Translations under genes and position numbers: made by a program
Shown: positions 1-64,000 of the stretch, piece by piece
How positions within the stretch are numbered: the stretch's first letter is position 1
Layout: the number at the start of each line of letters is the position of its first letter
NCBI GenBank assembly: GCA_006226595.1
Contig: SBGP01000106.1
Location: forward strand, 1 to 64,000
DNA from: Deltaproteobacteria bacterium
GTDB lineage: Bacteria > Myxococcota_A > UBA796 > GCA-2862545
Length of the DNA stretch: 64,000 nt
Reading direction: 5' to 3'
Notes under the pieces: generated by a model
Database searches by the model: none
The model's input: only the letters and a program-made list of their open reading frames with translations
What the model was told of the DNA's origin: nothing

Positions 1-788
1 GTGCCGTCATGGGGGCCGCTCGGACCGTGGCACGCCTCGCAGCCAACCGAGGTCAGGTGCGAGCCCGGGTCGCCGTCCCAGCCGCCCGGCTGGCCGTTGC
101 CAGTGACGTGGCAGCCTGTGCACTCGGCGTTCTCGTGCTCTTCGTCGAGGACCAGCGTGCGCCACGCCATCGAGTGATGCGTGATCGCCCACGCCTCGGC
201 CTCTTGCGTGTGGCACGCCGCGCACACCGCGGTGCCCTGGTACTCGCCCTTCTCGAAGCTTGCGAAGGGCGTCTCGCCAAGGCGCATCTCGACCAGCGCC
301 GAGTAGCCCGGCGAGAACGGGTAGTACGCGTCGAGGACCTTGACCTTGCCGTTGCTCGCGGGCTCGACGACCAGTGCCGATGGCGTGCTGCGAATGCCCA
401 TGGCCGTGCCAATGGCCCGGTCCCCGTCTTTGACGATGCGGTACTTGCCGCCGAACGTCGCCTTCCACTCGGTGAGCGCGGCATCCGTCGACGACGACGA
501 CGCGATCATCACCAGCTCCGCGTCGTTGCCGAGCTTGTCGGCCATGCGCCCGAGCTCCGGTGCCACGTGTCGGCAGTGCGGGCAGGTGGGCGAGAAGTAC
601 ACGAGCACGCTCTTCTTCTTGAGCGTCTTGAGCAGCGACTTGGGCAGCTCGATCTCGCCGAGCGCCGGCTGGGTCATGAACGCCGCGGCGTTGGCGGCGG
701 GCTGGCCCTCGGACCATCCGCGCGGGTCACCGGTGGCCACGGCGACGCCAGCGATCAGCAAGGGCAGGAGCAGGATGGGACGCTTCAT
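1..788 (-). CDS. Thioredoxin-fold / multiheme cytochrome c fusion, 3' end outside the window
   Basis: The gene runs off the left edge, so only the first 262 residues are visible. A Sec signal peptide (residues 1-20) predicts export. Residues 45-170 look like a thioredoxin/TlpA domain with a CPHC redox pair (C69, C72) and a cis-Pro-type TP at 135-136. Three heme c attachment motifs follow: CAACH (189-193), CTGCH (223-227) and CEACH (250-254), and more may lie outside. The heme region resembles the cytochrome c554-type multiheme family. The fusion suggests a periplasmic protein coupling thiol chemistry to electron transfer; that role is inferred. An in-frame ATG four codons upstream is an alternative start. 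The stop codon is not visible. Confidence 0.85.
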   Translation of the reverse strand, partial: MKRPILLLPLLIAGVAVATGDPRGWSEGQPAANAAAFMTQPALGEIELPKSLLKTLKKKSVLVYFSPTCPHCRHVAPELGRMADKLGNDAELVMIASSSSTDAALTEWKATFGGKYRIVKDGDRAIGTAMGIRSTPSALVVEPASNGKVKVLDAYYPFSPGYSALVEMRLGETPFASFEKGEYQGTAVCAACHTQEAEAWAITHHSMAWRTLVLDEEHENAECTGCHVTGNGQPGGWDGDPGSHLTSVGCEACHGPSGPHDG

Positions 789-945
789 GGACACCCGCAT
801 ATCGTGGTTCTGTGGCAACCCGCACCTGTTCGTGCACCGTCCGCGCCACACGGATCCCCGGCCTCGACCGCTCCCAGGACCATGCCATGCCCACTCGCGA
901 TCATGCCGACGCCCGCCGACGCCCGCACTGCGCCTCGAGGGCCAC

Positions 946-1260
946 GTGAACCTCGTCCGTGGGGCCTGGATCTCCGACATCGGCGGCGTCGATCTCGATG
1001 CCGCTGTGCTGCTGCGCAAGCGCGGGGGAGCCATCACGCGCGTCGCCCTCGACCCTGCCACGGTCGCCGACTTCGCCCGTCGCCTCGCCACCGCCCACGC
1101 CCTCGGAGACCGCGCGGTGCGCATGGATCAGTTCTGCGACGGCGCCTGGGTGTTCACCATCCGACTCGACGGCGTGGTCGTACACCAGTCCTTCGAAGGC
1201 GAGACGGGTCGCGTCGACCCCGTACTGCAGCCGATCCTCGACCTTGTGTGGCGCGGTTAG
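946..1260 (+). CDS. Hypothetical protein, 104 aa
   Basis: No family recognised. The protein looks small, soluble and alpha/beta, with no signal peptide or membrane segment. The start is a GTG preceded by a GAGG-like ribosome site; no ATG lies in frame nearby. Codon third positions are strongly G/C like the neighbouring genes, which is the main argument that it is real. It converges on the TauE-type gene and overlaps its stop by 4 nt. Confidence 0.55.
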   Translation: MNLVRGAWISDIGGVDLDAAVLLRKRGGAITRVALDPATVADFARRLATAHALGDRAVRMDQFCDGAWVFTIRLDGVVVHQSFEGETGRVDPVLQPILDLVWRG

Positions 1261-2003
1261 CGCAGCAACAGCGCCGCGCCCGCTCCGACGAGCAGCACGC
1301 CGACCACCCGTCCGAACGCTTCCCGCGGCAGTCGCGGCGCGAGCCACTGGCCGAGGAACGAGCCGGCGAACAGGGGCAGGATGCAGGCCGCGATGCGCGG
1401 CCCGCTCTCACCGAGTCCCCCGTTGCGAAGGGTGAGCTGCAGCCACAGCGCCGCCGCCCCGAGCGAGAACACGGCGATGAGCTGCGCACGACCGAAGGCA
1501 TCGCTGAAGTAGCGCCGGGCCCACGCGACGATCGGCGGCCCCGCCGCGCCCACGGTGCCCTGCAGCGCACCGCCGACGAGCCCGGCCGCCGCCCCCCAGG
1601 CGGTGAGCCTGCCCGCCTCTTCGGGTACCGCCTCGAGCTCGCCCCAGCCCGGCGGCACCGGCTTGATCACCAGCCCGGCACCGAGCACTGCCACGAGCAG
1701 TCCCAGCGTCATCGCGATCGGACGCTCGGGAACCGACACCAGCACCGTCGTCCCGACGAACTGTCCAGCGAGCAGCGGCACGAACACCGCCCCGACCAGC
1801 GGCCACGCGACCAGCCGATACACACCGGGCAGCAGCGCCAGCCCCGCGAGCGTGTCCACGCCCATCATCACCGCCACCGCGTCGCGGGGACCAAAGAGCA
1901 CGACCAGCGCCGGCATCGCCACCAGCGCCGAGCCGAAGCCGGTCACGCCCTTCACGATCTGGCCGAAGCCAACCGCGAGGCCCGCGAGGAGCAGCGTCTC
2001 CAC
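1257..2003 (-). CDS. TauE/SafE-family membrane permease
   Basis: This 248-residue protein is almost wholly hydrophobic, with about eight predicted membrane helices. It opens with a helix followed by the GFGQIVKGVTGFG pattern, and a related Gly-rich stretch (GGALQGTVGAAGPP) starts the second half. This internal duplication is typical of the TauE/SafE (sulfite exporter) family, PF01925, which exports sulfite, sulfonates or related organic anions across the inner membrane. The real substrate cannot be read from sequence. Its stop lies 3 nt from the end of a convergent small gene, and the Mpo1-like gene just upstream on the same strand is probably co-transcribed. Confidence 0.85.
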   Translation of the reverse strand: METLLLAGLAVGFGQIVKGVTGFGSALVAMPALVVLFGPRDAVAVMMGVDTLAGLALLPGVYRLVAWPLVGAVFVPLLAGQFVGTTVLVSVPERPIAMTLGLLVAVLGAGLVIKPVPPGWGELEAVPEEAGRLTAWGAAAGLVGGALQGTVGAAGPPIVAWARRYFSDAFGRAQLIAVFSLGAAALWLQLTLRNGGLGESGPRIAACILPLFAGSFLGQWLAPRLPREAFGRVVGVLLVGAGAALLLR

Positions 2004-2006
2004 CCG

Positions 2007-2489
2007 CTACTTGGCCGCGGCCGCGGCCGGCGCCTCGAGCCCGAGCTCCTCGACCGCATCGCCGGACCACAGCTTGCCGCGCACCATGTGGCTCCACATG
2101 CGCATGTCCGACGCGAGCGACCACACCGGGTAGTCGAAGGTCGCCGGGCGGTTGCCCTCGAACCTGAAGTGGCCAGCCCACGCGCAGCCGTACGCGAACA
2201 CGACCCCCGCGGGAAACACCACCGGCGAGGCCAGGGTCGGCAGCGCGATCATGCCGAGCACGTGCGGCAGCGAGCGCTTGTTCTTCTCGACGCGCTTCAC
2301 GGCGTCGGTGCCGATGGCGAGCATGCCGGCCATCGCGAGCGGGAAGCCCACCGGGTTGAGCGCCGTCGACACCGCGCACGACGCGAAGAAGCCGCTCGTG
2401 CCCAGGAAGTGCAGGCGCCGAGACGTCGCGTCGCGATGCTCGGAGATGTAGTACGGCCAGAAGGCCTGAAAGGACTCGATGCGGCTCAT
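2007..2489 (-). CDS. DUF962 / Mpo1-like membrane protein
   Basis: The 160-residue protein contains the pattern FWPYYISEHRDATSRRLHFLG, typical of the DUF962 (Mpo1/YGL010w-like) family. It has three or four membrane helices and the family's conserved His residues. Yeast Mpo1 is an Fe(II)-dependent dioxygenase in alpha-oxidation of long-chain 2-hydroxy fatty acids; bacterial members are usually uncharacterised. I chose the ATG that follows GGGAGGATGC as start, six codons inside the longest frame, because it has the ribosome site. The C-terminus is a short Ala-rich tail. Confidence 0.85.
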   Translation of the reverse strand: MSRIESFQAFWPYYISEHRDATSRRLHFLGTSGFFASCAVSTALNPVGFPLAMAGMLAIGTDAVKRVEKNKRSLPHVLGMIALPTLASPVVFPAGVVFAYGCAWAGHFRFEGNRPATFDYPVWSLASDMRMWSHMVRGKLWSGDAVEELGLEAPAAAAAK

Positions 2490-2550
2490 GCATCCTCCCG
2501 GATGCACGGCTGTAGCCGGATTTCGCGACAGTGACGAGCCCCGGGCCCGC

Positions 2551-2946
2551 CTACGAGGCGAGGCGAGCCTCGAGCGCCTTGAAGCCCGCCGCGAAGAACG
2601 CGTTGAGCAACTCGTCGGCGACGGCCGCGGGGCCCTTGGGCTCGTAGGTCGCGTGGATGGCGAGCACCGCTCCCGAACCCTCCGGTCGCACCGTCCACGT
2701 CGCGCGGTAGTCGCGCACCGGCATCGGACTCTTGTCGACGACGTAGGTGTAGGAGCGCTCGTTCTGCTCCACCAGCCGCTCGACGGCCGTCATCGGGCCA
2801 AAGCCCATCGTCCGCACCGTGCCCTCCTCGGAGAGCACCAGGTTCGGGACCAGCGGATGGAAGTCCGCGAGCTTGCCGAATCCGACCTCGTCCCACAGGG
2901 CATCAGGGTTCGCGGCGAATGCATGCGTGAGGGAGATCTCGGCCAT
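2551..2946 (-). CDS. SRPBCC-family (polyketide cyclase/START-like) protein
   Basis: This 131-residue protein fits a single helix-grip (Bet v1/START, SRPBCC) domain. It begins with the LTHAFAANPDALWDEVGFG pattern and ends in the amphipathic C-terminal helix usual for the family. Such proteins bind hydrophobic ligands and include polyketide cyclases; no catalytic residue can be assigned. The start ATG has a strong GGAGG site. A 22-bp perfect palindrome sits 17-39 bp upstream, and its core recurs before the FadD3-like ligase at 60478. This suggests shared control and a role in lipid or steroid-like acid metabolism, which is inference. Confidence 0.8.
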   Translation of the reverse strand: MAEISLTHAFAANPDALWDEVGFGKLADFHPLVPNLVLSEEGTVRTMGFGPMTAVERLVEQNERSYTYVVDKSPMPVRDYRATWTVRPEGSGAVLAIHATYEPKGPAAVADELLNAFFAAGFKALEARLAS

Positions 2947-2963
2947 CGGCGCCTCCAGAGGCG

Positions 2964-2985
2964 GAAGTAGAACATGTTCTACTTC
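2964..2985. promoter_or_regulatory. Perfect 22-bp palindrome, probable repressor operator
   Basis: The core GTAGAACATGTTCTAC is flanked by three more complementary bases on each side. It lies immediately upstream of the SRPBCC start and overlaps the last codons of the preceding small gene. The same 16-bp core occurs once more, at 60449-60464. The half-site pattern resembles the TnnAACnnGTTnnA motif described for KstR-type TetR regulators; no regulator gene is visible here. Confidence 0.75.
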
Positions 2986-3206
2986 ACGCGACCACCCCCG
3001 AGTGCGCCGGCCTCCGCGAGCCCCGCCTCCCACTCGCCGAGGCGACCCCACACCGACCGCGGCTCCATGCGCGTCAGCCGTCGCGAAGACACCCCCCACG
3101 CGGCGCTGACGAGCATGAACTCGACGGTCGACACCCGCACCGACACGCCGGGCACCTCGACGTCGAAGTGCTCGGCACGCAGGGCGAAGTGAGGTGCGTC
3201 GATCAC
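2979..3206 (-). CDS. Hypothetical protein, 75 aa
   Basis: No family recognised. The GTG start overlaps the stop of the diheme peroxidase gene (GTGA arrangement), which implies translational coupling. Third positions are G/C-rich as in genuine local genes. The sequence starts VIDAPHFALRAEHFDVEVPG and looks like a small beta-rich domain with an amphipathic C-terminal helix. No signal peptide. Its stop codon falls inside the palindromic operator of the downstream SRPBCC gene. Confidence 0.55.
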   Translation of the reverse strand: MIDAPHFALRAEHFDVEVPGVSVRVSTVEFMLVSAAWGVSSRRLTRMEPRSVWGRLGEWEAGLAEAGALGGGRVK

Positions 3207-4309
3207 GGGAAGTCCGTGATCAGCTCGGTGGTGGCGTCCGAGAGCTCGGCCCCGTCCAGCGTCTGCACGAAGTCGACGATGGCCTCGATCTGGTCCTCGT
3301 CGAGCACCACGTCGTGGAGGATGGGGTCGTGGAGCGGGTCCTCGACGGTGAGGTGCCGCTCGATCGCGCCGGCGATGCCGATCTCGCTGGCGTCGTGGAA
3401 GTACGGCGACGTGCGCCCGGCCGAGCGCAGCGTCGGCGTGAGGAAGGCCCCCCGGTCCTCCTCGGCACCCGACACCAGGTAGCGACCCTCGTCCGCGCGA
3501 TCCCCCATCGCGTCGGGCACCGCCGTTCCCACGTTGTGGAAGGCGAAGTCGCTGAACAGCGGCCCCCCATGGCAGGTCGCGCACCGCGCCTCTCCGACGA
3601 ACAGCTCCAGTCCCCGAAGCTCGCTGTCGTCGAGCTCGACGCCGTCTTCGCCGGCATTCCAGCGGTCGAAGCGGCTGTCCTTGGACACCACCTCGCGCAT
3701 GTAGATCGCCAGCGCCTGACCCGTCAGTCGCCAGGTCTGCTCCGCATCCCCCGCGCGCAGGTCGAGCCCGAAGGCCTGCTCGTACAGCGGCACGTAGCCC
3801 GGGATCTCCTCGGTGAGACGCGCGTGCAGCGCCGGCTTCGCTCCCTCGAAGTCGAGCTCGTGCACCTCTTCCGCGGGCAGTCGAGCCGCGATGTCCATGT
3901 TCGCTTCGGCGAACGGGATCACGAGCTGCTCGGCGAGGTCGTCGCCCAGCCCCCCATCCCAGCGGAACACCGGCGCGTACACCAGGTTGAGCAGCGAGGG
4001 CGCGTTGCGGGGAAGCACCGGCTCCAGCGTGTCCGCCGAGCGATCGGGCAGGTCGAAGGGCGTGTTCGACTGGAACTTGGTCGGCGCGAAGTGGCAGGTG
4101 CTGCAGTTGGTCTGGCCACTTCCCGAGAGCCGGATGTCGTTGAACAGCCGGATCCCGAGCTCGCGCTTCGCCTCGGAGCTCGGGTTCTCCGGCCACTCCT
4201 CGAGCTCCGGCACGGGGCCCAGCCCCCGCACCCGCAGGCCGGTGGTCGGGTCGACGGGCCAGCGCTCTTCCGCGCAGCCCACCAGCAGCAGCAGGATGAG
4301 CGCGCGCAC
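3203..4309 (-). CDS. Diheme cytochrome c peroxidase / MauG-family lipoprotein
   Basis: At 368 residues the protein has a lipobox (LLLLVGC, Cys12) and two heme c motifs: CSTCH at residues 69-73 and CATCH near residue 235. The length and the LGIRLFND pattern before heme 1 match bacterial di-heme cytochrome c peroxidases (CCP/MauG family, PF03150), which reduce hydrogen peroxide or oxidise partner proteins in the periplasm. It would be anchored to a membrane by its lipid. The GTG start overlaps the stop of the upstream lipoprotein gene by one base (TAGTG), and its own stop overlaps a small downstream gene, so these form one operon. Confidence 0.88.
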   Translation of the reverse strand: MRALILLLLVGCAEERWPVDPTTGLRVRGLGPVPELEEWPENPSSEAKRELGIRLFNDIRLSGSGQTNCSTCHFAPTKFQSNTPFDLPDRSADTLEPVLPRNAPSLLNLVYAPVFRWDGGLGDDLAEQLVIPFAEANMDIAARLPAEEVHELDFEGAKPALHARLTEEIPGYVPLYEQAFGLDLRAGDAEQTWRLTGQALAIYMREVVSKDSRFDRWNAGEDGVELDDSELRGLELFVGEARCATCHGGPLFSDFAFHNVGTAVPDAMGDRADEGRYLVSGAEEDRGAFLTPTLRSAGRTSPYFHDASEIGIAGAIERHLTVEDPLHDPILHDVVLDEDQIEAIVDFVQTLDGAELSDATTELITDFP

Positions 4310-4887
4310 TACGGCACCAGCAGGATCGTGTTCGTGAAGGCCGCGAACAGCCCTTCGCTGTCGTCCGGCGCGGCGGTGCGGTTCGCGAGGTGCTTGGTGG
4401 CGTCCCCCTCCCCGTCGATCACGTTGATGCGCACCACGCCGGCCTCGAAGGTCGGGTCGCCCTCGAGCACCTCCCCGTCGTCGAGCGAGAACGCGGACAA
4501 GTCGCCCCCGACCGGCGGAACCGGGTCGAACTCCGCACCCGGCTCCATGTCGGCGGGGTCCACCGGCGTGTTCACGTACACGATCACGCTGGCATCGTAG
4601 GGACCGGGCTCAAAGGAGCCCTCGGTCGAGAACGAAATCACGAGGTCGTCGGGCACCAAGCCCCAGGCGATCTCGAGCGGGTCGTCGTTGCCCTGCGAGA
4701 ACCCGCCCTCGAACACCGAGACCAGGTAGGGCTTGCCGACGAGCGACGCAGCATCCACGGTCTCCACCGTCGCGTTGGGGAGCAGGAAGTCGGCCTGTCC
4801 CTCACTCGCGGAGAGCTCGGTGATCACGTGGATGTGGGGCCCGGCATCACAGGCGCCGAGCATCAGCAGCAGCGGAAGAGCGCGCAT
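4309..4887 (-). CDS. Hypothetical lipoprotein, 192 aa
   Basis: A short signal peptide ends in the lipobox LMLGAC, predicting an acylated periplasmic or surface protein. The rest is acidic and probably beta-rich; I recognise no domain. The start has GGAGGC just upstream. It is coupled to the diheme peroxidase gene by a one-base overlap. In similar operons the lipoprotein beside a MauG/CCP enzyme can be a small metal- or copper-related partner, but no metal-binding motif is visible here. Confidence 0.8.
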   Translation of the reverse strand: MRALPLLLMLGACDAGPHIHVITELSASEGQADFLLPNATVETVDAASLVGKPYLVSVFEGGFSQGNDDPLEIAWGLVPDDLVISFSTEGSFEPGPYDASVIVYVNTPVDPADMEPGAEFDPVPPVGGDLSAFSLDDGEVLEGDPTFEAGVVRINVIDGEGDATKHLANRTAAPDDSEGLFAAFTNTILLVP

Positions 4888-4895
4888 GGAGCCTC

Positions 4896-5444
4896 CTAGA
4901 ACGGCATCGACAGCGACAGGGTGAGGTCGAGCTCGTAGGTGCGAGCGGCATCCAGCGTGATCGTCGGGAAGGAGATGCCCTCCATGGCGACCAGATCGCC
5001 CTGGTCCGGCCCCGGATCCTCCTCGGAGGCGGTGCCGTTGTCGTCGAGGAACGCGGTGACGTAGAGCTCGGTCGACGACGGTGGGATGTCCGAGATGGTG
5101 TAGGTCACCGACGCGCCCGAGCCGCTGAAGTCGACGTTCTCGACGATGACCGCACCGATCGCGTTGCCGCCGCCGGTCATCGGGTTCTCGTCCATCACCA
5201 CGACGTAGAGGTCGCCGACGCCGCCAGAGGCCGGCTCGGTCGAGCGATCGATGACGCCGGTCAACGTCGCCGTGGTCGCCGTGCCGCCCGTGTCCTCGGG
5301 GACGTCCGTCTCGCTGCCACTGTCGGTCGCCGTCGGGTCCCCGGTCTCGGCGGTGCCGGTGTCGGCCCCGACCACGGGGGTGTCGTCGCCATCGGTGGCG
5401 CAGGCCACGAGGAGGAGGGAGAGAGCCCAGAAGCGCGTCGTCAT
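4896..5444 (-). CDS. Hypothetical lipoprotein with Thr/Asp-rich linker, 182 aa
   Basis: The signal peptide ends at a lipobox (LLLVAC, Cys15). A low-complexity linker of about 35 residues rich in Thr, Asp, Gly and Glu follows, then a beta-rich domain (VIDRSTEPASGGVGDLYVVVMDE onward) that looks like an immunoglobulin-like or carboxypeptidase-regulatory fold. The linker type recurs in other lipoproteins of this window and probably holds the domain off the membrane. It is the first gene of the leftward lipoprotein/peroxidase operon, 8 bp ahead of the next gene. The paired palindromes upstream are its likely control region. Confidence 0.8.
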   Translation of the reverse strand: MTTRFWALSLLLVACATDGDDTPVVGADTGTAETGDPTATDSGSETDVPEDTGGTATTATLTGVIDRSTEPASGGVGDLYVVVMDENPMTGGGNAIGAVIVENVDFSGSGASVTYTISDIPPSSTELYVTAFLDDNGTASEEDPGPDQGDLVAMEGISFPTITLDAARTYELDLTLSLSMPF

Positions 5445-5753
5445 CGGCTGATCCTGCAGGGGAAGGTGAGCGAGAAGTCCGCGTCCGTCGCAATTACATA
5501 CGGATGCGTATGGATGACGCCGAGAACCATACGCATGCGTATGGTGGTGTGCCAACGCCTTCACCACACGTTGACGGTTCCGGGGGATGCAGCCCGAGCC
5601 TGGACGACCCGAGGTCCCTCGGCTCCGGCGGCGGAGCACGCTGGACGCGACGCTCGCCCCGCCCGGATCGGGCACCGACCCGGAAGAACTTGTCGTCGCG
5701 CACGCGAGGTGGGAGCGGGCCGGTTAAGCGCGGAGGCTGGAGGAGTCCCCCGC
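5445..5753. other. Divergent intergenic region, 309 bp
   Basis: This separates the leftward lipoprotein operon from the rightward glycosyltransferase pair. It holds the two palindromic sites at 5497-5544 and ends in a GGAGGCTGGAGGAG ribosome site serving the GTG start at 5754. Open frames across it do not have a plausible start or a recognisable product. Confidence 0.6.
5497..5544. promoter_or_regulatory. Two related palindromic sites, probable operators
   Basis: CCATACGCATGCGTATGG (5527-5544) is a perfect 18-bp palindrome. The upstream CATACGGATGCGTATG (5497-5512) is the same site with one mismatched pair. Their centres are 31 bp apart, about three helical turns, so a dimeric repressor could bind both on one DNA face. 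They sit 53-100 bp before the leftward lipoprotein start and about 210 bp before the rightward glycosyltransferase start. Confidence 0.6.
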
Positions 5754-8700
5754 GTGAGCAGCCGTCTACAGCGCATCAGCGACGCCATCGGTCGCGTGCT
5801 GCCGCCGTGGCGTCGGTGGTCCTCCCGTCAGCGCATGCACGCGCTGCTCGTGTTCGCGCTGATGCTCGCGAGCATCGGCCACCAGCTGGTCTTCGTGTAC
5901 TGGTACATCGAGGACGCCGCGATCAGCTTCACCTACGCGCGCAACTTCGCCGAGGGCGAGGGCTTCGTCACCTACCCGGGCGGCGAGCGCGTCGAGGGCT
6001 TCAGCGACCCGTTGTGGGTCTACCTGATGATCCTGTGGGAGTACGTGGGCGTCAGCGGCTTCACCTCGTCGAAGGTGATGGGAGCGGTGTTCGGCGCCCT
6101 GTGCCTGCCCGTCAGCTACCTCCTCGCCCAGGAGGCGCTGCGCACGCACACCTCCAACCAGTGGTGGAGCGACGAGCCCGATCACTACGGACTCATCGCC
6201 CCCGCCTACCTCGCCGCCAGCGCCCAGTTCGCGATCTGGAATGCCTCGGGCCTCGAGAACTCGCTGTTCTGCCTGCTGCTCGCCATGGGCATGTGGCGCA
6301 CCCAGATCGAGACCCGCACCAACGGCTGGCCCACCGCCGCGCTGTACTTCTTCGGCCTGTCGATCACGCGACCCGAGGGCATCCTCTACGCCGCACTCGG
6401 CGGCTTCTGGGCGATGGTCCTGTCGCTGATGAAGCACCGGAGTCCGGCGCTGACCGTGAAGTGGCTGGCCTTCTTCTTCGCGCCGTTCTCGGCGTACCAG
6501 GCGCTGCGCTACAGCTACTTCGCGTGGCCGTTCCCGAACACCTACTACGCCAAGCTCGGGGACAAGGACTTCCTGCCCTTCGCGTGGCACGCCCGCGGCT
6601 GGAAGTACATCCGCGACTGGGCCCACCTGCTGTGGCACGGCTACCTGCTGCCGGTCTACCTGCTCGGGCTCATCGGCAAGCGTCCCGGCGCGAAGCTCAC
6701 CGTGCTCGGCGCGGTGCTCGTCGTCCTCGCGCTGATGCTTCCCGGCCCGGACCTGGTGAAGGGCTTCTGGCCGTGGCGGTCCTTCCAGATCCCCTCCGGC
6801 TGGAACGAGACCCGCGTGTGGCTGCTGCTGCTGCTCACCAGCCTGCTCTTCGTGCGCGGCTTCGGTCGCGAGGGCTGGCGCGTGCGGCTGCTCGCCGGCG
6901 GCATGACCTTCATCGCCCTGTTCTTCTCGCTGTGGAGCGGTGGCGACTGGATGAAGGGCTACCGGTGGATGAGCCTGCTCACCGTGCCGATGGCCGTGCT
7001 GTTCGCGGTCGGCTCGGCCCAGATGGCGCCGCTGCTCGGGCAGGTACTCGCTCCGGTGTGGGTCCCGCTCGTCACCGGACTGCGCGTGCTCGCCCGTCGC
7101 GGCAAGCTCACCCGCCCGCAGATCCGCCACGGCTTCGTCGCCGCCGGGGTCGTTGCCCTGCTCGGCTGCGTGATCGGCCCCAACGCCTACCACAGCGACT
7201 GGTTCGCGCGAAAGCCGGAGACGGGCCCGTTCTCGGTGCAGAAGCGCGTCCAGTACGTGAACTGGGTCGAGCGCCGCCTGCACCTGCTCTACCGCCCCAC
7301 GACCTTCGACGTCGACATGGGCGCGAACATGTACTGGTCCGGCAACAAGATCGGCGACGTGGCCGGCCTCGTCGACGTGCCCATGGGCCATCACAACTAC
7401 CAGACCGCCTTCATGAAGGAGTACGTGTTCTCCGAGCTGAAGCCGGACTTCGTCCACAGCCACGGTGGTTGGGCGAGCCGCAGCGGCGTCCAGAACCACC
7501 CCGAGTGGCGGGAGCGCTACTTCGAGATCCCCGGCTACCCGACCGGCGCCACCGGCCTGCACATCGGCAACTGGGTGAAGAAGTCGCTGTTCATCGACGA
7601 CCGCTGGCCGGTGGATGACACCTCCGGGGAGCTGTCCTTCGGGCACGGCATCCGCATCACCGGCGTCGACACGCACCTTCCTGTGGCGCCCGACGAGCAC
7701 CTGTACCTCGAGATCGGGCTCAAGCTCGACGTGCTTCCCGAGGGCAAGCGCGACGAGGACTGGGAGGTGCGGATCCTGGCGTTCATCAGCAACGGCACCC
7801 GCCTGCACACCTGGGACCTGCCCCCCGGCTACGACTGGTATCGGCCGAGCGACATGCAGCCCGGCGAGACCTTCCACGGGCGCTTCTCGCTCAAGGTCCC
7901 CGGCAACTTCGAGCCCGGAAGCTACGACCTCGGTCTGGTGGTCATCGGACCCGACGGCGCCGCACCCGCGCTTCTCTCCGCGGGCGAAGCCGCGATCCAC
8001 GCCGGCATCGAGGGCTTCGAGCCGTGGATGGCGAAGAGCGAGGTGCGCTTCCCCGGCGCGATCACCGTGCTCCCACTCACCGAGGCGCTGGACCAGGCCC
8101 GCGCGAAGGTCGACGACGTGGTGAGCCTGTCCGAGTCCGGCGACTGCGAGGGCGCGGAAGCCGCATGGGTCGAGGCTCAGCGCCGCACCACCCGGCGCGA
8201 CGGCTTCGCGCGCAACCACCGCGACACGGCGACCACCGCGCTGGCCGGCTGCTACGTCGCGCGCGCCGAGGCCACCGAGGACCAGGACGAGCGCACGAAG
8301 TGGCTCATCGCCGCCAAGGAGCACGACCACCACCACGAGGGCTACAAGCACCTCGCGACCCGGCACGGCGAGCTGCTCTACCAGGAAGGCCACATCGCCC
8401 GCGCCGAGATCGACTCCGAGGAGATCGTGTCCGAGGACTGGGACCGGCCCTACCGCCTGTTCACGGACTCCGTGCTCGTCGACCCGTCCCGAAGCTGGTC
8501 GCGCCGCTACGCCGAGGAGGCCCGCGACTTCCGCCTGGGCATCGACCCGATCTCGACGGCCCAGGCCCAGAAGAAGCGCGAGGAAGAGGCCGAGCAGCGT
8601 CGCAAGGAGCGCGCCGAGGCCGCCGAGCAGCGCCGCAAGGAGCGCGAAGCCGCGCGCGAGGCCGGCGAAGAAGGCGAGCCAGGCGAAGAGGGCGAAGGCA

Positions 8701-8858
8701 CCGAGGACAACGAGGCCGAGCGCGAGGAGGCCCGCAAGGAGGGCTGGCCCGTGCCCCCCGAGGTCGCGCCGCCCCCGATCGGACCCGGCGGCCGCCCGAT
8801 GTTGCCGCGCACCAAGGTGATCAAGCGCAAGGGTGACGACCCGGGGACGCCCGAGTGA
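5754..8858 (+). CDS. AftB-like GT-C membrane glycosyltransferase with charged C-terminal tail
   Basis: This 1034-residue protein has an N-terminal domain of about ten membrane helices (roughly residues 28-490). The first outer loop reads WYIEDAAISFTYARN, with the acidic pair E53-D54, followed by GGERVEGFSDPLW. That pattern is typical of GT-C transferases related to mycobacterial AftB and Arn/PMT enzymes, which use polyprenyl-phosphate sugars on the outer face. A large soluble part follows, ending in a Lys/Glu/Arg-rich predicted coiled coil with repeated EAEQRRKER (about residues 940-1000) and a Pro-rich end. I chose the GTG with a GGAGGAG site. It overlaps the next, paralogous gene by 4 nt. 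Donor and acceptor are unknown. Confidence 0.8.
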   Translation: MSSRLQRISDAIGRVLPPWRRWSSRQRMHALLVFALMLASIGHQLVFVYWYIEDAAISFTYARNFAEGEGFVTYPGGERVEGFSDPLWVYLMILWEYVGVSGFTSSKVMGAVFGALCLPVSYLLAQEALRTHTSNQWWSDEPDHYGLIAPAYLAASAQFAIWNASGLENSLFCLLLAMGMWRTQIETRTNGWPTAALYFFGLSITRPEGILYAALGGFWAMVLSLMKHRSPALTVKWLAFFFAPFSAYQALRYSYFAWPFPNTYYAKLGDKDFLPFAWHARGWKYIRDWAHLLWHGYLLPVYLLGLIGKRPGAKLTVLGAVLVVLALMLPGPDLVKGFWPWRSFQIPSGWNETRVWLLLLLTSLLFVRGFGREGWRVRLLAGGMTFIALFFSLWSGGDWMKGYRWMSLLTVPMAVLFAVGSAQMAPLLGQVLAPVWVPLVTGLRVLARRGKLTRPQIRHGFVAAGVVALLGCVIGPNAYHSDWFARKPETGPFSVQKRVQYVNWVERRLHLLYRPTTFDVDMGANMYWSGNKIGDVAGLVDVPMGHHNYQTAFMKEYVFSELKPDFVHSHGGWASRSGVQNHPEWRERYFEIPGYPTGATGLHIGNWVKKSLFIDDRWPVDDTSGELSFGHGIRITGVDTHLPVAPDEHLYLEIGLKLDVLPEGKRDEDWEVRILAFISNGTRLHTWDLPPGYDWYRPSDMQPGETFHGRFSLKVPGNFEPGSYDLGLVVIGPDGAAPALLSAGEAAIHAGIEGFEPWMAKSEVRFPGAITVLPLTEALDQARAKVDDVVSLSESGDCEGAEAAWVEAQRRTTRRDGFARNHRDTATTALAGCYVARAEATEDQDERTKWLIAAKEHDHHHEGYKHLATRHGELLYQEGHIARAEIDSEEIVSEDWDRPYRLFTDSVLVDPSRSWSRRYAEEARDFRLGIDPISTAQAQKKREEEAEQRRKERAEAAEQRRKEREAAREAGEEGEPGEEGEGTEDNEAEREEARKEGWPVPPEVAPPPIGPGGRPMLPRTKVIKRKGDDPGTPE

Positions 8859-11443
8859 TCGACCGCCTGGACCTGGAGTTTCGCTCGCTCGACTCCCGGG
8901 ACCAGGGCCTGGTCTTCGGCACCCTGCTCGCCGCAGCGCTGTTCTGCATCCACTTCCTGCTGTACTCGACGTGGTTCGTGGAGGACGCGGCGATCAGCTT
9001 CGGCTTCGCGCGACACGTCGCCGATGGCTGGGGCTTCGTCACCTACCCGGGCGGAGAGCGGGTCGAGGGCTTCTCCAACCCGACGTGGACGCTGGCCCTC
9101 GCGGGCTTCTCCCTCATCGGCATCTCCCCGTTCGTCGCGTCGAAGCTGTTTGGCGCCGCCTGCGGTCTCGGCGCGCTCATGCTCTCGGCGGTGTGGGCAC
9201 GTGAGCTCATCGACGAGGAACGGCGCCACTACGCGCTCATCGCGCCGTTCGTGCTCGCGACCACGCCCAGCTTCGTGATGTGGTGCGCCTCGGGTCTCGA
9301 GAACCCGCTGCTGTCGCTGCTCGTCGCCGGTGCCGCCGTGGTCGGTCTCGCCGAGGTGCGCACGCGGACCCTGCCGGTGTCCGGTCTGCTGTGGGCCATG
9401 GTCGCGATGACCCGCCCCGAGGCCCCGCTGTACGCGGCCATCGGCGGCCTGGTCACCGGCGCGGGCGTGCTCCGCTCGCAGGGCGTCGCCGGGGCCGCGC
9501 GCTACACCGCCGGCTGGCTGGCCCTGTTCTTCGTGCCCTTCGGACTGTGGCACACCTGGCGCTACAGCTACTTCGCGTGGGAGTTCCCGAACACCTACTA
9601 CGCGAAGCTCGCCAGCGACGAGAACGACTTCCAGCCGTGGGGCTGGGACGTGAAGGGCTGGCGCTACCTGCGTGGATGGGCACTCGAGACGGGCCAGGGC
9701 TTTCTCGCGCCGCTGTACGTGGTCGGCCAGAGCGGCGTGCGCGACCACCGCGGCGCGGTCGGCGCGCTCATCGCTTCCCTGGCGCTGCTGCTCGTACTCC
9801 CCGGCGTGGAGTGGTTCCAGATCCTGCCGCTCACCCCCGACTCCGAGCCCGAGTGGCTGATCCACGGACGCGTCGTGTTCCTCGCCGGCGTGGTCGCGGT
9901 GGCGCCGTGGCTCGGCCTGGGGCGGCGCAGCGACGATGCTCGCGCGCTCGCGTGGTACCTGCTCGCCGCCGCCCTGTTCTTCGGCCTGTACAGCGGAGGC
10001 GACTGGATGGCGGGCTACCGCTGGCCGAGCCTGATGGTCGTGCCAATGGCCGTGCTCCTCGCCGATGCCGTGGCGGACGTGGGCGAAGTGCTCGACGAGG
10101 TCGGCAACAAGTGGGTGCTACGCCTCGGACTCGCGATGACCGTGGGACTGACTGCGGTCCTCGGCGCGGTGCAGTCCGGACGGCTGATCACCGGCCCCGA
10201 GACCTCGCCCTACGATGTGTTCGTTCGCGTGCGCCACATGCAGCATGTCGCCGACGTGATCGGCATCGAGCGGCCGAGCGCCGGCGAGATCGACATGGGC
10301 GCGCACGTGTGGTGGTCCGACTTCGAGCTCGTCGACCTCGCGGGCCTCCTCGACGTACCGGTCGGTCACCACGCCTGGCAGCCGCCCTTCGTCACCGAGT
10401 ACGTGCTCCGCGAGCGCCGCCCCGACTTCATGCACATCCACAGCTACTGGGGCCGCAAGACGAAGATCGCCAGCCACGCGGGCTTCTTCAACCACTGGGT
10501 CGAGGTACCCGCCTACCCCACCGGTCCCTACAACCAGCATCCGGGCAACCACGTGCGCCGCGACCTGCTGTTCCGCGAGCAGTGGGACGGCCCGTCCCGC
10601 GACCTGTGGCTCGGTAGCGCCGTCGAGCTCGTCGCTCTCGAGGTGCTCTCCGAGTCAACCGCACCGGGAGGCGAGGTCGTCGTCCGCCTCGCGACGCGCG
10701 AACCCCGTCCGCACGCGGACAGCCGGCTGACGCTGTTCCTGTTCGCCGACGGGGAGGTGCTCACCAGCGCCGACGCGCCCATCCTCTGGGACTGGGTCGA
10801 ACCCACGGACTACGTCGCCAGCGAGGTCGCGGTGACTCGCCTGCGCATTCCGATCCCGGCGGACGCAGCGCCCGGCACCTACGGCCTGGGCCTCGCCGCG
10901 TGGACCGACGGACGACGCGCCGTACCGCTCACCGCGGGCCTCCCGGCCGCCCAGGACCCCGTGTTCAGCCGCCACGAGCTGCACCTCGACGAAGTGGTGA
11001 TCGCTCCGGAGGACGAGGTCCGCGCGCGGGTCGAGGCCCGTCTTGCCGCCATCGGCGCGCACGCGGAGGCCGACCGCTGCGTCGAGGCCGACGCCGAGGC
11101 CATGGGCGTGCGCGACATGCGCCGGGGACTCGACGAGAGCTGGGAGTCCGCCGTGCGTGCGCACGACGCCAGCCGGGCCCGTTGCTGGGCGCGCCTCGCC
11201 GAGGCGAAGCTCGATGTCGACGCCATGCACCACGCGCTGCGCCTCGACCCCGGCGAGTCCGAGGTGCTCGCCGCCGGGCATCGCATGGCCGAGACCTTCC
11301 AGGCAAAGGCCAGCGAAGCGCGCAGCGCCGGCGACCTCGATGGAGCCTACGCGGCCCTGCGCGACGCGTTGATCTGCGACCCGACCCGCAGCTGGACCCG
11401 CCGCCACGCCGAGACCCTGCGCGACCAGCGCCTGGGGCTCTAG
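8855..11443 (+). CDS. AftB-like GT-C membrane glycosyltransferase, second paralogue
   Basis: This 862-residue protein is a tandem paralogue of the preceding one. It has the same first-loop signature (FVEDAAISFGFARH, E43-D44), the same VTYPGGERVEGFSNPTW continuation, about ten membrane helices and a soluble C-terminal part. It lacks the Lys/Glu-rich coiled-coil tail, which accounts for most of the size difference. The GTG start overlaps the upstream stop (GTGA). Both enzymes probably add sugars to a cell-surface polymer or lipid using lipid-linked donors; substrate specificity cannot be read from sequence. The soluble parts also align (WARRYAEEARDFRLGI-like ends), so the whole gene was duplicated. 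Confidence 0.8.
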   Translation: MIDRLDLEFRSLDSRDQGLVFGTLLAAALFCIHFLLYSTWFVEDAAISFGFARHVADGWGFVTYPGGERVEGFSNPTWTLALAGFSLIGISPFVASKLFGAACGLGALMLSAVWARELIDEERRHYALIAPFVLATTPSFVMWCASGLENPLLSLLVAGAAVVGLAEVRTRTLPVSGLLWAMVAMTRPEAPLYAAIGGLVTGAGVLRSQGVAGAARYTAGWLALFFVPFGLWHTWRYSYFAWEFPNTYYAKLASDENDFQPWGWDVKGWRYLRGWALETGQGFLAPLYVVGQSGVRDHRGAVGALIASLALLLVLPGVEWFQILPLTPDSEPEWLIHGRVVFLAGVVAVAPWLGLGRRSDDARALAWYLLAAALFFGLYSGGDWMAGYRWPSLMVVPMAVLLADAVADVGEVLDEVGNKWVLRLGLAMTVGLTAVLGAVQSGRLITGPETSPYDVFVRVRHMQHVADVIGIERPSAGEIDMGAHVWWSDFELVDLAGLLDVPVGHHAWQPPFVTEYVLRERRPDFMHIHSYWGRKTKIASHAGFFNHWVEVPAYPTGPYNQHPGNHVRRDLLFREQWDGPSRDLWLGSAVELVALEVLSESTAPGGEVVVRLATREPRPHADSRLTLFLFADGEVLTSADAPILWDWVEPTDYVASEVAVTRLRIPIPADAAPGTYGLGLAAWTDGRRAVPLTAGLPAAQDPVFSRHELHLDEVVIAPEDEVRARVEARLAAIGAHAEADRCVEADAEAMGVRDMRRGLDESWESAVRAHDASRARCWARLAEAKLDVDAMHHALRLDPGESEVLAAGHRMAETFQAKASEARSAGDLDGAYAALRDALICDPTRSWTRRHAETLRDQRLGL

Positions 11444-11450
11444 CTAGAGC
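11437..11450. terminator. Palindrome at convergent stop codons
   Basis: GCTCTAGCTAGAGC is a perfect 14-bp palindrome that contains the stop codons of both converging genes. It could fold in either transcript, but there is no T-tract, so a terminator role is a guess. Confidence 0.25.
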
Positions 11451-12037
11451 TCGGCCGCCGCGATCGGGGTGACGAGCAGTGCGCCGTCGTCGAGCCGCTC
11501 GGTTCCCGTCACGGTCATCACCGGGCGGGCATCGCCTTCGCGGAGGTAGATCGCGGTCCAGCTGTGGTCGAGGAACTCGCCCGCACCCGGGAGCAGATCG
11601 AGCAGCGCGTCCTCTTCGCCAGGCATCGGCGCGAGGTTGTCGCGGGTGGCGTGCTGACGCCAGCCCTCGGCGGTGAGCTGGGAGAGGATGGTCGTGGTGG
11701 CGCCAGCGAAGCGCGGCAGCTGAATGTCGACCACGCCCTCGACGAGCACGAAGTCCGGACACTCCCCGTCGGGAAAGCGCACGATCTCGGCGGCATCGAG
11801 GTCCCAGGTCGCGCGGAGCTCGACCGTGTCGCCGAGCTCCTCGAGCTCCGGATCCCACCGCGGCGTGCGCACACCGACCGGCATCTGCGTCATCTCGCGA
11901 GGGGTCATGCCGAACTCGGTGAGCTCGTCGGAGCCGAGCAGCGTGCGCTCACCGCCCACGCGGCAGTTGTCCACCGTGGGCGTCTCGGGCTCCGGGCAGG
12001 CTCCGCAGAGGAGCAGCATGGGGACGACGCGACGCAT
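11444..12037 (-). CDS. Hypothetical lipoprotein, 197 aa
   Basis: A signal peptide ends in the lipobox LLLCGAC. The mature part is acidic with two or three Cys residues and no recognised domain. It is a single gene that converges on the glycosyltransferase pair, with only the stop codons between. A divergent lipoprotein gene begins 130 bp to its right, so the two may share a control region. Confidence 0.75.
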   Translation of the reverse strand: MRRVVPMLLLCGACPEPETPTVDNCRVGGERTLLGSDELTEFGMTPREMTQMPVGVRTPRWDPELEELGDTVELRATWDLDAAEIVRFPDGECPDFVLVEGVVDIQLPRFAGATTTILSQLTAEGWRQHATRDNLAPMPGEEDALLDLLPGAGEFLDHSWTAIYLREGDARPVMTVTGTERLDDGALLVTPIAAAEL

Positions 12038-12167
12038 GCTGTGTCATAGCCCAACTCGCCGGGGAATCACGAGAAGCGCGATGACAAGCGCCTTTCCGAA
12101 CACCCGAAAGCGAGTGCAATGGCGCGCGAGCGCGTCAGGGGCGATGCTGATCCGAGATGGAGGCACC

Positions 12168-12764
12168 ATGACCCACCGACTGCTCCTCGCGAGTCTACTG
12201 ATCACCACCGCCTGCGGAAGTTCCGTGTCCTCGGAGGAGGAGGCCGAGCTCGCCTACCTCGGACTCGACGGCGCCATCAGCCGCGCGATGGACCTCGGCT
12301 TCCAGGGCTTCAACGCGGCGGACAGCGCGAACATCGACGCGCAGACCGGCAATGGCGACGAGTCCGGCACGATGACGATCACCGGCCAGATCGACCAGGG
12401 CAACTCGGACAACAAGGGCATGCGCCTGTTCGTGGCCCTCGAAGAGTACCAGGACCTCGTGGACCTCGACGAGGACGACAGCAGCGAGGTCTCGGTCACC
12501 TACTGGACCGACCCGGAGGGCGAGCTGCCGACCTTCGACCTGCAGCTGCGCAACATCCCCACGGGCACGCTCGAGGGCACCTTCGCCGGCACCTTCCAGA
12601 TGGAGGGCGACCTCGAGGGTGACGTGGTCCTCGACGTCGACATCGCCGGCTCGCTGCAGGAAGACGGCAGCGGTGGCACCGAGCGCGAGCCCGGCACGGT
12701 CACCGTCGTCGGCACCGCGGTCGGCCCCGGCGGCGGCGAGTTCGCGATCGACATCACGCTGTAG
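12168..12764 (+). CDS. Hypothetical lipoprotein, 198 aa
   Basis: I chose the ATG behind GGAGGC. The signal peptide MTHRLLLASLLITTAC ends in a lipobox, and the mature part is acidic and Gly/Thr-rich, with alternating patterns suggesting a beta-sandwich. No family recognised. Its 3' end is 6 bp from the stop of the converging aroC gene. Confidence 0.78.
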   Translation: MTHRLLLASLLITTACGSSVSSEEEAELAYLGLDGAISRAMDLGFQGFNAADSANIDAQTGNGDESGTMTITGQIDQGNSDNKGMRLFVALEEYQDLVDLDEDDSSEVSVTYWTDPEGELPTFDLQLRNIPTGTLEGTFAGTFQMEGDLEGDVVLDVDIAGSLQEDGSGGTEREPGTVTVVGTAVGPGGGEFAIDITL

Positions 12765-12770
12765 GCGTGA

Positions 12771-13877
12771 TCAGCTGCGCAGCGGCACGGGCGGGGGCGC
12801 ACCGACCTGCCCGCGCCAGCGCAGCCAGTGATCGGCGAGCACGAGGCACATCATCGCCTCGACGATGGGCACGGCCCGCGGCAGCACGCACGGGTCGTGG
12901 CGTCCGCGGGGCCGCACGGTCGTGGCTTCGCCGCGGTCGTTCACGGTGTCCTGCTCGTGGAAGATGGTCGCGACCGGCTTGAAGGCCACGGCGAGCTCGA
13001 TGGGCATGCCGTTGCTGATGCCGCCCTGGATGCCGCCACTGCGGTTGGTGGTGGTGGCGATGCCGCCGTTCTCCGGCACGAACAGGTCGTTGTGGGCCGA
13101 GCCCTTGAGGGCGGTGCCGGCAAAGCCCGAGCCCACCTCGAAGCCCTTGGCCGCCGGCAGCGAGATCATCGCCTTCGCCAGGTCGGCGTCGAGCTTGTCG
13201 AACACGGGGTCGCCGAGACCGGCCGGCACGCCTCGGGCCACGGCCCGCACGACACCACCCACGGTGTCGCCTTCGGCGCGGATCTGGCGGATGCGCGCCT
13301 CCATGAGCGCGGCCGCCTCGGAATCCGGGCAGCGCACGAGGTTGCTGTCCACGTCGGCGACGGTCACCGCGTCGGGATCGACCGCGGCGGTGAGCTCCTG
13401 CACGGTGTCGACCCAGGCGACGACCTCGACGTTGCCGAGGGACTCGAGCACCTGGCGGGCCACGGCCCCCGCGGCGACGCGCGCGGCGGTCTCACGGGCG
13501 GAAGAGCGCCCTCCGCCGGCCCACGCGCGGATGCCGTAGCGAGCGTCGTAGGTGAAGTCCGCGTGGCTCGGGCGGTAGGTGTCCTTGAAGTTGGCGTAGG
13601 CGCTGCTGTCGGCATCCTTGTTGCGGATCGCCAGCGCCAGCGAGGTCCCGAGGGTGCGGCCCTCGAAGAGTCCGGAGAGCACCTCGACCTGGTCGAGCTC
13701 CTTGCGCCCGGTCGTGAGCTTGCTCTGCCCGGGCCGACGCCGGTCGCACTCCGCCTGGATCCGCGCGAGATCGAGGGTCAGCCCTGGCGGACAACCGTCG
13801 ATGACGACGCCGAGCGCGCCGCCATGGGACTCGCCGAAGGTGTGGATGCGGAAGAGCTGGCCGAAGGTGCTGCCCAA
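12771..13877 (-). CDS. aroC: Chorismate synthase
   Basis: Converts 5-enolpyruvylshikimate-3-phosphate to chorismate, the last common step of aromatic biosynthesis, using reduced FMN. The 368 residues carry the family signatures: [19 protein letters not shown] near the N-terminus, [15 protein letters not shown] around residue 48, a central [10 protein letters not shown], and [16 protein letters not shown] with [16 protein letters not shown] in the C-terminal half. The length is normal for the bacterial enzyme. It stands alone here, without other aro genes, and diverges from the large synthase gene at 14115. Confidence 0.97.
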
Positions 13878-14047
13878 GGGGCCTCCAGGGCAGCCACATA
13901 CCGCAGCGACAGGGCGGTGTCAGTTCGCGCGTCCGGCGCGGCACGCGGCATCGTCGACCGCCTCCCGGCGCGTTCCGTGCGCAGTTGCAGGTCCCCTGTT
14001 CGCCGACGCCCCGCATCCGGATGCGCTCGGTCGCCAGCTTCGCGGGA

Positions 14048-14065
14048 GGTCACGCGCCTGTGACC
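14048..14065. promoter_or_regulatory. Inverted repeat upstream of the large synthase
   Basis: GGTCAC and GTGACC are separated by 6 bp, about 50 bp before the synthase ATG, and a -10-like TAGACT lies just downstream around 14088. No convincing -35 element was found. It could be a small operator. Confidence 0.3.
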
Positions 14066-14114
14066 GGCCAGCGACCGCCATTTGCGGTAGACTCGCGGGT
14101 CCCGCGGAGTCCCG

Positions 14115-17100
14115 ATGCAGACGGTCGTCAACCCGTACACCGACCTTCCTGGCGCGATGGCCCGACTCGACCAGCGCTCGACGCGCTATCGCTTCGACCT
14201 CGACGGCCTCCCCTGGGAGCTGCCGCCGATGGACGGCCTGCACCTGCCGCCGCGCCTGCTCGCGAGCATGGGCATCGATCCCGCGGTGTTCGACGGCCAC
14301 CCCGAGGCCGCCGAGATGTTCCAGTGGGCGGCTGGACTCGAGATCTGCCGCTCGTTCTCGGCCCTCGAGCAGTACCTCGTCGACTTCGTCGACGCCGAGA
14401 AGCCCGTACTCGGGCCCACGCGCTCCGCTCAGATGCTCTACGACGAGGAGATCAAGCACGTCGCCCTGTTCAAGCGCTACGCCGACGTGCTCCTCGAGGC
14501 CCACCCCGAGTGGGCCGAGCCCTTCGCCGAGGCCTTCGCGCCGACCGTCCCCGCGCTGCTGCATCCCTACACGCGGGATGCGTACCCGGACCCGGCGATC
14601 CAGCACTACTTCTTCTGGCTCAAGACCCTGTTCTTCGAGGAGTACACCCTCTACCTGCACGAGATGCTCAAGCAGGAGTCGGACGTGGTGTGCCCGCTGT
14701 GGCTCGAGGCGCACCGTTGCCACCGCCTCGAAGAGACCCAGCACGTCGTCACCGACCTCGCCCACGTCGAGGCCCTCGCCCTCGACTCGCTGACCCAGCG
14801 CGCCCTCGCGAGCACGTTCTGGGCACACCTCGAGGAGACCTTCGAGCTGTTCCTCGGCGTCGCCGCCTCCACCCGCATGGTTCGGGCCGCGTTCCCCGAG
14901 CTCGCCGACAAGCTGCCCGACCGCCGCACCCGCGAGCTGCCCGTGTTCGGTGAGCTGTTCACCCATCGTCTGTTCCGCGGGACTCGCCGCTGCGCGCCTC
15001 CCCCGCATAGCGCCCAGGTGCGCCCGCAAGCGCCCAAGCAGCTCGCGCAGATCGAGGGAAAGCCGCTCTCCGTGCCGGAGGGCACCCTGCACGACGCCCT
15101 CGACCGCGCCATCGCCGCCGGCCGCAGCGTGACCTGGGTCCGCGAGGGCGAGACCGACGAGCACGTGCCGCTCTCCGAGCTCGAGATCCACGCGCTCAAC
15201 GTGCTCGCCGCGCTGCACGCCGAAGGCCTGACCGCCGGCGACCACCTGGTGCTGCGCCTCGGCCGACCCGAGCACGCCATCGTCATCCTGTGGGCCGCGT
15301 TGCTCGGCGGCATCGTGCCCGTGCTCGTCGCCCCACCCACCGGGCGCGACGACGACATCGAGCGACGGTTCCTCGCGGTGCTCGAGCGCCTGGGCTCGCC
15401 CAAGGTCGTGTCCCGCGACGGGCGCTACGGGCTCAAGGCCGAGGACCTGCTCGCCCACGAAGCCACGCACCTGCCCGATCGCGCGCCGGTGTCCCCCGAA
15501 GATGTCGCGATGATCCAGTTCTCGTCGGGCTCGACGGGCAACCCCAAGGGCGTGCAGCTCACCCATCGCAACCTGCTCGCGAACACGGCGGCGATGACCG
15601 AGCACCTCGGCGCACTGCGCGAGGACGTGTTCCTGTCGTGGCTGCCGCTGCATCACGACATGGGGCTCATCGGCTACCACTTCCTGCCGATCGCCTGCGA
15701 GGCCGAGCAGGTGCTCATGCACCCGCGTCACTTCCTCAAGCGGCCGGGAGACTGGCTCGAGGCCATCCACCGCCACCGCGCGTCGGTCAGCGCGAGCCCC
15801 ACCTTCGGGCTCGAGACCACCACCGAGCGCGCCACCATCGGCAACATCGACCTGTCCTCCCTCCGCACGCTGCTCCTCGGCGCCGAGCCGATCAGCGAGC
15901 CGGCCGTCGATCGCTTCCGCCGTCGCTTCGCCGCCTCTGGACTGCCCGCGAACACCCCGACCCCGGGCTACGGACTCGCCGAGTCCACCCTGTGCGTCAC
16001 CGGGCGCCGGCACGACGACCCGGATCGCACCCTGCGCGTGGACCGCCAGCGCCTCGGCGTGCGCCAGCAGGTGCGCGAGGACGTCGGAGGTCTCGCGGTG
16101 ATCAGCTGCGGAACGGCACTTCCGGGTGCCCGCGTGCGCATCGTCGACGACGCGGACGGCGTGCTGCCCGTCGGCGTGGTCGGGCACATCCAGGTTGCCG
16201 GCCCCAGCGTGACGCCCGGCTTCTACGGCCCCGACCCGCGACCCGAGGACAACTTCTGCGGCGAGTGGCTGCGCACCGGCGACCTCGGGTTCATCGACGG
16301 CGACGAGCTGTTCGTCACGGGGCGCGCCAAGGACGTGCTGTTCCTGCACGGCACCAAGGTCGTCGCCCACGACATCGAAGAGGCCCTGCACGGCGTGGAG
16401 GGCCTGCACCCGCGCCGCATCGCCGCCTTCGGCTCCTACGACCCCAAGCTCGGTCGCGATCGCCTGTGCATCGCCGTCACCCTGCGGAGCCGCGAGCGCA
16501 GCGAGTCCGAGATCGTCGCCGAGCTGAGCGCGGTCGTCGCCAATCGCTTCGGCTGGAAGCCCGACGTCGTCATCCCCCTGCCGCCGAGCGAGATCCCGCG
16601 CACGACCAGCGGCAAGCTCCAGCGAAACCTGCTCCGCGCCCGCTTCGAGCAGGGCGAGCTCCAGGGCTTCTCGGAGTCCCGCGACGACGGCGACGAGGCC
16701 CGTCTGCGCCAGGTGCGCGTCGCGTGGGCCACCGCCCTCGGCAAGAAGCCCGAGGCCATCCCCGTCGACGAGGACTTCCGCGTGCTCGGCGGAAACTCGA
16801 TCCAGGCGGCCATGGTCCACGCGCTGCTCGAGGACGAGCTCGGTCAGCCAGTGCCGCACGAGGTGCTGCTCACCGCCGCCACCGTGCGCGAGATGGCTCA
16901 GGCCCTGCGCGCCCTCGAGATCGAGCCCGCCCCCTTCCCCGAGGTCGAGGCCGCCCCCGAGTTCCGCGAGGACGACGTCGCCGTCGTCGGCATCGGCCTG
17001 CGCCTGCCGGGCATCGACAGCACGGACGACCTGTGGGACCTGCTCGTGCGCGGCGAGGACCGCTTCGTGCCCGTGCCGACCGAGCGCTGGGACCACGCCG

Positions 17101-20100
17101 CTCAACGCGCCGCCGATCCGGATCTGTGCCCGACCGGCGCCTTCGTCGACGACGTGTTCGGCTTCGAGCCCGAGGCCTTCGGCATGGAGGCTCCCGCCGC
17201 CCAGGCCATGGAGCCCCGCCAGCGCCTGTTCCTCGAGGCCGCCGAGCGCGCACTCCGCGACGCGGGGGTGCAGGACAAGCGCGTCGGCACCTTCGTGAGC
17301 AACGGCGAGAACCCGGTGGGCGCGCGCTCCTTCCTCGATGCGCTGCGGGCGGGCGATCGTTCGGTCGCCGGACGCCTCGAGAACGCGACGAACAACATGG
17401 TCGCCGCCCGCGTGCACCGCGTATTCGGGTTCACCGGACCGGCGGTGGTCGTCCAGGCCGCCTGCGCGAGCTCGCTGGTCGCCATCCACCAGGCTCGCCG
17501 CGCGATCCAGCTCGGCGAGTGCGACGTGGCGCTCGCCGGCGGCGTCGAGCTCGCCCACTCCCCGACGATCTACGCGCTGTTCGGCCCCAACCGCGTGCTC
17601 TCGCGACAGGGACGTTGCCTGCCGTACACCGAGCATGCCGATGGCTTCGTGCCCGGCGAGGGCGCGGCGGCGGTCGTGCTCAAGTCGCTGGCCAAGGCTC
17701 GCGCCGACGGCGATCGTGTACTCGCGGTGATCCGCGGCAGCGCGGTGACCAACGACGGCGAGGCCTTCTCGGGTCTGGCGCCGAACCCGCGCGGACAGAT
17801 GGAGGCCGCTAGCCAGGCCCTCGCCGAAAGCGGTCTGTACGCGGACGACATCGGCATGATCGAGTCCCACGGCACCGCGACGACCATCGGCGATGCGGTG
17901 GAGCTCAAGGCGCTGCGCACGGTCTACGCCGGCTCGAACGCCGCGATCACCTCGGTGAAGTCGAACCTCGGCCACCTGCTCGCCGCCGCCGGCGTCACCG
18001 CCTTCGCGAAGGCCGTGGTCGCCCTGCAGCACGACGCCGCCCCGCCGATTGCGCACTTCGACCGTCCCGATCCGCGCCACGGCGACCTGTCCTCGGGACC
18101 GCACCCGATCGGCGCGGTGACCCCGCTCGGCGGCAAGTCAGTGGCCGTGCACTCGCTGGGCATCGGCGGGACCAACTGCCACATCGTGCTCTCGCCGCCG
18201 CCCGCCGAAGGCTACGCGCCGCGCCCCGGACTGCGCGTCGTCGCCGCCGGCGCCCGCACCCCCGCGGGCCTGGAGGCCGAGATCCGCACGCTCTGGGCCG
18301 TCGTCGACGAGTGCCACGCCGATCGCAGCCTCGTGCGCCGCGCCACCCCGTGCCGCGTGCGTCGCGCCGCCGTGCTTCGCCCGTCTGAGCGCCCCTCCGA
18401 GGTGCTCGCCTCGCTCGTCGGCAAGACGCTGCCCGCCACCGGCAAGGTCGCGGTGGTATTCCCCGGTCCTGGCTCGCAGACGCCGAATCCGGGCGAAGGC
18501 CTGGCCACCGACGCCGTGTACGCCGAGGCACTCGCCGAAGCGACCGCGCCGATCGAGGCGGCCATGGGCCAGTCGATGCCGCAGCTCGTCGCCGAGGCCA
18601 GCGAGCGGATCGACGCGGCTCAGCCCGCCGTGTTCGCGGTGTCGTGGGCGACCTGGCGCTGGCTGCAGGACCTGGGACTGCAGCCCGACGCGGTCATTGG
18701 TCACTCCGCCGGCGAGTACGCGGCGCTCGCCGCCGCCGGCGCGTGGTCGATGGAGGACGCGCTCGCCGCGCTCATCGCCCGCGGAGACGCCATGGCCGCG
18801 GCCTCGCCCGGCCGCATGCTCGCCACGCTGTGCGACGCCACCACCGCGCGCCAGCTGGCGCCGAACCTGAGCATCGCCGCGACCAACGCCCCCGAACAGG
18901 TCGTGCTCTCCGGCGCCGATCCCGAGGTGACGGCGGCCGAAGCGGTCTTCGAGGCCGCCGGCATCCAGACCCGACCGCTGCCGATCCCGTGTGCCGCGCA
19001 CTCTCCGGCGATGGACAGTGCTCAGCCGCGCCTGTCGCAAGCGCTGTCCGGCCAGGTCTTCGCCCGCCCCGAGGTGCCCGTGTACAGCACGGTCTTCGGC
19101 AAGCGCCTCGACCAGGTGAGCAGCGAGTACCTGGTGCACCAGCTGCGTGCGCCCGTGGCCTTCGCGGAGGCCGTCGGTTCGGCCCTCGACGCCGGCGTGC
19201 GCACCTTCGTCGAAGTCGGCGCCTCCGCCGTGCTCGCCCCCGCCATCCAGGCCGTCGCCGCCGCACGAGGGCTCGCGGTGAACACCGTGTCCGTGCACCG
19301 CAGCGGGCTCGGCGCCGAGGCACCGCTCGCCGCCGCCGCCACCCTCTTCGAGCTGGGTCTCCCGATCCGCCTGGCGGGCCTCACCCGCGGCAACGACACG
19401 CTGCCCGCGCCCCAGTGGCGCCGTCAGCCACTGCCCATCGACCTCGTCGAGGCGCAGGCGAACAAGGTCGGTGGCCGCCGCGAGAACCAGGGCCCCATCG
19501 GCGACACCGAGCGCGCGGTGTTCGCACACCACCAGGCCCGCGGCCAGGCCATCGCCCCCGCGGCGTGGATGCTCGAGAAGCTGTTCTCGGTCACCGGACC
19601 CGGAAGCCTCGAGGGACTCGCGATCACCGCCCCCCTGCCGGCCGCGCAGACCACGTGGTCCGTGGGCCGCTCCGGCCAGGACGTGCGCCTCGAGTCGGAC
19701 GGCCCGAGCGGCGCGATCGCCCACCTCTCCGGCCGCTTCGTCGAGGGCGCGGACCAAGCCCGCAGCGTGGACCTCCTCGACGGTGGCGCAGTCATCGCGC
19801 CGGAGACGCTGTACGCGGCCCTCGCGGCGGGCGGACTCGACTACGGCGCCACCTTGAAGAGCGTCACCGAGCTCGCGATCGACGGCGACCACGTGCGGGC
19901 GCGTCTGCAGCCGACGGCGCCCCTGCCCGTCCGATGGATCGACCCGTCGCTGCTCGACGGCGCGTTCCAGGCGCTCGCGAGCTTCCTCCTCGACGGCGAC
20001 GACCATCGCCCGATGCTTGGTTTCGCCGCCGGCCGCGTCGTCCTGCGCCACCCGGTGGTCGGCCCGATGACCGCCCGCATCCACCGCCGCCACGCCGACT

Positions 20101-21689
20101 CCGAGGGCCTGCGCGCGGACCTCGAGCTCGTCGACGCCCTCGGCCGCAGCGCCCTGGTCATCGAGGACTTCGCCGCCCGTCGCCTCGCCGAGGAGCGACC
20201 GCTGCTCGCGGCACTCGCGTGGAAGCCATCGCAGGCCGAGATCCACCGCACCGAAGGCCCGATCGTCGTGCTCGGCGGCCCCGAGGAGGGCTTCGCCGTC
20301 GTCTCCGATGCGCTCGGTGCGGGCGCGCTGGCCATGGGACCGCTGCCCGCGGCCTCGCCGAGTGCCGGCCAGGCCCTGGCCCAGGCGAAGACCGCTGTCT
20401 TGCTCGACCCGTCGATCGCCGACCTGCACCGCCTCGCCTCCAGCCTCGCCAAGGTGAGCCACCTGCGGGTGCGCACCGACGACCCGGCGGTCCGCGCCAT
20501 GGCCCGCTCGCTCGGCGCCGAGCTCAAGCTCGACACCGCGGTGCTCGAGGGTCCCGCCGGCGAGGCCGAGGCCCTGTGGCGCGCCCGCGGCTGGACGCGC
20601 ATCGTCGACGGTGCGCTGCTCGTGCCGCAGGCCATCGAGGTTCCCGCGGGAGACGCCGCGATCGAGGGGCCGGTGTGGATCGTCGGCGCTACCGGAGGCA
20701 TCGGCGGTGCGCTGGCCCTGGCCCTGGCCGATCGCGGCCTGTCGCTGGGTCTGACCGGCCGACGCGACGCGCTGCCCGAGGCCCTCGCGAGCGCACTCGA
20801 CGCCCGCGGCGCCACCTGGCACTACGCCGCCGCCGACCTCGCGGAGGCGGACTCGGTGAAGTCCGCGCACGCCGCGATCACCGCGGCTCTCGGCGAGGTG
20901 CGCACGCTCGTGCACAGCGCTGGGCTGCTCCGCGACGGCCTGCTCGCGACCCAGCCGTGGCACGACGTCGAGGCGGTCATTGCCCCGAAGGCCCGCGGCG
21001 CCACCCACCTCGCGGCCGCCTGTGGCAGCCTGCACCGCGTGATCCGCGTCTCTTCGCTGTCCTCTGTGCTCCCGAGCCCTGGCCAGGCCGCCTACAGCGC
21101 CGCCAACGCCAGCCTCGACGGGTCCGCCTTCGACGCCGAGCACGCCCACAGCCTGTGGTTCGGCCCATGGGCCGAGGTCGGCATGGTCGCCGACGAGGCG
21201 CATCGCCAGGCGCTCACCGCCGCGGGCCTGCCGCCGATGAGCACCTCCGCGGCGGTGCGCTCGGCACTCGCGGCCCTCGGCACCGACGGGGGCGTGACCA
21301 TCGCGCTTGTCCCCGCGGGCCTCGGCGCACTGACCACGGCCCTTGGCGGTCGCCCCGCGCCGACCCCCAAGCCCGAGCCCGCCTCCACGCCCAGCCCGGC
21401 GCCGGAGCCGGTGCAGTCGCCGGCCCCGGTCGCCGAGGTCGCAGCCCCTGCGGATCCAGCGAAGCTCGACCTGCTCGACGTGGTGCGCCAGGCCCTCGGA
21501 CGCCACCTGCGCGCGGGGGTGTTCGACCCCGACGCGACCTTCGCCGAGCTCGGTGTCGACTCCATCGGCGGCGTGGAGGCCTCGCGCGCGCTCGAGTCGC
21601 GCCTCGGCCTCGTGCTGCACCCGACCCTGCTCTTCGAGTACCCCACCCCGGCGGCCCTCGCCGAGGCCCTCGCCGAACGGATGTCCTGA
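14115..21689 (+). CDS. Multidomain synthase: AurF-like diiron oxygenase-FAAL-ACP-KS-AT-DH-KR-ACP
   Basis: This protein has 2524 residues. Residues 1-300 fit an AurF-like diiron oxygenase: E112xxH115, E176, then H203xxxE207xxH210, with E76 or E85 as first ligand. Residues 318-850 are a fatty acyl-AMP ligase (FSSGSTGNPKG near 470), which would load a fatty acid onto ACP1 (GGNS, Ser895). KS follows (about 950-1370; C1117, H1252, H1287), then AT (about 1440-1740; GHSAGE, Ser1531), DH (H1806 in HxxxGxxxxP, D1948), KR (Gly-rich loop at 2190, Y2327, LRD motif) and ACP2 (GVDS, Ser2483). The AT has CAAH where HAFH or YASH would show malonyl or methylmalonyl choice. There is no ER and no thioesterase, so release needs a partner protein. 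Inferred role: activate, oxidise and once extend a fatty acid. Confidence 0.88.
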   Translation: MQTVVNPYTDLPGAMARLDQRSTRYRFDLDGLPWELPPMDGLHLPPRLLASMGIDPAVFDGHPEAAEMFQWAAGLEICRSFSALEQYLVDFVDAEKPVLGPTRSAQMLYDEEIKHVALFKRYADVLLEAHPEWAEPFAEAFAPTVPALLHPYTRDAYPDPAIQHYFFWLKTLFFEEYTLYLHEMLKQESDVVCPLWLEAHRCHRLEETQHVVTDLAHVEALALDSLTQRALASTFWAHLEETFELFLGVAASTRMVRAAFPELADKLPDRRTRELPVFGELFTHRLFRGTRRCAPPPHSAQVRPQAPKQLAQIEGKPLSVPEGTLHDALDRAIAAGRSVTWVREGETDEHVPLSELEIHALNVLAALHAEGLTAGDHLVLRLGRPEHAIVILWAALLGGIVPVLVAPPTGRDDDIERRFLAVLERLGSPKVVSRDGRYGLKAEDLLAHEATHLPDRAPVSPEDVAMIQFSSGSTGNPKGVQLTHRNLLANTAAMTEHLGALREDVFLSWLPLHHDMGLIGYHFLPIACEAEQVLMHPRHFLKRPGDWLEAIHRHRASVSASPTFGLETTTERATIGNIDLSSLRTLLLGAEPISEPAVDRFRRRFAASGLPANTPTPGYGLAESTLCVTGRRHDDPDRTLRVDRQRLGVRQQVREDVGGLAVISCGTALPGARVRIVDDADGVLPVGVVGHIQVAGPSVTPGFYGPDPRPEDNFCGEWLRTGDLGFIDGDELFVTGRAKDVLFLHGTKVVAHDIEEALHGVEGLHPRRIAAFGSYDPKLGRDRLCIAVTLRSRERSESEIVAELSAVVANRFGWKPDVVIPLPPSEIPRTTSGKLQRNLLRARFEQGELQGFSESRDDGDEARLRQVRVAWATALGKKPEAIPVDEDFRVLGGNSIQAAMVHALLEDELGQPVPHEVLLTAATVREMAQALRALEIEPAPFPEVEAAPEFREDDVAVVGIGLRLPGIDSTDDLWDLLVRGEDRFVPVPTERWDHAAQRAADPDLCPTGAFVDDVFGFEPEAFGMEAPAAQAMEPRQRLFLEAAERALRDAGVQDKRVGTFVSNGENPVGARSFLDALRAGDRSVAGRLENATNNMVAARVHRVFGFTGPAVVVQAACASSLVAIHQARRAIQLGECDVALAGGVELAHSPTIYALFGPNRVLSRQGRCLPYTEHADGFVPGEGAAAVVLKSLAKARADGDRVLAVIRGSAVTNDGEAFSGLAPNPRGQMEAASQALAESGLYADDIGMIESHGTATTIGDAVELKALRTVYAGSNAAITSVKSNLGHLLAAAGVTAFAKAVVALQHDAAPPIAHFDRPDPRHGDLSSGPHPIGAVTPLGGKSVAVHSLGIGGTNCHIVLSPPPAEGYAPRPGLRVVAAGARTPAGLEAEIRTLWAVVDECHADRSLVRRATPCRVRRAAVLRPSERPSEVLASLVGKTLPATGKVAVVFPGPGSQTPNPGEGLATDAVYAEALAEATAPIEAAMGQSMPQLVAEASERIDAAQPAVFAVSWATWRWLQDLGLQPDAVIGHSAGEYAALAAAGAWSMEDALAALIARGDAMAAASPGRMLATLCDATTARQLAPNLSIAATNAPEQVVLSGADPEVTAAEAVFEAAGIQTRPLPIPCAAHSPAMDSAQPRLSQALSGQVFARPEVPVYSTVFGKRLDQVSSEYLVHQLRAPVAFAEAVGSALDAGVRTFVEVGASAVLAPAIQAVAAARGLAVNTVSVHRSGLGAEAPLAAAATLFELGLPIRLAGLTRGNDTLPAPQWRRQPLPIDLVEAQANKVGGRRENQGPIGDTERAVFAHHQARGQAIAPAAWMLEKLFSVTGPGSLEGLAITAPLPAAQTTWSVGRSGQDVRLESDGPSGAIAHLSGRFVEGADQARSVDLLDGGAVIAPETLYAALAAGGLDYGATLKSVTELAIDGDHVRARLQPTAPLPVRWIDPSLLDGAFQALASFLLDGDDHRPMLGFAAGRVVLRHPVVGPMTARIHRRHADSEGLRADLELVDALGRSALVIEDFAARRLAEERPLLAALAWKPSQAEIHRTEGPIVVLGGPEEGFAVVSDALGAGALAMGPLPAASPSAGQALAQAKTAVLLDPSIADLHRLASSLAKVSHLRVRTDDPAVRAMARSLGAELKLDTAVLEGPAGEAEALWRARGWTRIVDGALLVPQAIEVPAGDAAIEGPVWIVGATGGIGGALALALADRGLSLGLTGRRDALPEALASALDARGATWHYAAADLAEADSVKSAHAAITAALGEVRTLVHSAGLLRDGLLATQPWHDVEAVIAPKARGATHLAAACGSLHRVIRVSSLSSVLPSPGQAAYSAANASLDGSAFDAEHAHSLWFGPWAEVGMVADEAHRQALTAAGLPPMSTSAAVRSALAALGTDGGVTIALVPAGLGALTTALGGRPAPTPKPEPASTPSPAPEPVQSPAPVAEVAAPADPAKLDLLDVVRQALGRHLRAGVFDPDATFAELGVDSIGGVEASRALESRLGLVLHPTLLFEYPTPAALAEALAERMS

Positions 21690-22849
21690 TGTGGCCTGAG
21701 CTCGACGCCCGCACCGAGGCATGGCGGGCGCGCTGCGCTGAGTTCGCCGAGCGCGTGATCCTCCCCAACCGGCGGCAGTACGACCGGGAGAACCGCTTTC
21801 CCGAGGCGGTGCACGAGGTTGCCCGCGCCGAGGGCATGCTCAACCTCGACTTCCCCGAGGAGCTGGGTGGCGGGGGGCTCAGCAGCGTCGAGGCCGTGGT
21901 CGGTGTCGAGACCCTCGCCTCCGTGTGCGCGCCGATTGCGTTCACGATGGGCTTCAACCGCGGGGCCCTGCACCCGATCCTCGTCGGCGCCAACGACGAC
22001 CAGAAGCAGGAGTTCATCGGCAAGCTCATCGCCGAGGGACGCTACGCCTCGCTATGCCTCACCGAGCCGCACAGCTCGGGCAGCAACCTCATGGGCCTGA
22101 ACACCACCGCGACCCGCACCGATCGCGGCTGGATGATCACCGGCGAGAAGTGCATGGTCGGCAACGGCGGCGTGTCCACGCAGTTCTCGGTGCTCGCGAA
22201 GACCGTGGTCGACGGCAAGAACCAGGGCCTGTCCTTCTTCGCGGTGCCGAAGAGCGACGCGGTGATCGTCAGCGAGAACACCGACAAGCTCGGCTTCCGC
22301 GCGGTCGAGACCCCGACCATCCGCTTCGTCGGCGCCGAGGTCGAGCCCCACCACCGCATCGGCGCCACCGGCTCGGGCGCAGCACTGATGATCGACACGC
22401 TGCACGCGATCCGCGTCGGCGGCTCGGCGACCATCCTCGGCATCGTGGTCGGCGCGCTGAACGACGCGCTGCCGTGGGTCAGCGAGCGCGAGGTGTACGG
22501 CGGCAAGCTCGTCACCAAGTCCCATGTTCAGCTCGTGCTCGGCGGGCTGTACGCCGAGCTCGAGATGGTGCGGCGCATGGTCTACGAGTCCGCTCGCCTG
22601 CGCGACGAGGGCAAGCCCTTCGGCCACGCCTCGTCCATCGCCAAGCTCCACGCCGCCGAGCTCGCCAAGAAGGCCACTACCGAGGTCTCCCAGCTGTTCG
22701 GCTGGCGCGGCATCGACGGCGACTACCCGATCCAGAAGCGCTACCGCGACGCTCGCCAGACGAGCATCTTCGAGGGCACGTCCGAGGTGCAGCGCATGAG
22801 CATCTTCCACACCCTGATGAGCCGCCACTCCCGCGGGGAGGCCCTGTGA
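21689..22849 (+). CDS. Acyl-CoA dehydrogenase family protein
   Basis: A 386-residue flavoprotein of the acyl-CoA dehydrogenase family. The FAD/substrate signature LCLTEPHSSGSN lies near residue 115. The C-terminal RQTSIFEGTSEVQRM holds the Glu that acts as catalytic base in medium-chain enzymes. It would introduce an alpha,beta double bond into an acyl thioester. The ATG overlaps the synthase stop by one base, so it very probably acts on the synthase product or starter, possibly as acyl-ACP rather than acyl-CoA (inference). Related enzymes in natural-product clusters act on carrier-bound substrates. It may also be a gatekeeper for chain desaturation, since the synthase lacks an ER. Confidence 0.9.
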   Translation: MWPELDARTEAWRARCAEFAERVILPNRRQYDRENRFPEAVHEVARAEGMLNLDFPEELGGGGLSSVEAVVGVETLASVCAPIAFTMGFNRGALHPILVGANDDQKQEFIGKLIAEGRYASLCLTEPHSSGSNLMGLNTTATRTDRGWMITGEKCMVGNGGVSTQFSVLAKTVVDGKNQGLSFFAVPKSDAVIVSENTDKLGFRAVETPTIRFVGAEVEPHHRIGATGSGAALMIDTLHAIRVGGSATILGIVVGALNDALPWVSEREVYGGKLVTKSHVQLVLGGLYAELEMVRRMVYESARLRDEGKPFGHASSIAKLHAAELAKKATTEVSQLFGWRGIDGDYPIQKRYRDARQTSIFEGTSEVQRMSIFHTLMSRHSRGEAL

Positions 22850-23631
22850 GCTTCACCACGCGCTCCCTGTCCACGCGACGGCTGGTCATCTACGACCTGC
22901 TCAAGCGCACACGCGAGTACCACTTCCCCACCCTCGGCATCTTCGAGTGGGACATCACCGACACCCAGGCGCACATCGAGGCCCTGCGCGACCGCGGCGT
23001 GATGGTGAACCTCGCCTCGCTGATGGTGAAGGCCACCGCGACGGTGATGCGCGACAACGAGCGGCTGCGCACGCGCATGTTCCACGGCGTGCGTGGACCG
23101 TTCGAGGCCACCTTCGACGAGGTGAGCTGCAACCTGGTCATCCTCCGCGACACGGACAAGGGACCGCTGCTGTTCCCGGCGGTGCTGCGCCACGTCGACG
23201 AGCTCGACATCGTCGCGATCGCCGCGAAGATCCGCAGCCTGAAGACCGACCCCCTCGACCAGCTCGACGAAGCGCAGCAGATGCGCAAGCTGAAGAACGT
23301 GCCGCGGGTGCTGACCCGGCTGCACGACTTCAAGGTCCGCAGCGATCCGAAGTACTTCATCGAGCGCTTCGGCACCTACGGCATGTCGACCACGACCCAC
23401 GAGGAGTCGGGGCTCGTCGGCGGCGTCGCCCTCGGACCGGGCACCACGTTCTACCCGAGCCGCATCGGGCCGCGGCCGCACGTGGTCGACGGCGAGCTCG
23501 CCGTCCGCACGATGGTGCTCTTCGGCGTGTGCGTGGACCACCAGATCTCCGACGGCATGGAGCAGATCGCGGTGGGCAAGCAGCTCAAGCGGCTGATCGA
23601 GGAACCCGAGCACCTGCTGGGCCACCTGTGA
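22846..23631 (+). CDS. Stand-alone CAT-fold acyltransferase (2-oxoacid dehydrogenase E2 catalytic-domain family)
   Basis: At 261 residues it corresponds to the catalytic domain of 2-oxoacid dehydrogenase acyltransferases (PF00198) only. The lipoyl and E1/E3-binding domains are absent. The active-site pattern appears as DHQISDGMEQ (HxxxDG), near residue 235. Members of this fold transfer acyl groups from thioesters. The GTG start overlaps the dehydrogenase stop by 4 nt. In this operon the likely role is moving an acyl chain from the carrier or CoA to an acceptor, which would supply the missing release step; this is inference. No E1 or E3 gene is nearby, which argues against a pyruvate-dehydrogenase role. 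Confidence 0.82.
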   Translation: MSFTTRSLSTRRLVIYDLLKRTREYHFPTLGIFEWDITDTQAHIEALRDRGVMVNLASLMVKATATVMRDNERLRTRMFHGVRGPFEATFDEVSCNLVILRDTDKGPLLFPAVLRHVDELDIVAIAAKIRSLKTDPLDQLDEAQQMRKLKNVPRVLTRLHDFKVRSDPKYFIERFGTYGMSTTTHEESGLVGGVALGPGTTFYPSRIGPRPHVVDGELAVRTMVLFGVCVDHQISDGMEQIAVGKQLKRLIEEPEHLLGHL

Positions 23632-25205
23632 GGCCCGCGGCGAATGCCGCCGCGCGTCGTGCGATCGCGGTGGCCATGCGCGGGCTCGGTCGGTGGGTGA
23701 CCGGGCGCACCGAGAAGGTGATCGACGGCTGGCATGCCGATCAACAGCGCCTTCGCGCGGCCTACGGCGTCGGCGAGGACACGCCCATCCGCGGCTATGA
23801 CGAGGCCCTGCGCGCGCACATGGAGGCGATGCCCGGCGCCCGCCTCGCCGAGACCTCGGGCAGCACCAAGCGACCCAAGGTCATCGCCTATACGCCGGCC
23901 CGCCTGAAGTCGGTCCAGAAGTCCTTCGCCGGTGTCACCCTGCGCACCGTGCACGCCCTCGGCTCGCAGCGGCCCGTGGTGTTCACCCTCGCGAGCCTCG
24001 CCGAGGACGGCAGCTTCACCGCGCTGATGACCCAGGTCGAGCCGTCGCTGCTCGACGTGCTCGTCACCCCGCACGCGATCTTGCCGCTGCCCGCGCTCCG
24101 ACCGCTGATCGCCGAGTACGGCGTCCACGCCCTGCGCATGTGGGCGATGGTGCTCTCGAACCCGGGGTGGCTGTACAGCACCAACCCGTCGACCCAGGTC
24201 GCGTTCTTCCACGCCCTGCAGTCCGACTGGATGCGACACACCGCCCTCGTCCGCGCCTTTCGTGCGGATCCAGCGCGCTACGGCCCCGAAGTGCACCGCC
24301 TGGCCATGCGCATCGCGTCGAGCGGGTGGGAACAGCGCGCCGACACGGTGATCGCGGCGGAGCAGGCCCTGCCTCCGGAGGCATGGCTGTCGCTCGAGGT
24401 GAGCTGCGCCTGGGACGGCGGCAACAACGGCCCCTACGTGCGCCAGCTCGAGGCCTGGCTGCCGAGCGCGACCTTCGTGCCGATGTTCTCGATGTCCACC
24501 GAGACCCTCGAGACCCTCACCGTGTACGACGGCCAGCAGGCGCGCTTCCTGCCGATCGCGCCCGGCGTGCTCTACGAGTTCCTGCCCGCGGAGGCCGAGA
24601 TCGACGATCCGGCGATGCTCGTCGGCGCCGATCGGCTCGAGGCCGGACGCGAGTACGTGCTCGTCGCCAGCGATGGCTACGGACTGCGGCGGTACATGAC
24701 CGAGGACGTGTTCCTGTGCCGCGGCCACTACCGCGGGCTTCCCGACCTGCACTTCCTGCGGCGCCGCGGGCTCACGTGGTCGTTCACCGGCGAGAAGCTG
24801 ACCGGCGCGCAGATCGAGGCCGCATGGGAAGCGGTGGGCGAGGCTCACCCGGCCTTGTCCCGGGTCCAGGCGACGGTGATCCCCACGGAACCGCCTGGAG
24901 AGCGCCTTCCCGGCTACCGCGTGGTGCTCGCGAACACGGGCGCCAAGCCCGAGGACTGCCCCGACGACGCGACGGTCGCCGCGTGCTGGGACGAAGCACT
25001 GGGCGCGATCAACGAGGAATACCTGCACAAGCGCGAGTCCGACCGCCTGCGTGCGCCGGTCGCCGAGTGGGTCGACTACGATGCGCTCGCCCAGGCGCTT
25101 CGCGGCGAGCGTGGCGAGGCCGAGGGACGCGGCTGGGACTCGCAGTTCAAGCTGCTGCCGATGATCTGCCGCCGCTACGAGGAGCTGGCGTGGACCACGG
25201 GCTGA
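23628..25205 (+). CDS. GH3-family acyl-adenylating enzyme (amide synthetase-like)
   Basis: The 525-residue protein matches the GH3 auxin-responsive promoter family of the ANL superfamily. The phosphate-binding loop is ETSGSTKRPKVI (residues 75-86), the mid-protein signature is DGYGLRRYMTEDV, and the hinge region reads WSFTGEKLTGAQIE. Plant GH3 enzymes adenylate a carboxylic acid and join it to an amino acid. Bacterial members occur in natural-product clusters, often uncharacterised. The GTG start overlaps the acyltransferase stop by 4 nt. It may condense the fatty product with an amine or amino acid, or activate a second acid. The N-terminal 20 residues are basic. Confidence 0.87.
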   Translation: MRPAANAAARRAIAVAMRGLGRWVTGRTEKVIDGWHADQQRLRAAYGVGEDTPIRGYDEALRAHMEAMPGARLAETSGSTKRPKVIAYTPARLKSVQKSFAGVTLRTVHALGSQRPVVFTLASLAEDGSFTALMTQVEPSLLDVLVTPHAILPLPALRPLIAEYGVHALRMWAMVLSNPGWLYSTNPSTQVAFFHALQSDWMRHTALVRAFRADPARYGPEVHRLAMRIASSGWEQRADTVIAAEQALPPEAWLSLEVSCAWDGGNNGPYVRQLEAWLPSATFVPMFSMSTETLETLTVYDGQQARFLPIAPGVLYEFLPAEAEIDDPAMLVGADRLEAGREYVLVASDGYGLRRYMTEDVFLCRGHYRGLPDLHFLRRRGLTWSFTGEKLTGAQIEAAWEAVGEAHPALSRVQATVIPTEPPGERLPGYRVVLANTGAKPEDCPDDATVAACWDEALGAINEEYLHKRESDRLRAPVAEWVDYDALAQALRGERGEAEGRGWDSQFKLLPMICRRYEELAWTTG

Positions 25206-25849
25206 AGCTGGCCGCGGTGGGCGGCAGCGAGCTGGTCCTCGCCGCGTTGATCCCGTGGCCGTGGTCGCTCGTGATCGCCTGGCCGGGCAGCGTGACCCTC
25301 GCGATGGGCCTGGCGACATGGGCGCGCACGCCCGGCATCCTCGGCAAGCGCGACGACGGCAGCTTTCCCCTGTGGAGCCTGGCCGTGTTCCTGCCGTGGC
25401 ACCTCTTGTACCGCGCCCTCGGCACCGGCAAGGTGCTCGCGCGGCGGCCGCCCACCGAGGTGCACGCCGGGTGGTGGGTCGGCGGCTGGCCCGAGCCCGG
25501 CGAGATCGATCCGTGGCCGGCCATCGTCGACGTGACTGCCGAGCTGCCGCGGATCGGCGACGGTCCCTACCACCTCGTGCGCACCATGGATCGCGGCGAC
25601 GCCACGCCCGAGGTCATCGAGCGCGCGGCGCAGTGGGCGGTGGAACGCCACGACCAGGGTCCCGTGCTCGTGCACTGCACGCAGGGCCGCGGCCGCAGCG
25701 TGATGGTGTTGTGCGCCGCGCTCGTGAAGGCGGGCCTGCACGCGACCTGGCGCGAGGCCTACGCGCACCTCGAGGCGAAGCGGCCGTTCGTGCGCATGCA
25801 GACCATCCAGAAGGATGCCCTCGACGCGTGGGAGGCCACGTGCGGCTGA
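25190..25849 (+). CDS. Membrane-anchored Cys-based phosphatase (dual-specificity/tyrosine type)
   Basis: The 219-residue protein begins with two or three hydrophobic segments (residues 5-45 and 65-82), so it is a membrane protein with a cytoplasmic catalytic domain. The signature VHCTQGRGRS gives the CX5R loop with Cys163. The general-acid Asp is probably in the GDGPYHLVRTMDRGD loop. Related small DSP-like enzymes remove phosphate from lipids such as phosphatidylglycerol-phosphate (PTPMT1 class) or from proteins. In this operon a phospholipid or lipid-phosphate substrate is plausible (inference). The GTG has a GAGGAG site and overlaps the GH3 gene by 16 nt. Confidence 0.8.
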   Translation: MDHGLKLAAVGGSELVLAALIPWPWSLVIAWPGSVTLAMGLATWARTPGILGKRDDGSFPLWSLAVFLPWHLLYRALGTGKVLARRPPTEVHAGWWVGGWPEPGEIDPWPAIVDVTAELPRIGDGPYHLVRTMDRGDATPEVIERAAQWAVERHDQGPVLVHCTQGRGRSVMVLCAALVKAGLHATWREAYAHLEAKRPFVRMQTIQKDALDAWEATCG

Positions 25850-26598
25850 CCCGACTCGGCGAGGGTCGGCCGGCGGTGCTCATCCCCGGCAACGAGCTTC
25901 CCGCGGCGTTCTACGCGAGCTTCGGCAAGCAGCTCGAGGCCCGCGGCATCGGCCTGCACGCCCTGACCCTACCGGGCTACGAGGGCACCCCGCCGCTCGC
26001 CGAGCCGAGCTGGGCAGGCATGGTCGAGGCCGCCACTCCCGTCGTGCGCGACACCCTCGGCGACGATGGCGTGCTCATCGGCCACAGCCTCGGCGGCCTG
26101 CTCGGTCTGGTGCTCGCCGCCGAGATCTCCCCGAAGCGGCTCGCGCTCATGGAGCCCGCGATCATCCCCTGGGGATTCCTCGCGTCGATCTCGGCGTGGA
26201 TCTACCAGCGCAGCGCCGTCGACGACGACCACTCCGAGGTCAAGCTGCAGGGACCGGGCTTCTTGCGGGTCGCGAACGCCGAGGCCTATCCGCAGGCGAT
26301 GATCGAGGCGGTGCGCCACAGCCGCATGTCCACCGACCTCGGCACCGCGCGCGGCCTGGTCCAGAGCTCGCCGGCGCTGTATCCGCTGCCCTACGCGGCG
26401 GTGCGCTGCCCGACGCTGCTCGTGCGCGGCGAGGCCAGCGGCCCCTACATCGCCGCGGGGATCTGGCGCCTGAACCGCCTGTTGCCCGATGCGACGCGCG
26501 TCGACATCCCCGACGCCGGGCACTGGCTGATGAACGAGGCGGACGCGCCGATCGCCGAGGCGATTGCCGCGTGGGCTAGCCCATCTGCCACTGCTTGA
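25840..26598 (+). CDS. Alpha/beta hydrolase
   Basis: A 252-residue alpha/beta-hydrolase-fold protein with the nucleophile elbow GHSLGG (Ser83), an oxyanion region at LIPGNE near the N-terminus and the catalytic His in DAGHWL near the C-terminus. The acidic triad member is probably the Glu in VRGEAS. It has no signal peptide, so it acts in the cytoplasm. It is the last gene of the synthase operon, and its GTG overlaps the phosphatase gene by 10 nt. It could be the missing thioesterase that releases or proofreads the product. Its 3' end overlaps the convergent DUF2585 gene by 23 bp. Confidence 0.85.
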   Translation: MRLTRLGEGRPAVLIPGNELPAAFYASFGKQLEARGIGLHALTLPGYEGTPPLAEPSWAGMVEAATPVVRDTLGDDGVLIGHSLGGLLGLVLAAEISPKRLALMEPAIIPWGFLASISAWIYQRSAVDDDHSEVKLQGPGFLRVANAEAYPQAMIEAVRHSRMSTDLGTARGLVQSSPALYPLPYAAVRCPTLLVRGEASGPYIAAGIWRLNRLLPDATRVDIPDAGHWLMNEADAPIAEAIAAWASPSATA

Positions 26599-27145
26599 TC
26601 GCCTCGATCGGCCACACGAGCATGATCACGTTGAGCACGAGGCTGTCCTTGATCCACAGGAGCAGGAACAGCTCGACGGCGACGAAGAAGCCGACGCTCG
26701 CGAACCAGGGGATCGACGCGGCGAGCGCGAAGCCGGCAAGGCAGCTGGCGATGTCGGCCATCGAGTTGAGCACGCTGTCGCCGAAGTAGTCGAGGCTGAC
26801 CGTGGTCTCGCGGTAACGCTCGATGACCGCGTTCGTGTTCTCGGCGATCTCCCACGAGGCCTCGAGTCCCGCACTGATCGTCGCGCGCCACCCGAGCCCG
26901 ATGCGCTCGCGAAGCGGCCACAAGAGCCCGAAGAACACCACGCCGTGGAGCACGTGCGAGAAGGTGTACGGATCGAGGAGGTGCTGGGAGTTGTGCTTGG
27001 ACCACACGTCGAAGCTCCACGGCACCGCGCTGCCGCACGAACACCACAGGCTGCGGCCCATGAACGTGAGCACGAGCGCGGTGATGCCGAAGACCACGGC
27101 GGTGGCGATGAACGAGCGCTTGTCGATGGGGGGTGCGTCAGCCAT
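26576..27145 (-). CDS. DUF2585 / UPF0314-family membrane protein
   Basis: A 189-residue protein with four or five membrane helices and the family pattern WSKHNSQHLLDPYTFSHVLHG, followed by LEASWEIAENTNAVIERYR and FGDSVLNSMADIASC. These match the DUF2585 (UPF0314) family, of unknown function. The conserved His, Glu and Asp residues within helices suggest metal binding or enzymatic activity. I chose the start at MADAPPID; the frame extends further upstream but reads like untranslated leader. Confidence 0.82.
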   Translation of the reverse strand: MADAPPIDKRSFIATAVVFGITALVLTFMGRSLWCSCGSAVPWSFDVWSKHNSQHLLDPYTFSHVLHGVVFFGLLWPLRERIGLGWRATISAGLEASWEIAENTNAVIERYRETTVSLDYFGDSVLNSMADIASCLAGFALAASIPWFASVGFFVAVELFLLLWIKDSLVLNVIMLVWPIEAIKQWQMG

Positions 27146-27246
27146 GCCGCAGCCTACTCCCTGGCCGGGCCGCGCACGCGCGACAACTCGCCGACTTAGG
27201 GCGAAGCGTCGTCGCACCGCCGGCTCCCGCGCGGTAAGCATCCGCC

Positions 27247-29841
27247 GTGAGTGCTCCCCTTCCCCTCGCCCAGATCGAGCTCACCGACCGCCACCGCGTC
27301 GGCGGAAAGGCGCTGCAGCTCGCCCGCCTCGCTCGGCGTGGCCTGCCGGTGCCCGACGGCTTCGCGATTCCCGTCGAGGTCTTCGCCGAGGCCCTGACGC
27401 ACGCGGGCCTCGATGCGCTCGCCCAGGAGGCCCACGAGCATCCGTCGGAGTCGAACTTCGCGGCGATGCGGGAGGCGGTGCGCGGGCTTACCCTCACGCC
27501 GACCCAGCGCCGGCTGTTCACGCAGGCCGCCTCGCGCCTGTCCGGGCGGCTCGCGGTGCGCTCCTCGGCCATCGACGAGGACGGCGCCCACCGCTCCTTC
27601 GCCGGCCAGCACCTCACCGAGCTCGGCGTGTCCCCGTCCCAGGTTCCCGACGCGATCCTCGCCTGCTGGGCCTCGCTGTACTCGGCGAACGCGCTCGCGT
27701 ATCGCCGCGGCGACGCCCGCGGTCCGCGCCCAGGTGCGATGGGCGTGGTCGTCCAGGAGCTCGTCGACTCGCGCGTCTCCGGGGTGATGTTCACCGTGAA
27801 CCCGCTCAACGGCTCGTGGCGCGAGATGATCGTCGAGTCCACCTGGGGCCTGTGCGAAGGCCTGGTCTCGGGCCGCGTGGCTCCCCACTGGAGCCTGGTG
27901 CGCCGGCCCCGACGCGCGCCGCGACCGGTGCAGCGCGTGCTCTCCCGCGTGCGCCTTCAGGTGATGCAGCAGGATCTTCCGCCCATCGATCGACGCTGGG
28001 TGGTACGCGGCGGCGAGCTCGTCGAGGAGCCCGTGCCCGACAGCCTCGTTCGTGCCGAGACGCTGACGCGCCGTGAGCTGCTGCGCCTGTGCCGGCTCGG
28101 GCTCAAGGTCGAGAGCATGCTCGGCAGCCCGCAGGACATCGAGTGGAGCTACGACGCCACCGGCAAGCTGTTCCTGCTCCAGGCCCGCCCGATCACCGCC
28201 ACCGCCCAGGCTCGCCCTCGCGAAGACGTGCTGTGGACCCGGCGGTTCATCGGCGAGCGCTGGCCAGAGCCGGCGACCCCCCTCGGCTGGTCGCTGATGG
28301 CGCCCGTGTTCGAGCACTTCATCGCCTACCCCGAGACCCAGAACAAGCTGCTCGGCGGCGGACCTGCCCTGCGGCTGATCGACGGCCGGCCGTACCTCAA
28401 CACGACCATCTTCCGGCACCTCGCATTCAAGCTGCCCGGCGCGCCCGCACCCCGGTTCATGACCGAGCTCGTACCCCCCGAGGAAGAAGCCACGTGGCAG
28501 CGCCGCTTCGCGATGCTCCCCGACGTCAGCGTGTACACCTCCGTGCTCCGCGAGACGCTGACCGAGCGCCGCTGGCGCCGCTTCGCGTTCAACCCGCTCA
28601 CCAACCACCTCGTGTGGGACGCGTTCGAGGCTCGCCTCGGAGAGGAGCTCACCCGGCTCGGGCGACGCCCGGTGTCGCGCCGCGATGCGCTGCGTCGCAT
28701 GGAGGCCCAGCTCGCCACGGTTCGTGAGTATGTGGGCATCCACATCGTGTCGCTGCTGTTCGCGAACCTGTTCTTCCAGCTGTTGGAGGGCTCGCTGGCG
28801 ACGTGGGCTCCCGAGGGCGCGGGCTCGCTGCTCACCCGCCTCGCGGTGTGCCCACCCGGGAACCTCACGCTCGCGACCAACGAGGCGCTGCACACCCTCG
28901 CGGCCAAGGCGAGCGACGCCGATCTCGATGCCCTCGCCGCCGGCGAGCCCGTGTCGGACGCGTTCGGCGCGGCCCTCGACCACTTCCTCGCCGAGTACGG
29001 ACATCGCGCCTCCGCGAGCTGGGAGGTGTTCACTCCCCGATGGCGCGACCACGCCGAGCTGCTCGTGCCGCTGCTCAAGAGTGCGCACGCGGGCGCCGAT
29101 CCCTCCGAGCGTGCGGAGCGCCAGGAAGCCGCCTTCGCCGAGGCCTCGGCAGAGCTGTCTGCCCGACTGGCCGCCCCGCAGCGGGTGATCGTCGGACTGC
29201 TCACTCACTACACCCGCCGGTACCTGCTGCTCCGCGAGAACCAGCGCTTTGCCTTCGATCACCTGCTGCTCACGCTGCAGGACACCGCCTACTGGCTCGG
29301 CGATCGCTTCGTCGACGACGGCATCCTCGACCGGCGCGAGCAGGTCGCCATGCTCACCTGGGAGGAGCTGTCGGCGCTGGTCCACGGCGAGCTCGAAGCC
29401 GCCGAGGTCCGCGAGTGGATCCTCCGTCGCGAGGCGCAGCACCACGAGCAGGCCCACTCGGCGCCGCCGGTGTTCCTGCGCGGCGACGACGGGGTCGCGT
29501 CTCCGCTCGTCGGCAACCGCCTGCAGGGCCTGGGGATCAGCCCCGGGCGGGCGAGCGGACCGGTCCGCATCCTGCGCCACCTCGCCGACGCCGAGCGCCT
29601 GCAGCCCGGCGAGATCCTCGTCGCCCCCGCGGTCGATCCAGCGTGGACCCCGCTGTTCCTCAAGGCGAGCGGCGTGCTGCTCGAGATGGGCTCGCGGCTG
29701 TCCCACGGAGCCGTGGTCGCGCGCGAGTATCAGGTGCCGGCGGTGGTCAACCTCGACGGGATCACGCATCGCCTGCGCGACGGCCAGCACGTGACCGTCG
29801 ACGGCACGCGCGGCGCGGTGTGGCTGCACGACGACGTGTGA
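27247..29841 (+). CDS. PEP-utilising phosphotransferase, rifampicin phosphotransferase (RPH)-like
   Basis: The protein has 864 residues. It starts with an ATP-grasp domain of the PEP synthase/PPDK type (GGKALQLARL at residue 19, VVQELVDSRVSGVMFTVNP around 165-185, EWSYDATGKLFLLQARP at the domain end). A long central domain follows, then the swivelling phosphohistidine domain with GSRLSHGAVVARE (His820). Size and domain order match rifampicin phosphotransferase better than PEP synthase, whose PEP-binding barrel is missing. RPH uses ATP to phosphorylate rifampicin, but many homologues act on unknown substrates, so antibiotic resistance is not established. The start is a GTG. It may be co-transcribed with the isomerase 25 bp downstream. 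Confidence 0.85.
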   Translation: MSAPLPLAQIELTDRHRVGGKALQLARLARRGLPVPDGFAIPVEVFAEALTHAGLDALAQEAHEHPSESNFAAMREAVRGLTLTPTQRRLFTQAASRLSGRLAVRSSAIDEDGAHRSFAGQHLTELGVSPSQVPDAILACWASLYSANALAYRRGDARGPRPGAMGVVVQELVDSRVSGVMFTVNPLNGSWREMIVESTWGLCEGLVSGRVAPHWSLVRRPRRAPRPVQRVLSRVRLQVMQQDLPPIDRRWVVRGGELVEEPVPDSLVRAETLTRRELLRLCRLGLKVESMLGSPQDIEWSYDATGKLFLLQARPITATAQARPREDVLWTRRFIGERWPEPATPLGWSLMAPVFEHFIAYPETQNKLLGGGPALRLIDGRPYLNTTIFRHLAFKLPGAPAPRFMTELVPPEEEATWQRRFAMLPDVSVYTSVLRETLTERRWRRFAFNPLTNHLVWDAFEARLGEELTRLGRRPVSRRDALRRMEAQLATVREYVGIHIVSLLFANLFFQLLEGSLATWAPEGAGSLLTRLAVCPPGNLTLATNEALHTLAAKASDADLDALAAGEPVSDAFGAALDHFLAEYGHRASASWEVFTPRWRDHAELLVPLLKSAHAGADPSERAERQEAAFAEASAELSARLAAPQRVIVGLLTHYTRRYLLLRENQRFAFDHLLLTLQDTAYWLGDRFVDDGILDRREQVAMLTWEELSALVHGELEAAEVREWILRREAQHHEQAHSAPPVFLRGDDGVASPLVGNRLQGLGISPGRASGPVRILRHLADAERLQPGEILVAPAVDPAWTPLFLKASGVLLEMGSRLSHGAVVAREYQVPAVVNLDGITHRLRDGQHVTVDGTRGAVWLHDDV

Positions 29842-29866
29842 CGCATACTCCCGGCGGAGGTGTTCG

Positions 29867-30427
29867 TTGACCACCCTCGAGTTCTTCTTCGACCTCGGGA
29901 GTCCCTACTCGTACCTGGCGGCCCAGCGGCTGCGGCACGGCGTGGAGGGCATCGAGGTGGCGTGGCGTCCCTTCCTGCTCGGTGCGGTGTTCAAGGCCAC
30001 CGGCAACACCATGCCTGCCGCGAACCCCGCGAAGGCCCGGTACATGTACGTCGACCTGCACCGCCAGGCGCGTCAGCATGGCATCCCGTTCACCTTCCCC
30101 ACCAAGTTTCCGCTCAACACCCTGCTGCCCCAGCGCCTGCTCACCGGGCTGCCCGTCCGCGACATTCCCCACGTGAGCCTGGCGCTGTTCGAGGCCTACT
30201 GGGTGCAGGACGTGGACATCGCGTCGCCCGAGCGCCTCACCTCGGTGTTGAACCGCACCGCGGTGAGTCGCGCCAACGAGCAGGACGTGAAGGATCGCCT
30301 GCGCGTCACCACCGAGGAGGCCGTCGCCCGCGGTGCCTTCGGCGCGCCCACCTTCTTCGTCGGCAGCGAGATGTACTTCGGCCACGACCGACTCGAGCAG
30401 GCGATCGCCGCGGCGCGCCGGGGATAG
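29867..30427 (+). CDS. 2-hydroxychromene-2-carboxylate isomerase-like DsbA-fold protein
   Basis: A 186-residue DsbA-family protein of the kappa-class GST / HCCA isomerase type (PF01323). FFFDLGSPYSYLA supplies the catalytic Ser near residue 12 in place of the thioredoxin CxxC. The C-terminal GAFGAPTFFVGSEMYFGHDRLEQ is characteristic. Such enzymes use glutathione in naphthalene and related catabolism or in detoxification; the substrate here is unknown. The start is a TTG with GGCGGAGG just upstream. Confidence 0.88.
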   Translation: MTTLEFFFDLGSPYSYLAAQRLRHGVEGIEVAWRPFLLGAVFKATGNTMPAANPAKARYMYVDLHRQARQHGIPFTFPTKFPLNTLLPQRLLTGLPVRDIPHVSLALFEAYWVQDVDIASPERLTSVLNRTAVSRANEQDVKDRLRVTTEEAVARGAFGAPTFFVGSEMYFGHDRLEQAIAAARRG

Positions 30428-30463
30428 GCGCGGTGCTACTCTCCTGTCGAAGACGGAGGTCGG

Positions 30464-30631
30464 ATGCGCCTGTTCCTGCTGATGTTCGTCCTGGGATGTG
30501 CGCCCCAGGATGACGGCGACTGCCCCACTGACGCTACCTGCAGCGAGACGGACACGGACACGGACGCCGACACGGACACGGACACGGACACGGACACGGA
30601 CACGGATGCCGACACGGACACCTCGTCTTGA
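30464..30631 (+). CDS. Small Thr-Asp repeat lipoprotein, 55 aa
   Basis: An ATG behind GGAGGT encodes MRLFLLMFVLGCAPQDDGD, a signal peptide with lipobox VLGC (Cys12). After a short Cys-containing stretch, residues 29-53 are almost pure Thr-Asp alternation with two Ala-Asp units. The DNA is a GACACG hexamer repeat. The protein would be a lipid anchor with a polyacidic tail and no folded domain. It may be a truncated relative of larger lipoproteins with the same linker, or a cation-binding surface peptide. Confidence 0.65.
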   Translation: MRLFLLMFVLGCAPQDDGDCPTDATCSETDTDTDADTDTDTDTDTDTDADTDTSS

Positions 30632-30701
30632 ACGGGCAGTCTTCGGACGTTCGACTGTGCTGATGTTCGGGGACAAACGTGGCGCGAATCCCAGCACAGG
30701 A

Positions 30702-30727
30702 CCCGCTAGACGTGGGCGTTTAGCGGG
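30702..30727. terminator. Hairpin between converging lipoprotein and M15 peptidase genes
   Basis: CCCGCTAGACG and CGTTTAGCGGG form an 11-bp stem with one G-U pair and a 4-nt loop. The stop codon of the leftward gene lies within it. There is no T-tract. It could end transcripts from either side. Confidence 0.4.
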
Positions 30728-31313
30728 GTGAGAAATGCATGAAGTCCTTCTGCTTGCCCGCCAGCTCGCCGCCCCAGGCCCAGCCAATGTCCGCGAAGGT
30801 CCGAACCAGCGGGCTCGACGCGGTGATCGACCGCGGGTCCTCGCCGGGCCGCCACGGCCCGCCGCGCAGCAACCGGCAGGTCTCGTCGAAGCGCACGCAG
30901 TCGTCGTACAGCCCGTTGTGATCGGCGTTGACGTCGACCGCGACCCCAAAGGCATGGTCAGAGAGCACGGTGCGGCGACCTTGCGCATCCAGCGGACCGC
31001 GTGAGAGCACCGGCCGGTACACGCTCACCGACACGACCTCCGCGCCGCCTGCGATGGCCTGGTCCAGCGCATGGGCGAGGTTGTCGGCCACGGCCGCGCA
31101 AGCGGTGAACGACAGGCCGTTGGTGAGTGTGCGCGACACCTGATCCTGCTCGCAGGGCGTGCACCCGAGCGGACCCTGCTCGGCCTCGGTCAGCGCGGAG
31201 CGCGGCTTGGACACGGCCTCGGCGGGCATCGACCGCGCCTCGGTCGCACTCCACACGACCGGCGTGTAGGTGCACTCCGCGGCCGAGGCCATGGCGAGGA
31301 TCAGGGCGAGCAT
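30720..31313 (-). CDS. M15-type D-Ala-D-Ala carboxypeptidase-like / extensin-like protein
   Basis: A 197-residue protein with an N-terminal signal peptide. The zinc-site motifs of the VanY/M15 or extensin-like families are visible: LSDHAFGVAVDVNADHN (HxxxxxxxD, around residue 120) and the C-terminal KDFMHFSP (xHF). These enzymes cleave peptidoglycan stem peptides in the periplasm. Four Cys residues in the N-terminal half could form disulfides. It is 13 bp downstream of mnmE and may be the last gene of that transcript. Confidence 0.78.
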   Translation of the reverse strand: MLALILAMASAAECTYTPVVWSATEARSMPAEAVSKPRSALTEAEQGPLGCTPCEQDQVSRTLTNGLSFTACAAVADNLAHALDQAIAGGAEVVSVSVYRPVLSRGPLDAQGRRTVLSDHAFGVAVDVNADHNGLYDDCVRFDETCRLLRGGPWRPGEDPRSITASSPLVRTFADIGWAWGGELAGKQKDFMHFSPR

Positions 31314-31326
31314 GCGCCCATCGTAT

Positions 31327-32649
31327 CTACTTGCCGATGCAGAAGCGCTCGAAGAGCCGCGACAGCACGTCCTCGCGGGTATCGGCGCCCGTGAGGCCGT
31401 CGAGGGCTTCGAGGGCCTCGGTCAATGCGTCGGCGGCAGCCGCTGGACCCGCCAGAGGCAAGGCTTCGCGAGCCTCGGCGAGCAGGTCGGCGGCCCCGTG
31501 CAGCGCCGCGGCCTGGCGACGCGACGCGACCTGGAGACGTGTGGCCCGCGCCTCGCGCCCGACCAGTGCCTCGCGGATCGCCTGACGCAGCGCCCCGATC
31601 CCCTCGCCTGTGTGCGCCGAGGTCGCGAGCCAACCCGTGGGGGCAGGCGCGCGATCCACACCGTTGGCGACCCGGAGATCGGCGTCGAGCCTTGCCTCGA
31701 TGGCGTGCACCACCGGATCGTCCGTGGACTCGACGGGCGCGACGAGCACGACCAGGTCGGCTTCATCGACGAGCTCCGCCGCGAGCGCGAGCCCCGCCGC
31801 CTCGATGGGGTCGTCGGTCTGCCGCTCGCCTGCGGTATCGAGCAGCGTCACCTGGAGCCCGTCGAGGTCGATGGCGAGCTCGAGCACGTCCCGGGTGGTC
31901 CCTGCGCTCGCGTGGACGAGGGCCCGCGGTCGCCCGACGAGCTGGTTGAACAGCGAGGACTTGCCCGCGTTCACCGGCCCCACCAGCGCCACCCGCGCCC
32001 CGTGCACCCACGCGCGGGAAGCGCGATGACCTTCCGCGGCTTCTCGCGCCTCGGTCTCGGCCAGGGCAAGGGCCGCATCCACCGCGTCGTCATCGAGCAT
32101 CACGAGCTCGTCGTGTCCCAGATCCAGGCGGGCCTCGAGCTCTGCCGCCACATCGAGCAGGGGCTCACGGAGCGCGGCAAAGGCCTGGGAGAGGCTGCCG
32201 TCGAGGGCCTCGCGGGCGAGCGCCAGGCCTCGATCCGAGCGCGCCTCGGCGACCTGGAGCACCGCCTCGGCCTGGACCAGGTCGAGCTTGCCGTGGAGCA
32301 GCGCGCGACGCGTGAACTCCCCCGGCTCGGCCAGCCGCGCACCCGCGGCCACGGCGGCCTCGAGAGTGCGCTCGACGATCCGCGGGTTGCCGTGAAGCGA
32401 CAGCTCCGCGGTGGGCTCACCCGTGTAGGTCCGCGGAGCCTTTCCGAGCCAGATCAAGCCGTCGTCGATGGTGCCCTGTGCATCGAACACCTCGCAGCGT
32501 CGCGGGGCTCCCCCCACCTCGGCCCCCGAACGCACGAAGCGCGCCAGCACCGAGTCCAGGCCCTCTCCCGAGAGCCGGATCAGCGCCAGCGCGCTCGCGC
32601 CGGGCGGCGTCGCCGCAGCGACGACGACGGTCACGGGTGCGACCCGCAC
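31327..32649 (-). CDS. mnmE: tRNA uridine-5-carboxymethylaminomethyl(34) synthesis GTPase
   Basis: MnmE, with MnmG, modifies the wobble uridine of certain tRNAs. The 440 residues show the N-terminal TPPG fold for folate binding (AAATPPGASALALIRLSG), a helical domain, and the G domain: G1 GPVNAGKSS, G2 GTTRD, G3 DTAG. The C-terminal end CIGK carries the catalytic Cys. The G4 position, normally NKxD, reads NGVD, which is unusual. I chose a GTG 11 nt behind a GGAGG; a second GTG five codons later would start closer to homologues. It follows jag by 31 bp in the rpmH cluster. Confidence 0.92.
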   Translation of the reverse strand: MRVAPVTVVVAAATPPGASALALIRLSGEGLDSVLARFVRSGAEVGGAPRRCEVFDAQGTIDDGLIWLGKAPRTYTGEPTAELSLHGNPRIVERTLEAAVAAGARLAEPGEFTRRALLHGKLDLVQAEAVLQVAEARSDRGLALAREALDGSLSQAFAALREPLLDVAAELEARLDLGHDELVMLDDDAVDAALALAETEAREAAEGHRASRAWVHGARVALVGPVNAGKSSLFNQLVGRPRALVHASAGTTRDVLELAIDLDGLQVTLLDTAGERQTDDPIEAAGLALAAELVDEADLVVLVAPVESTDDPVVHAIEARLDADLRVANGVDRAPAPTGWLATSAHTGEGIGALRQAIREALVGREARATRLQVASRRQAAALHGAADLLAEAREALPLAGPAAAADALTEALEALDGLTGADTREDVLSRLFERFCIGK

Positions 32650-32680
32650 GGGGCGGGCGTCCTCCGCGACCTCGCCATGC

Positions 32681-33658
32681 CTACTCGTCGTCCTCGTCGG
32701 CAGCGTCGGGCACGATCTGCACGACCTTGCCGCCGTCACGCTCCTCGGAGCGGCTGGAGACGCCCTCGAGCTCGCTGATCGTCATGTGCACGAGGCGACG
32801 GTCGTAGCTGTTGAGCTCGAGGTTGATGGTGATCACCTTGCCGGTCTCGATCGCGCGCTCGGCGGCGCGCTCGGCGAGAGCCTTGAGCTTCTCGGGGGCG
32901 TGGTCGCCCTTGCGGGAACGCTCGCGGCGCTCGCGGCGGGGACGCTCCTCGCGCTCCTCGTCGCCACGCTCGTCAGCCACGTCGACGTCGATCACGGGCT
33001 CACCGTGCTTGACGAGGGCCAGCTTGAGCATGTGGCGGATGGCGGAGAGGGTCGCGCCACGGCGACCGATCAGTCGGCCCGCCTTGTCCACGGTCACCGC
33101 GAGGTGCACGCGCTCCTCGGAGCCGGTGCCCTCGACGCTGCCCTCGAGGCTCATGAAGCCGAGCAGCTCGGTGAGCCACGCCGCGGCGAAGTCGCTCGCC
33201 TCGGTGGTGCCCTCTTCGGCGCCCTTGCGCTCGCTGCGGCCACCGCGCTCGCGACGGTCGTCGCGGTCGCGACGGTCACGACGATCACCGCGGTCACCGC
33301 GGTCACCGCGATCACCACGGTCGCGGCGGTCGCCACGATCACCGCGGTCCTTGCGGTCACGGCCCTTGCGCTCACGACGCTCGCGACGCTCGCCGCGATC
33401 CTCGTCGTCGCCGGAGTCCTCGCGGGGCTCGCCCAGGCTGCGCAGCTTCTGCGGGTCCGCGGCGGCATCACCGTCGGCAGCCCACGCGATCACCTTCACG
33501 CTGGAGCGTCCGCCGGCACCGCGAAAGTGGTCCATGTCGAGCTTGTACCCGACCTTGTCGGCTTCGACGCCGAGCTCGCCGGCTGCGGCGAGAATGGCCT
33601 TCTTGAGATCGGGTCCTTCACCGTGGACCGTGGTCGCGCCTTCCGGGATCTGGCTCAT
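32681..33658 (-). CDS. jag: Jag / SpoIIIJ-associated RNA-binding protein (KhpB-like) with Arg/Asp-rich linker
   Basis: A 325-residue cytoplasmic RNA-binding protein. It has a Jag N-terminal domain (residues 1-65), a KH domain with GRLIGRRGATLSAI (around 205-230) and a C-terminal R3H domain (NSYDRRLVHMTI near 290). Between the first two lies a low-complexity linker of roughly 75 residues, dominated by RGD, RRD and RDR repeats and encoded by imperfect GGTCACCGC-type DNA repeats. A second Glu/Arg-rich patch separates KH and R3H. Such linkers are longer than in most homologues and may bind RNA or phase-separate (inference). The ATG overlaps the yidC stop by 4 nt. Confidence 0.9.
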   Translation of the reverse strand: MSQIPEGATTVHGEGPDLKKAILAAAGELGVEADKVGYKLDMDHFRGAGGRSSVKVIAWAADGDAAADPQKLRSLGEPREDSGDDEDRGERRERRERKGRDRKDRGDRGDRRDRGDRGDRGDRGDRRDRRDRDDRRERGGRSERKGAEEGTTEASDFAAAWLTELLGFMSLEGSVEGTGSEERVHLAVTVDKAGRLIGRRGATLSAIRHMLKLALVKHGEPVIDVDVADERGDEEREERPRRERRERSRKGDHAPEKLKALAERAAERAIETGKVITINLELNSYDRRLVHMTISELEGVSSRSEERDGGKVVQIVPDAADEDDE

Positions 33659-35313
33659 GTGGCCGCTCCTTGGGGGGTTGGGGTTGCAGCGGGCCGCGCC
33701 ATCGAGCGCCGGATCCACCACTGCTGCAGGATGCTAAGCATCGTGTTGACGAAGATGTAGAGCACCAACCCGGACGGGAAGGTGAAGAAGAAGAAGCCGA
33801 AGATCACCGGCATCAGCTTCATCACCCGAGCCTGGGTCGGATCGAGGTTGCCCATCGGAGTGAACTGCTGCTGAAGCAGCATCAGTCCGACGACCGCGAA
33901 CGGCAGCGCGCCGTACGGGTCGACCGAGGACAGGTCCTTCAGGTACAGGAAATCGGTGTGGTAGAGCTGCGGCGCCTGCAGGAGCACGCGGTACAGCGCG
34001 AACCACACGGGCATCTGCAGGATCATCGGGAGACAGCCGCCGAAGGGGTTCACACCCTCCTTCTGGAACAGCTCCATGGTACGGCGGTTCAGCTCTTCAG
34101 GCTGCTCCGCGTACTTCTCCTTGATCTCGGCGAGCTGCGGCTGGATGTCCTGCATCCGCTGCGAGCTCTTGAAGCCCATGTGCGTGAGCGGGAACAGGGC
34201 CGACTTCACGAGCACGGTGAGCGTGATGATCGCGAGGCCCCAGTTGCCGACGTAGCCCTGGAGGAACACGAGCAGCCACAGCAGCGGACCGGCGAACACC
34301 GCGAACCAGCCGTAGTTCTGGAGCACGCCGAGGTCGTCGTGCAGGCGGTCGAGGTTCGCGCGGGTCTTGTCGCCGATGTACAGCTTGAAGGTCTCGGCAT
34401 GGACCTCGCCCGCGGACAGGCTGTTGGCGACCACATAGTGATCGCCCCAGGTCGCGCCCTCGCCTTCGCCGCGCTGCGAGAAGTAGAGCGTGCCCTTCGA
34501 GTCGTCCTCGGGGAGCAGGCCGGTGAGGAAGTAGCGATCCGCGATGCCGAACCACGACACCGGACCCTCGGAGATGCGGTCCTCGACGACGTTGTCGAGG
34601 TTCATCTCGTAGTCCTGGCCACCGTCGACGACGGCGTAGGGCCGAATCTCGTTGTCGTAGTAGCCGGCCTCGGGCGCCATCTCGGCGTGCACACCGATCC
34701 ACGCGGCCTTGTCTGTTGGCCCGGACCAGGAGGTCTCGACCTCGACGTAGCAGGGGCTCGCGTCGCTCTCGGGCACGGCGGTGAAGCTGTGGCGGATGGC
34801 GACGCCGTCTTCGGTGACGCCGGCGAGCACGACCTTGCCGGTCTCGCGGGTCTCGACACCGAAGTGCGGCAGGGCCTCGAGCTCGCCCACACCGACGGCG
34901 GCGATCGCACCCTTGGGGCCGGCCATGGTCAGCGGACCCGGCGGATCGCCGTAGGGGTTCCAGCCACCCGGCATGGCGTCGTAGAACGGCAGGAACGAGA
35001 GCGCCTTGCCCCACAGGGTCTGGATGTCGAGGGGGGCCTCGACCTTCGGCAGCCGCACGTCGTGCATGCCGCCGCCAGCCGTGGAGATCTTCGCCTCGAA
35101 GCCGCACGCGGCGAAGTCGATGTCCTCGACCGGCAGGTGCGCAGTCGACGCGGTGGCGACCGGCTCGGGTGCCGGCGCGATCTCGGGGGTCTCTTCACCG
35201 GCGAGCGCGGGATCCTCGACGGCCTCGGTGCCCTTGAAGGGTCCGAAGGCGGCGATCCACGCGTAGTAGAGACCGAGGGTGAGGAGGATCGCGGTCAGCG
35301 TACGGCGGTCCAT
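33655..35313 (-). CDS. yidC: Membrane protein insertase YidC
   Basis: Inserts and folds inner-membrane proteins, alone or with SecYEG. The 552-residue protein has the Gram-negative layout: an N-terminal helix (ILLTLGLYYAWIAAFG), a linker rich in Pro/Glu/Ala, a large periplasmic beta-domain (about residues 60-330), then the conserved five-helix Oxa1 core starting around QNYGWFAVFAGPLLWLLVF. Core signatures include GCLPMILQMPVWFALYRVL and the TQARVMKLMPVIFGFFFFTFPSGLVLY end. The cytoplasmic C-tail is short. It lies between yidD and jag with overlapping stops and starts. Confidence 0.96.
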   Translation of the reverse strand: MDRRTLTAILLTLGLYYAWIAAFGPFKGTEAVEDPALAGEETPEIAPAPEPVATASTAHLPVEDIDFAACGFEAKISTAGGGMHDVRLPKVEAPLDIQTLWGKALSFLPFYDAMPGGWNPYGDPPGPLTMAGPKGAIAAVGVGELEALPHFGVETRETGKVVLAGVTEDGVAIRHSFTAVPESDASPCYVEVETSWSGPTDKAAWIGVHAEMAPEAGYYDNEIRPYAVVDGGQDYEMNLDNVVEDRISEGPVSWFGIADRYFLTGLLPEDDSKGTLYFSQRGEGEGATWGDHYVVANSLSAGEVHAETFKLYIGDKTRANLDRLHDDLGVLQNYGWFAVFAGPLLWLLVFLQGYVGNWGLAIITLTVLVKSALFPLTHMGFKSSQRMQDIQPQLAEIKEKYAEQPEELNRRTMELFQKEGVNPFGGCLPMILQMPVWFALYRVLLQAPQLYHTDFLYLKDLSSVDPYGALPFAVVGLMLLQQQFTPMGNLDPTQARVMKLMPVIFGFFFFTFPSGLVLYIFVNTMLSILQQWWIRRSMARPAATPTPQGAAT

Positions 35314-35540
35314 CAGCCCTCACTCTTCGGCGGCACGGGGTCGTAGCCACCGGGGTGGAAGGGATGGCAGCTCGCGATGCGCTTCATCGTGAGCCAGGTT
35401 CCGCGCAGTGGTCCGTGCACCGTGATCGCCTCGATTCCGTAGGAGGAACAGGTGGGCTGGAAGCGGCAACTGGGCGGCGTCAGGATCGAGATGTACCGCT
35501 TGTAGAAGCGGATGATTCCGATGAGGAGCGCCTGGATCAC
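35313..35540 (-). CDS. yidD: Membrane protein insertion efficiency factor YidD
   Basis: 75 residues with the complete family pattern: [21 protein letters not shown], then [12 protein letters not shown] and [13 protein letters not shown]. It has an amphipathic N-terminal helix and three conserved Cys. It assists YidC-dependent insertion. The GTG start overlaps the rnpA stop by 4 nt and its stop overlaps the yidC start by 1 nt. Confidence 0.95.
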
Positions 35541-35905
35541 TTGCTCCGCCCGAGTCGAGCGAAGCTGCGAGCCACCTGCTTCCGGATGGACTCGGCGCCA
35601 GCATCGGCTGCCGAGGGCCAGGCGATGAACACGAGGTCGACCGCGCCGAGCTCCGCCCCCACCCGCTCATGACGGATGGCTTCGCGTAGCCAGCGCTTGA
35701 CCCGGTTCCTCACCACGGCATTGCCCACCTTCCGGGAGACGGTAAGGCCGAAGCGCGGGGCGGCAAGGGCGTTTGGGAGAACGCAGATCCGCAGGTTTTC
35801 CGTGGAAAGACGCTTTCCACGCCGCTGGACCTGCTTGAACTCCACCGAGCGGCGCAGGCGCACCGACTTCGGGAAGTCCCTGCTCGGTGGCCCGGGTTCG
35901 GCCAC
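35537..35905 (-). CDS. rnpA: Ribonuclease P protein component
   Basis: A basic 122-residue protein that helps the RNase P RNA process tRNA 5' ends. The conserved RNR box is present as [13 protein letters not shown], preceded by [13 protein letters not shown]. The start is a GTG, 5 bp after the rpmH stop, and the gene overlaps yidD. The order rpmH-rnpA-yidD-yidC-jag-mnmE is the widely conserved bacterial arrangement beside the origin. Confidence 0.95.
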
Positions 35906-35910
35906 CGCTC

Positions 35911-36066
35911 CTAGTGCTTCTTGGACGCGATGGTGACGGAGAGGCGCTTGCGGCCCTTGGCCCGACGACGGCGCAGCACGTTCTGGCCTCCGTTGGTCTT
36001 CATCCGAGCACGGAACCCGTGGGTCCGCTTACGCTTCAGGTTGTGCGGCTGGTAGGTGCGCTTCAT
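35911..36066 (-). CDS. rpmH: 50S ribosomal protein L34
   Basis: A 51-residue basic protein that begins [20 protein letters not shown] and ends in the usual Arg/Lys-rich tail, matching bacterial L34. The ATG has GGAGG 5 nt upstream. It is the first gene of the leftward origin-side cluster, with a candidate promoter about 120 bp upstream. Confidence 0.97.
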
Positions 36067-36575
36067 TTGGGCCTCCGTACTGCCCCGCGCGAGGTCGGCG
36101 AGCGTGCGGTGAGAGTGGCCGGCCGAGCCGGCGCCGTTGAATTGGATGGGCGTACGGGAGCTGACCCGAACGCACGGCGGCCCCAGGTATCCCGCTCAGA
36201 CCCCCCTGGCAAGGGTGTCCTCGACGTGTCCGTGCTCGTCGGGATCCCCGACCAGGCGCACCCGTCGGCTGTCGCGCGCCTCGCGGGGTCCAGGAGCCGT
36301 CGCGATCGCGCGAACACGATCGCCCGTGATCGCGGGGAACGGCCTGCGAGGCGGCGCGACAGGGCTTTCTCGGAGGGGTTGTCTCGCTATGAACCGCTGC
36401 GAGACAGCGCGTTGACGGCGAGAAAACTCCGGTCGTTCCGCGATCCGCGGAGGGGGAAGGCGCGGGCCCTGTCAAGTGGCTTGTCCAACCTCGGGGGGGC
36501 CTGTTAGCGTGCGGAGCCCCCCCAAGCCCCCTGCGCTTATACGAGGACCCGCCTTGTGAGCAGCGCGCGCCCGGG
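36067..36575. other. Divergent intergenic region between rpmH and dnaA, 509 bp
   Basis: This region holds the leaders and promoters of two divergent transcripts. A candidate rpmH promoter is at 36184-36212. For dnaA I see only weak hexamers, such as TTGTCC at 36480 with TTAGCG 17 bp on. No good DnaA boxes and no supported gene were seen. Open frames through it do not match any family. Confidence 0.5.
36184..36212 (-). promoter_or_regulatory. Candidate sigma-70-like promoter for rpmH
   Basis: On the leftward strand TTGCCA is followed after exactly 17 bp by TACCTG, about 120 bp ahead of the rpmH ATG. Both hexamers are imperfect matches to the consensus. Confidence 0.4.
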
Positions 36576-37904
36576 ATGTCGATGGACTCTTCCGAACTCT
36601 GGGATCGCCTCCTCGAGGCCATGCAGCAACGCATCGGTCGCGAAGACGTGGAGATCTGGCTGACGACAGCCAAACCCCTCAAGCTCGAGGGGGACGTGCT
36701 GGGGCTCGAGGTGGCCAATCGCTACTACCGCGACTGGATCACCGACAACTACCTGCCCGACCTCGTCGGCGAGGCCTCCGCGCTCCGCGGACGCCCCACC
36801 CGCGTGGAGCTCGTCACCCAGGATGCCCACGAGGGCGGGGTCGAGGAGCGGGGCAGTGCCGATCAGCCTCGCGCCATCGGCGTGTCCGCCGGGCAGACCT
36901 TCGACAACTTCGTCGTCGGAGAGTGCAACCAGTTCGCGCACGCCGCCGCCCGCGGCGTCGCCGACTCCCCGGCCGAGCAGTACAACCCGCTGTTCGTGTG
37001 GGGCAGCACCGGCCTCGGCAAGACCCACCTGATGCACGCGGTGGCGAACCACATCCTCGCCACCGACCCCTCGGCCCGCATCGTCTACGTGACGGCCGAG
37101 GACTTCATGAACGACATGATCAACTGCCTTCGCTACAAGCGCATGGAGGACTTCCGGAACAAGTACCGGAAGCGAGCCAGCGTCCTGTTGGTGGACGACG
37201 TGCAGTTCCTGTCGGGCAAGGAGCGCACCCAGGTCGAGTTCTTCCACACGTTCAACGCGCTCGTGAACTCCGGTCGCCAGATCGTGCTCACCGCCGATGT
37301 GAACCCGAAGGACATCGACAAGCTCGAGCCCCGCCTGCGCACGCGCTTCGAGGGTGGGCTTCTCGCCGACATCTCGGCACCGGACAAGGAGACGCTGCTC
37401 GCGATCCTCCAGCAGAAGTCCGAGCAGCAGGGCCTGTCGATCCCGAGCGATCTCGCCGACGCCATCGCCCACCAGGTCGAGGGCAACATCCGCGAGCTCG
37501 AGGGCATCCTCAACCGCCTCGCGGCGCTCCACACCTTCTACAACCAGCCGCTGACCCTCGAGTTCGCCCGCGACAAGATGCCGAACATCTTCCGCGCGAG
37601 CCCCGTGGTGCTCACCGTGCCGGCGATCATCGAGGCCGTGGCGCGCTTCCACAGCCTGCGCAGTGCCGACATCACCGGCAGCAAGCGCACGCGTACCCTC
37701 ACGCGCCCGCGGCAGATCGCGATGTTCCTCGCACGTCGCTACACCAGCCTGTCCTTCCCCGAGCTCGGCCGCGAGTTCGGTGGGCGGGACCACTCCACCA
37801 TTCAGTATGGCTTCAAGAAGGTCGCCAAGGAGATCAAGGACGACGCCGATCTGGCCTACAAGATCAAGCTCATCGAAGCGAGTCTCAAGGTCCGTCCGCG
37901 GTAG
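36576..37904 (+). CDS. dnaA: Chromosomal replication initiator protein DnaA
   Basis: The 442-residue initiator has all four domains. Domain I covers residues 1-80. A short linker is followed by the AAA+ domain with Walker A GSTGLGKTH (near 143) and Walker B LLVDDVQF. The C-terminal DNA-binding domain carries the signature GREFGGRDHSTIQYG. It binds the boxes just downstream and opens oriC. The ATG at 36576 is followed by a second ATG two codons later; no strong ribosome site separates the choices. Domain II is unusually short, which makes the whole protein slightly smaller than the E. coli one. Confidence 0.97.
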   Translation: MSMDSSELWDRLLEAMQQRIGREDVEIWLTTAKPLKLEGDVLGLEVANRYYRDWITDNYLPDLVGEASALRGRPTRVELVTQDAHEGGVEERGSADQPRAIGVSAGQTFDNFVVGECNQFAHAAARGVADSPAEQYNPLFVWGSTGLGKTHLMHAVANHILATDPSARIVYVTAEDFMNDMINCLRYKRMEDFRNKYRKRASVLLVDDVQFLSGKERTQVEFFHTFNALVNSGRQIVLTADVNPKDIDKLEPRLRTRFEGGLLADISAPDKETLLAILQQKSEQQGLSIPSDLADAIAHQVEGNIRELEGILNRLAALHTFYNQPLTLEFARDKMPNIFRASPVVLTVPAIIEAVARFHSLRSADITGSKRTRTLTRPRQIAMFLARRYTSLSFPELGREFGGRDHSTIQYGFKKVAKEIKDDADLAYKIKLIEASLKVRPR

Positions 37905-38219
37905 GTCTCCGCACGTCTCCCCGATCCACAGCTTGTGGATGAGTTGGGGAACAACCCTGGGGAGATCCAGGGGACGGATCGGGGAACGCTGCGGGGAAGA
38001 GTTGTGGGCACATCCGAGCCCGCGCGACACCCGGGTGCTCATCCCCAGCTTCGTCCCCTGAGGAAAGCGGTTCGTCCCCTGGATCTATCCACACCGATCT
38101 TCTCGAAAGAACCTCCACTCTCCACGTTACTCACAGCATCCACAGGCCCTACGGCTACGGCGATCCACATCCAGATCCACACTGGGGTGATAGGAAGGGC
38201 CGCCAAAGGAGCAGCACCC
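37905..38219. other. Probable replication origin (oriC) with DnaA boxes
   Basis: The dnaA-dnaN gap contains six sites resembling TTATCCACA: CGATCCACA (37922-37930), TCATCCACA on the reverse strand (37934-37942), CTATCCACA (38085-38093), GCATCCACA (38136-38144), CGATCCACA (38161-38169) and AGATCCACA (38173-38181). The best have one mismatch. The first two form an inverted pair. The least GC-rich stretch, around 38095-38135, is a candidate unwinding region. An AAAGGAG ribosome site for dnaN closes the region. Confidence 0.75.
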
Positions 38220-39332
38220 ATGGACCTCTTCATCGACCGTGACGCACTCGCCAGAGGGCTGGCGCGGGTGCAAGGCATTGTCGAGCGCCGCGGAACCCAC
38301 CCCGTGCTCTCGCACGTGCTGCTGCGGGCCCGAGACGGCTCGCTGCGAGTGACCGCCACGGACACCGAGGTCGCCTACATCGGGGACATCGCCGCCAACG
38401 TCGAGAAGGCTGGCGAGATTGCCGTCGATGCTGCGCACTTCTTCCAGGTGATTCGCACCCTGCCCGACCCGACCGTGCGCCTCACCCTCGGTGGCAGCAG
38501 CCGTCTCGAGGTGACCAGTGGTCGCGCGTTCTTCCGTCTGCCGGGCACAGCGGCCGAGGAGTACCCCTCCCTTCCGGCCTTCGACGCTCGTGGAGCGGTG
38601 ACTGTGGTCGAGCGCGAGCTGCTTCGCCTGGTCGAGCAGACCTCGTTCGCGGTGTCGACCGACGATGGCCGCAGCGGCTTCAACGGAGCGGACATCAAGC
38701 AGATCGAGACCGAGAGCGGTCCGCGCATGCGCTTCATCGCCACCAACGGGCACCGCCTGGCCGTGGCCTCCTCGGACTACGAGGGTGACCTCGCGGTCAC
38801 GCCGCGCATGCTCGTTCCCCGCAAGGCCCTCGCGGTGATGAAGAAGCTGCTCGACAGCGAGGACAGCTCGGTCGAGCTCGCCTTCGGTGACGGGGCGATG
38901 CGGTTGACCCGCGGCGGCGAGACCTTCTGGTTCCGCATGCTCGATGGTGACTTCCCGGCGTGGGAGCAGCTGCCCCGCGGTGGCAAGCAGAACGCCATCG
39001 TCCTCAAGGAAGAGCTGACCTCGACCCTGCGTCGCGTCGCCATCCTCGTCCAGGACAAGGTTCGCGCCGTGAAGTTCGCGTTCACCGACGACGAGCTGCA
39101 GATCCAGGTCCACAACGTCGACCGCGGCGAGGTGAAGGAAGCACTGCCCATCGAGTTCGAGGGCGAGCCCATCACCATCGGCTTCAACGTGAAGTACCTG
39201 GCCGAGATGGTCGGGGCGCTGCGCGGCGACAAGGTGAAGCTGTCGATGGCGCACCCGCTCGGTCCCTGCGAGGTCAGCGACCCCGACAGCGACGACGCGT
39301 TCTTCATCATCATGCCCATGCGGCTGGACTGA
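38220..39332 (+). CDS. dnaN: DNA polymerase III beta sliding clamp
   Basis: The 370-residue clamp dimerises around DNA and tethers the polymerase. The three-fold repeat length is normal. Recognisable stretches are the N-terminal MDLFIDRDALARGLARVQGIV, FIATNGHRLAVA in the middle domain, and the C-terminal IIMPMRLD, which corresponds to the conserved MPMRL end that forms part of the partner-binding pocket. The ATG has AAAGGAG 9 nt upstream. recF follows after 9 bp, as in the standard dnaA-dnaN-recF order. Confidence 0.96.
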   Translation: MDLFIDRDALARGLARVQGIVERRGTHPVLSHVLLRARDGSLRVTATDTEVAYIGDIAANVEKAGEIAVDAAHFFQVIRTLPDPTVRLTLGGSSRLEVTSGRAFFRLPGTAAEEYPSLPAFDARGAVTVVERELLRLVEQTSFAVSTDDGRSGFNGADIKQIETESGPRMRFIATNGHRLAVASSDYEGDLAVTPRMLVPRKALAVMKKLLDSEDSSVELAFGDGAMRLTRGGETFWFRMLDGDFPAWEQLPRGGKQNAIVLKEELTSTLRRVAILVQDKVRAVKFAFTDDELQIQVHNVDRGEVKEALPIEFEGEPITIGFNVKYLAEMVGALRGDKVKLSMAHPLGPCEVSDPDSDDAFFIIMPMRLD

Positions 39333-39341
39333 TAGACCAGC

Positions 39342-43191
<3,850 letters not shown>

Positions 43192-43230
43192 GAAGCTGCC
43201 CTTGTCCGAACTCAACTCAAGGGGGCGCGC

Positions 43231-44175
43231 GTGAGTGTTCGCGAGCTCCTCGACGGCCGGCTCGTCATGGTCACGGGCAAGGGCGGAACCGGAAAGACGA
43301 CCTACGCGGCGGCGCTCGCGGTGGTCGGCGCCGCACAGGGCCAGCGCACGGTCTTCTGCGAGATCGACACCCAGCGTCCGAGCGCGGCGGCCATCTTCGG
43401 AGAGCCGCCTCCGTTCGAGCCGGTGGCGATCACCGACAAGCTGCACGTGTGCAACATCCACTGGGATGGCGCGCTCGTCGCGTACCTCACGCGCATGCTT
43501 CCCTTGCGCCGCCTCGTGAAGGCGGTGCTCGAGAACCAGGTCGTGCAGCGCGTGCTCGACGCCGCGCCCGGCACCCGCGAGGTCGCGTTCCTGTCGCGCA
43601 TCGGCCAGCTGGTCGAGCAGTACGACCTCGTGGTCGTCGACATGCCCGCGTCCGGCCACGCGTTCTCGATGCTCGACATCCTGCGCTCGGCCCTGGACCT
43701 GTTCCAGTCGGGCCCGGTGCGCAAGCGCGCCATCGAGCTCAAGGAGCTGTTCGGCAGCGAGGCCGCGCGCCTCGCGTTCGTTGCCATCCCCGAGGAGATG
43801 GTGGTCAACGAGACCATCGAGACCCACGACCGGATGCAGAAGGCCGACATGTTCGGCGGCAACCCGACCTGCTTCCTCAACCGCGCCACCCTGCCCTCCC
43901 TCTCGGACGACGAGCGCACGCTGCTCAAGCGCCTGTGGGAGAACGAGGCCATCGACGGCATCGGTCGCGAGTACGTGCGCGCCGGGCTGTGGGAGGACCG
44001 CCTCGAGCAGGCGACCGCCGAGTCCAGCGAGCGCCTCGAGGGCGTGTTCGGCGAGCCGCCAGTGATGGTGCCGCCCGCCGCCGCCGGTGGTGTGCCGCGT
44101 CAGGCCGTGGCCGGCGTCGCTGTGCATCTCGCCCGTCAGGTGGGCATCGCTCGGAGGGACCTGCCATGGATCTGA
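43231..44175 (+). CDS. ArsA/Get3-like P-loop ATPase (first of a pair)
   Basis: A 314-residue ATPase of the ArsA family within the SIMIBI class. The deviant Walker A is GKGGTGKTT at residue 16, and the switch-like VVDMPASGHAFSML matches the DTAPTGH region of ArsA. The Cys residues that bind arsenite in true ArsA are not recognisable. Paired ArsA-like ATPases are frequent in myxobacteria and relatives, with unknown roles; a Get3-like membrane-protein or envelope function is possible. GTG start; the gene overlaps its partner by 10 nt, suggesting a complex. Confidence 0.85.
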   Translation: MSVRELLDGRLVMVTGKGGTGKTTYAAALAVVGAAQGQRTVFCEIDTQRPSAAAIFGEPPPFEPVAITDKLHVCNIHWDGALVAYLTRMLPLRRLVKAVLENQVVQRVLDAAPGTREVAFLSRIGQLVEQYDLVVVDMPASGHAFSMLDILRSALDLFQSGPVRKRAIELKELFGSEAARLAFVAIPEEMVVNETIETHDRMQKADMFGGNPTCFLNRATLPSLSDDERTLLKRLWENEAIDGIGREYVRAGLWEDRLEQATAESSERLEGVFGEPPVMVPPAAAGGVPRQAVAGVAVHLARQVGIARRDLPWI

Positions 44176-45314
44176 ACGCCTGGCTGGACTCCACCAACCT
44201 CGTCGTCTGCGTCGGTAGCGGCGGTGTCGGCAAGACCACCACCTCCGCGGCCATCGGCCTTCGCGGCGCGGTGCGCGGACGCAAGGTGATGGTGCTCACC
44301 ATCGACCCGGCGAAGCGCCTCGCGAACAGCCTGGGTCTCAAGCGCTTCTCGGGTGAGGGCCAGCAGATCGACCTCTCGGCGCTGCCCGAGGCGAAGGGCG
44401 AGCTGTGGGCGATGATGCTCGACAGCAAGAGCACCTTCGACAACGTCATCGCGCGGGTGAGCCCCAACGAGGAAGTGCGCGACCGCATCCTCAACAACCG
44501 CCTGTACCGGGTCATGGCCGATACCTTCGCCGGAAGCCAGGAGTACATGGCGACCGAGAAGCTGTACGACATCGTGCACAGCGGCGAGTTCGACCTCGTC
44601 GTGCTCGATACGCCGCCGGTGAAGAACGCCCTGGACTTCCTCGAGAGCCCCGGCCGCATCGTCGACTTCCTCGACGAGCGCGTGTTCGGCTGGCTGCTCG
44701 AGCCCGAGGACAGCCGCGGCCTGTTCGGCATGCGCATCATCTCGGGTGCCGGCGGGGTCGTGTTCAAGCTGCTCGGCCTGGTCATGGGTGCGGAGTTCCT
44801 GAACGACTTCAAGGAGTTCCTCTCGGACTTCAAGGAGCTCTACGACGGCTTCCGCCAGCGGCACGACGCGGTGATGGCCCTGTTCAACCGCGAGGACACC
44901 CAGTTCGTCACCGTGTGCGCGCCGACCGAGTCGAGCGTCGACGTGGCGAGCTTCTTCCAGGACGAGCTCGGCGCCCGCGAGCTTCCGCGGGGTGGCGTGG
45001 TCGTGAACCAGATCCACCGCTGCGAAGACGCGAGCCACGACGCCGAAGGTGCGCTGGGTGCGCCGGCGCGGGAGATGGCGGGCGACCTCGACGAGAAGAC
45101 GGTCAAGCGCCTGCTCGCGCGACTGGGCATGGCCCATCGTCGCCTGCGCGAGCTGTCCGAGGCCGAGCACGCCATGGTCGAGCGGGTGCGTCGCCACGCG
45201 CGCGGCGGCGGCTTCTACCAGGAAGTCCCGCGGCTCGATGACGAGGTCAACGACCTCAAGAGCCTCAACCTCGTCGGCGAGAACCTGTTCGTGGAGAACG
45301 CGGAGGAGCTGTGA
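44166..45314 (+). CDS. ArsA/Get3-like P-loop ATPase (second of a pair)
   Basis: A 382-residue ATPase with the deviant Walker A GSGGVGKTTT near residue 17 and VLDTPPVKNALDFL as the switch region. The hydrophobic stretch VVFKLLGLVMGAEF in the middle may be a substrate or membrane contact, as in Get3-type proteins. It probably forms a heterodimer with the overlapping upstream ATPase. The C-terminal third is strongly charged and helical. No arsenic resistance genes are nearby, so an arsenite pump is unlikely. Confidence 0.85.
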   Translation: MDLNAWLDSTNLVVCVGSGGVGKTTTSAAIGLRGAVRGRKVMVLTIDPAKRLANSLGLKRFSGEGQQIDLSALPEAKGELWAMMLDSKSTFDNVIARVSPNEEVRDRILNNRLYRVMADTFAGSQEYMATEKLYDIVHSGEFDLVVLDTPPVKNALDFLESPGRIVDFLDERVFGWLLEPEDSRGLFGMRIISGAGGVVFKLLGLVMGAEFLNDFKEFLSDFKELYDGFRQRHDAVMALFNREDTQFVTVCAPTESSVDVASFFQDELGARELPRGGVVVNQIHRCEDASHDAEGALGAPAREMAGDLDEKTVKRLLARLGMAHRRLRELSEAEHAMVERVRRHARGGGFYQEVPRLDDEVNDLKSLNLVGENLFVENAEEL

Positions 45315-45913
45315 GGTCTGCCTCCGAGCTGATCCATCCCGAGGATGCCCTCGGCATGCTCCGGGAGTGGGCCGCCGCGGCCCCCCACCCCGTCGAGCTG
45401 CTGGCTCGGGACGAGGCTGACGGCACGCGGGTGCTCGAGTGGCTGCAGATCAGCACGCGGTCGCCTCTCGGCGCGGTCGCCTATCACACCGGCGGCGTGC
45501 TCATCGACGGCTGGCTGCGCGTGCTCGGCGCGGGTGGGCCGATGCGGGCCCTCGACACCTGGAACCACGAGCACGGGCATCCGATCGGCATCCTCGTCGC
45601 CGACGACGCGCTGGGCGGCGTGTTCGCGTGGGCCCGGTCGAACCAGCACATGGCCTACTTCGCTCCGGACACCGCCGAGTGGGAAGACCTCGGCGTCGGG
45701 TACACGGACTGGCTGTTCGGCATGTGCACCGAGCGCTTCGCGGCGTTCTACGAGGACGACCGCACCGACCTGGTCCCCGGACCCGACCAGGCGCTGCTCC
45801 ACTACCCGCCGCTGTTCGCCAACAGTCCGGGTCCGCGTCAGGTCACGCCGGTTCCGATGGCCCAGGTGTGGCACCTGCACCGCAGCTTCGCAGACTTCGC
45901 CGCCGGGCGGTGA
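45311..45913 (+). CDS. DUF2625-family protein
   Basis: A 200-residue soluble protein. The pattern WLRVLGAGGPMRALDTWN followed by ILVADDALGGVFA and YFAPDTAEWEDLGVGYTDWL matches the DUF2625 family, found in many bacteria with unknown function. The GTG start overlaps the ArsA-like gene stop by 4 nt (GTGA), so it is translated with the ATPase pair and may work with it. Confidence 0.82.
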   Translation: MRSASELIHPEDALGMLREWAAAAPHPVELLARDEADGTRVLEWLQISTRSPLGAVAYHTGGVLIDGWLRVLGAGGPMRALDTWNHEHGHPIGILVADDALGGVFAWARSNQHMAYFAPDTAEWEDLGVGYTDWLFGMCTERFAAFYEDDRTDLVPGPDQALLHYPPLFANSPGPRQVTPVPMAQVWHLHRSFADFAAGR

Positions 45914-45916
45914 GGC

Positions 45917-46276
45917 TCAGCGCCAGTGCGTGGGCTTCCCCGCTGGCGGCGCGCAGGGGCTCGTCCCGCTCCCCTCGGCGATCCAGAAGCGTGCTTCGCC
46001 GGAGAGGGCGTGTTCGGGACTGTCCTCGACCAGGGCTTCGAGCCGGGTGAGGCTCGCGGCGATGTCCTCGGGCTTCGTGGCGACGACCCGGTCGAGCAGG
46101 GCGAGTAGCCAGGGGTCGGTGAGCGCTTCGCGGGCGCGGACAACCTCGCGGTGGCAGGACTCGTCACAGTGCAGCGTCGGCCATGGCGCCTCGATATACG
46201 CCGCATCCCAGGCCCGGCAGAAGGTCGAGTCCTCTGCGGGACATGCCAGTGCCAAACCCAGGAACCACGCGATCAT
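45917..46276 (-). CDS. Hypothetical lipoprotein or secreted protein, 119 aa
   Basis: The N-terminus MIAWFLGLALACPAEDS has a signal peptide ending in a plausible lipobox (LALAC, Cys12). Three further Cys residues lie within the first half (FCRAWD, LHCDESC) and could form disulfides. No family recognised. It converges on the DUF2625 gene. Confidence 0.65.
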   Translation of the reverse strand: MIAWFLGLALACPAEDSTFCRAWDAAYIEAPWPTLHCDESCHREVVRAREALTDPWLLALLDRVVATKPEDIAASLTRLEALVEDSPEHALSGEARFWIAEGSGTSPCAPPAGKPTHWR

Positions 46277-46306
46277 GCCCCAGTCTACCCGACGTCGGAC
46301 CGGGAA

Positions 46307-46528
46307 TCAGCGCGCGTCCAGCGACGCGCGACACAGGGCTTCGACGAACACCAGGTTCTCGGGCCAGGCCTCGGGTGTGACGCGAGGCGCGTCGTCACGG
46401 CGCTCCCACAGACACTGGGTGCCATCGACGTAGCGCACGCTGTCCCATGGAATCGCGAGGGAAGCGGTGACGCAGGGACCCTGGCGCTCGAGGCCGAGAG
46501 CGGGCGCGAGGACTTCCTCGATCAGCAC
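46307..46528 (-). pseudogene. Truncated tandem duplicate of the downstream-strand neighbour (46572-47123)
   Basis: The 73 codons align with the C-terminal part of the adjacent same-strand gene: QPNVLIEEVLAPALGLERQGPC here against RPSVFLEQTLGAMV with GPC there. Both then have a second Cys (TQC versus HTC) and an EALC or DALC near the end. The copy has no signal peptide, and the homologous reading continues upstream of the GTG without a start, to within 45 bp of the neighbour's stop. It is best read as a remnant of a tandem duplication; a short independent gene from the GTG is the alternative. Confidence 0.5.
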
Positions 46529-46571
46529 GTTGGGCTGGCGAAACGCGAGACCGCGAGCCAGCGCCCCCGGG

Positions 46572-47123
46572 TCACCGGACGGCCGTGGCGAACACGGCGA
46601 GGCACAGGGCGTCGGCGTACTCGGCGCGGGCGACGGCTTCCTCGCGGCTCGCCGGCTTCGCGAACACGCGGTCGTGCACGACGCAGGTGTGGCTGGTGGC
46701 GAGTTGGCGTACCTGGCCCGACGGCATCGCGCGCTGGGCCTGTCCGCATGGTCCCGGGTCGCGGCTTGTGACCATGGCGCCCAGCGTCTGTTCGAGGAAC
46801 ACGGAGGGTCGACGCAGCCAGCGCACGGGCGCCGGCTCGAGGGGACCGACTACCGCACACGCGTCGCCGTCGCAGCCGAAGGCCACGCGGCCGCCGCAGG
46901 CGAACTCCGCCTCGGCGACGCGCTGACCGAGGGTCTCGCGGAATGCTTCGGTCTCGGCCGGCGACGCGCCAGAGACGGTCCTCTCGGTGGATGGCGTCAC
47001 GGTGAGCTGCACGATGGCGGGGGCACGCGGGGCTTGTGGGGTCGGGGCTCCCGAGGCGCACCACAGACCCACCGGGACGAGCGATACGGCGAGGACGAGG
47101 GCAAGCAAGGGCTTTCGGGGCAT
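46572..47123 (-). CDS. Hypothetical secreted protein, 183 aa
   Basis: The N-terminal KPLLALVLAVSLVPVGLWC is a signal peptide or membrane anchor ending in Cys; a lipobox is poor. A Pro/Ala linker and a small Cys-rich domain follow (paired CGG and CDGDAC, then GPC and HTC). No family recognised. The last 80 residues are duplicated in the remnant downstream. It is a single-gene unit that diverges from gyrA. Confidence 0.7.
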   Translation of the reverse strand: MPRKPLLALVLAVSLVPVGLWCASGAPTPQAPRAPAIVQLTVTPSTERTVSGASPAETEAFRETLGQRVAEAEFACGGRVAFGCDGDACAVVGPLEPAPVRWLRRPSVFLEQTLGAMVTSRDPGPCGQAQRAMPSGQVRQLATSHTCVVHDRVFAKPASREEAVARAEYADALCLAVFATAVR

Positions 47124-47372
47124 GCCAGAGCCTACACACGCGAATCGTGCCCGCACAGGTCGATGGCATCGGGCTCGTCGGCTCGCGCTTGCCGAGCCTC
47201 CCGTGGATGGGTGTCGAACCGACGATCTGCGCGGTGCCACGCGGCTGATCTGCGTTTGTGAAACCCGGCGCGGCAGGTCGCGCGTACACGCGCGCGCGTT
47301 AAAGGAGAGGGACTGTTCGACCCTCCGCGTCCTGCTGGACGCCTCCCCTCCTCTCCATCCCCCAAGGAACCT

Positions 47373-50003
47373 ATGGATTTCGCCAAGGACGTGGTGCCGA
47401 TCCGCATCGAAGACGAGATGCGGAACTCGTACATGGACTACTCGATGTCCGTCATCATCGGGCGCGCGCTGCCCGATGTTCGCGACGGCCTCAAGCCCGT
47501 GCACCGGCGCATCCTCTACGCGATGGACCGCGAGGGTCTGGCCGCGAACAAGAAGTACTCCAAGTGCGCCGGTGTCGTCGGCGAGGTGCTCAAGAAGTAC
47601 CACCCGCACGGCGATAGCGCGGTCTACGACGCCCTCGTGCGCATGGCCCAGCCGTGGAACCTCCGGTACATGCTCGTCGACGGCCAGGGCAACTTCGGCT
47701 CCGTCGATGGCGACCCGGCCGCCGCCTACCGGTACACCGAGTGCCGGATGACCAGGCTCGCCGAGGAGATGCTCACCGACATCGACAAGGAGACGGTGAG
47801 CTTCTCGCCGAACTTCGATGGTCAGGTGCTCGAGCCCGACGTGCTCCCGGCGCGCTTCCCGAACCTGCTCGTCAACGGCGCCGACGGCATCGCGGTCGGC
47901 ATGGCGACCAAGATCCCGCCGCACAACCTCGTCGAGGTGATCAACGCCTGCGTGCACCTGATCGAGAACCCCGACGCCGACCTCGATGACCTCATGGAGC
48001 TCATCCCCGGTCCGGACTTCCCGACCGGAGGCACGATCTACGGTCGCAAGGGCGTGCGCGACGCGTACAGCACCGGTCGCGGTCGCGTGGTCGTGCGCGG
48101 TCGCGCCGAGTTCGAGGAGCTCAAGAACGGGCGTACCGCCATCATCATCGACGAGCTGCCCTACCAGGTGAACAAGGCGCGTCTCATCCAGCAGATCGCC
48201 GAGCTGGTCAAGGACAAGCGCATCGACGGCATCCACGCCCTGCGCGACGAGTCCGACCGCAAGGGCATGCGCGTCGTCATCGAGCTCAAGAACGACGCCT
48301 TCCCCGAGGTGGTGCTCAACCACCTGTACAAGCACACGCCGCTGCAGAGCACCTTCGGCGTGATCCTGCTCGCCATCGTCAACAAGCGACCTCGGGTGCT
48401 GACCCTGCGCGAGATGATCTCGCACTACATCAGCCACCGCCGTGACGTCATCCTGCGCCGCACCCGCTACCTGCTGCGCAAGGCCAAGGAGCGGGCGCAC
48501 ATCCTCGAGGGCTTCAAGATCGCCCTCGACTGGCTCGACGAGGTCATCGCGCTCATCCGCGCGAGCGCCAACGCACAGGAGGCCCGCGAGGGGCTCATGG
48601 CGCGCTTCGACCTCACCGAGATCCAGGCCAGCGCCATCCTCGAGATGCGGCTGCAGCGCCTCACGGGCATGGAGCGCGAGAAGATCCTCGAGGAGTTGCA
48701 GGACGTGCTCGCGCAGATCTCCGAGTACGAGGACATCCTCGGCTCCGAGATCCGGCTCATGGGCGTGGTCAAGGACGAGCTCGTCGAGGTTCGCGACCAG
48801 TACGGCGATGACCGCCGCACCCGCATCGTCGACGATCTCGGTGAGCTGTCGATCCACGACCTCGTCGCCGAAGAGGACCACGTCGTGACGGTGAGCCACC
48901 TCGGCTACATCAAGCGCGTGCATCCCGACGAGTGGCGCGCCCAGAAGCGCGGCGGCATGGGCAAGAAGGGCATGGCGACCCGTGACGAGGACTACGTGAC
49001 CTCGATCTTCATCGCCAACACCCACAACACGCTCATGGTGTTCACGAGCTCCGGCAAGGTCTACCCGCTGCCGGTGTACCAGATCCCCGAGACCAGCCGC
49101 ACCGCGAAGGGCAAGCCGATCATCAACCTCGTCCCGGTCCAGAAGGACGAGAAGATCACTGCGGTCGTCAGCGTGCCCGAGATCAGCGACGAGTCCGGCT
49201 CGGACCTGCTGTTCGTGTCGCACCAGGGCCTGGTCAAGCGCACCGCGCTCTCCGAGTACCGCAACATCCGCCAGGGCGGCCTGATCGCCTGCGGTGTGGC
49301 CGAGGACGACGAGCTGCAGATCGTGAAGGAGATCCCGGCGGATGCCGAGGTCGACGTGATGATCTTCTCGGCGAAGGGTCAGTCGATCCGCTTCAAGCGC
49401 GAGTCCGACGAGGGCAAGTCCAACGGCGTGCCGTCCTACGGCCGCAACGCCCGCGGCAACAAGGGCATCGCGCTCGATCCCGGTGACTTCGTGGTCGAGG
49501 CCCTGCTCGTGCCCGCGGCGACCGACGAGGACGTCGAGGACGAGGAGATCGAAGAGGTCGAGGTCGAGGGTGAAGAGGCCGAGGTCGAGGCCGCCGAGGG
49601 CGCGTCGCTGCTCACGGTGACCACGCTCGGCTACGGCAAGCGCACGGTCTTCGACCAGTGGCGCCGCCAGAACCGCAACGGCAAGGGCATCATCGGCCAC
49701 AAGCTGTCGGACAAGACCGGCGACGTGGCGGGTGCGCTCGTCGTCGAGCCCGGCGACCACCTGATGATCGTCACCGACACCGGCCGCATCATCCGCTTCG
49801 AGGCCGATAGCGTGTCCACCTACAGCCGCAGCACCCAGGGTGTTCGCCTGATGCGGCTCGAGGACGACGAGCGCATCGTCGACGTGACCCGCATCGTCGA
49901 GGAAGAGGACGAGGACCTCGACGACGAGGAGGGCGCCGAGGCCGAAGGCGTCGCGGACGAGCTCTCCGAGGACGAGGCCCCCACGGTCGTCGACGAAGAG
50001 TAG
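47373..50003 (+). CDS. gyrA: DNA gyrase subunit A
   Basis: The cleavage-religation subunit, 876 residues. The active Tyr is Y121 in YRYTECRM. The quinolone region reads [19 protein letters not shown] with Ser82 and Asp86, the residues of sensitive enzymes (Ser83/Asp87 in E. coli). The GyrA box is QKRGGMG near residue 528. An acidic insert rich in Glu and Asp (about 716-745) interrupts the C-terminal beta-pinwheel, and the protein ends in an acidic tail of about 35 residues. Strong upstream TAAAGGAGAGGG precedes the start by 60 bp, with CCCCAAGGAACCT close to the ATG as ribosome site. It is separated from gyrB by seven genes or remnants. Confidence 0.97.
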
Positions 50004-50032
50004 AACGCGCCACTGCGCGTTTGAGCACCCCA

Positions 50033-50060
50033 GAGGCGGCGGTCTTCGGACTGCCGCCTC
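50033..50060 (+). terminator. Hairpin with UUCG tetraloop after gyrA
   Basis: GAGGCGGCGGTC and GACTGCCGCCTC form a 12-bp stem with a single G-U pair, closed by C(UUCG)G, a very stable tetraloop. It begins 30 bp after the gyrA stop. No T-run follows, so it may need Rho or act to protect the mRNA 3' end. Confidence 0.6.
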
Positions 50061-50162
50061 TCGTCGTACAAAGCGGCGATGCAAGCGGCAATGCGCTGAC
50101 AGCGCTCGCGCGTCGCGTTACACCGGCTTCGCCGGACGGCGTGGGACCGCCTAGGATCCGGG

Positions 50163-50987
50163 ATGGACTCTTCGGAGTCCTGGGAAGGGGAAGACATCTC
50201 GAACTCCAGCCAACACGCGAGCTTCTCGCCGTGGGTCGCCCTGCTTGCGATCGGCGCGGTGGGTCTGTTGGGTGCCTGGTCGCCGATGTCCCCGCTGGCG
50301 CTCGACGCCGGCGATCTGGCACTCGGCCAGGGCCGTCCCGAAGACGCGCTGGTCCAGTACGACCGGGTCGCGGATGCGACGCCGTTCCAGGAGATCGAGC
50401 GTGCGGCGCTGCGGCGTGCGGCCCGCGTGGCTGCAGTCGATCTCGACAACCCGACCGAGGCGCGGCTGCGGCTCCGTCGACTCGCGCGGGCTTTTCCGGA
50501 CGAGTCCGCCGAGGCCCTCGAGCGCATCGGTGACCTGTGGCTCGACGAGTCGCGTCAGCCGGTGAAGGCTGCCGAGGCCTACAAGCGCGCGCACGAGGCG
50601 GACCCGACTCACACTGACGCCGCGCGTCGCCTGATGAAGGCCGCCCGAGCGTGGAGTGATGCGGGTCAGCTGTCGCGCTCCCGCACCCTGTGGGAGAAGG
50701 CGGCGACCGAGTACCCAGGCTCCCGCGTCGAGGGCCTGCTCGGCCTCGCCGAGGCGCAGCTGGCGGCGGGCGACGCGCAGGCGGCCCTGACGACCTACGA
50801 AGAGGCTGCCGAGCTCACCGCCGATCCGACCCTCGGCAGCTACGCCAAGCTCGGCGCAGCGGCCTGTCTCGAGCGCCTGGGCAACCTCGATGGTGCGCTC
50901 GCCGAGCTCGATCTCGCGGATCTTCCCGAAGACGTGTTCATCAGCCGCCGGCAGGCGATGATGGACCGCCAGGCGGAGACCTGGTGA
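50163..50987 (+). CDS. TPR-repeat membrane-anchored protein, 274 aa
   Basis: One N-terminal membrane helix (about residues 23-40, WVALLAIGAVGLLGAW) is followed by tetratricopeptide-type helical repeats up to the C-terminus, with typical ALVQYDRVADATP, AAEAYKRAHEADP and AALTTYEEAAELTADP units. It is probably a periplasmic scaffold. The GTG start of the nuclease gene overlaps its stop by 4 nt, so the two are coupled. Confidence 0.8.
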   Translation: MDSSESWEGEDISNSSQHASFSPWVALLAIGAVGLLGAWSPMSPLALDAGDLALGQGRPEDALVQYDRVADATPFQEIERAALRRAARVAAVDLDNPTEARLRLRRLARAFPDESAEALERIGDLWLDESRQPVKAAEAYKRAHEADPTHTDAARRLMKAARAWSDAGQLSRSRTLWEKAATEYPGSRVEGLLGLAEAQLAAGDAQAALTTYEEAAELTADPTLGSYAKLGAAACLERLGNLDGALAELDLADLPEDVFISRRQAMMDRQAETW

Positions 50988-51565
50988 TCGCGCTGTGGCT
51001 GGCGCTCCTCGCCTGTGAGCCGGCCCCTACCGACTCGGTCACCGACAGTGACAGCGGCACCGTCGACACCGGTCCGACGGTCGACACGGGTACGCCCTTC
51101 GACCAGATCCAGCCGTCCACGCTGCCCGCAGGACCCGAGCCCTGCCGACCGGCGCAGCGTGTCAGCGTCGGCCGCGTGATCGACGGCGACACCTTCGAGA
51201 TCACCGGCGGCAGCCTCGATGGCGAGCACATCCGCATCATCGGCCTGAACACGCCGGAGATCGGCTACAACGGCAGCCCGGACGACTGCTGGGCCCAGGA
51301 AGCGAAGAGCTACGCGATCGACGTGCTCGAGAACCGCGACGTGTGGCTCACCTTCGATGCACAGTGCCAGGATAACTACGGCCGCTACCTGGCCTATGTG
51401 TACACGGGCACGCTCGAGCAGGGCAACTACACCGTTCGCGCGCTCGAGACCGGACAGGGCTTCGTGCTCTCGATTGCGCCGAACAACACCTATGACCGGG
51501 TGTTCCGCGACGCTCAGAGCATCGCGATCGATGGAAGCCTCGGCCTGTGGGGCACCTGCCGCTAG
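50984..51565 (+). CDS. Lipoprotein staphylococcal-nuclease-like (SNase) protein
   Basis: 193 residues. A short signal peptide ends in lipobox ALLAC (Cys11). A Thr/Ser/Asp-rich linker (residues 14-38) precedes an SNase domain (PF00565). Catalytic residues of staphylococcal nuclease are all matched: Asp in GRVIDGDTF (residues 63-71), Arg84 and Glu92 in IRIIGLNTPEIG, and Arg134 in DNYGRYLAYVY. It should be an active Ca2+-dependent nuclease tethered to the cell envelope. The C-terminal quarter is somewhat divergent. Confidence 0.85.
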   Translation: MIALWLALLACEPAPTDSVTDSDSGTVDTGPTVDTGTPFDQIQPSTLPAGPEPCRPAQRVSVGRVIDGDTFEITGGSLDGEHIRIIGLNTPEIGYNGSPDDCWAQEAKSYAIDVLENRDVWLTFDAQCQDNYGRYLAYVYTGTLEQGNYTVRALETGQGFVLSIAPNNTYDRVFRDAQSIAIDGSLGLWGTCR

Positions 51566-51606
51566 AGGGCCGTCGCACCTGGCCCTCGGCGGTGCGTCTC
51601 GAAGGT

Positions 51607-51640
51607 GGCGACTGTCGGACCTCCGACAGCCGTCGTCGCC
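51607..51640 (+). terminator. Hairpin after the nuclease gene
   Basis: CTGTCGGA and TCCGACAG form a perfect 8-bp stem with a 2-nt loop in DNA. Outside it, GGCGAC and GTCGCC add an outer stem. An A/T-rich stretch (TTATTGATAA) follows. This is a plausible terminator 40 bp after the stop. Confidence 0.5.
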
Positions 51641-51708
51641 TTATTGATAAGCCGACATCAAAAGCAGTGAAAAGTTTGGATGAAGGTGGTCTTTACGGCT
51701 GATGGGGT

Positions 51709-51957
51709 CTGACCCCCCTGCGGTGCCAGACCCCCCTGCGGTGCCAGACCCCCGAGCAGGGTCAGACCCCCGGGCAGGGTCAGACCCCCGGGCAGGGTCA
51801 GACCCCCCGGCGGTGTCAGACCCCCCTGCGGTGCCAGACCCCCGGGCAGGGTCAGACCCCCGAGCAGGGTCAGACCCCCCTGCGGTGCCAGACCCCCTGG
51901 AGGTGTCAGACCCCCTGGAGGTGTCAGACCCCCGAGCAGGGTCAGACCCCCGAGCGT
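51709..51957. repeat. 18-bp tandem array, about 14 units, with variable halves
   Basis: Every unit has CAGACCCCC (first unit CTGACCCCC) followed by nine variable bases. Five types are present: A cagacccccctgcggtgc, B cagacccccgagcagggt, C cagacccccgggcagggt, D cagaccccccggcggtgt, E cagaccccctggaggtgt. Their order is A A B C C D A C B A E E B, then part of B. Types B and C, joined to the next unit, create GGGTCAGACCC inverted repeats, and GGGGTCTGACCCC begins the array at 51704. The pattern is a minisatellite, possibly REP-like. Confidence 0.9.
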
Positions 51958-52050
51958 TCCGCTGGACGCCTTCTTGCTCCCGGGTGACGCGAGACATGCG
52001 TAAGCGCGGGCTCGTGAACCGCGTTGTGTGCACGTCACGGAGGAACCCCG

Positions 52051-53130
52051 ATGCTCGCGCTGCTCATGCTGCTCCCCGCCCTCGCCGGCGGCGTGTCCGA
52101 CGCCCGTACGCAGGTCGTCACCAACCCGGAGGACGCCGGAGCCTGGGTGGCGCTCGGGGATGCCTACAAGAAGGCGCTCAAGCCGAAGAAGGCGCGGGCC
52201 GCCTACTACCGGGCGCAGGGCCTCGACCCCGAGAACCTCGAGGCCCGCTCGCGCATCGCCGAGCTCGGCGGTGGACGCTCCAAGCTCGAGCGGCGTGCCC
52301 TGCGCCGCCTCGACGATGACGAGGTGTGGGGCGATCTCGGCGACGAGTACCTCGCCTCCGGGCGCAGTGACGATGCCCTCGCCGCCTACCAGTATGCGGC
52401 GACCCTCGACCCTGGAGACAGCGAGTGGCAGGGCAAGATCGCCGAGCTTCTCGGTCCCGATGCGGTCTACGAGATGTACACCGAGGGTGCGTCGGGCATG
52501 TCCGACGAGGAGCTCGGGGACATCGGGGATCTGCTCGTCGCGCAGGGCGATCTCGAGCGCGCCTGCGAGCTGTACCAGCGCGCCAACGAGCTCGACCCCG
52601 GCGACTCGGAGTGGGCCGACAAGCTGTCGAGCACCTGCGGTCAGGTGCCCGGTGGCATGCTCGGATTCACGGGCGAGGGCGGCTTCGGACTCGGCAGTGT
52701 CGACCTCTCCGCATCGGTGGCCGACGATCCCATGCCTCCGGAGGCCGAGGTGCTTGCCGACACGGCCCAGGCCCTGGCGCTGATGGGTGAGGATGCGCAG
52801 GCCCTCGCCTTCTATCGCCGTGCCCTCGACCTCGCCCCGGAGGACGAGAAGCTGCGCTCCGCCGTGCTCATCCTCGGTGGCGAGAACCTCGTGGACCTGC
52901 TCGAGTCCCTCGTGCTCCGCGAGCCCGAGTCCGACGAGCTGTGGGGGGATCTCGGCGATGCCTACGCCGCCGTCGGCCAGCGCGAGCAGGCGGCACGCGC
53001 GTGGGATCAGGCGCTGCAGTTGGACCCGGAGGACCGCGAGTGGGGTTACAAGCTCGGCCTCGCCGATCCCGCGCGACTGGTCCCCTCCCCCAAGGCCGAG
53101 TCGATCCGGGAGCTCCTGGAGACGAAATGA
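52051..53130 (+). CDS. Secreted TPR-repeat protein, 359 aa
   Basis: The ATG with GGAGGAA starts a signal peptide (MLALLMLLPALAGG). Several TPR units follow, with repeated ALGDAYKKALKPKKARAAYY, LGDEYLASGRSDDALAAYQYA and LGDAYAAVGQREQAARAWDQA. A Gly-rich non-repeat insert lies around residues 205-230. It is probably a periplasmic scaffold. Its stop overlaps the hemL start by 4 nt. Confidence 0.82.
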   Translation: MLALLMLLPALAGGVSDARTQVVTNPEDAGAWVALGDAYKKALKPKKARAAYYRAQGLDPENLEARSRIAELGGGRSKLERRALRRLDDDEVWGDLGDEYLASGRSDDALAAYQYAATLDPGDSEWQGKIAELLGPDAVYEMYTEGASGMSDEELGDIGDLLVAQGDLERACELYQRANELDPGDSEWADKLSSTCGQVPGGMLGFTGEGGFGLGSVDLSASVADDPMPPEAEVLADTAQALALMGEDAQALAFYRRALDLAPEDEKLRSAVLILGGENLVDLLESLVLREPESDELWGDLGDAYAAVGQREQAARAWDQALQLDPEDREWGYKLGLADPARLVPSPKAESIRELLETK

Positions 53131-54401
53131 ACCGTTCCGAGGCCCTTCTCGACCAAGCCCTCCGCGTGATTCCCGGAGGTGTGAACTCGCCCGTGCGCGC
53201 TTTTGGCGCCGTGGGCGGCTCGCCTGCGTTCATCGCACGCGGCGAGGGTGTGCACGTCGTCGACGCCGACGGCCACCGCTACCTGGATCTGGTGTGCTCG
53301 TGGGGTGCGCTGCTGCTCGGCCACGCCGCCGAGCCCGTGGTCGAGGCTGCAACCGAGGCGCTCGCCAAGGGCTCCAGCTTCGGTGCGCCCACCGAGGCCG
53401 AGGTTCGCCTCGCCGAGGAGCTCGTCGCTCGCGTGCCGTCCTTCGAGAAGGTTCGCCTGTGCTCCAGCGGCACCGAGGCCACCATGCACGCCGTGCGCCT
53501 CGCGCGGGGCTACACCGGCCGCGACCTGATCCTCAAGCTCGATGGCTGCTACCACGGTGCCCACGACGCCGTGCTCGTCAGCGCGGGCTCCGGTGTCGTC
53601 ACCTTCGCCAAGCCGGGATCGCCGGGCATCCCCGCGGCCGTCGCGGCCAACACGCTCGTCGCGCCGTTCAACGATGTCGAGGCTGTCGCGGAGATCTGCG
53701 CGGCCCACGGCGATCGCCTCGCCGCGATCCTGCTCGAGCCCGTCGCGGGCAACATGGGCTGCATTCCGCCCGAGCCCGGCTACCTCGAGGCGCTCCGCGA
53801 GCTGTGCGACAAGCACGGCATCGTGCTCATCTTCGACGAGGTGATGAGCGGCTTCCGCGTCGATGCCGGGTCCGCTCAGGGCCTGTACGGCGTGACGCCG
53901 GACCTCTCCTGCTTCGGCAAGGTCGTCGGTGGTGGCTTCCCCCTCGCGGCCTTCGGCGGCAAGGCGGAGATCATGGGCAAGCTGTCCCCCGAGGGCCCCG
54001 TGTACCAGGCGGGTACCCTCTCCGGAAACCCGGTGGCGGTGGCGGCGGGCCTGGCCACGCTGCACAACCTGACTCCCGAGCGCTACGCCCACCTCGAGGC
54101 GCTCGGCAAGCGACTCGACGCGAGCCTCGCGCCGTCCGTCGAGTACCACGGCGGCTCCTACGTGCGCGTCGGCGGCATGTTCACGGTGTTCTTCCGCGAT
54201 CAGCGCCCGATTCGCTTCGACCAGGTCAAGGAGTGCGATCTCGACGCCTTCGCTCGGTTCTTCCGCGCGGCGCTCGCCGGTGGCGTGTACCTGCCGCCGA
54301 GCCAGTTCGAAGCGGCATTCCTGTCCATGGCGATGTCCGAGGAAGAGCTCGATGCAGCGGTCGAGGGGCTCAACGCCGCGCTGGTGTCGGCCATCGGGTG
54401 A
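53127..54401 (+). CDS. hemL: Glutamate-1-semialdehyde 2,1-aminomutase
   Basis: A PLP enzyme of 424 residues that converts glutamate-1-semialdehyde to 5-aminolevulinate in the C5 route of heme synthesis. Signatures: IPGGVNSPVRAFGAVGG at the N-terminus, SSGTEATMHAVRLAR, IFDEVMSGFRV, and CFGKVVGGGFPLAAFGG with the PLP Lys265. The length is standard. It overlaps the TPR gene and is followed by a hairpin. Confidence 0.96.
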   Translation: MNRSEALLDQALRVIPGGVNSPVRAFGAVGGSPAFIARGEGVHVVDADGHRYLDLVCSWGALLLGHAAEPVVEAATEALAKGSSFGAPTEAEVRLAEELVARVPSFEKVRLCSSGTEATMHAVRLARGYTGRDLILKLDGCYHGAHDAVLVSAGSGVVTFAKPGSPGIPAAVAANTLVAPFNDVEAVAEICAAHGDRLAAILLEPVAGNMGCIPPEPGYLEALRELCDKHGIVLIFDEVMSGFRVDAGSAQGLYGVTPDLSCFGKVVGGGFPLAAFGGKAEIMGKLSPEGPVYQAGTLSGNPVAVAAGLATLHNLTPERYAHLEALGKRLDASLAPSVEYHGGSYVRVGGMFTVFFRDQRPIRFDQVKECDLDAFARFFRAALAGGVYLPPSQFEAAFLSMAMSEEELDAAVEGLNAALVSAIG

Positions 54402-54431
54402 TCCCACCGGGCCGCTCACCGGCCTGGGATC
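54400..54431 (+). terminator. Hairpin after hemL
   Basis: GATCCCA and TGGGATC form the outer stem and CCGG/CCGG a shorter inner one, starting inside the hemL stop codon. No clear T-run follows. Confidence 0.4.
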
Positions 54432-54611
54432 GCGCTTGTCGACGTTTGCGCCCGATTCGGGCCCGCTCGACTTCGCCGGGCGACCCTTCGGATCGGACGC
54501 CGGACACTCCGCCCACGCTCAGGCACACGCAACCGCACGTTGCGCCCGAGTTGACGGCACTAGGGCCCGGGTTACCTCCGGACCCTTCCTGCGGTAGGCC
54601 TCGCCGGGGCC

Positions 54612-55043
54612 ATGCGCCGCAAGTCGGGTGCAAAGCACCCATCCGCCCACACGAGTCTCATGAACGACGATCTCCGCAGCATGCTTCGCGACGCCGTCGT
54701 GGCCCTGGCCACGCTCACGGTGCTGTGCGGCCTGTTCGGGGGCGGCGAGCTCGCGCTGGGCACCTTCGTTTCCGGACTGGCTGCCATCGGCAACTTCGCG
54801 CTGCTCGGCTACCTCATCGCCCTGTCGACCCGTGCCTCTACGGTGGGTCGCGGCGGTGCGGTCGCGGGCCTGCTGATGTTCAAGATCGTCGCGATGCTCG
54901 CGCTGGTCCTCGGCCTCGTCTCCTACTTCGGCACTGTTGCCCCCGCGATCGGCGCGGGCAGCGTGGTGCTGGCTCTCTCCGTCCGCGGCATGCTCGACGC
55001 GCTCCACGTGAGTGACGACGAGCTTCCCGAAGGGGTTGCCTGA
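54612..55043 (+). CDS. atpI: ATP synthase accessory subunit I (AtpI-like)
   Basis: A 143-residue membrane protein with four helices in the order usual for ATP synthase protein I (LATLTVLCGLFGGGELALGTFVSGLAAIGNFALLGYL...). Its position directly before atpB supports this. It probably assists c-ring assembly. An internal ATG at codon 17 (MNDDLRS) is an alternative start; neither has a strong ribosome site. Its stop overlaps the atpB start by 1 nt. Confidence 0.75.
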   Translation: MRRKSGAKHPSAHTSLMNDDLRSMLRDAVVALATLTVLCGLFGGGELALGTFVSGLAAIGNFALLGYLIALSTRASTVGRGGAVAGLLMFKIVAMLALVLGLVSYFGTVAPAIGAGSVVLALSVRGMLDALHVSDDELPEGVA

Positions 55044-55822
55044 TGTTCGCCAGTGGCTTCTCCTGGTTCCACCTGATCCCCGGACTGACCGACGACGGTC
55101 TGTTCAGCGGGCTGCGCGAGAGTGCGCTGGGTGGCGAGTACCACGAGCTCGGCACGACGCTGTTCATCCACGCGTCGCTGGTGAGCGTCATCATCATCGC
55201 GCTGGCCCTGCTGGCCCGCACGAAGCTGAACGCCGCGATGGCTCGCCCCGGCCTCGAGAAGTACTTCCCGGACGAGCACGTCTCCGTGCTGAGCCTGTTC
55301 GAGATGTACGTGGTCGGCGCCTACAGCCTGATCAAGGACATCATCGGCGACGCCGACGCCCGCTACTACTTCTGGCTGCCGGGCGGCGTGTTCGTGTACA
55401 TCTTCGGCTGCAACATCCTGGGCATCTTCCCGGGCTTCCTGCCGCCGACCGACAGCGCGAACAACAACGTGATGATGGCGGTCTTCGCCTGGCTGGTCAC
55501 CGCCGGCATCGGCTTCTTCCGCGATCCGAAGAACTTCATCCAGCACATGATGGGCCCTGTCCTGCCCATCGCGGTGCTGCTGTTCCCGGTCGAGCTCATC
55601 AGCCTCTGCGTGCGACCCGTGTCGCTCATGCTGCGCCTCACCGGCAACATGTTCGGCGACCACCAGGTCTTCACCATCATGAGTGACCTGGTCCCGGTGT
55701 TCTGGCCGGTGCCGTTCCTCATCCTGGCCTGCTTCGTGTCCTTCATGCAGGCCTTCGTCTTCTCGATTCTCAGCGTGGTGTACATCTCCCTCGGAGTGCC
55801 CCACCACGACGACCACCACTGA
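55043..55822 (+). CDS. atpB: ATP synthase F0 subunit a
   Basis: The 259-residue stator subunit with five or six helices. The essential Arg is in SLMLRLTGNMFGDH. FGCNILGIFPGFLPPT and the His-rich C-terminal end HHDDHH are visible. It carries the ion half-channels facing the c-ring. The atpI-atpB-atpE group here lacks atpF, atpH and the F1 genes, which must lie elsewhere, as in several deltaproteobacterial genomes. Confidence 0.95.
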   Translation: MFASGFSWFHLIPGLTDDGLFSGLRESALGGEYHELGTTLFIHASLVSVIIIALALLARTKLNAAMARPGLEKYFPDEHVSVLSLFEMYVVGAYSLIKDIIGDADARYYFWLPGGVFVYIFGCNILGIFPGFLPPTDSANNNVMMAVFAWLVTAGIGFFRDPKNFIQHMMGPVLPIAVLLFPVELISLCVRPVSLMLRLTGNMFGDHQVFTIMSDLVPVFWPVPFLILACFVSFMQAFVFSILSVVYISLGVPHHDDHH

Positions 55823-55869
55823 CCTTTTAGGAACTTTCCCCGGCCGCCGGGCCGGATCTGGGAGGAGTC

Positions 55870-56184
55870 ATGAACAAGCTCGCTAAGGTGCTGCCCGTCG
55901 CGGTCGCCCTCCTTGCGGTCTCCGGTACTGCCTTTGCGCAGGACGGTGGCGCGGACCTCTACAAGGGCTACATCGGCCTCGGCGCCGGCCTCGCCATGGC
56001 GTTCGCCGTTCTCGGCGGCGCGCTCGGCCAGGGCCTCGCGGCCAGCAAGGCTTTCGAGGGAATCGCCCGCAACCCGCAGGCGGCCGGCAAGATCCAGACC
56101 CCGATGCTCATCGGCCTGGCCTTCATCGAGTCCCTCGTGGTCTTCACCTTCGTCATCGCCTTCTTCCTCCAGGGCAAGCTCTAA
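55870..56184 (+). CDS. atpE: ATP synthase F0 subunit c with N-terminal signal-like extension
   Basis: 104 residues. The two-helix c subunit begins about residue 32. Before it is MNKLAKVLPVAVALLAVSG with AFAQDGG, a typical cleavable signal peptide. The ion-binding Glu is E87 in LAFIESLVVF; Ser88 and Gln54 (GALGQGLAASKAFE) match residues of sodium-binding c subunits, but Leu89 and Phe92 replace the Thr and Tyr of the Ilyobacter ring. The ATG follows GGGAGGAG. A strong hairpin lies downstream. Confidence 0.94.
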   Translation: MNKLAKVLPVAVALLAVSGTAFAQDGGADLYKGYIGLGAGLAMAFAVLGGALGQGLAASKAFEGIARNPQAAGKIQTPMLIGLAFIESLVVFTFVIAFFLQGKL

Positions 56185-56228
56185 GCTTCTCTGGCGGACA
56201 CGCGGCTCTCGGGCCGGGTGAGCGCTGA

Positions 56229-56273
56229 CGACGACGAGCGGCGGCCCCTTCGTGGGGTTCGCCGCTTTCGTCG
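56229..56273 (+). terminator. Long hairpin after atpE
   Basis: Nested arms CGACGA, GCGGCG and CCCC pair with GGGG, CGCCGC and TCGTCG around a short TTCGT loop; small bulges separate the blocks. It lies 45 bp after the stop. The T-run is only three bases, inside the stem. Likely terminator of the atp transcript. Confidence 0.6.
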
Positions 56274-56391
56274 TGGATCGGGCAGAAGTCTGCTCCGTCA
56301 GGGTGTTGTGGAGGATTTGCCAGCGGAAGCCCGGGCGACGCCCCGCGGTTCGGTTGTGTGCTAAGACTCCCCACTCGCAAAGGAGCGCACC

Positions 56392-57234
56392 ATGCGGAAG
56401 TGGGTCCTCACCCCCCTCGTCCTGGCCCTCGGCGTCGCGGCTTGTGGCGACAAGAAGCCCACGAACTCGGCCCCCATCGTCGGTTGGCACACCGAAGAGG
56501 GCTGGAGCACCAAGTGCTACTTCCCGCCCGTGTGGGAGGACCTCGGTCCCGGTGATCGCAAGATCGCCCGCACCAAGGCCCTCGAGGCGATGATGAACCA
56601 GTGGGGCGGCAAGAACGGCGACGGCGTGTCGTTCGACGGTGAGCACATCACCGGCTTCGAGACCGTGCTTCTCGGCCAGCCCGACTTCATCGAGACCGTC
56701 TCCGAGGAGAACGTCGAGTTCTGCCGTCGCTACGCCACCGGCATGGAGGGCACCGAGCGCTGGAGCGCGTGGGTCAAGACCCGTCCGGGCGAGCTCACCG
56801 AGGGCCAGTGCCGCTACGCGCCGCTCGACTACACCCTGTGGAACTACCTCGACATCCAGAGCGAGTGGCAGATCCCCGCGAACGTGTGTGCTGGCGACAA
56901 GGTCGAGATCAGCGCCTCGCCGCAGGACTACTACCGCCTCGACCCCAAGGGCACCTGGATCAACTCCGCCGGCGATCAGCAGACGCCGACGACGGATCCG
57001 TCGTACCCCTGCAACTGGGACGGCTGCTACGCGGGCATGGTGATCATGCGCTTCACCGGTGACTCCGGCGTGCAGAGCGTGCACCCGATCGGCGAGGGCA
57101 CCACCTGGACCGCTCCCGAGCACGGGAAGATCGAGGTGATGATCAACGACACCACGTGGTTCGACAACACCTTCAAGGTCGAGGGCGGCCTCGAGCACCA
57201 CACCGGCATCGAGTACAAGGGCGTCGGGAAGTGA
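56392..57234 (+). CDS. Hypothetical lipoprotein, 280 aa
   Basis: A signal peptide ends in lipobox VAAC (Cys18), followed by Gly-Asp-Lys-Lys. The mature domain has eight or more Cys and many aromatic residues, consistent with an extracytoplasmic beta-rich fold. No family recognised. The ATG has AAAGGAGC upstream. A discoidin-like gene follows after 82 bp and may belong to the same unit. Confidence 0.78.
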   Translation: MRKWVLTPLVLALGVAACGDKKPTNSAPIVGWHTEEGWSTKCYFPPVWEDLGPGDRKIARTKALEAMMNQWGGKNGDGVSFDGEHITGFETVLLGQPDFIETVSEENVEFCRRYATGMEGTERWSAWVKTRPGELTEGQCRYAPLDYTLWNYLDIQSEWQIPANVCAGDKVEISASPQDYYRLDPKGTWINSAGDQQTPTTDPSYPCNWDGCYAGMVIMRFTGDSGVQSVHPIGEGTTWTAPEHGKIEVMINDTTWFDNTFKVEGGLEHHTGIEYKGVGK

Positions 57235-57316
57235 TGTCCGCCCTCGCGGGTTGGTCGGTCCGTTGGTGAGGACTGGCCCCCGCCCCCTTCCTCTGCGATT
57301 TCTCCGAGGTCTTCTC

Positions 57317-58252
57317 ATGCGTCGTACCGCATTCCTTCTCGCTGCTACCCTTCTCCCCGCCGTCGCTTTCGGTGGCTTCCGCGTGTCTTCGTTCAAGAAG
57401 CAGAACCGCATGGGAGCGAGCGAGCACAACGCCGCGGCCGCGCTCGACGGCAAGGGCGACACCGCGTGGATGACCGATCCCGAGCAGGAGAACGCCGGGC
57501 AGTGGTTCGAGCTCGAGATCCCCAAGGCCGAGGTCGACAAGCTCGCGCTGATCATCGGCTGGGACAAGTCCGAGGAAGACTTCAAGGACTACGCCCGCGT
57601 GAAGACCATGAAGGTCGAGGTCTTCGACCTCGCGGGTGGCGACGACACCGGCAAGCTCGCGATGGAGTACACCGCGCGCTTCGAAGACAAGCAGGGCTGG
57701 CAGGTCATCGACATCCCGAACGCGAAGGTCGGTGACGAGGTGTTCGGCGGCCGCGTGCGGCTGACCGTCACCGGTGCCTACCCGGGCGTCGACTTCCCGA
57801 ACCTCGCCATTGGTGAGGTGCTCGTGCACCTCGCCGAGATCGACGCGCCCACCAAGGTCGTCACCCCGCCGACCTCCATCGCGGCAGGGCACCCGGCCGA
57901 GGCGATGACCGACGGCAACCGCGGCACGTACTGGCTCTCCGAGACTCCCGAGGACCAGGCCTTCGAGGTCGGTGCCGACGGCTTCGGCGTGTCCCGCATC
58001 GGCGTGCGCAACGGTCCCAAGACCTACAGCCGCCCGAAGAAGCTCGAGATCACCTACTCCGACCAGGTGCGCGAGATCGAGCTCGCCGACAGCCAGGACA
58101 TGCAGTGGTTCGACCTCCCGTCGATCACCGGCTTCACGGGCTCCGGCTGGGGCGATGTCGACGTGAAGATCCTCGAGACCTACGCCGGCACCAAGGAAGG
58201 CATCGGCATCGCCGAGGTCGAGCTCAAGGCGACGACGTTCGACGGCATGTGA
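57317..58252 (+). CDS. Secreted discoidin-like (F5/8 type C / NADase-type glycan-binding) protein, 311 aa
   Basis: Signal peptide MRRTAFLLAATLLPAVAFGG. Two related domains follow. Each contains the pattern of discoidin-like carbohydrate-binding modules: the first with AAAALDGKGDTAWMTDPEQENAGQWFELEIP, the second with AMTDGNRGTYWLSE and AFEVG. Such modules bind glycans or lipids outside the cytoplasm. No catalytic domain is attached. The ATG lacks a strong ribosome site; the chosen start gives a full signal peptide. Confidence 0.75.
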   Translation: MRRTAFLLAATLLPAVAFGGFRVSSFKKQNRMGASEHNAAAALDGKGDTAWMTDPEQENAGQWFELEIPKAEVDKLALIIGWDKSEEDFKDYARVKTMKVEVFDLAGGDDTGKLAMEYTARFEDKQGWQVIDIPNAKVGDEVFGGRVRLTVTGAYPGVDFPNLAIGEVLVHLAEIDAPTKVVTPPTSIAAGHPAEAMTDGNRGTYWLSETPEDQAFEVGADGFGVSRIGVRNGPKTYSRPKKLEITYSDQVREIELADSQDMQWFDLPSITGFTGSGWGDVDVKILETYAGTKEGIGIAEVELKATTFDGM

Positions 58253-58255
58253 TCA

Positions 58256-58388
58256 GTGGATGATCTGCGGAGAACGCGGATCATCCACCGTTCATCCACA
58301 GGGGGGCATCGGATCATTGTCGGATCCGAACCCCCCTTTTCGCTGAGTGGCGTCCGGGGCGATCCACAAGGGGCTTGCCTGTGGACAG
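58256..58388. promoter_or_regulatory. Hairpins and DnaA-box-like sites between converging genes
   Basis: GTGGATGATC (58256-58265) and GATCATCCAC (58279-58288) form a 10-bp stem. TCGGATC and GATCCGA (58309-58329) form a second hairpin, followed by ACCCCCCTTTT, a plausible terminator for the discoidin-like gene. TCATCCACA (58292-58300), CGATCCACA (58360-58368) and reverse TGTGGACAG (58380-58388) resemble the origin's DnaA boxes. Confidence 0.5.
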
Positions 58389-58402
58389 CCAGCCTGTGGA
58401 CC

Positions 58403-59563
58403 TCAGCGCGCTGAGCCCGATGTAGGGCGGCTCAGCGCCAGGAATGTCACAATGGCGATCGCGAGGATCGCGTAGGCGATCATCGCGCGCTGCATGCTGT
58501 CATGGGCGAGCTGCCCAGCGACGAGCAGGGTGAGACCAAAGCTCAGCCGTCCGCCGAGGCTCTGCACCGACAGGGTGGTCGCTCGGATGTCGGAGGAGAG
58601 GAGCGGGTGCTGCACGGCCCCCATGACCGGCCTGAGCACGGCGCCTGGCACGCCGCGGAGCAGCGTGAGGGGGAGGATCCACCACGAGACGGACGCGCTC
58701 ATGGCGCCAATCACGAGCGTCTGGAGGCCGAGAGCGCCGAGCAGGGTCCACTCGGCTCCCGAGCGCTTGGCCAGGCGGTTGGCGCGGGCGGCGGCCATCG
58801 CGGAGAGCGCGACGATCACGAAGGACGTCGCACCCGCCCACAGCGCCGCCTGGGTGGGCTCGCCGACGAGCTCCGCGAGCCAGGGCTGATGGAACTCGTA
58901 GGGCACGTGGTTGAGCACGGTGCCGGCGAAGGCGACGCCGGTGACCCAGCGCAGCATCGGGTGTCTCAGCGCGCGTCCGACGTTGGCGAGCTGCATCGAT
59001 GGCGGGTTTGCCTTGGCCCGAGGCGGTTCGGTGAACGCCATCGCGATGCCCATCGCGACGACCGCGCTCACTGCGCTCGCCACGTACGGAAGCCGCAGGT
59101 CGACCGCGCCGAGCATGCCTCCAGCCAGCGAGGCGACCGCGACAGCCACCAGGTTCCACGCCGAGGCACGCGCCTCGAGCTCGCCGAACTCGTCCTCGCG
59201 GCCTTCGGCGGCCAGCGTGTCGTAGAGCAGGCTCTGGTCCGTGCCCGAGTCGAAGGCGAAGCCCGCCGCGAACAGCAGCTGTCCGAGCGCCCACGGCGCG
59301 AAGCCGTCGCCGAGTGCGAACGCCACCGCGCCGAGCGCGTACAGCAGGGAGCCGGCGATCAGCGTCGGCCGCCGCCCCACCGCGTCCGACAGGTAGCCCG
59401 AGGGCACTTCGAGCAGCACGAAGGCCGTGTAGTACACCGCCTCGAGCCACAGGGCTTCGCCGACGGTCAGGCGTTCCTGGTAGTACAGGAAGAACACCGC
59501 CATCCAGAACACCAGGCCACGCAAGGCCCGGTAGTACGGGTACAGGCGGAGGGTGCGATTCAT
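58403..59563 (-). CDS. MFS transporter
   Basis: A 386-residue permease with about twelve helices. The signature between helices 2 and 3 reads GYLSDAVGRRPTLIAGSLLYALG, the classic MFS loop. Start MNRTLRLYPYYRALRG is typical of small MFS proteins related to drug or sugar exporters; no substrate can be assigned. The ATG overlaps the stop of the upstream DUF2262 gene by 4 nt, so both are translated together. Confidence 0.88.
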   Translation of the reverse strand: MNRTLRLYPYYRALRGLVFWMAVFFLYYQERLTVGEALWLEAVYYTAFVLLEVPSGYLSDAVGRRPTLIAGSLLYALGAVAFALGDGFAPWALGQLLFAAGFAFDSGTDQSLLYDTLAAEGREDEFGELEARASAWNLVAVAVASLAGGMLGAVDLRLPYVASAVSAVVAMGIAMAFTEPPRAKANPPSMQLANVGRALRHPMLRWVTGVAFAGTVLNHVPYEFHQPWLAELVGEPTQAALWAGATSFVIVALSAMAAARANRLAKRSGAEWTLLGALGLQTLVIGAMSASVSWWILPLTLLRGVPGAVLRPVMGAVQHPLLSSDIRATTLSVQSLGGRLSFGLTLLVAGQLAHDSMQRAMIAYAILAIAIVTFLALSRPTSGSAR

Positions 59564-60363
59564 CCGGCGATCGTCGCGTCCGTCGGGGTGCCGTCCGCGT
59601 CGATGGACACGAGGACCACGTGACCCGCGAACAGGTCGCCGTCCTCGAAGTACGCCTCGGCGCCGAGATCGTCGTGCACGGTGATGCCCTCGAGCACCAG
59701 GTGACCGACGAAGGAGCTCGCGGTCGCGGGCGGTCCCTCGTCGCGCCAGCTCTCGTTGTAGGTGTCGAGCAGCGCCTCGGCGGCGAACTGCTTCAGGGCC
59801 GCCTCGCGGGCGAGCAGGTCGAGAGCGCGGTCCGCGTGGGCGTCGAGGGGATCGTCGATGCCGAGGACCAGGGAGATCAGCCCGTCCGAGGACTTGAACC
59901 ACTCCAGGTTGCCGTCCCAGCGCAGCTCTCCGAGCCTGGGGTGATGGCGGGTGGGCTTGTCGAGCACCGCGACTGGCGCGGTGACGCGGGCGATCTCGCC
60001 GGGGTCGCGCACGCGGGTGTAGGTCGTCACCGTGCCCTGGGTGTCGTCCACCGCGTTCGGGACCTCCTCGTAGCCAGCGGCACAGGTGCGCAGGGTGTCA
60101 CCGTCGAGCGCGAAGGCCCAGCGCCCCTCGAAGGGTCCGTGAGCGCTGCCATCGGGCTGGAACCAGGTAGTGGCGAGGTCCAGGAAGTCGCCATCGACGG
60201 CGAACGTGGTCTCGGGACGCGGCTCGTCGCTGTACAGCGTGCGGTCCCAGACTTCGCGCCAGTGGTTGTCCGCGACCACGAGGTGGGTCTGCTGCGAGTG
60301 CACCGTGTCGCCCTTGAGGCTCACGCTCGTCACGCGCCACACGCCCTGAAGCGCCTCGGCCAT
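59560..60363 (-). CDS. Two-domain protein: TIGR03067-like N-terminus and DUF2262 C-terminus
   Basis: 267 residues with no signal peptide. Residues 1-125 begin LQGVWRVTSVSLKGD and resemble the TIGR03067 lipocalin-like fold, although a database match is needed. The second half contains WDGNLEWFKSSDGLISLVL and EAYFEDGDLFAGHVVLVSIDADG, matching the DUF2262 family. Function unknown. It is the first gene of a two-gene unit with the MFS transporter and diverges from the FadD3-like gene. Confidence 0.7.
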   Translation of the reverse strand: MAEALQGVWRVTSVSLKGDTVHSQQTHLVVADNHWREVWDRTLYSDEPRPETTFAVDGDFLDLATTWFQPDGSAHGPFEGRWAFALDGDTLRTCAAGYEEVPNAVDDTQGTVTTYTRVRDPGEIARVTAPVAVLDKPTRHHPRLGELRWDGNLEWFKSSDGLISLVLGIDDPLDAHADRALDLLAREAALKQFAAEALLDTYNESWRDEGPPATASSFVGHLVLEGITVHDDLGAEAYFEDGDLFAGHVVLVSIDADGTPTDATIAG

Positions 60364-60448
60364 GCGTCCTCCAAACCCCCCCCTGCTAGCCCGAATCGCG
60401 GTTCGGAGCCCTCCGCAGGTGATGCTTGGCCAGTGCGTTCCGCTCGCG

Positions 60449-60464
60449 GTAGAACATGTTCTAC
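60449..60464. promoter_or_regulatory. Palindrome GTAGAACATGTTCTAC, probable operator of the FadD3-like gene
   Basis: The perfect 16-bp palindrome ends 13 bp before the ligase ATG, so a bound repressor would block promoter or ribosome access. It is identical to the core of the 22-bp palindrome at 2964-2985. Confidence 0.75.
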
Positions 60465-60477
60465 TTTTGGAGCGCGC

Positions 60478-61980
60478 ATGTCCCCCCGCACGATTCCCCA
60501 GGCGCTCGACCGGGCCGCCGAGACCTGGCCCGACACGGTGGCCATCGAAGATGGCGAGGTGCGCCTGACCTTCGCCGAGCTCCGCGACCAGGCCCACCGC
60601 GCCGCGCGGGCGCTGATCGCTCGCGGCATCGCCCCCGGTGACCGGGTCGGCATCTGGGCGCCGAACCTGTGGGAGTGGATCGTCGCCGGCCTCGGCGTGC
60701 ACTGCGCGGGGGCGGCGATCGTCACGCTCAACACGCGCTACAAGGGCCACGAGGCGCGCTACATCCTCGACAAGTCGGGGGCGAAGCTGCTGTTCACGGT
60801 GGATGGCTTCCTCGGTCTGGACTTCGTGTCGATGCTCGAGCGCCCGCAGCTGCCGACGGTCCGCTTCCGCACCGAGGACTTCGCGGCCTTCCTCGCGAGC
60901 GGTGGCGACGCGTCCCTGCCCGAGGTCGCTCCGGACGCGATGGCCGACATCCTGTTCACCAGCGGCACCACCGGGGCCCCCAAGGGTGCGGTGTGCACCC
61001 AGGAACAGGCCGTGCGCGCCTACACGTCGTGGGCCGAGGTCGTGGGCCTCGCCCACGGGGACCGCTACCTCGTCATCGCGCCCTTCTTCCACGCCTTCGG
61101 CTACAAGGCCGGGTGGCTCGCGTGCCTGCTCACCGGGGCGACGATCCTGCCCCAGGCGACCTTCGACCTCGGCGAGGTCCTGCGCCGCATCCCCGCCGAC
61201 GGCGTGACCGTGCTTCCCGGGCCGCCGGCCATCTACCAGACCTTCCTGCAGCGCGACGACCTCGACGAACACGACCTCTCGTCGCTGCGCCTCGCCGTGA
61301 CCGGCGCGGCCTCGATTCCCGTGCAGCTCATCCGCGACATGCGCGACGTGCTCGGCTTCGACACCGTGATCACCGGCTACGGCCTCACCGAGGCCTGCGG
61401 CATCGCCACCATGTGCCGCTTCGACGACGACCCCGAGACCATCGCCACGACCTCGGGACGGGCGATCGACGACGTGGAGGTGGTCTGCGTCGGTCCCGAC
61501 GGCGCCGAGGTCCCGCGAGGCGAGCCCGGGCACGTGCTCATCCGCGGGTACAACGTGATGGCGGGCTACTTCGACGAGCCCGGGCGCACCGCCGAGACCG
61601 TGGTAGACGGCTGGCTGCACACCGGCGACATCGGGGTGATGGACGAGCGCGGCTACCTGCGCATCACCGACCGACTCAAGGACATGTTCATCGTCGGCGG
61701 CTTCAATGCCTACCCGGCGGAGATCGAGCACGCCCTGCTCGCGCATCCCCAGGTCGCTGAGGTCGCGGTGATCGGCATTCCCGACGCTCGCCTCGGCGAG
61801 GTGGGCATGGCCTTCGTGGTGCCCAGGGGAGAGATTAGCGAAGAGGCGCTCATCGCCTGGTCCCGCGAGCGCATGGCGAACTTCAAGGTGCCGCGTCGCG
61901 TGGCCTTCCTCGACGCCTTGCCACGCAACGCGAGCACGAAGGTCATGAAGTTCGAGCTGCGGGAGTTGGCCGGTGTGTGA
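60478..61980 (+). CDS. FadD3-like acyl-CoA ligase
   Basis: An ANL-superfamily CoA ligase of 500 residues. The P-loop is LFTSGTTGAPKG (residues 159-170). GYGLTEACG, WLHTGDIG, and RLKDMFIVGGFNAYPAEIEH with the late NASTKVMK Lys site are intact. Stretches such as DRYLVIAPFFHAFGYKAGWLACLLTGAT and TVLPGPPAIYQTFL recall actinobacterial FadD3, which activates a steroid ring-C/D propanoate. That specificity is inferred from similarity remembered by eye. A KstR-like palindrome lies just upstream. The SDR gene downstream may belong to the same unit. Confidence 0.85.
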   Translation: MSPRTIPQALDRAAETWPDTVAIEDGEVRLTFAELRDQAHRAARALIARGIAPGDRVGIWAPNLWEWIVAGLGVHCAGAAIVTLNTRYKGHEARYILDKSGAKLLFTVDGFLGLDFVSMLERPQLPTVRFRTEDFAAFLASGGDASLPEVAPDAMADILFTSGTTGAPKGAVCTQEQAVRAYTSWAEVVGLAHGDRYLVIAPFFHAFGYKAGWLACLLTGATILPQATFDLGEVLRRIPADGVTVLPGPPAIYQTFLQRDDLDEHDLSSLRLAVTGAASIPVQLIRDMRDVLGFDTVITGYGLTEACGIATMCRFDDDPETIATTSGRAIDDVEVVCVGPDGAEVPRGEPGHVLIRGYNVMAGYFDEPGRTAETVVDGWLHTGDIGVMDERGYLRITDRLKDMFIVGGFNAYPAEIEHALLAHPQVAEVAVIGIPDARLGEVGMAFVVPRGEISEEALIAWSRERMANFKVPRRVAFLDALPRNASTKVMKFELRELAGV

Positions 61981-62030
61981 CGGGTCCACCACTGTGGGTC
62001 ATGTCCCGGTACAGTCCCCGGGGGCCCGGC

Positions 62031-62741
62031 ATGACGCGTGAGGCCCTGGTCGTTGGAGGCTCTGGCGGCATTGGCGCGGCCATCGCGCGACGCCTCGCCG
62101 AGGACCATCACGTGCGGCTCACCTACGCCGGACGCGCCGAGGCTGCGGGCGAAGTGGTGCGCTCGATCGAGGAATCAGGCGGATCCGCGGAGGCTGTTCA
62201 GCTCTCGCTACCCGACGGTGAGCTCGTGCTCGGGGACCGCCTGGACACCGTCGTGTTCGCCGCTGGCGCCGACATCGGACAGCCCTACGTGTCGGAGCTC
62301 GACCCGGCGGAGCTGCGGGCCGCGGTAGACCTCGAGGTGCATGGCTTGATGGCGGTCATTCGTGTGTGTTTGCCCATGCTGCGCGGATCCAGGGGTTCGT
62401 TCACCCTGGTCTCCAGTGCCGGTATCCGCCGTTTTCCGCCTGGGGACGTGCTCAGCGTCGCGCCCAAGGCTGCCGGCGAGGCGTTGATCAGGGCGGTGGC
62501 CCGCGAAGAAGGCCGGCATGGGGTTCGAGCGAACGCGGTGGCCGTCGGCGTGGTGGAGGCGGGCATCTTTCACCGCATCGACTGGGAGCCTGCCTGGATC
62601 GAGGCGGCGAAAAAGGCCATTCCACTCAGGCATTTCGGTCGAGCAGAGGACGTCGCGGAGGCGGTCGCGTTCCTCGCGAGTGACCGCGCCGCGTACGTGA
62701 CTGGTCAAATGCTCCACGTCGATGGCGGATTCACCGTGTGA
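62031..62741 (+). CDS. SDR-family protein lacking the catalytic Tyr
   Basis: A 236-residue Rossmann-fold protein with GGSGGIGAAIARRLA (NAD(P) loop), FAAGADIG (NNAG-like) and the C-terminal YVTGQMLHVDGGF. The catalytic Ser129 and Lys146 are in place, but the YxxxK Tyr is Ser142 (SVAPK). Classical SDR oxidoreductase activity is doubtful. The start is placed at the ATG directly before the Rossmann fold; two in-frame starts lie upstream, one overlapping the ligase stop. It may be co-transcribed with the FadD3-like gene. Confidence 0.85.
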   Translation: MTREALVVGGSGGIGAAIARRLAEDHHVRLTYAGRAEAAGEVVRSIEESGGSAEAVQLSLPDGELVLGDRLDTVVFAAGADIGQPYVSELDPAELRAAVDLEVHGLMAVIRVCLPMLRGSRGSFTLVSSAGIRRFPPGDVLSVAPKAAGEALIRAVAREEGRHGVRANAVAVGVVEAGIFHRIDWEPAWIEAAKKAIPLRHFGRAEDVAEAVAFLASDRAAYVTGQMLHVDGGFTV

Positions 62742-62746
62742 TCCCG

Positions 62747-62820
62747 ATCGTGGACACTGTCCACGATGGTACATGTCCATGTGGCACAGAACGATCGGAG
62801 ATCCGCCTGTCATGCGGATC
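62747..62820. promoter_or_regulatory. Two inverted repeats upstream of the VWA lipoprotein gene
   Basis: ATCGTGGACA and TGTCCACGAT face each other around a single C (62747-62767). GATCCGC and GCGGATC surround 7 bp at 62800-62820. The first resembles an operator, the second a hairpin; neither has a T-tract. They lie 105-180 bp before the downstream ATG and just after the SDR stop, so one could end the SDR transcript. Confidence 0.4.
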
Positions 62821-62924
62821 TGTCACTGGCATGACGGCTGCATGTCACTCGTGTGTCGGGCCGTGATGGCTCGTGATGGCCCCGCCTGCGATTTCCGCGT
62901 CATAATGGGGTCAAGAGGATCGAG

Positions 62925-63830
62925 ATGCTCCGCTTCGCCCTGCCCTTTGCCCTGGTCGCCTGCGCCCCCGAATACGGTGCGATGACGTCCACGGTGAGCG
63001 ATTCGGCCCCCGCGGTTTCCGACTCCCTCCCCTCGGGTGAGTCTGCCGAGCTCCCGCAAGTCGACACCTTGGAGGCATGCGCCCAGCCCGAGAGTGGCGT
63101 GCCGTTCACGCCGGTCGAGGTGAACGTCCACATCCTCCTCGACATCAGCTCGTCGATGACCGGTGAGCGCTGGGACGAGCTGCTCGGCTTCGGGCGTCAG
63201 CTCAAGCACGAGGACCCGAGCGCCCGCATCGGCCTGTCCATGTTCCCCGTCGACGGCTACTGCGGCGCTGGCGAGCCGGTGGTCGTGGCCGGCGAGTACG
63301 ACGACAGCCTGGCGGTGTCGGATGCGGTGTACTTCACCCGCCCGGCCGGGGCGACCCCCATGGGTGCGGCCATCGACGCGCTCGTCGGTCGTCCCGAGCT
63401 GCAGACGGCGGACCGCGACCACGCGGTGCTGCTCATCACCGACGGGGTCGAGAGCTGCGACGGGGACCCCGCGGATGCCATCCGCGCGCTCGTGTCCCAG
63501 GAACAGGCCGTGAGCCTACGCATCATGGGCATCGGAACCTTCGCGCACACCGAGGCGGCGCTCCAGGAGCTTGCCGACCTCGCCGCGCCGACGACCTCGA
63601 ACACCGACCTGCTCACCGCCGCCACCGGCGATGAGGTCCGCGCGCTGTTCGACGAGATGTCGACCAGCTGCCGCTTCGAGGTCGACGAGCCCGTCTCCGA
63701 GGTCGAGCTCGACGGCGCTTCCGTCGGTGACTTCAGCTACGACCCCGTGCTCGGTCAGGTCCAGCTCTCGCCGGCCTCCTGCGAGGCCTACCGCGAGAGC
63801 CCCTGCAAGAGCCTGGCCTTCCGCCGCTGA
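62925..63830 (+). CDS. VWA-domain lipoprotein, 301 aa
   Basis: The signal peptide ends in lipobox LVAC (Cys13). An acidic Ser/Thr/Asp/Pro linker (residues 20-48) precedes a von Willebrand A domain with the metal site DISSS (Asp73, Ser75, Ser77). TPMGAAIDALVG supplies the Thr of the metal site and LITDGVESCDGD the Asp. It would bind a divalent cation and a protein ligand at the cell surface. The C-terminal third has four Cys and probably forms a disulfide-bonded domain. Ribosome site is GAGGATCG-like and weak. Confidence 0.85.
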   Translation: MLRFALPFALVACAPEYGAMTSTVSDSAPAVSDSLPSGESAELPQVDTLEACAQPESGVPFTPVEVNVHILLDISSSMTGERWDELLGFGRQLKHEDPSARIGLSMFPVDGYCGAGEPVVVAGEYDDSLAVSDAVYFTRPAGATPMGAAIDALVGRPELQTADRDHAVLLITDGVESCDGDPADAIRALVSQEQAVSLRIMGIGTFAHTEAALQELADLAAPTTSNTDLLTAATGDEVRALFDEMSTSCRFEVDEPVSEVELDGASVGDFSYDPVLGQVQLSPASCEAYRESPCKSLAFRR

Positions 63831-64000
63831 TCAGCGCTCGTCGAGGGCGTCGCGCAGCGCGGGCCAGTGGTCCAGCCAGCGCGGTCGCGCTTCGGCGGCG
63901 AGCGTGATGGTGGCCTCCTCGCCGAGTCCACGACGGGCGATGGCAGCGAGCGCGGGATGCAGCTCCCCCACCGATGGCGGCAGCTGCGTCAGGTCCGTGG
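63831..64000 (-). CDS. Hypothetical protein, C-terminal 55 residues only
   Basis: The 5' part lies beyond the right edge. The visible frame ends in WLDHWPALRDALDER and the stop codon, with G/C-rich third positions. No family can be named from this fragment. Its stop begins directly after the stop of the converging VWA gene. Confidence 0.55.
   Translation of the reverse strand, partial: TDLTQLPPSVGELHPALAAIARRGLGEEATITLAAEARPRWLDHWPALRDALDER

Follow-up and report, generated by a model that had tools for sequence, protein, structure and literature searches.

A predicted AurF-fold diiron oxygenase domain within FAAL-loaded assembly-line proteins of the Myxococcota

The diiron enzymes AurF and CmlI take aryl amines as substrates. 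FAAL-loaded acyl-ACP is oxidized by sets of the JamA/JamB/JamC type, which consist of a FAAL (fatty acyl-AMP ligase), a desaturase, and an ACP. PuwE has a built-in flavin monooxygenase domain (PMC4219810). The distant AurF relative NocO performs an oxidative chlorination of a dodecanoyl-ACP thioester; 241 CylC homologues conserve the motif pair QExxH/HxxDExxH, and a 2 His/4 carboxylate site is found in most nonheme diiron hydroxylases (PMC12101540). In a survey of dimetal halogenases, the genes were separate and lay beside those for FAAL and ACP (PMC8406957).

In the literature searched, with most subscription journals outside its scope, we found no description of an AurF-fold domain built into a megasynthase, and a previous sequence-only reading of this DNA had likewise known of no such N-terminal fusion. 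The words oxygenase, halogenase, diiron, and dimetal are absent from the text of a 2025 FAAL review (PMC11837247). According to an eLife study, stand-alone bacterial FAALs sometimes have dehydrogenases and oxygenases interspersed among them, of kinds that it does not name (PMC8460268); given this general remark, such a fusion may have been sighted before in a supplement.

The fusion lies in a 64,000-nucleotide stretch (the window) of a genome assembled in 117 contigs. The open reading frame at 14115-21689 (+ strand) starts with ATG and encodes 2,524 amino acids with no internal stop. Its third-position GC is 0.91-0.95 all along, with no step where the N-terminal domain of about 300 residues (Ox) joins the FAAL. 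The remainder has the order FAAL-ACP-KS-AT-DH-KR-ACP, as the sequence-only reading had proposed; Pfam, NCBIfam, and PDB matches and the catalytic motifs bear this out.

14115..14999, + strand: Ox, predicted AurF-fold diiron oxygenase domain, residues 1-295 (AlphaFold2 model; AurF 3chh and CmlI 5hyh best solved matches; relatives in Myxococcota)
15072..16664, + strand: FAAL (fatty acyl-AMP ligase-like adenylation), residues ~320-850 (PF00501, 2.4e-51; NCBIfam FAAL models; PDB)
16710..16928, + strand: ACP1, loading carrier, GGNS motif (PF00550 in two stretches; motif)
16971..18305, + strand: KS, Cys/His/His present (PF00109, 2.2e-67; motifs)
18456..19304, + strand: AT, GHSAGE (PF00698, 2.2e-43; motif)
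19512..20354, + strand: DH, HxxxGxxxxP and DxxxQ motifs (PF14765, 2.5e-15; motifs)
20673..21173, + strand: KR (PF08659, 1.6e-28)
21471..21671, + strand: ACP2, GVDS (PF00550)

The adenylation domain matches NCBIfam FAAL models with scores below their curated cut-offs. Its best match in the PDB is the McyG A domain, which loads arylpropanoids in the microcystin pathway, followed by the FAAL-type chains 3pbk, 3kxw, and 6ulx (E 1e-56 to 1e-60). Judged by these matches, the domain is closest to the fatty acyl-AMP ligases and is assigned to them.

Five genes with overlapping ends follow the PKS gene on the + strand of the window.

21689..22849, + strand: acyl-CoA dehydrogenase-like, start overlapping the PKS stop (PF00441, 5.8e-31; 68% identity and same place in G015; 49% in G334)
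22846..23631, + strand: 2-oxoacid-dehydrogenase E2-type acyltransferase, catalytic domain only, DHQISDG (PF00198, 8.4e-14; 54% in G015, 32% in G334)
23628..25205, + strand: GH3-family adenylating ligase (PF23571, 1.2e-10; PF03321, 2.7e-06; 58% in G015)
25190..25849, + strand: dual-specificity-phosphatase-like (PF00782, 7.9e-08, slightly below its cut-off; 51% in G015)
25828..26598, + strand: alpha/beta hydrolase, possible release thioesterase (PF12697, 1.4e-16; 55% in G015, 35% in G334)

Genome G015, from the same genus, keeps all five (51-68% identity) and has one inserted gene, encoding 264 amino acids, methyltransferase-like by eye and with no family match. G334 keeps the acyl-CoA dehydrogenase-like gene, the E2-type gene, and the hydrolase. 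By sequence comparison this is a conserved, uncharacterized biosynthetic operon. No electron donor was identified in it, nor any aminotransferase or aminoaryl-acid gene. The E2-type protein has neither lipoyl nor subunit-binding domains and is an unusual acyltransferase in a PKS setting. The upstream chorismate synthase gene (12771-13877, - strand) was rejected as a cluster member, being divergent and absent beside the G015 operon in the stretch read. Elsewhere in the window (5754-11443), two long adjoining open reading frames of 1,034 and 862 amino acids show a strong coding GC pattern; neither has a Pfam match at E 0.1.

Searches of Pfam, NCBIfam, and PDB sequences with the Ox domain by itself returned nothing useful; a match to the fructokinase 3c8u was a chance stretch. 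An AlphaFold2 model built from ten sequences (pLDDT 92, pTM 0.91) is a ferritin-like four-helix bundle. Helix 63-94 bears E85, helix 103-129 bears E112 and H115, helix 160-187 bears E175 and E176, and helix 194-220 bears H203, E207, and H210; in the model the candidate ligands are thus spread over four helices as expected of a ferritin-like diiron bundle. With VIA-align, this model matched AurF 3chh at Z 17.5 (265 residues at 3.6 A) and CmlI 5hyh at Z 17.5 (268 residues at 3.9 A), while the next family on structural re-alignment reached Z 15.3. A model from three sequences (pLDDT 77) also had CmlI (Z 16.7) and AurF (Z 16.4) as its best solved matches. Ribonucleotide reductase R2 lay about 2 Z units under AurF and CmlI, whose matches span almost the whole domain. 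Ox is therefore predicted to have the AurF fold of the AurF/CmlI superfamily.

Foldseek alone gave no match at E under 0.001 with the Ox models, so we put weight on the structural re-alignment, the ligands, and the matches of sister sequences. PF11583 is matched weakly by eight of ten family members (E up to 10; best 1.4e-6), but the window's own domain reaches no Pfam model, genome G000 has no PF11583 match, and hhalign of Ox against small PF11583 subsets gave a probability of at most 18%, so that these alignments were used for column matching only. The kinship of the window member with AurF therefore rests on its fold, its ligands, and the weak sister-sequence matches, and on these grounds the original suggestion of an AurF-like domain is supported.

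Candidate metal ligands were compared in an alignment of 24 proteins: eight fused Ox domains, eight stand-alone relatives, and eight PF11583 proteins.

14367..14369, + strand: E85, predicted iron ligand, helix 63-94 (invariant in 24/24; AlphaFold2 helix)
14445..14459, + strand: E111-E112-x-K-H115, with E112 and H115 predicted ligands (invariant in 24/24; motif roles from PMC12101540)
14637..14642, + strand: E175-E176, with E175 the likely ligand at the place of AurF E196 (E175 invariant, E176 Glu or Asp; AurF alignment)
14721..14744, + strand: H203-R-L-E206-E207-T-Q-H210, with H203, E207, and H210 predicted ligands (these three invariant; E206 Glu or Asp)

E85, E111, E112, H115, E175, H203, E207, and H210 are the same in all 24 proteins, whereas E206 may be Glu or Asp, as may E176, with Asp found there in one of the fused members and in several relatives from PF11583. 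E111 takes the position of AurF D135, which is Gln in CylC, and E206 that of D226; the Ox family thus keeps a carboxylate at the D135 place, where halogenases have Gln. The predicted ligand set, E85, E112, H115, E175, H203, E207, and H210, corresponds to the 3 His/4 Glu of AurF. Seven such residues on four helices, invariant in 16 family members and eight PF11583 proteins, go far beyond chance. The 2 His/4 carboxylate site of R2-like ligand-binding oxidases and ribonucleotide reductase R2 does not describe Ox, in which H203, the extra His of HxxxExxH, is invariant.

The sequence-only reading had listed E112, H115, E176, H203, E207, and H210, all found at the positions it gave. Five of these stand as predicted ligands; E85 had been missed, and E175 is a more likely third-helix ligand than E176, because E175 is invariant, E176 is sometimes Asp, and the AurF segment holding E196 aligns with the first Glu of the FEE motif (E175). 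That reading had also equated a 27-residue gap between E176 and H203 with the gap from E196 to H223 in AurF. With E175 as the ligand, the agreement is probably coincidental; the E175-to-H203 spacing is 28 in the window protein and 27 in G184, which has one residue deleted.

The first relatives from whole-genome searches were in G015 (60% identity) and G184. An alignment-based search added G223, G309, G298, G334, and G267, all Myxococcota, and stand-alone relatives of about 300 amino acids were found in Myxococcota genomes G324, G265, G407, G519, G556, G477, G470, and G459. Scanning genome contigs with the single Ox sequence gave no relative, and with the alignment only G015 and G184. Plasmids and viral contigs held none; a match on a Nostocales plasmid (E 0.6) showed no sign of kinship. 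A PF11583-matching domain (L039, G058:C110:7221-8021) lies in a 1,515-amino-acid open frame, which may be a further fusion or may be open because it is GC-rich. A decayed copy, an Ox fragment in a 131-amino-acid frame with TAG inside (L025, G234:C45:15806-16054), comes from a different family within the same order.

The G015 protein (2,913 amino acids) has the domain order of the window protein, with 50% identity over 2,585 residues, and carries an extra C-terminal domain that is enoyl-reductase-like by eye. This second species, with its similar operon, confirms that the fusion is real. G334 encodes Ox-ACP-KS-AT-DH-KR-ACP, lacking the FAAL; G309 and G298 encode FAAL-ACP-Ox-KS(-AT), truncated in each case where the contig stops; G184 and G223 encode FAAL-Ox-ACP-thioester-reductase, with neither KS nor elongation module; and the Ox-FAAL of G267 runs off its contig. 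The fused architectures are thus four: Ox-FAAL-ACP-PKS, Ox-ACP-PKS, FAAL-ACP-Ox-KS, and FAAL-Ox-ACP-reductase. A carrier protein is present in every complete fused protein and a FAAL in nearly all complete architectures, and Ox always adjoins the FAAL or the loading ACP. The fused domains form one clade (support 100/100, rooting unproven), so that, within the reach of this tree, the tie to acyl loading had a single origin and the domain order was reshuffled later.

The gene neighborhoods of the relatives differ. At L026:1249-7720, L027, L084, L085, and L088, stand-alone relatives lie in a conserved cassette of a protein of about 720 amino acids with an iron-containing redox domain (PF14518, heme-oxygenase-like fold), an asparagine-synthase-like amidotransferase, the AurF-like protein, and a PLD-like protein. 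The AurF-like gene start overlaps the amidotransferase stop, and the cassette holds two putative diiron enzymes of different folds. The PLD partner also occurs in L086 and L087. The FAAL-Ox-ACP-reductase gene of G223 (L020:3316-11477) is flanked by genes for a sulfotransferase, a membrane fatty acid desaturase, and a tryptophan-halogenase-like flavoprotein, possibly a pathway to a sulfated or halogenated lipid. In G184 (L005:2952-4100), too, a gene that is sulfotransferase-like by eye lies directly upstream.

We think it fairly likely that residues ~1-295 are an AurF-fold, seven-ligand diiron oxygenase that works in cis within the FAAL-PKS protein, oxidizing a C-H bond of the ACP1-tethered acyl chain before extension. 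The FAAL would adenylate a carboxylic acid (a fatty acid being the likeliest) and load it onto ACP1. The diiron domain would then activate O2 and oxidize an unactivated C-H of the tethered chain, the outcome being hydroxylation, or desaturation or epoxidation. KS-AT-DH-KR-ACP2 would add and process a malonyl-type unit, and the acyl-CoA dehydrogenase-like, acyltransferase-like, GH3, and hydrolase proteins would complete and release the product. The iron content, activity, substrate, order of steps, and product are inferred; what is seen in Ox-FAAL-PKS is an intact fusion, a predicted fold, invariant ligands, a conserved operon, and a constant partnership with FAAL and/or ACP. That partnership, taken from sequence comparisons, supports well a role for Ox at the loading step. 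Because the G184 and G223 proteins have no KS, their Ox would have no substrate other than the FAAL-loaded acyl-ACP or a product of it, and they would be expected to release an oxidized aldehyde or alcohol. Since the shared partners are a carrier protein and nearly always a FAAL, and these two proteins lack elongation, oxidation of FAAL-loaded acyl-ACP is the best reading. The action of NocO on dodecanoyl-ACP thioester provides a precedent (PMC12101540).

Because AurF and CmlI use aryl amines and most diiron hydroxylases have 2 His/4 carboxylate, the 3 His/4 Glu site is not by itself a pointer to C-H chemistry. Ox could be an N-oxygenase like AurF and CmlI, with an amino-bearing acid (for example aminoaryl or amino-fatty) loaded and its nitrogen converted to hydroxylamine, nitroso, or nitro. 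N-oxygenases have been described as largely the only enzymes with a 3 His/4 carboxylate site (PMC12101540), the nearest solved structures are those of AurF and CmlI, and the McyG match makes an aryl substrate conceivable; on account of the site and that match N-oxygenation keeps some weight. We nevertheless hold it to be rather unlikely, since genes for an aminotransferase or an aminoaryl acid are absent from the operon, the adenylation domain otherwise has FAALs as its top matches, and CylC-type relatives do C-H chemistry with the same fold and 3 His. Chlorination of the FAAL-loaded acyl-ACP by a CylC/NocO-like halogenase would suit the context: genes for FAAL, ACP, and type I PKS neighbor those of CylC-type enzymes (PMC8406957), whose substrate is acyl-ACP (PMC12101540), and Ox has FAAL and ACP in its own polypeptide. 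It is highly unlikely in view of the motifs, as the CylC signature, compared by its published form QExxH/HxxDExxH, is absent: each of the 16 family members carries EExxH and HxxEExxH instead. With halogenation disfavored and no obvious amine for N-oxygenation, C-H oxidation is the best remaining of the three chemistries.

The place of a domain in the chain does not set the order of steps, and Ox might oxidize a later intermediate, such as an extended acyl group on ACP2, instead of the loaded starter. The FAAL-Ox-ACP-reductase proteins without an elongation module, and the position of Ox beside FAAL or loading ACP in all architectures seen, make this quite improbable. A catalytically dead structural or docking domain has only a slim chance of being correct, as the seven ligands and E111 stay invariant among sequences that share as little as about 20-35% identity. 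A faulty assembly or a frameshift that joined two genes, conceivable with 117 contigs, has a negligible chance given the single unbroken frame and uniform GC3 (0.91-0.95), and it was rejected on finding the same fusion at 50% identity in the separate assembly of a second species (G015).

If oxidation of the loaded acyl chain is correct, Ox is a new kind of tailoring domain for FAAL-loaded assembly lines. We give about even chances to its being the first described AurF-fold diiron tailoring domain of a megasynthase, a Myxococcota clade that is neither N-oxygenase nor CylC, acts in cis on C-H bonds of the acyl-ACP loaded by FAAL and oxidizes them, and was shuffled between PKS lines and lines that end in a reductase. 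With loading enzyme, carrier, and oxygenase all on a single chain of about 940 residues, it would offer a self-contained system in which to ask what directs an AurF-type diiron site toward N-oxygenation, halogenation, or C-H oxidation; the separate, poorly soluble CylC-type enzymes have made that question hard to test. Ox-FAAL-PKS is also a marker for a family of gene clusters in the myxobacteria.

Among known systems, AurF of Streptomyces thioluteus and CmlI, the diiron arylamine N-oxygenases of PF11583, resemble Ox in fold, four-helix bundle, 3 His/4 Glu site, and D/E-ExxH and HxxD/E-ExxH motifs. They are free-standing, however, with no FAAL, ACP, or PKS attached, are 10-16% identical to Ox, and AurF has Asp (D135, D226) where the Ox family has Glu (E111, E206). 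The dimetal halogenases CylC and NocO share an AurF-related diiron fold and a setting of FAAL-loaded acyl-ACP next to a type I PKS, but they are encoded by separate genes and have Gln before the ExxH glutamate; their third-helix Glu, at the place of a predicted ligand in Ox, is believed not to coordinate iron, which would make room for chloride. The FAAL-PKS olefin synthases (FAAL-ACP-KS-AT-KR-ACP-ST-TE) have, like the window protein, FAAL and ACP fused before a single PKS module; they have no diiron domain and end in sulfotransferase-thioesterase, in place of the DH and the acyl-CoA dehydrogenase-like, E2-like, GH3, and hydrolase partners found here. The JamA/JamB/JamC-type sets differ in being separate proteins with a membrane desaturase of another fold. 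An oxidative tailoring domain (oxygenase or halogenase) inside an assembly-line protein, as here, occurs in puwainaphycin PuwE and the CurA-type megasynthases, where it is flavin-dependent in PuwE and 2-oxoglutarate/iron-dependent in CurA, whereas Ox is predicted to be a diiron enzyme.
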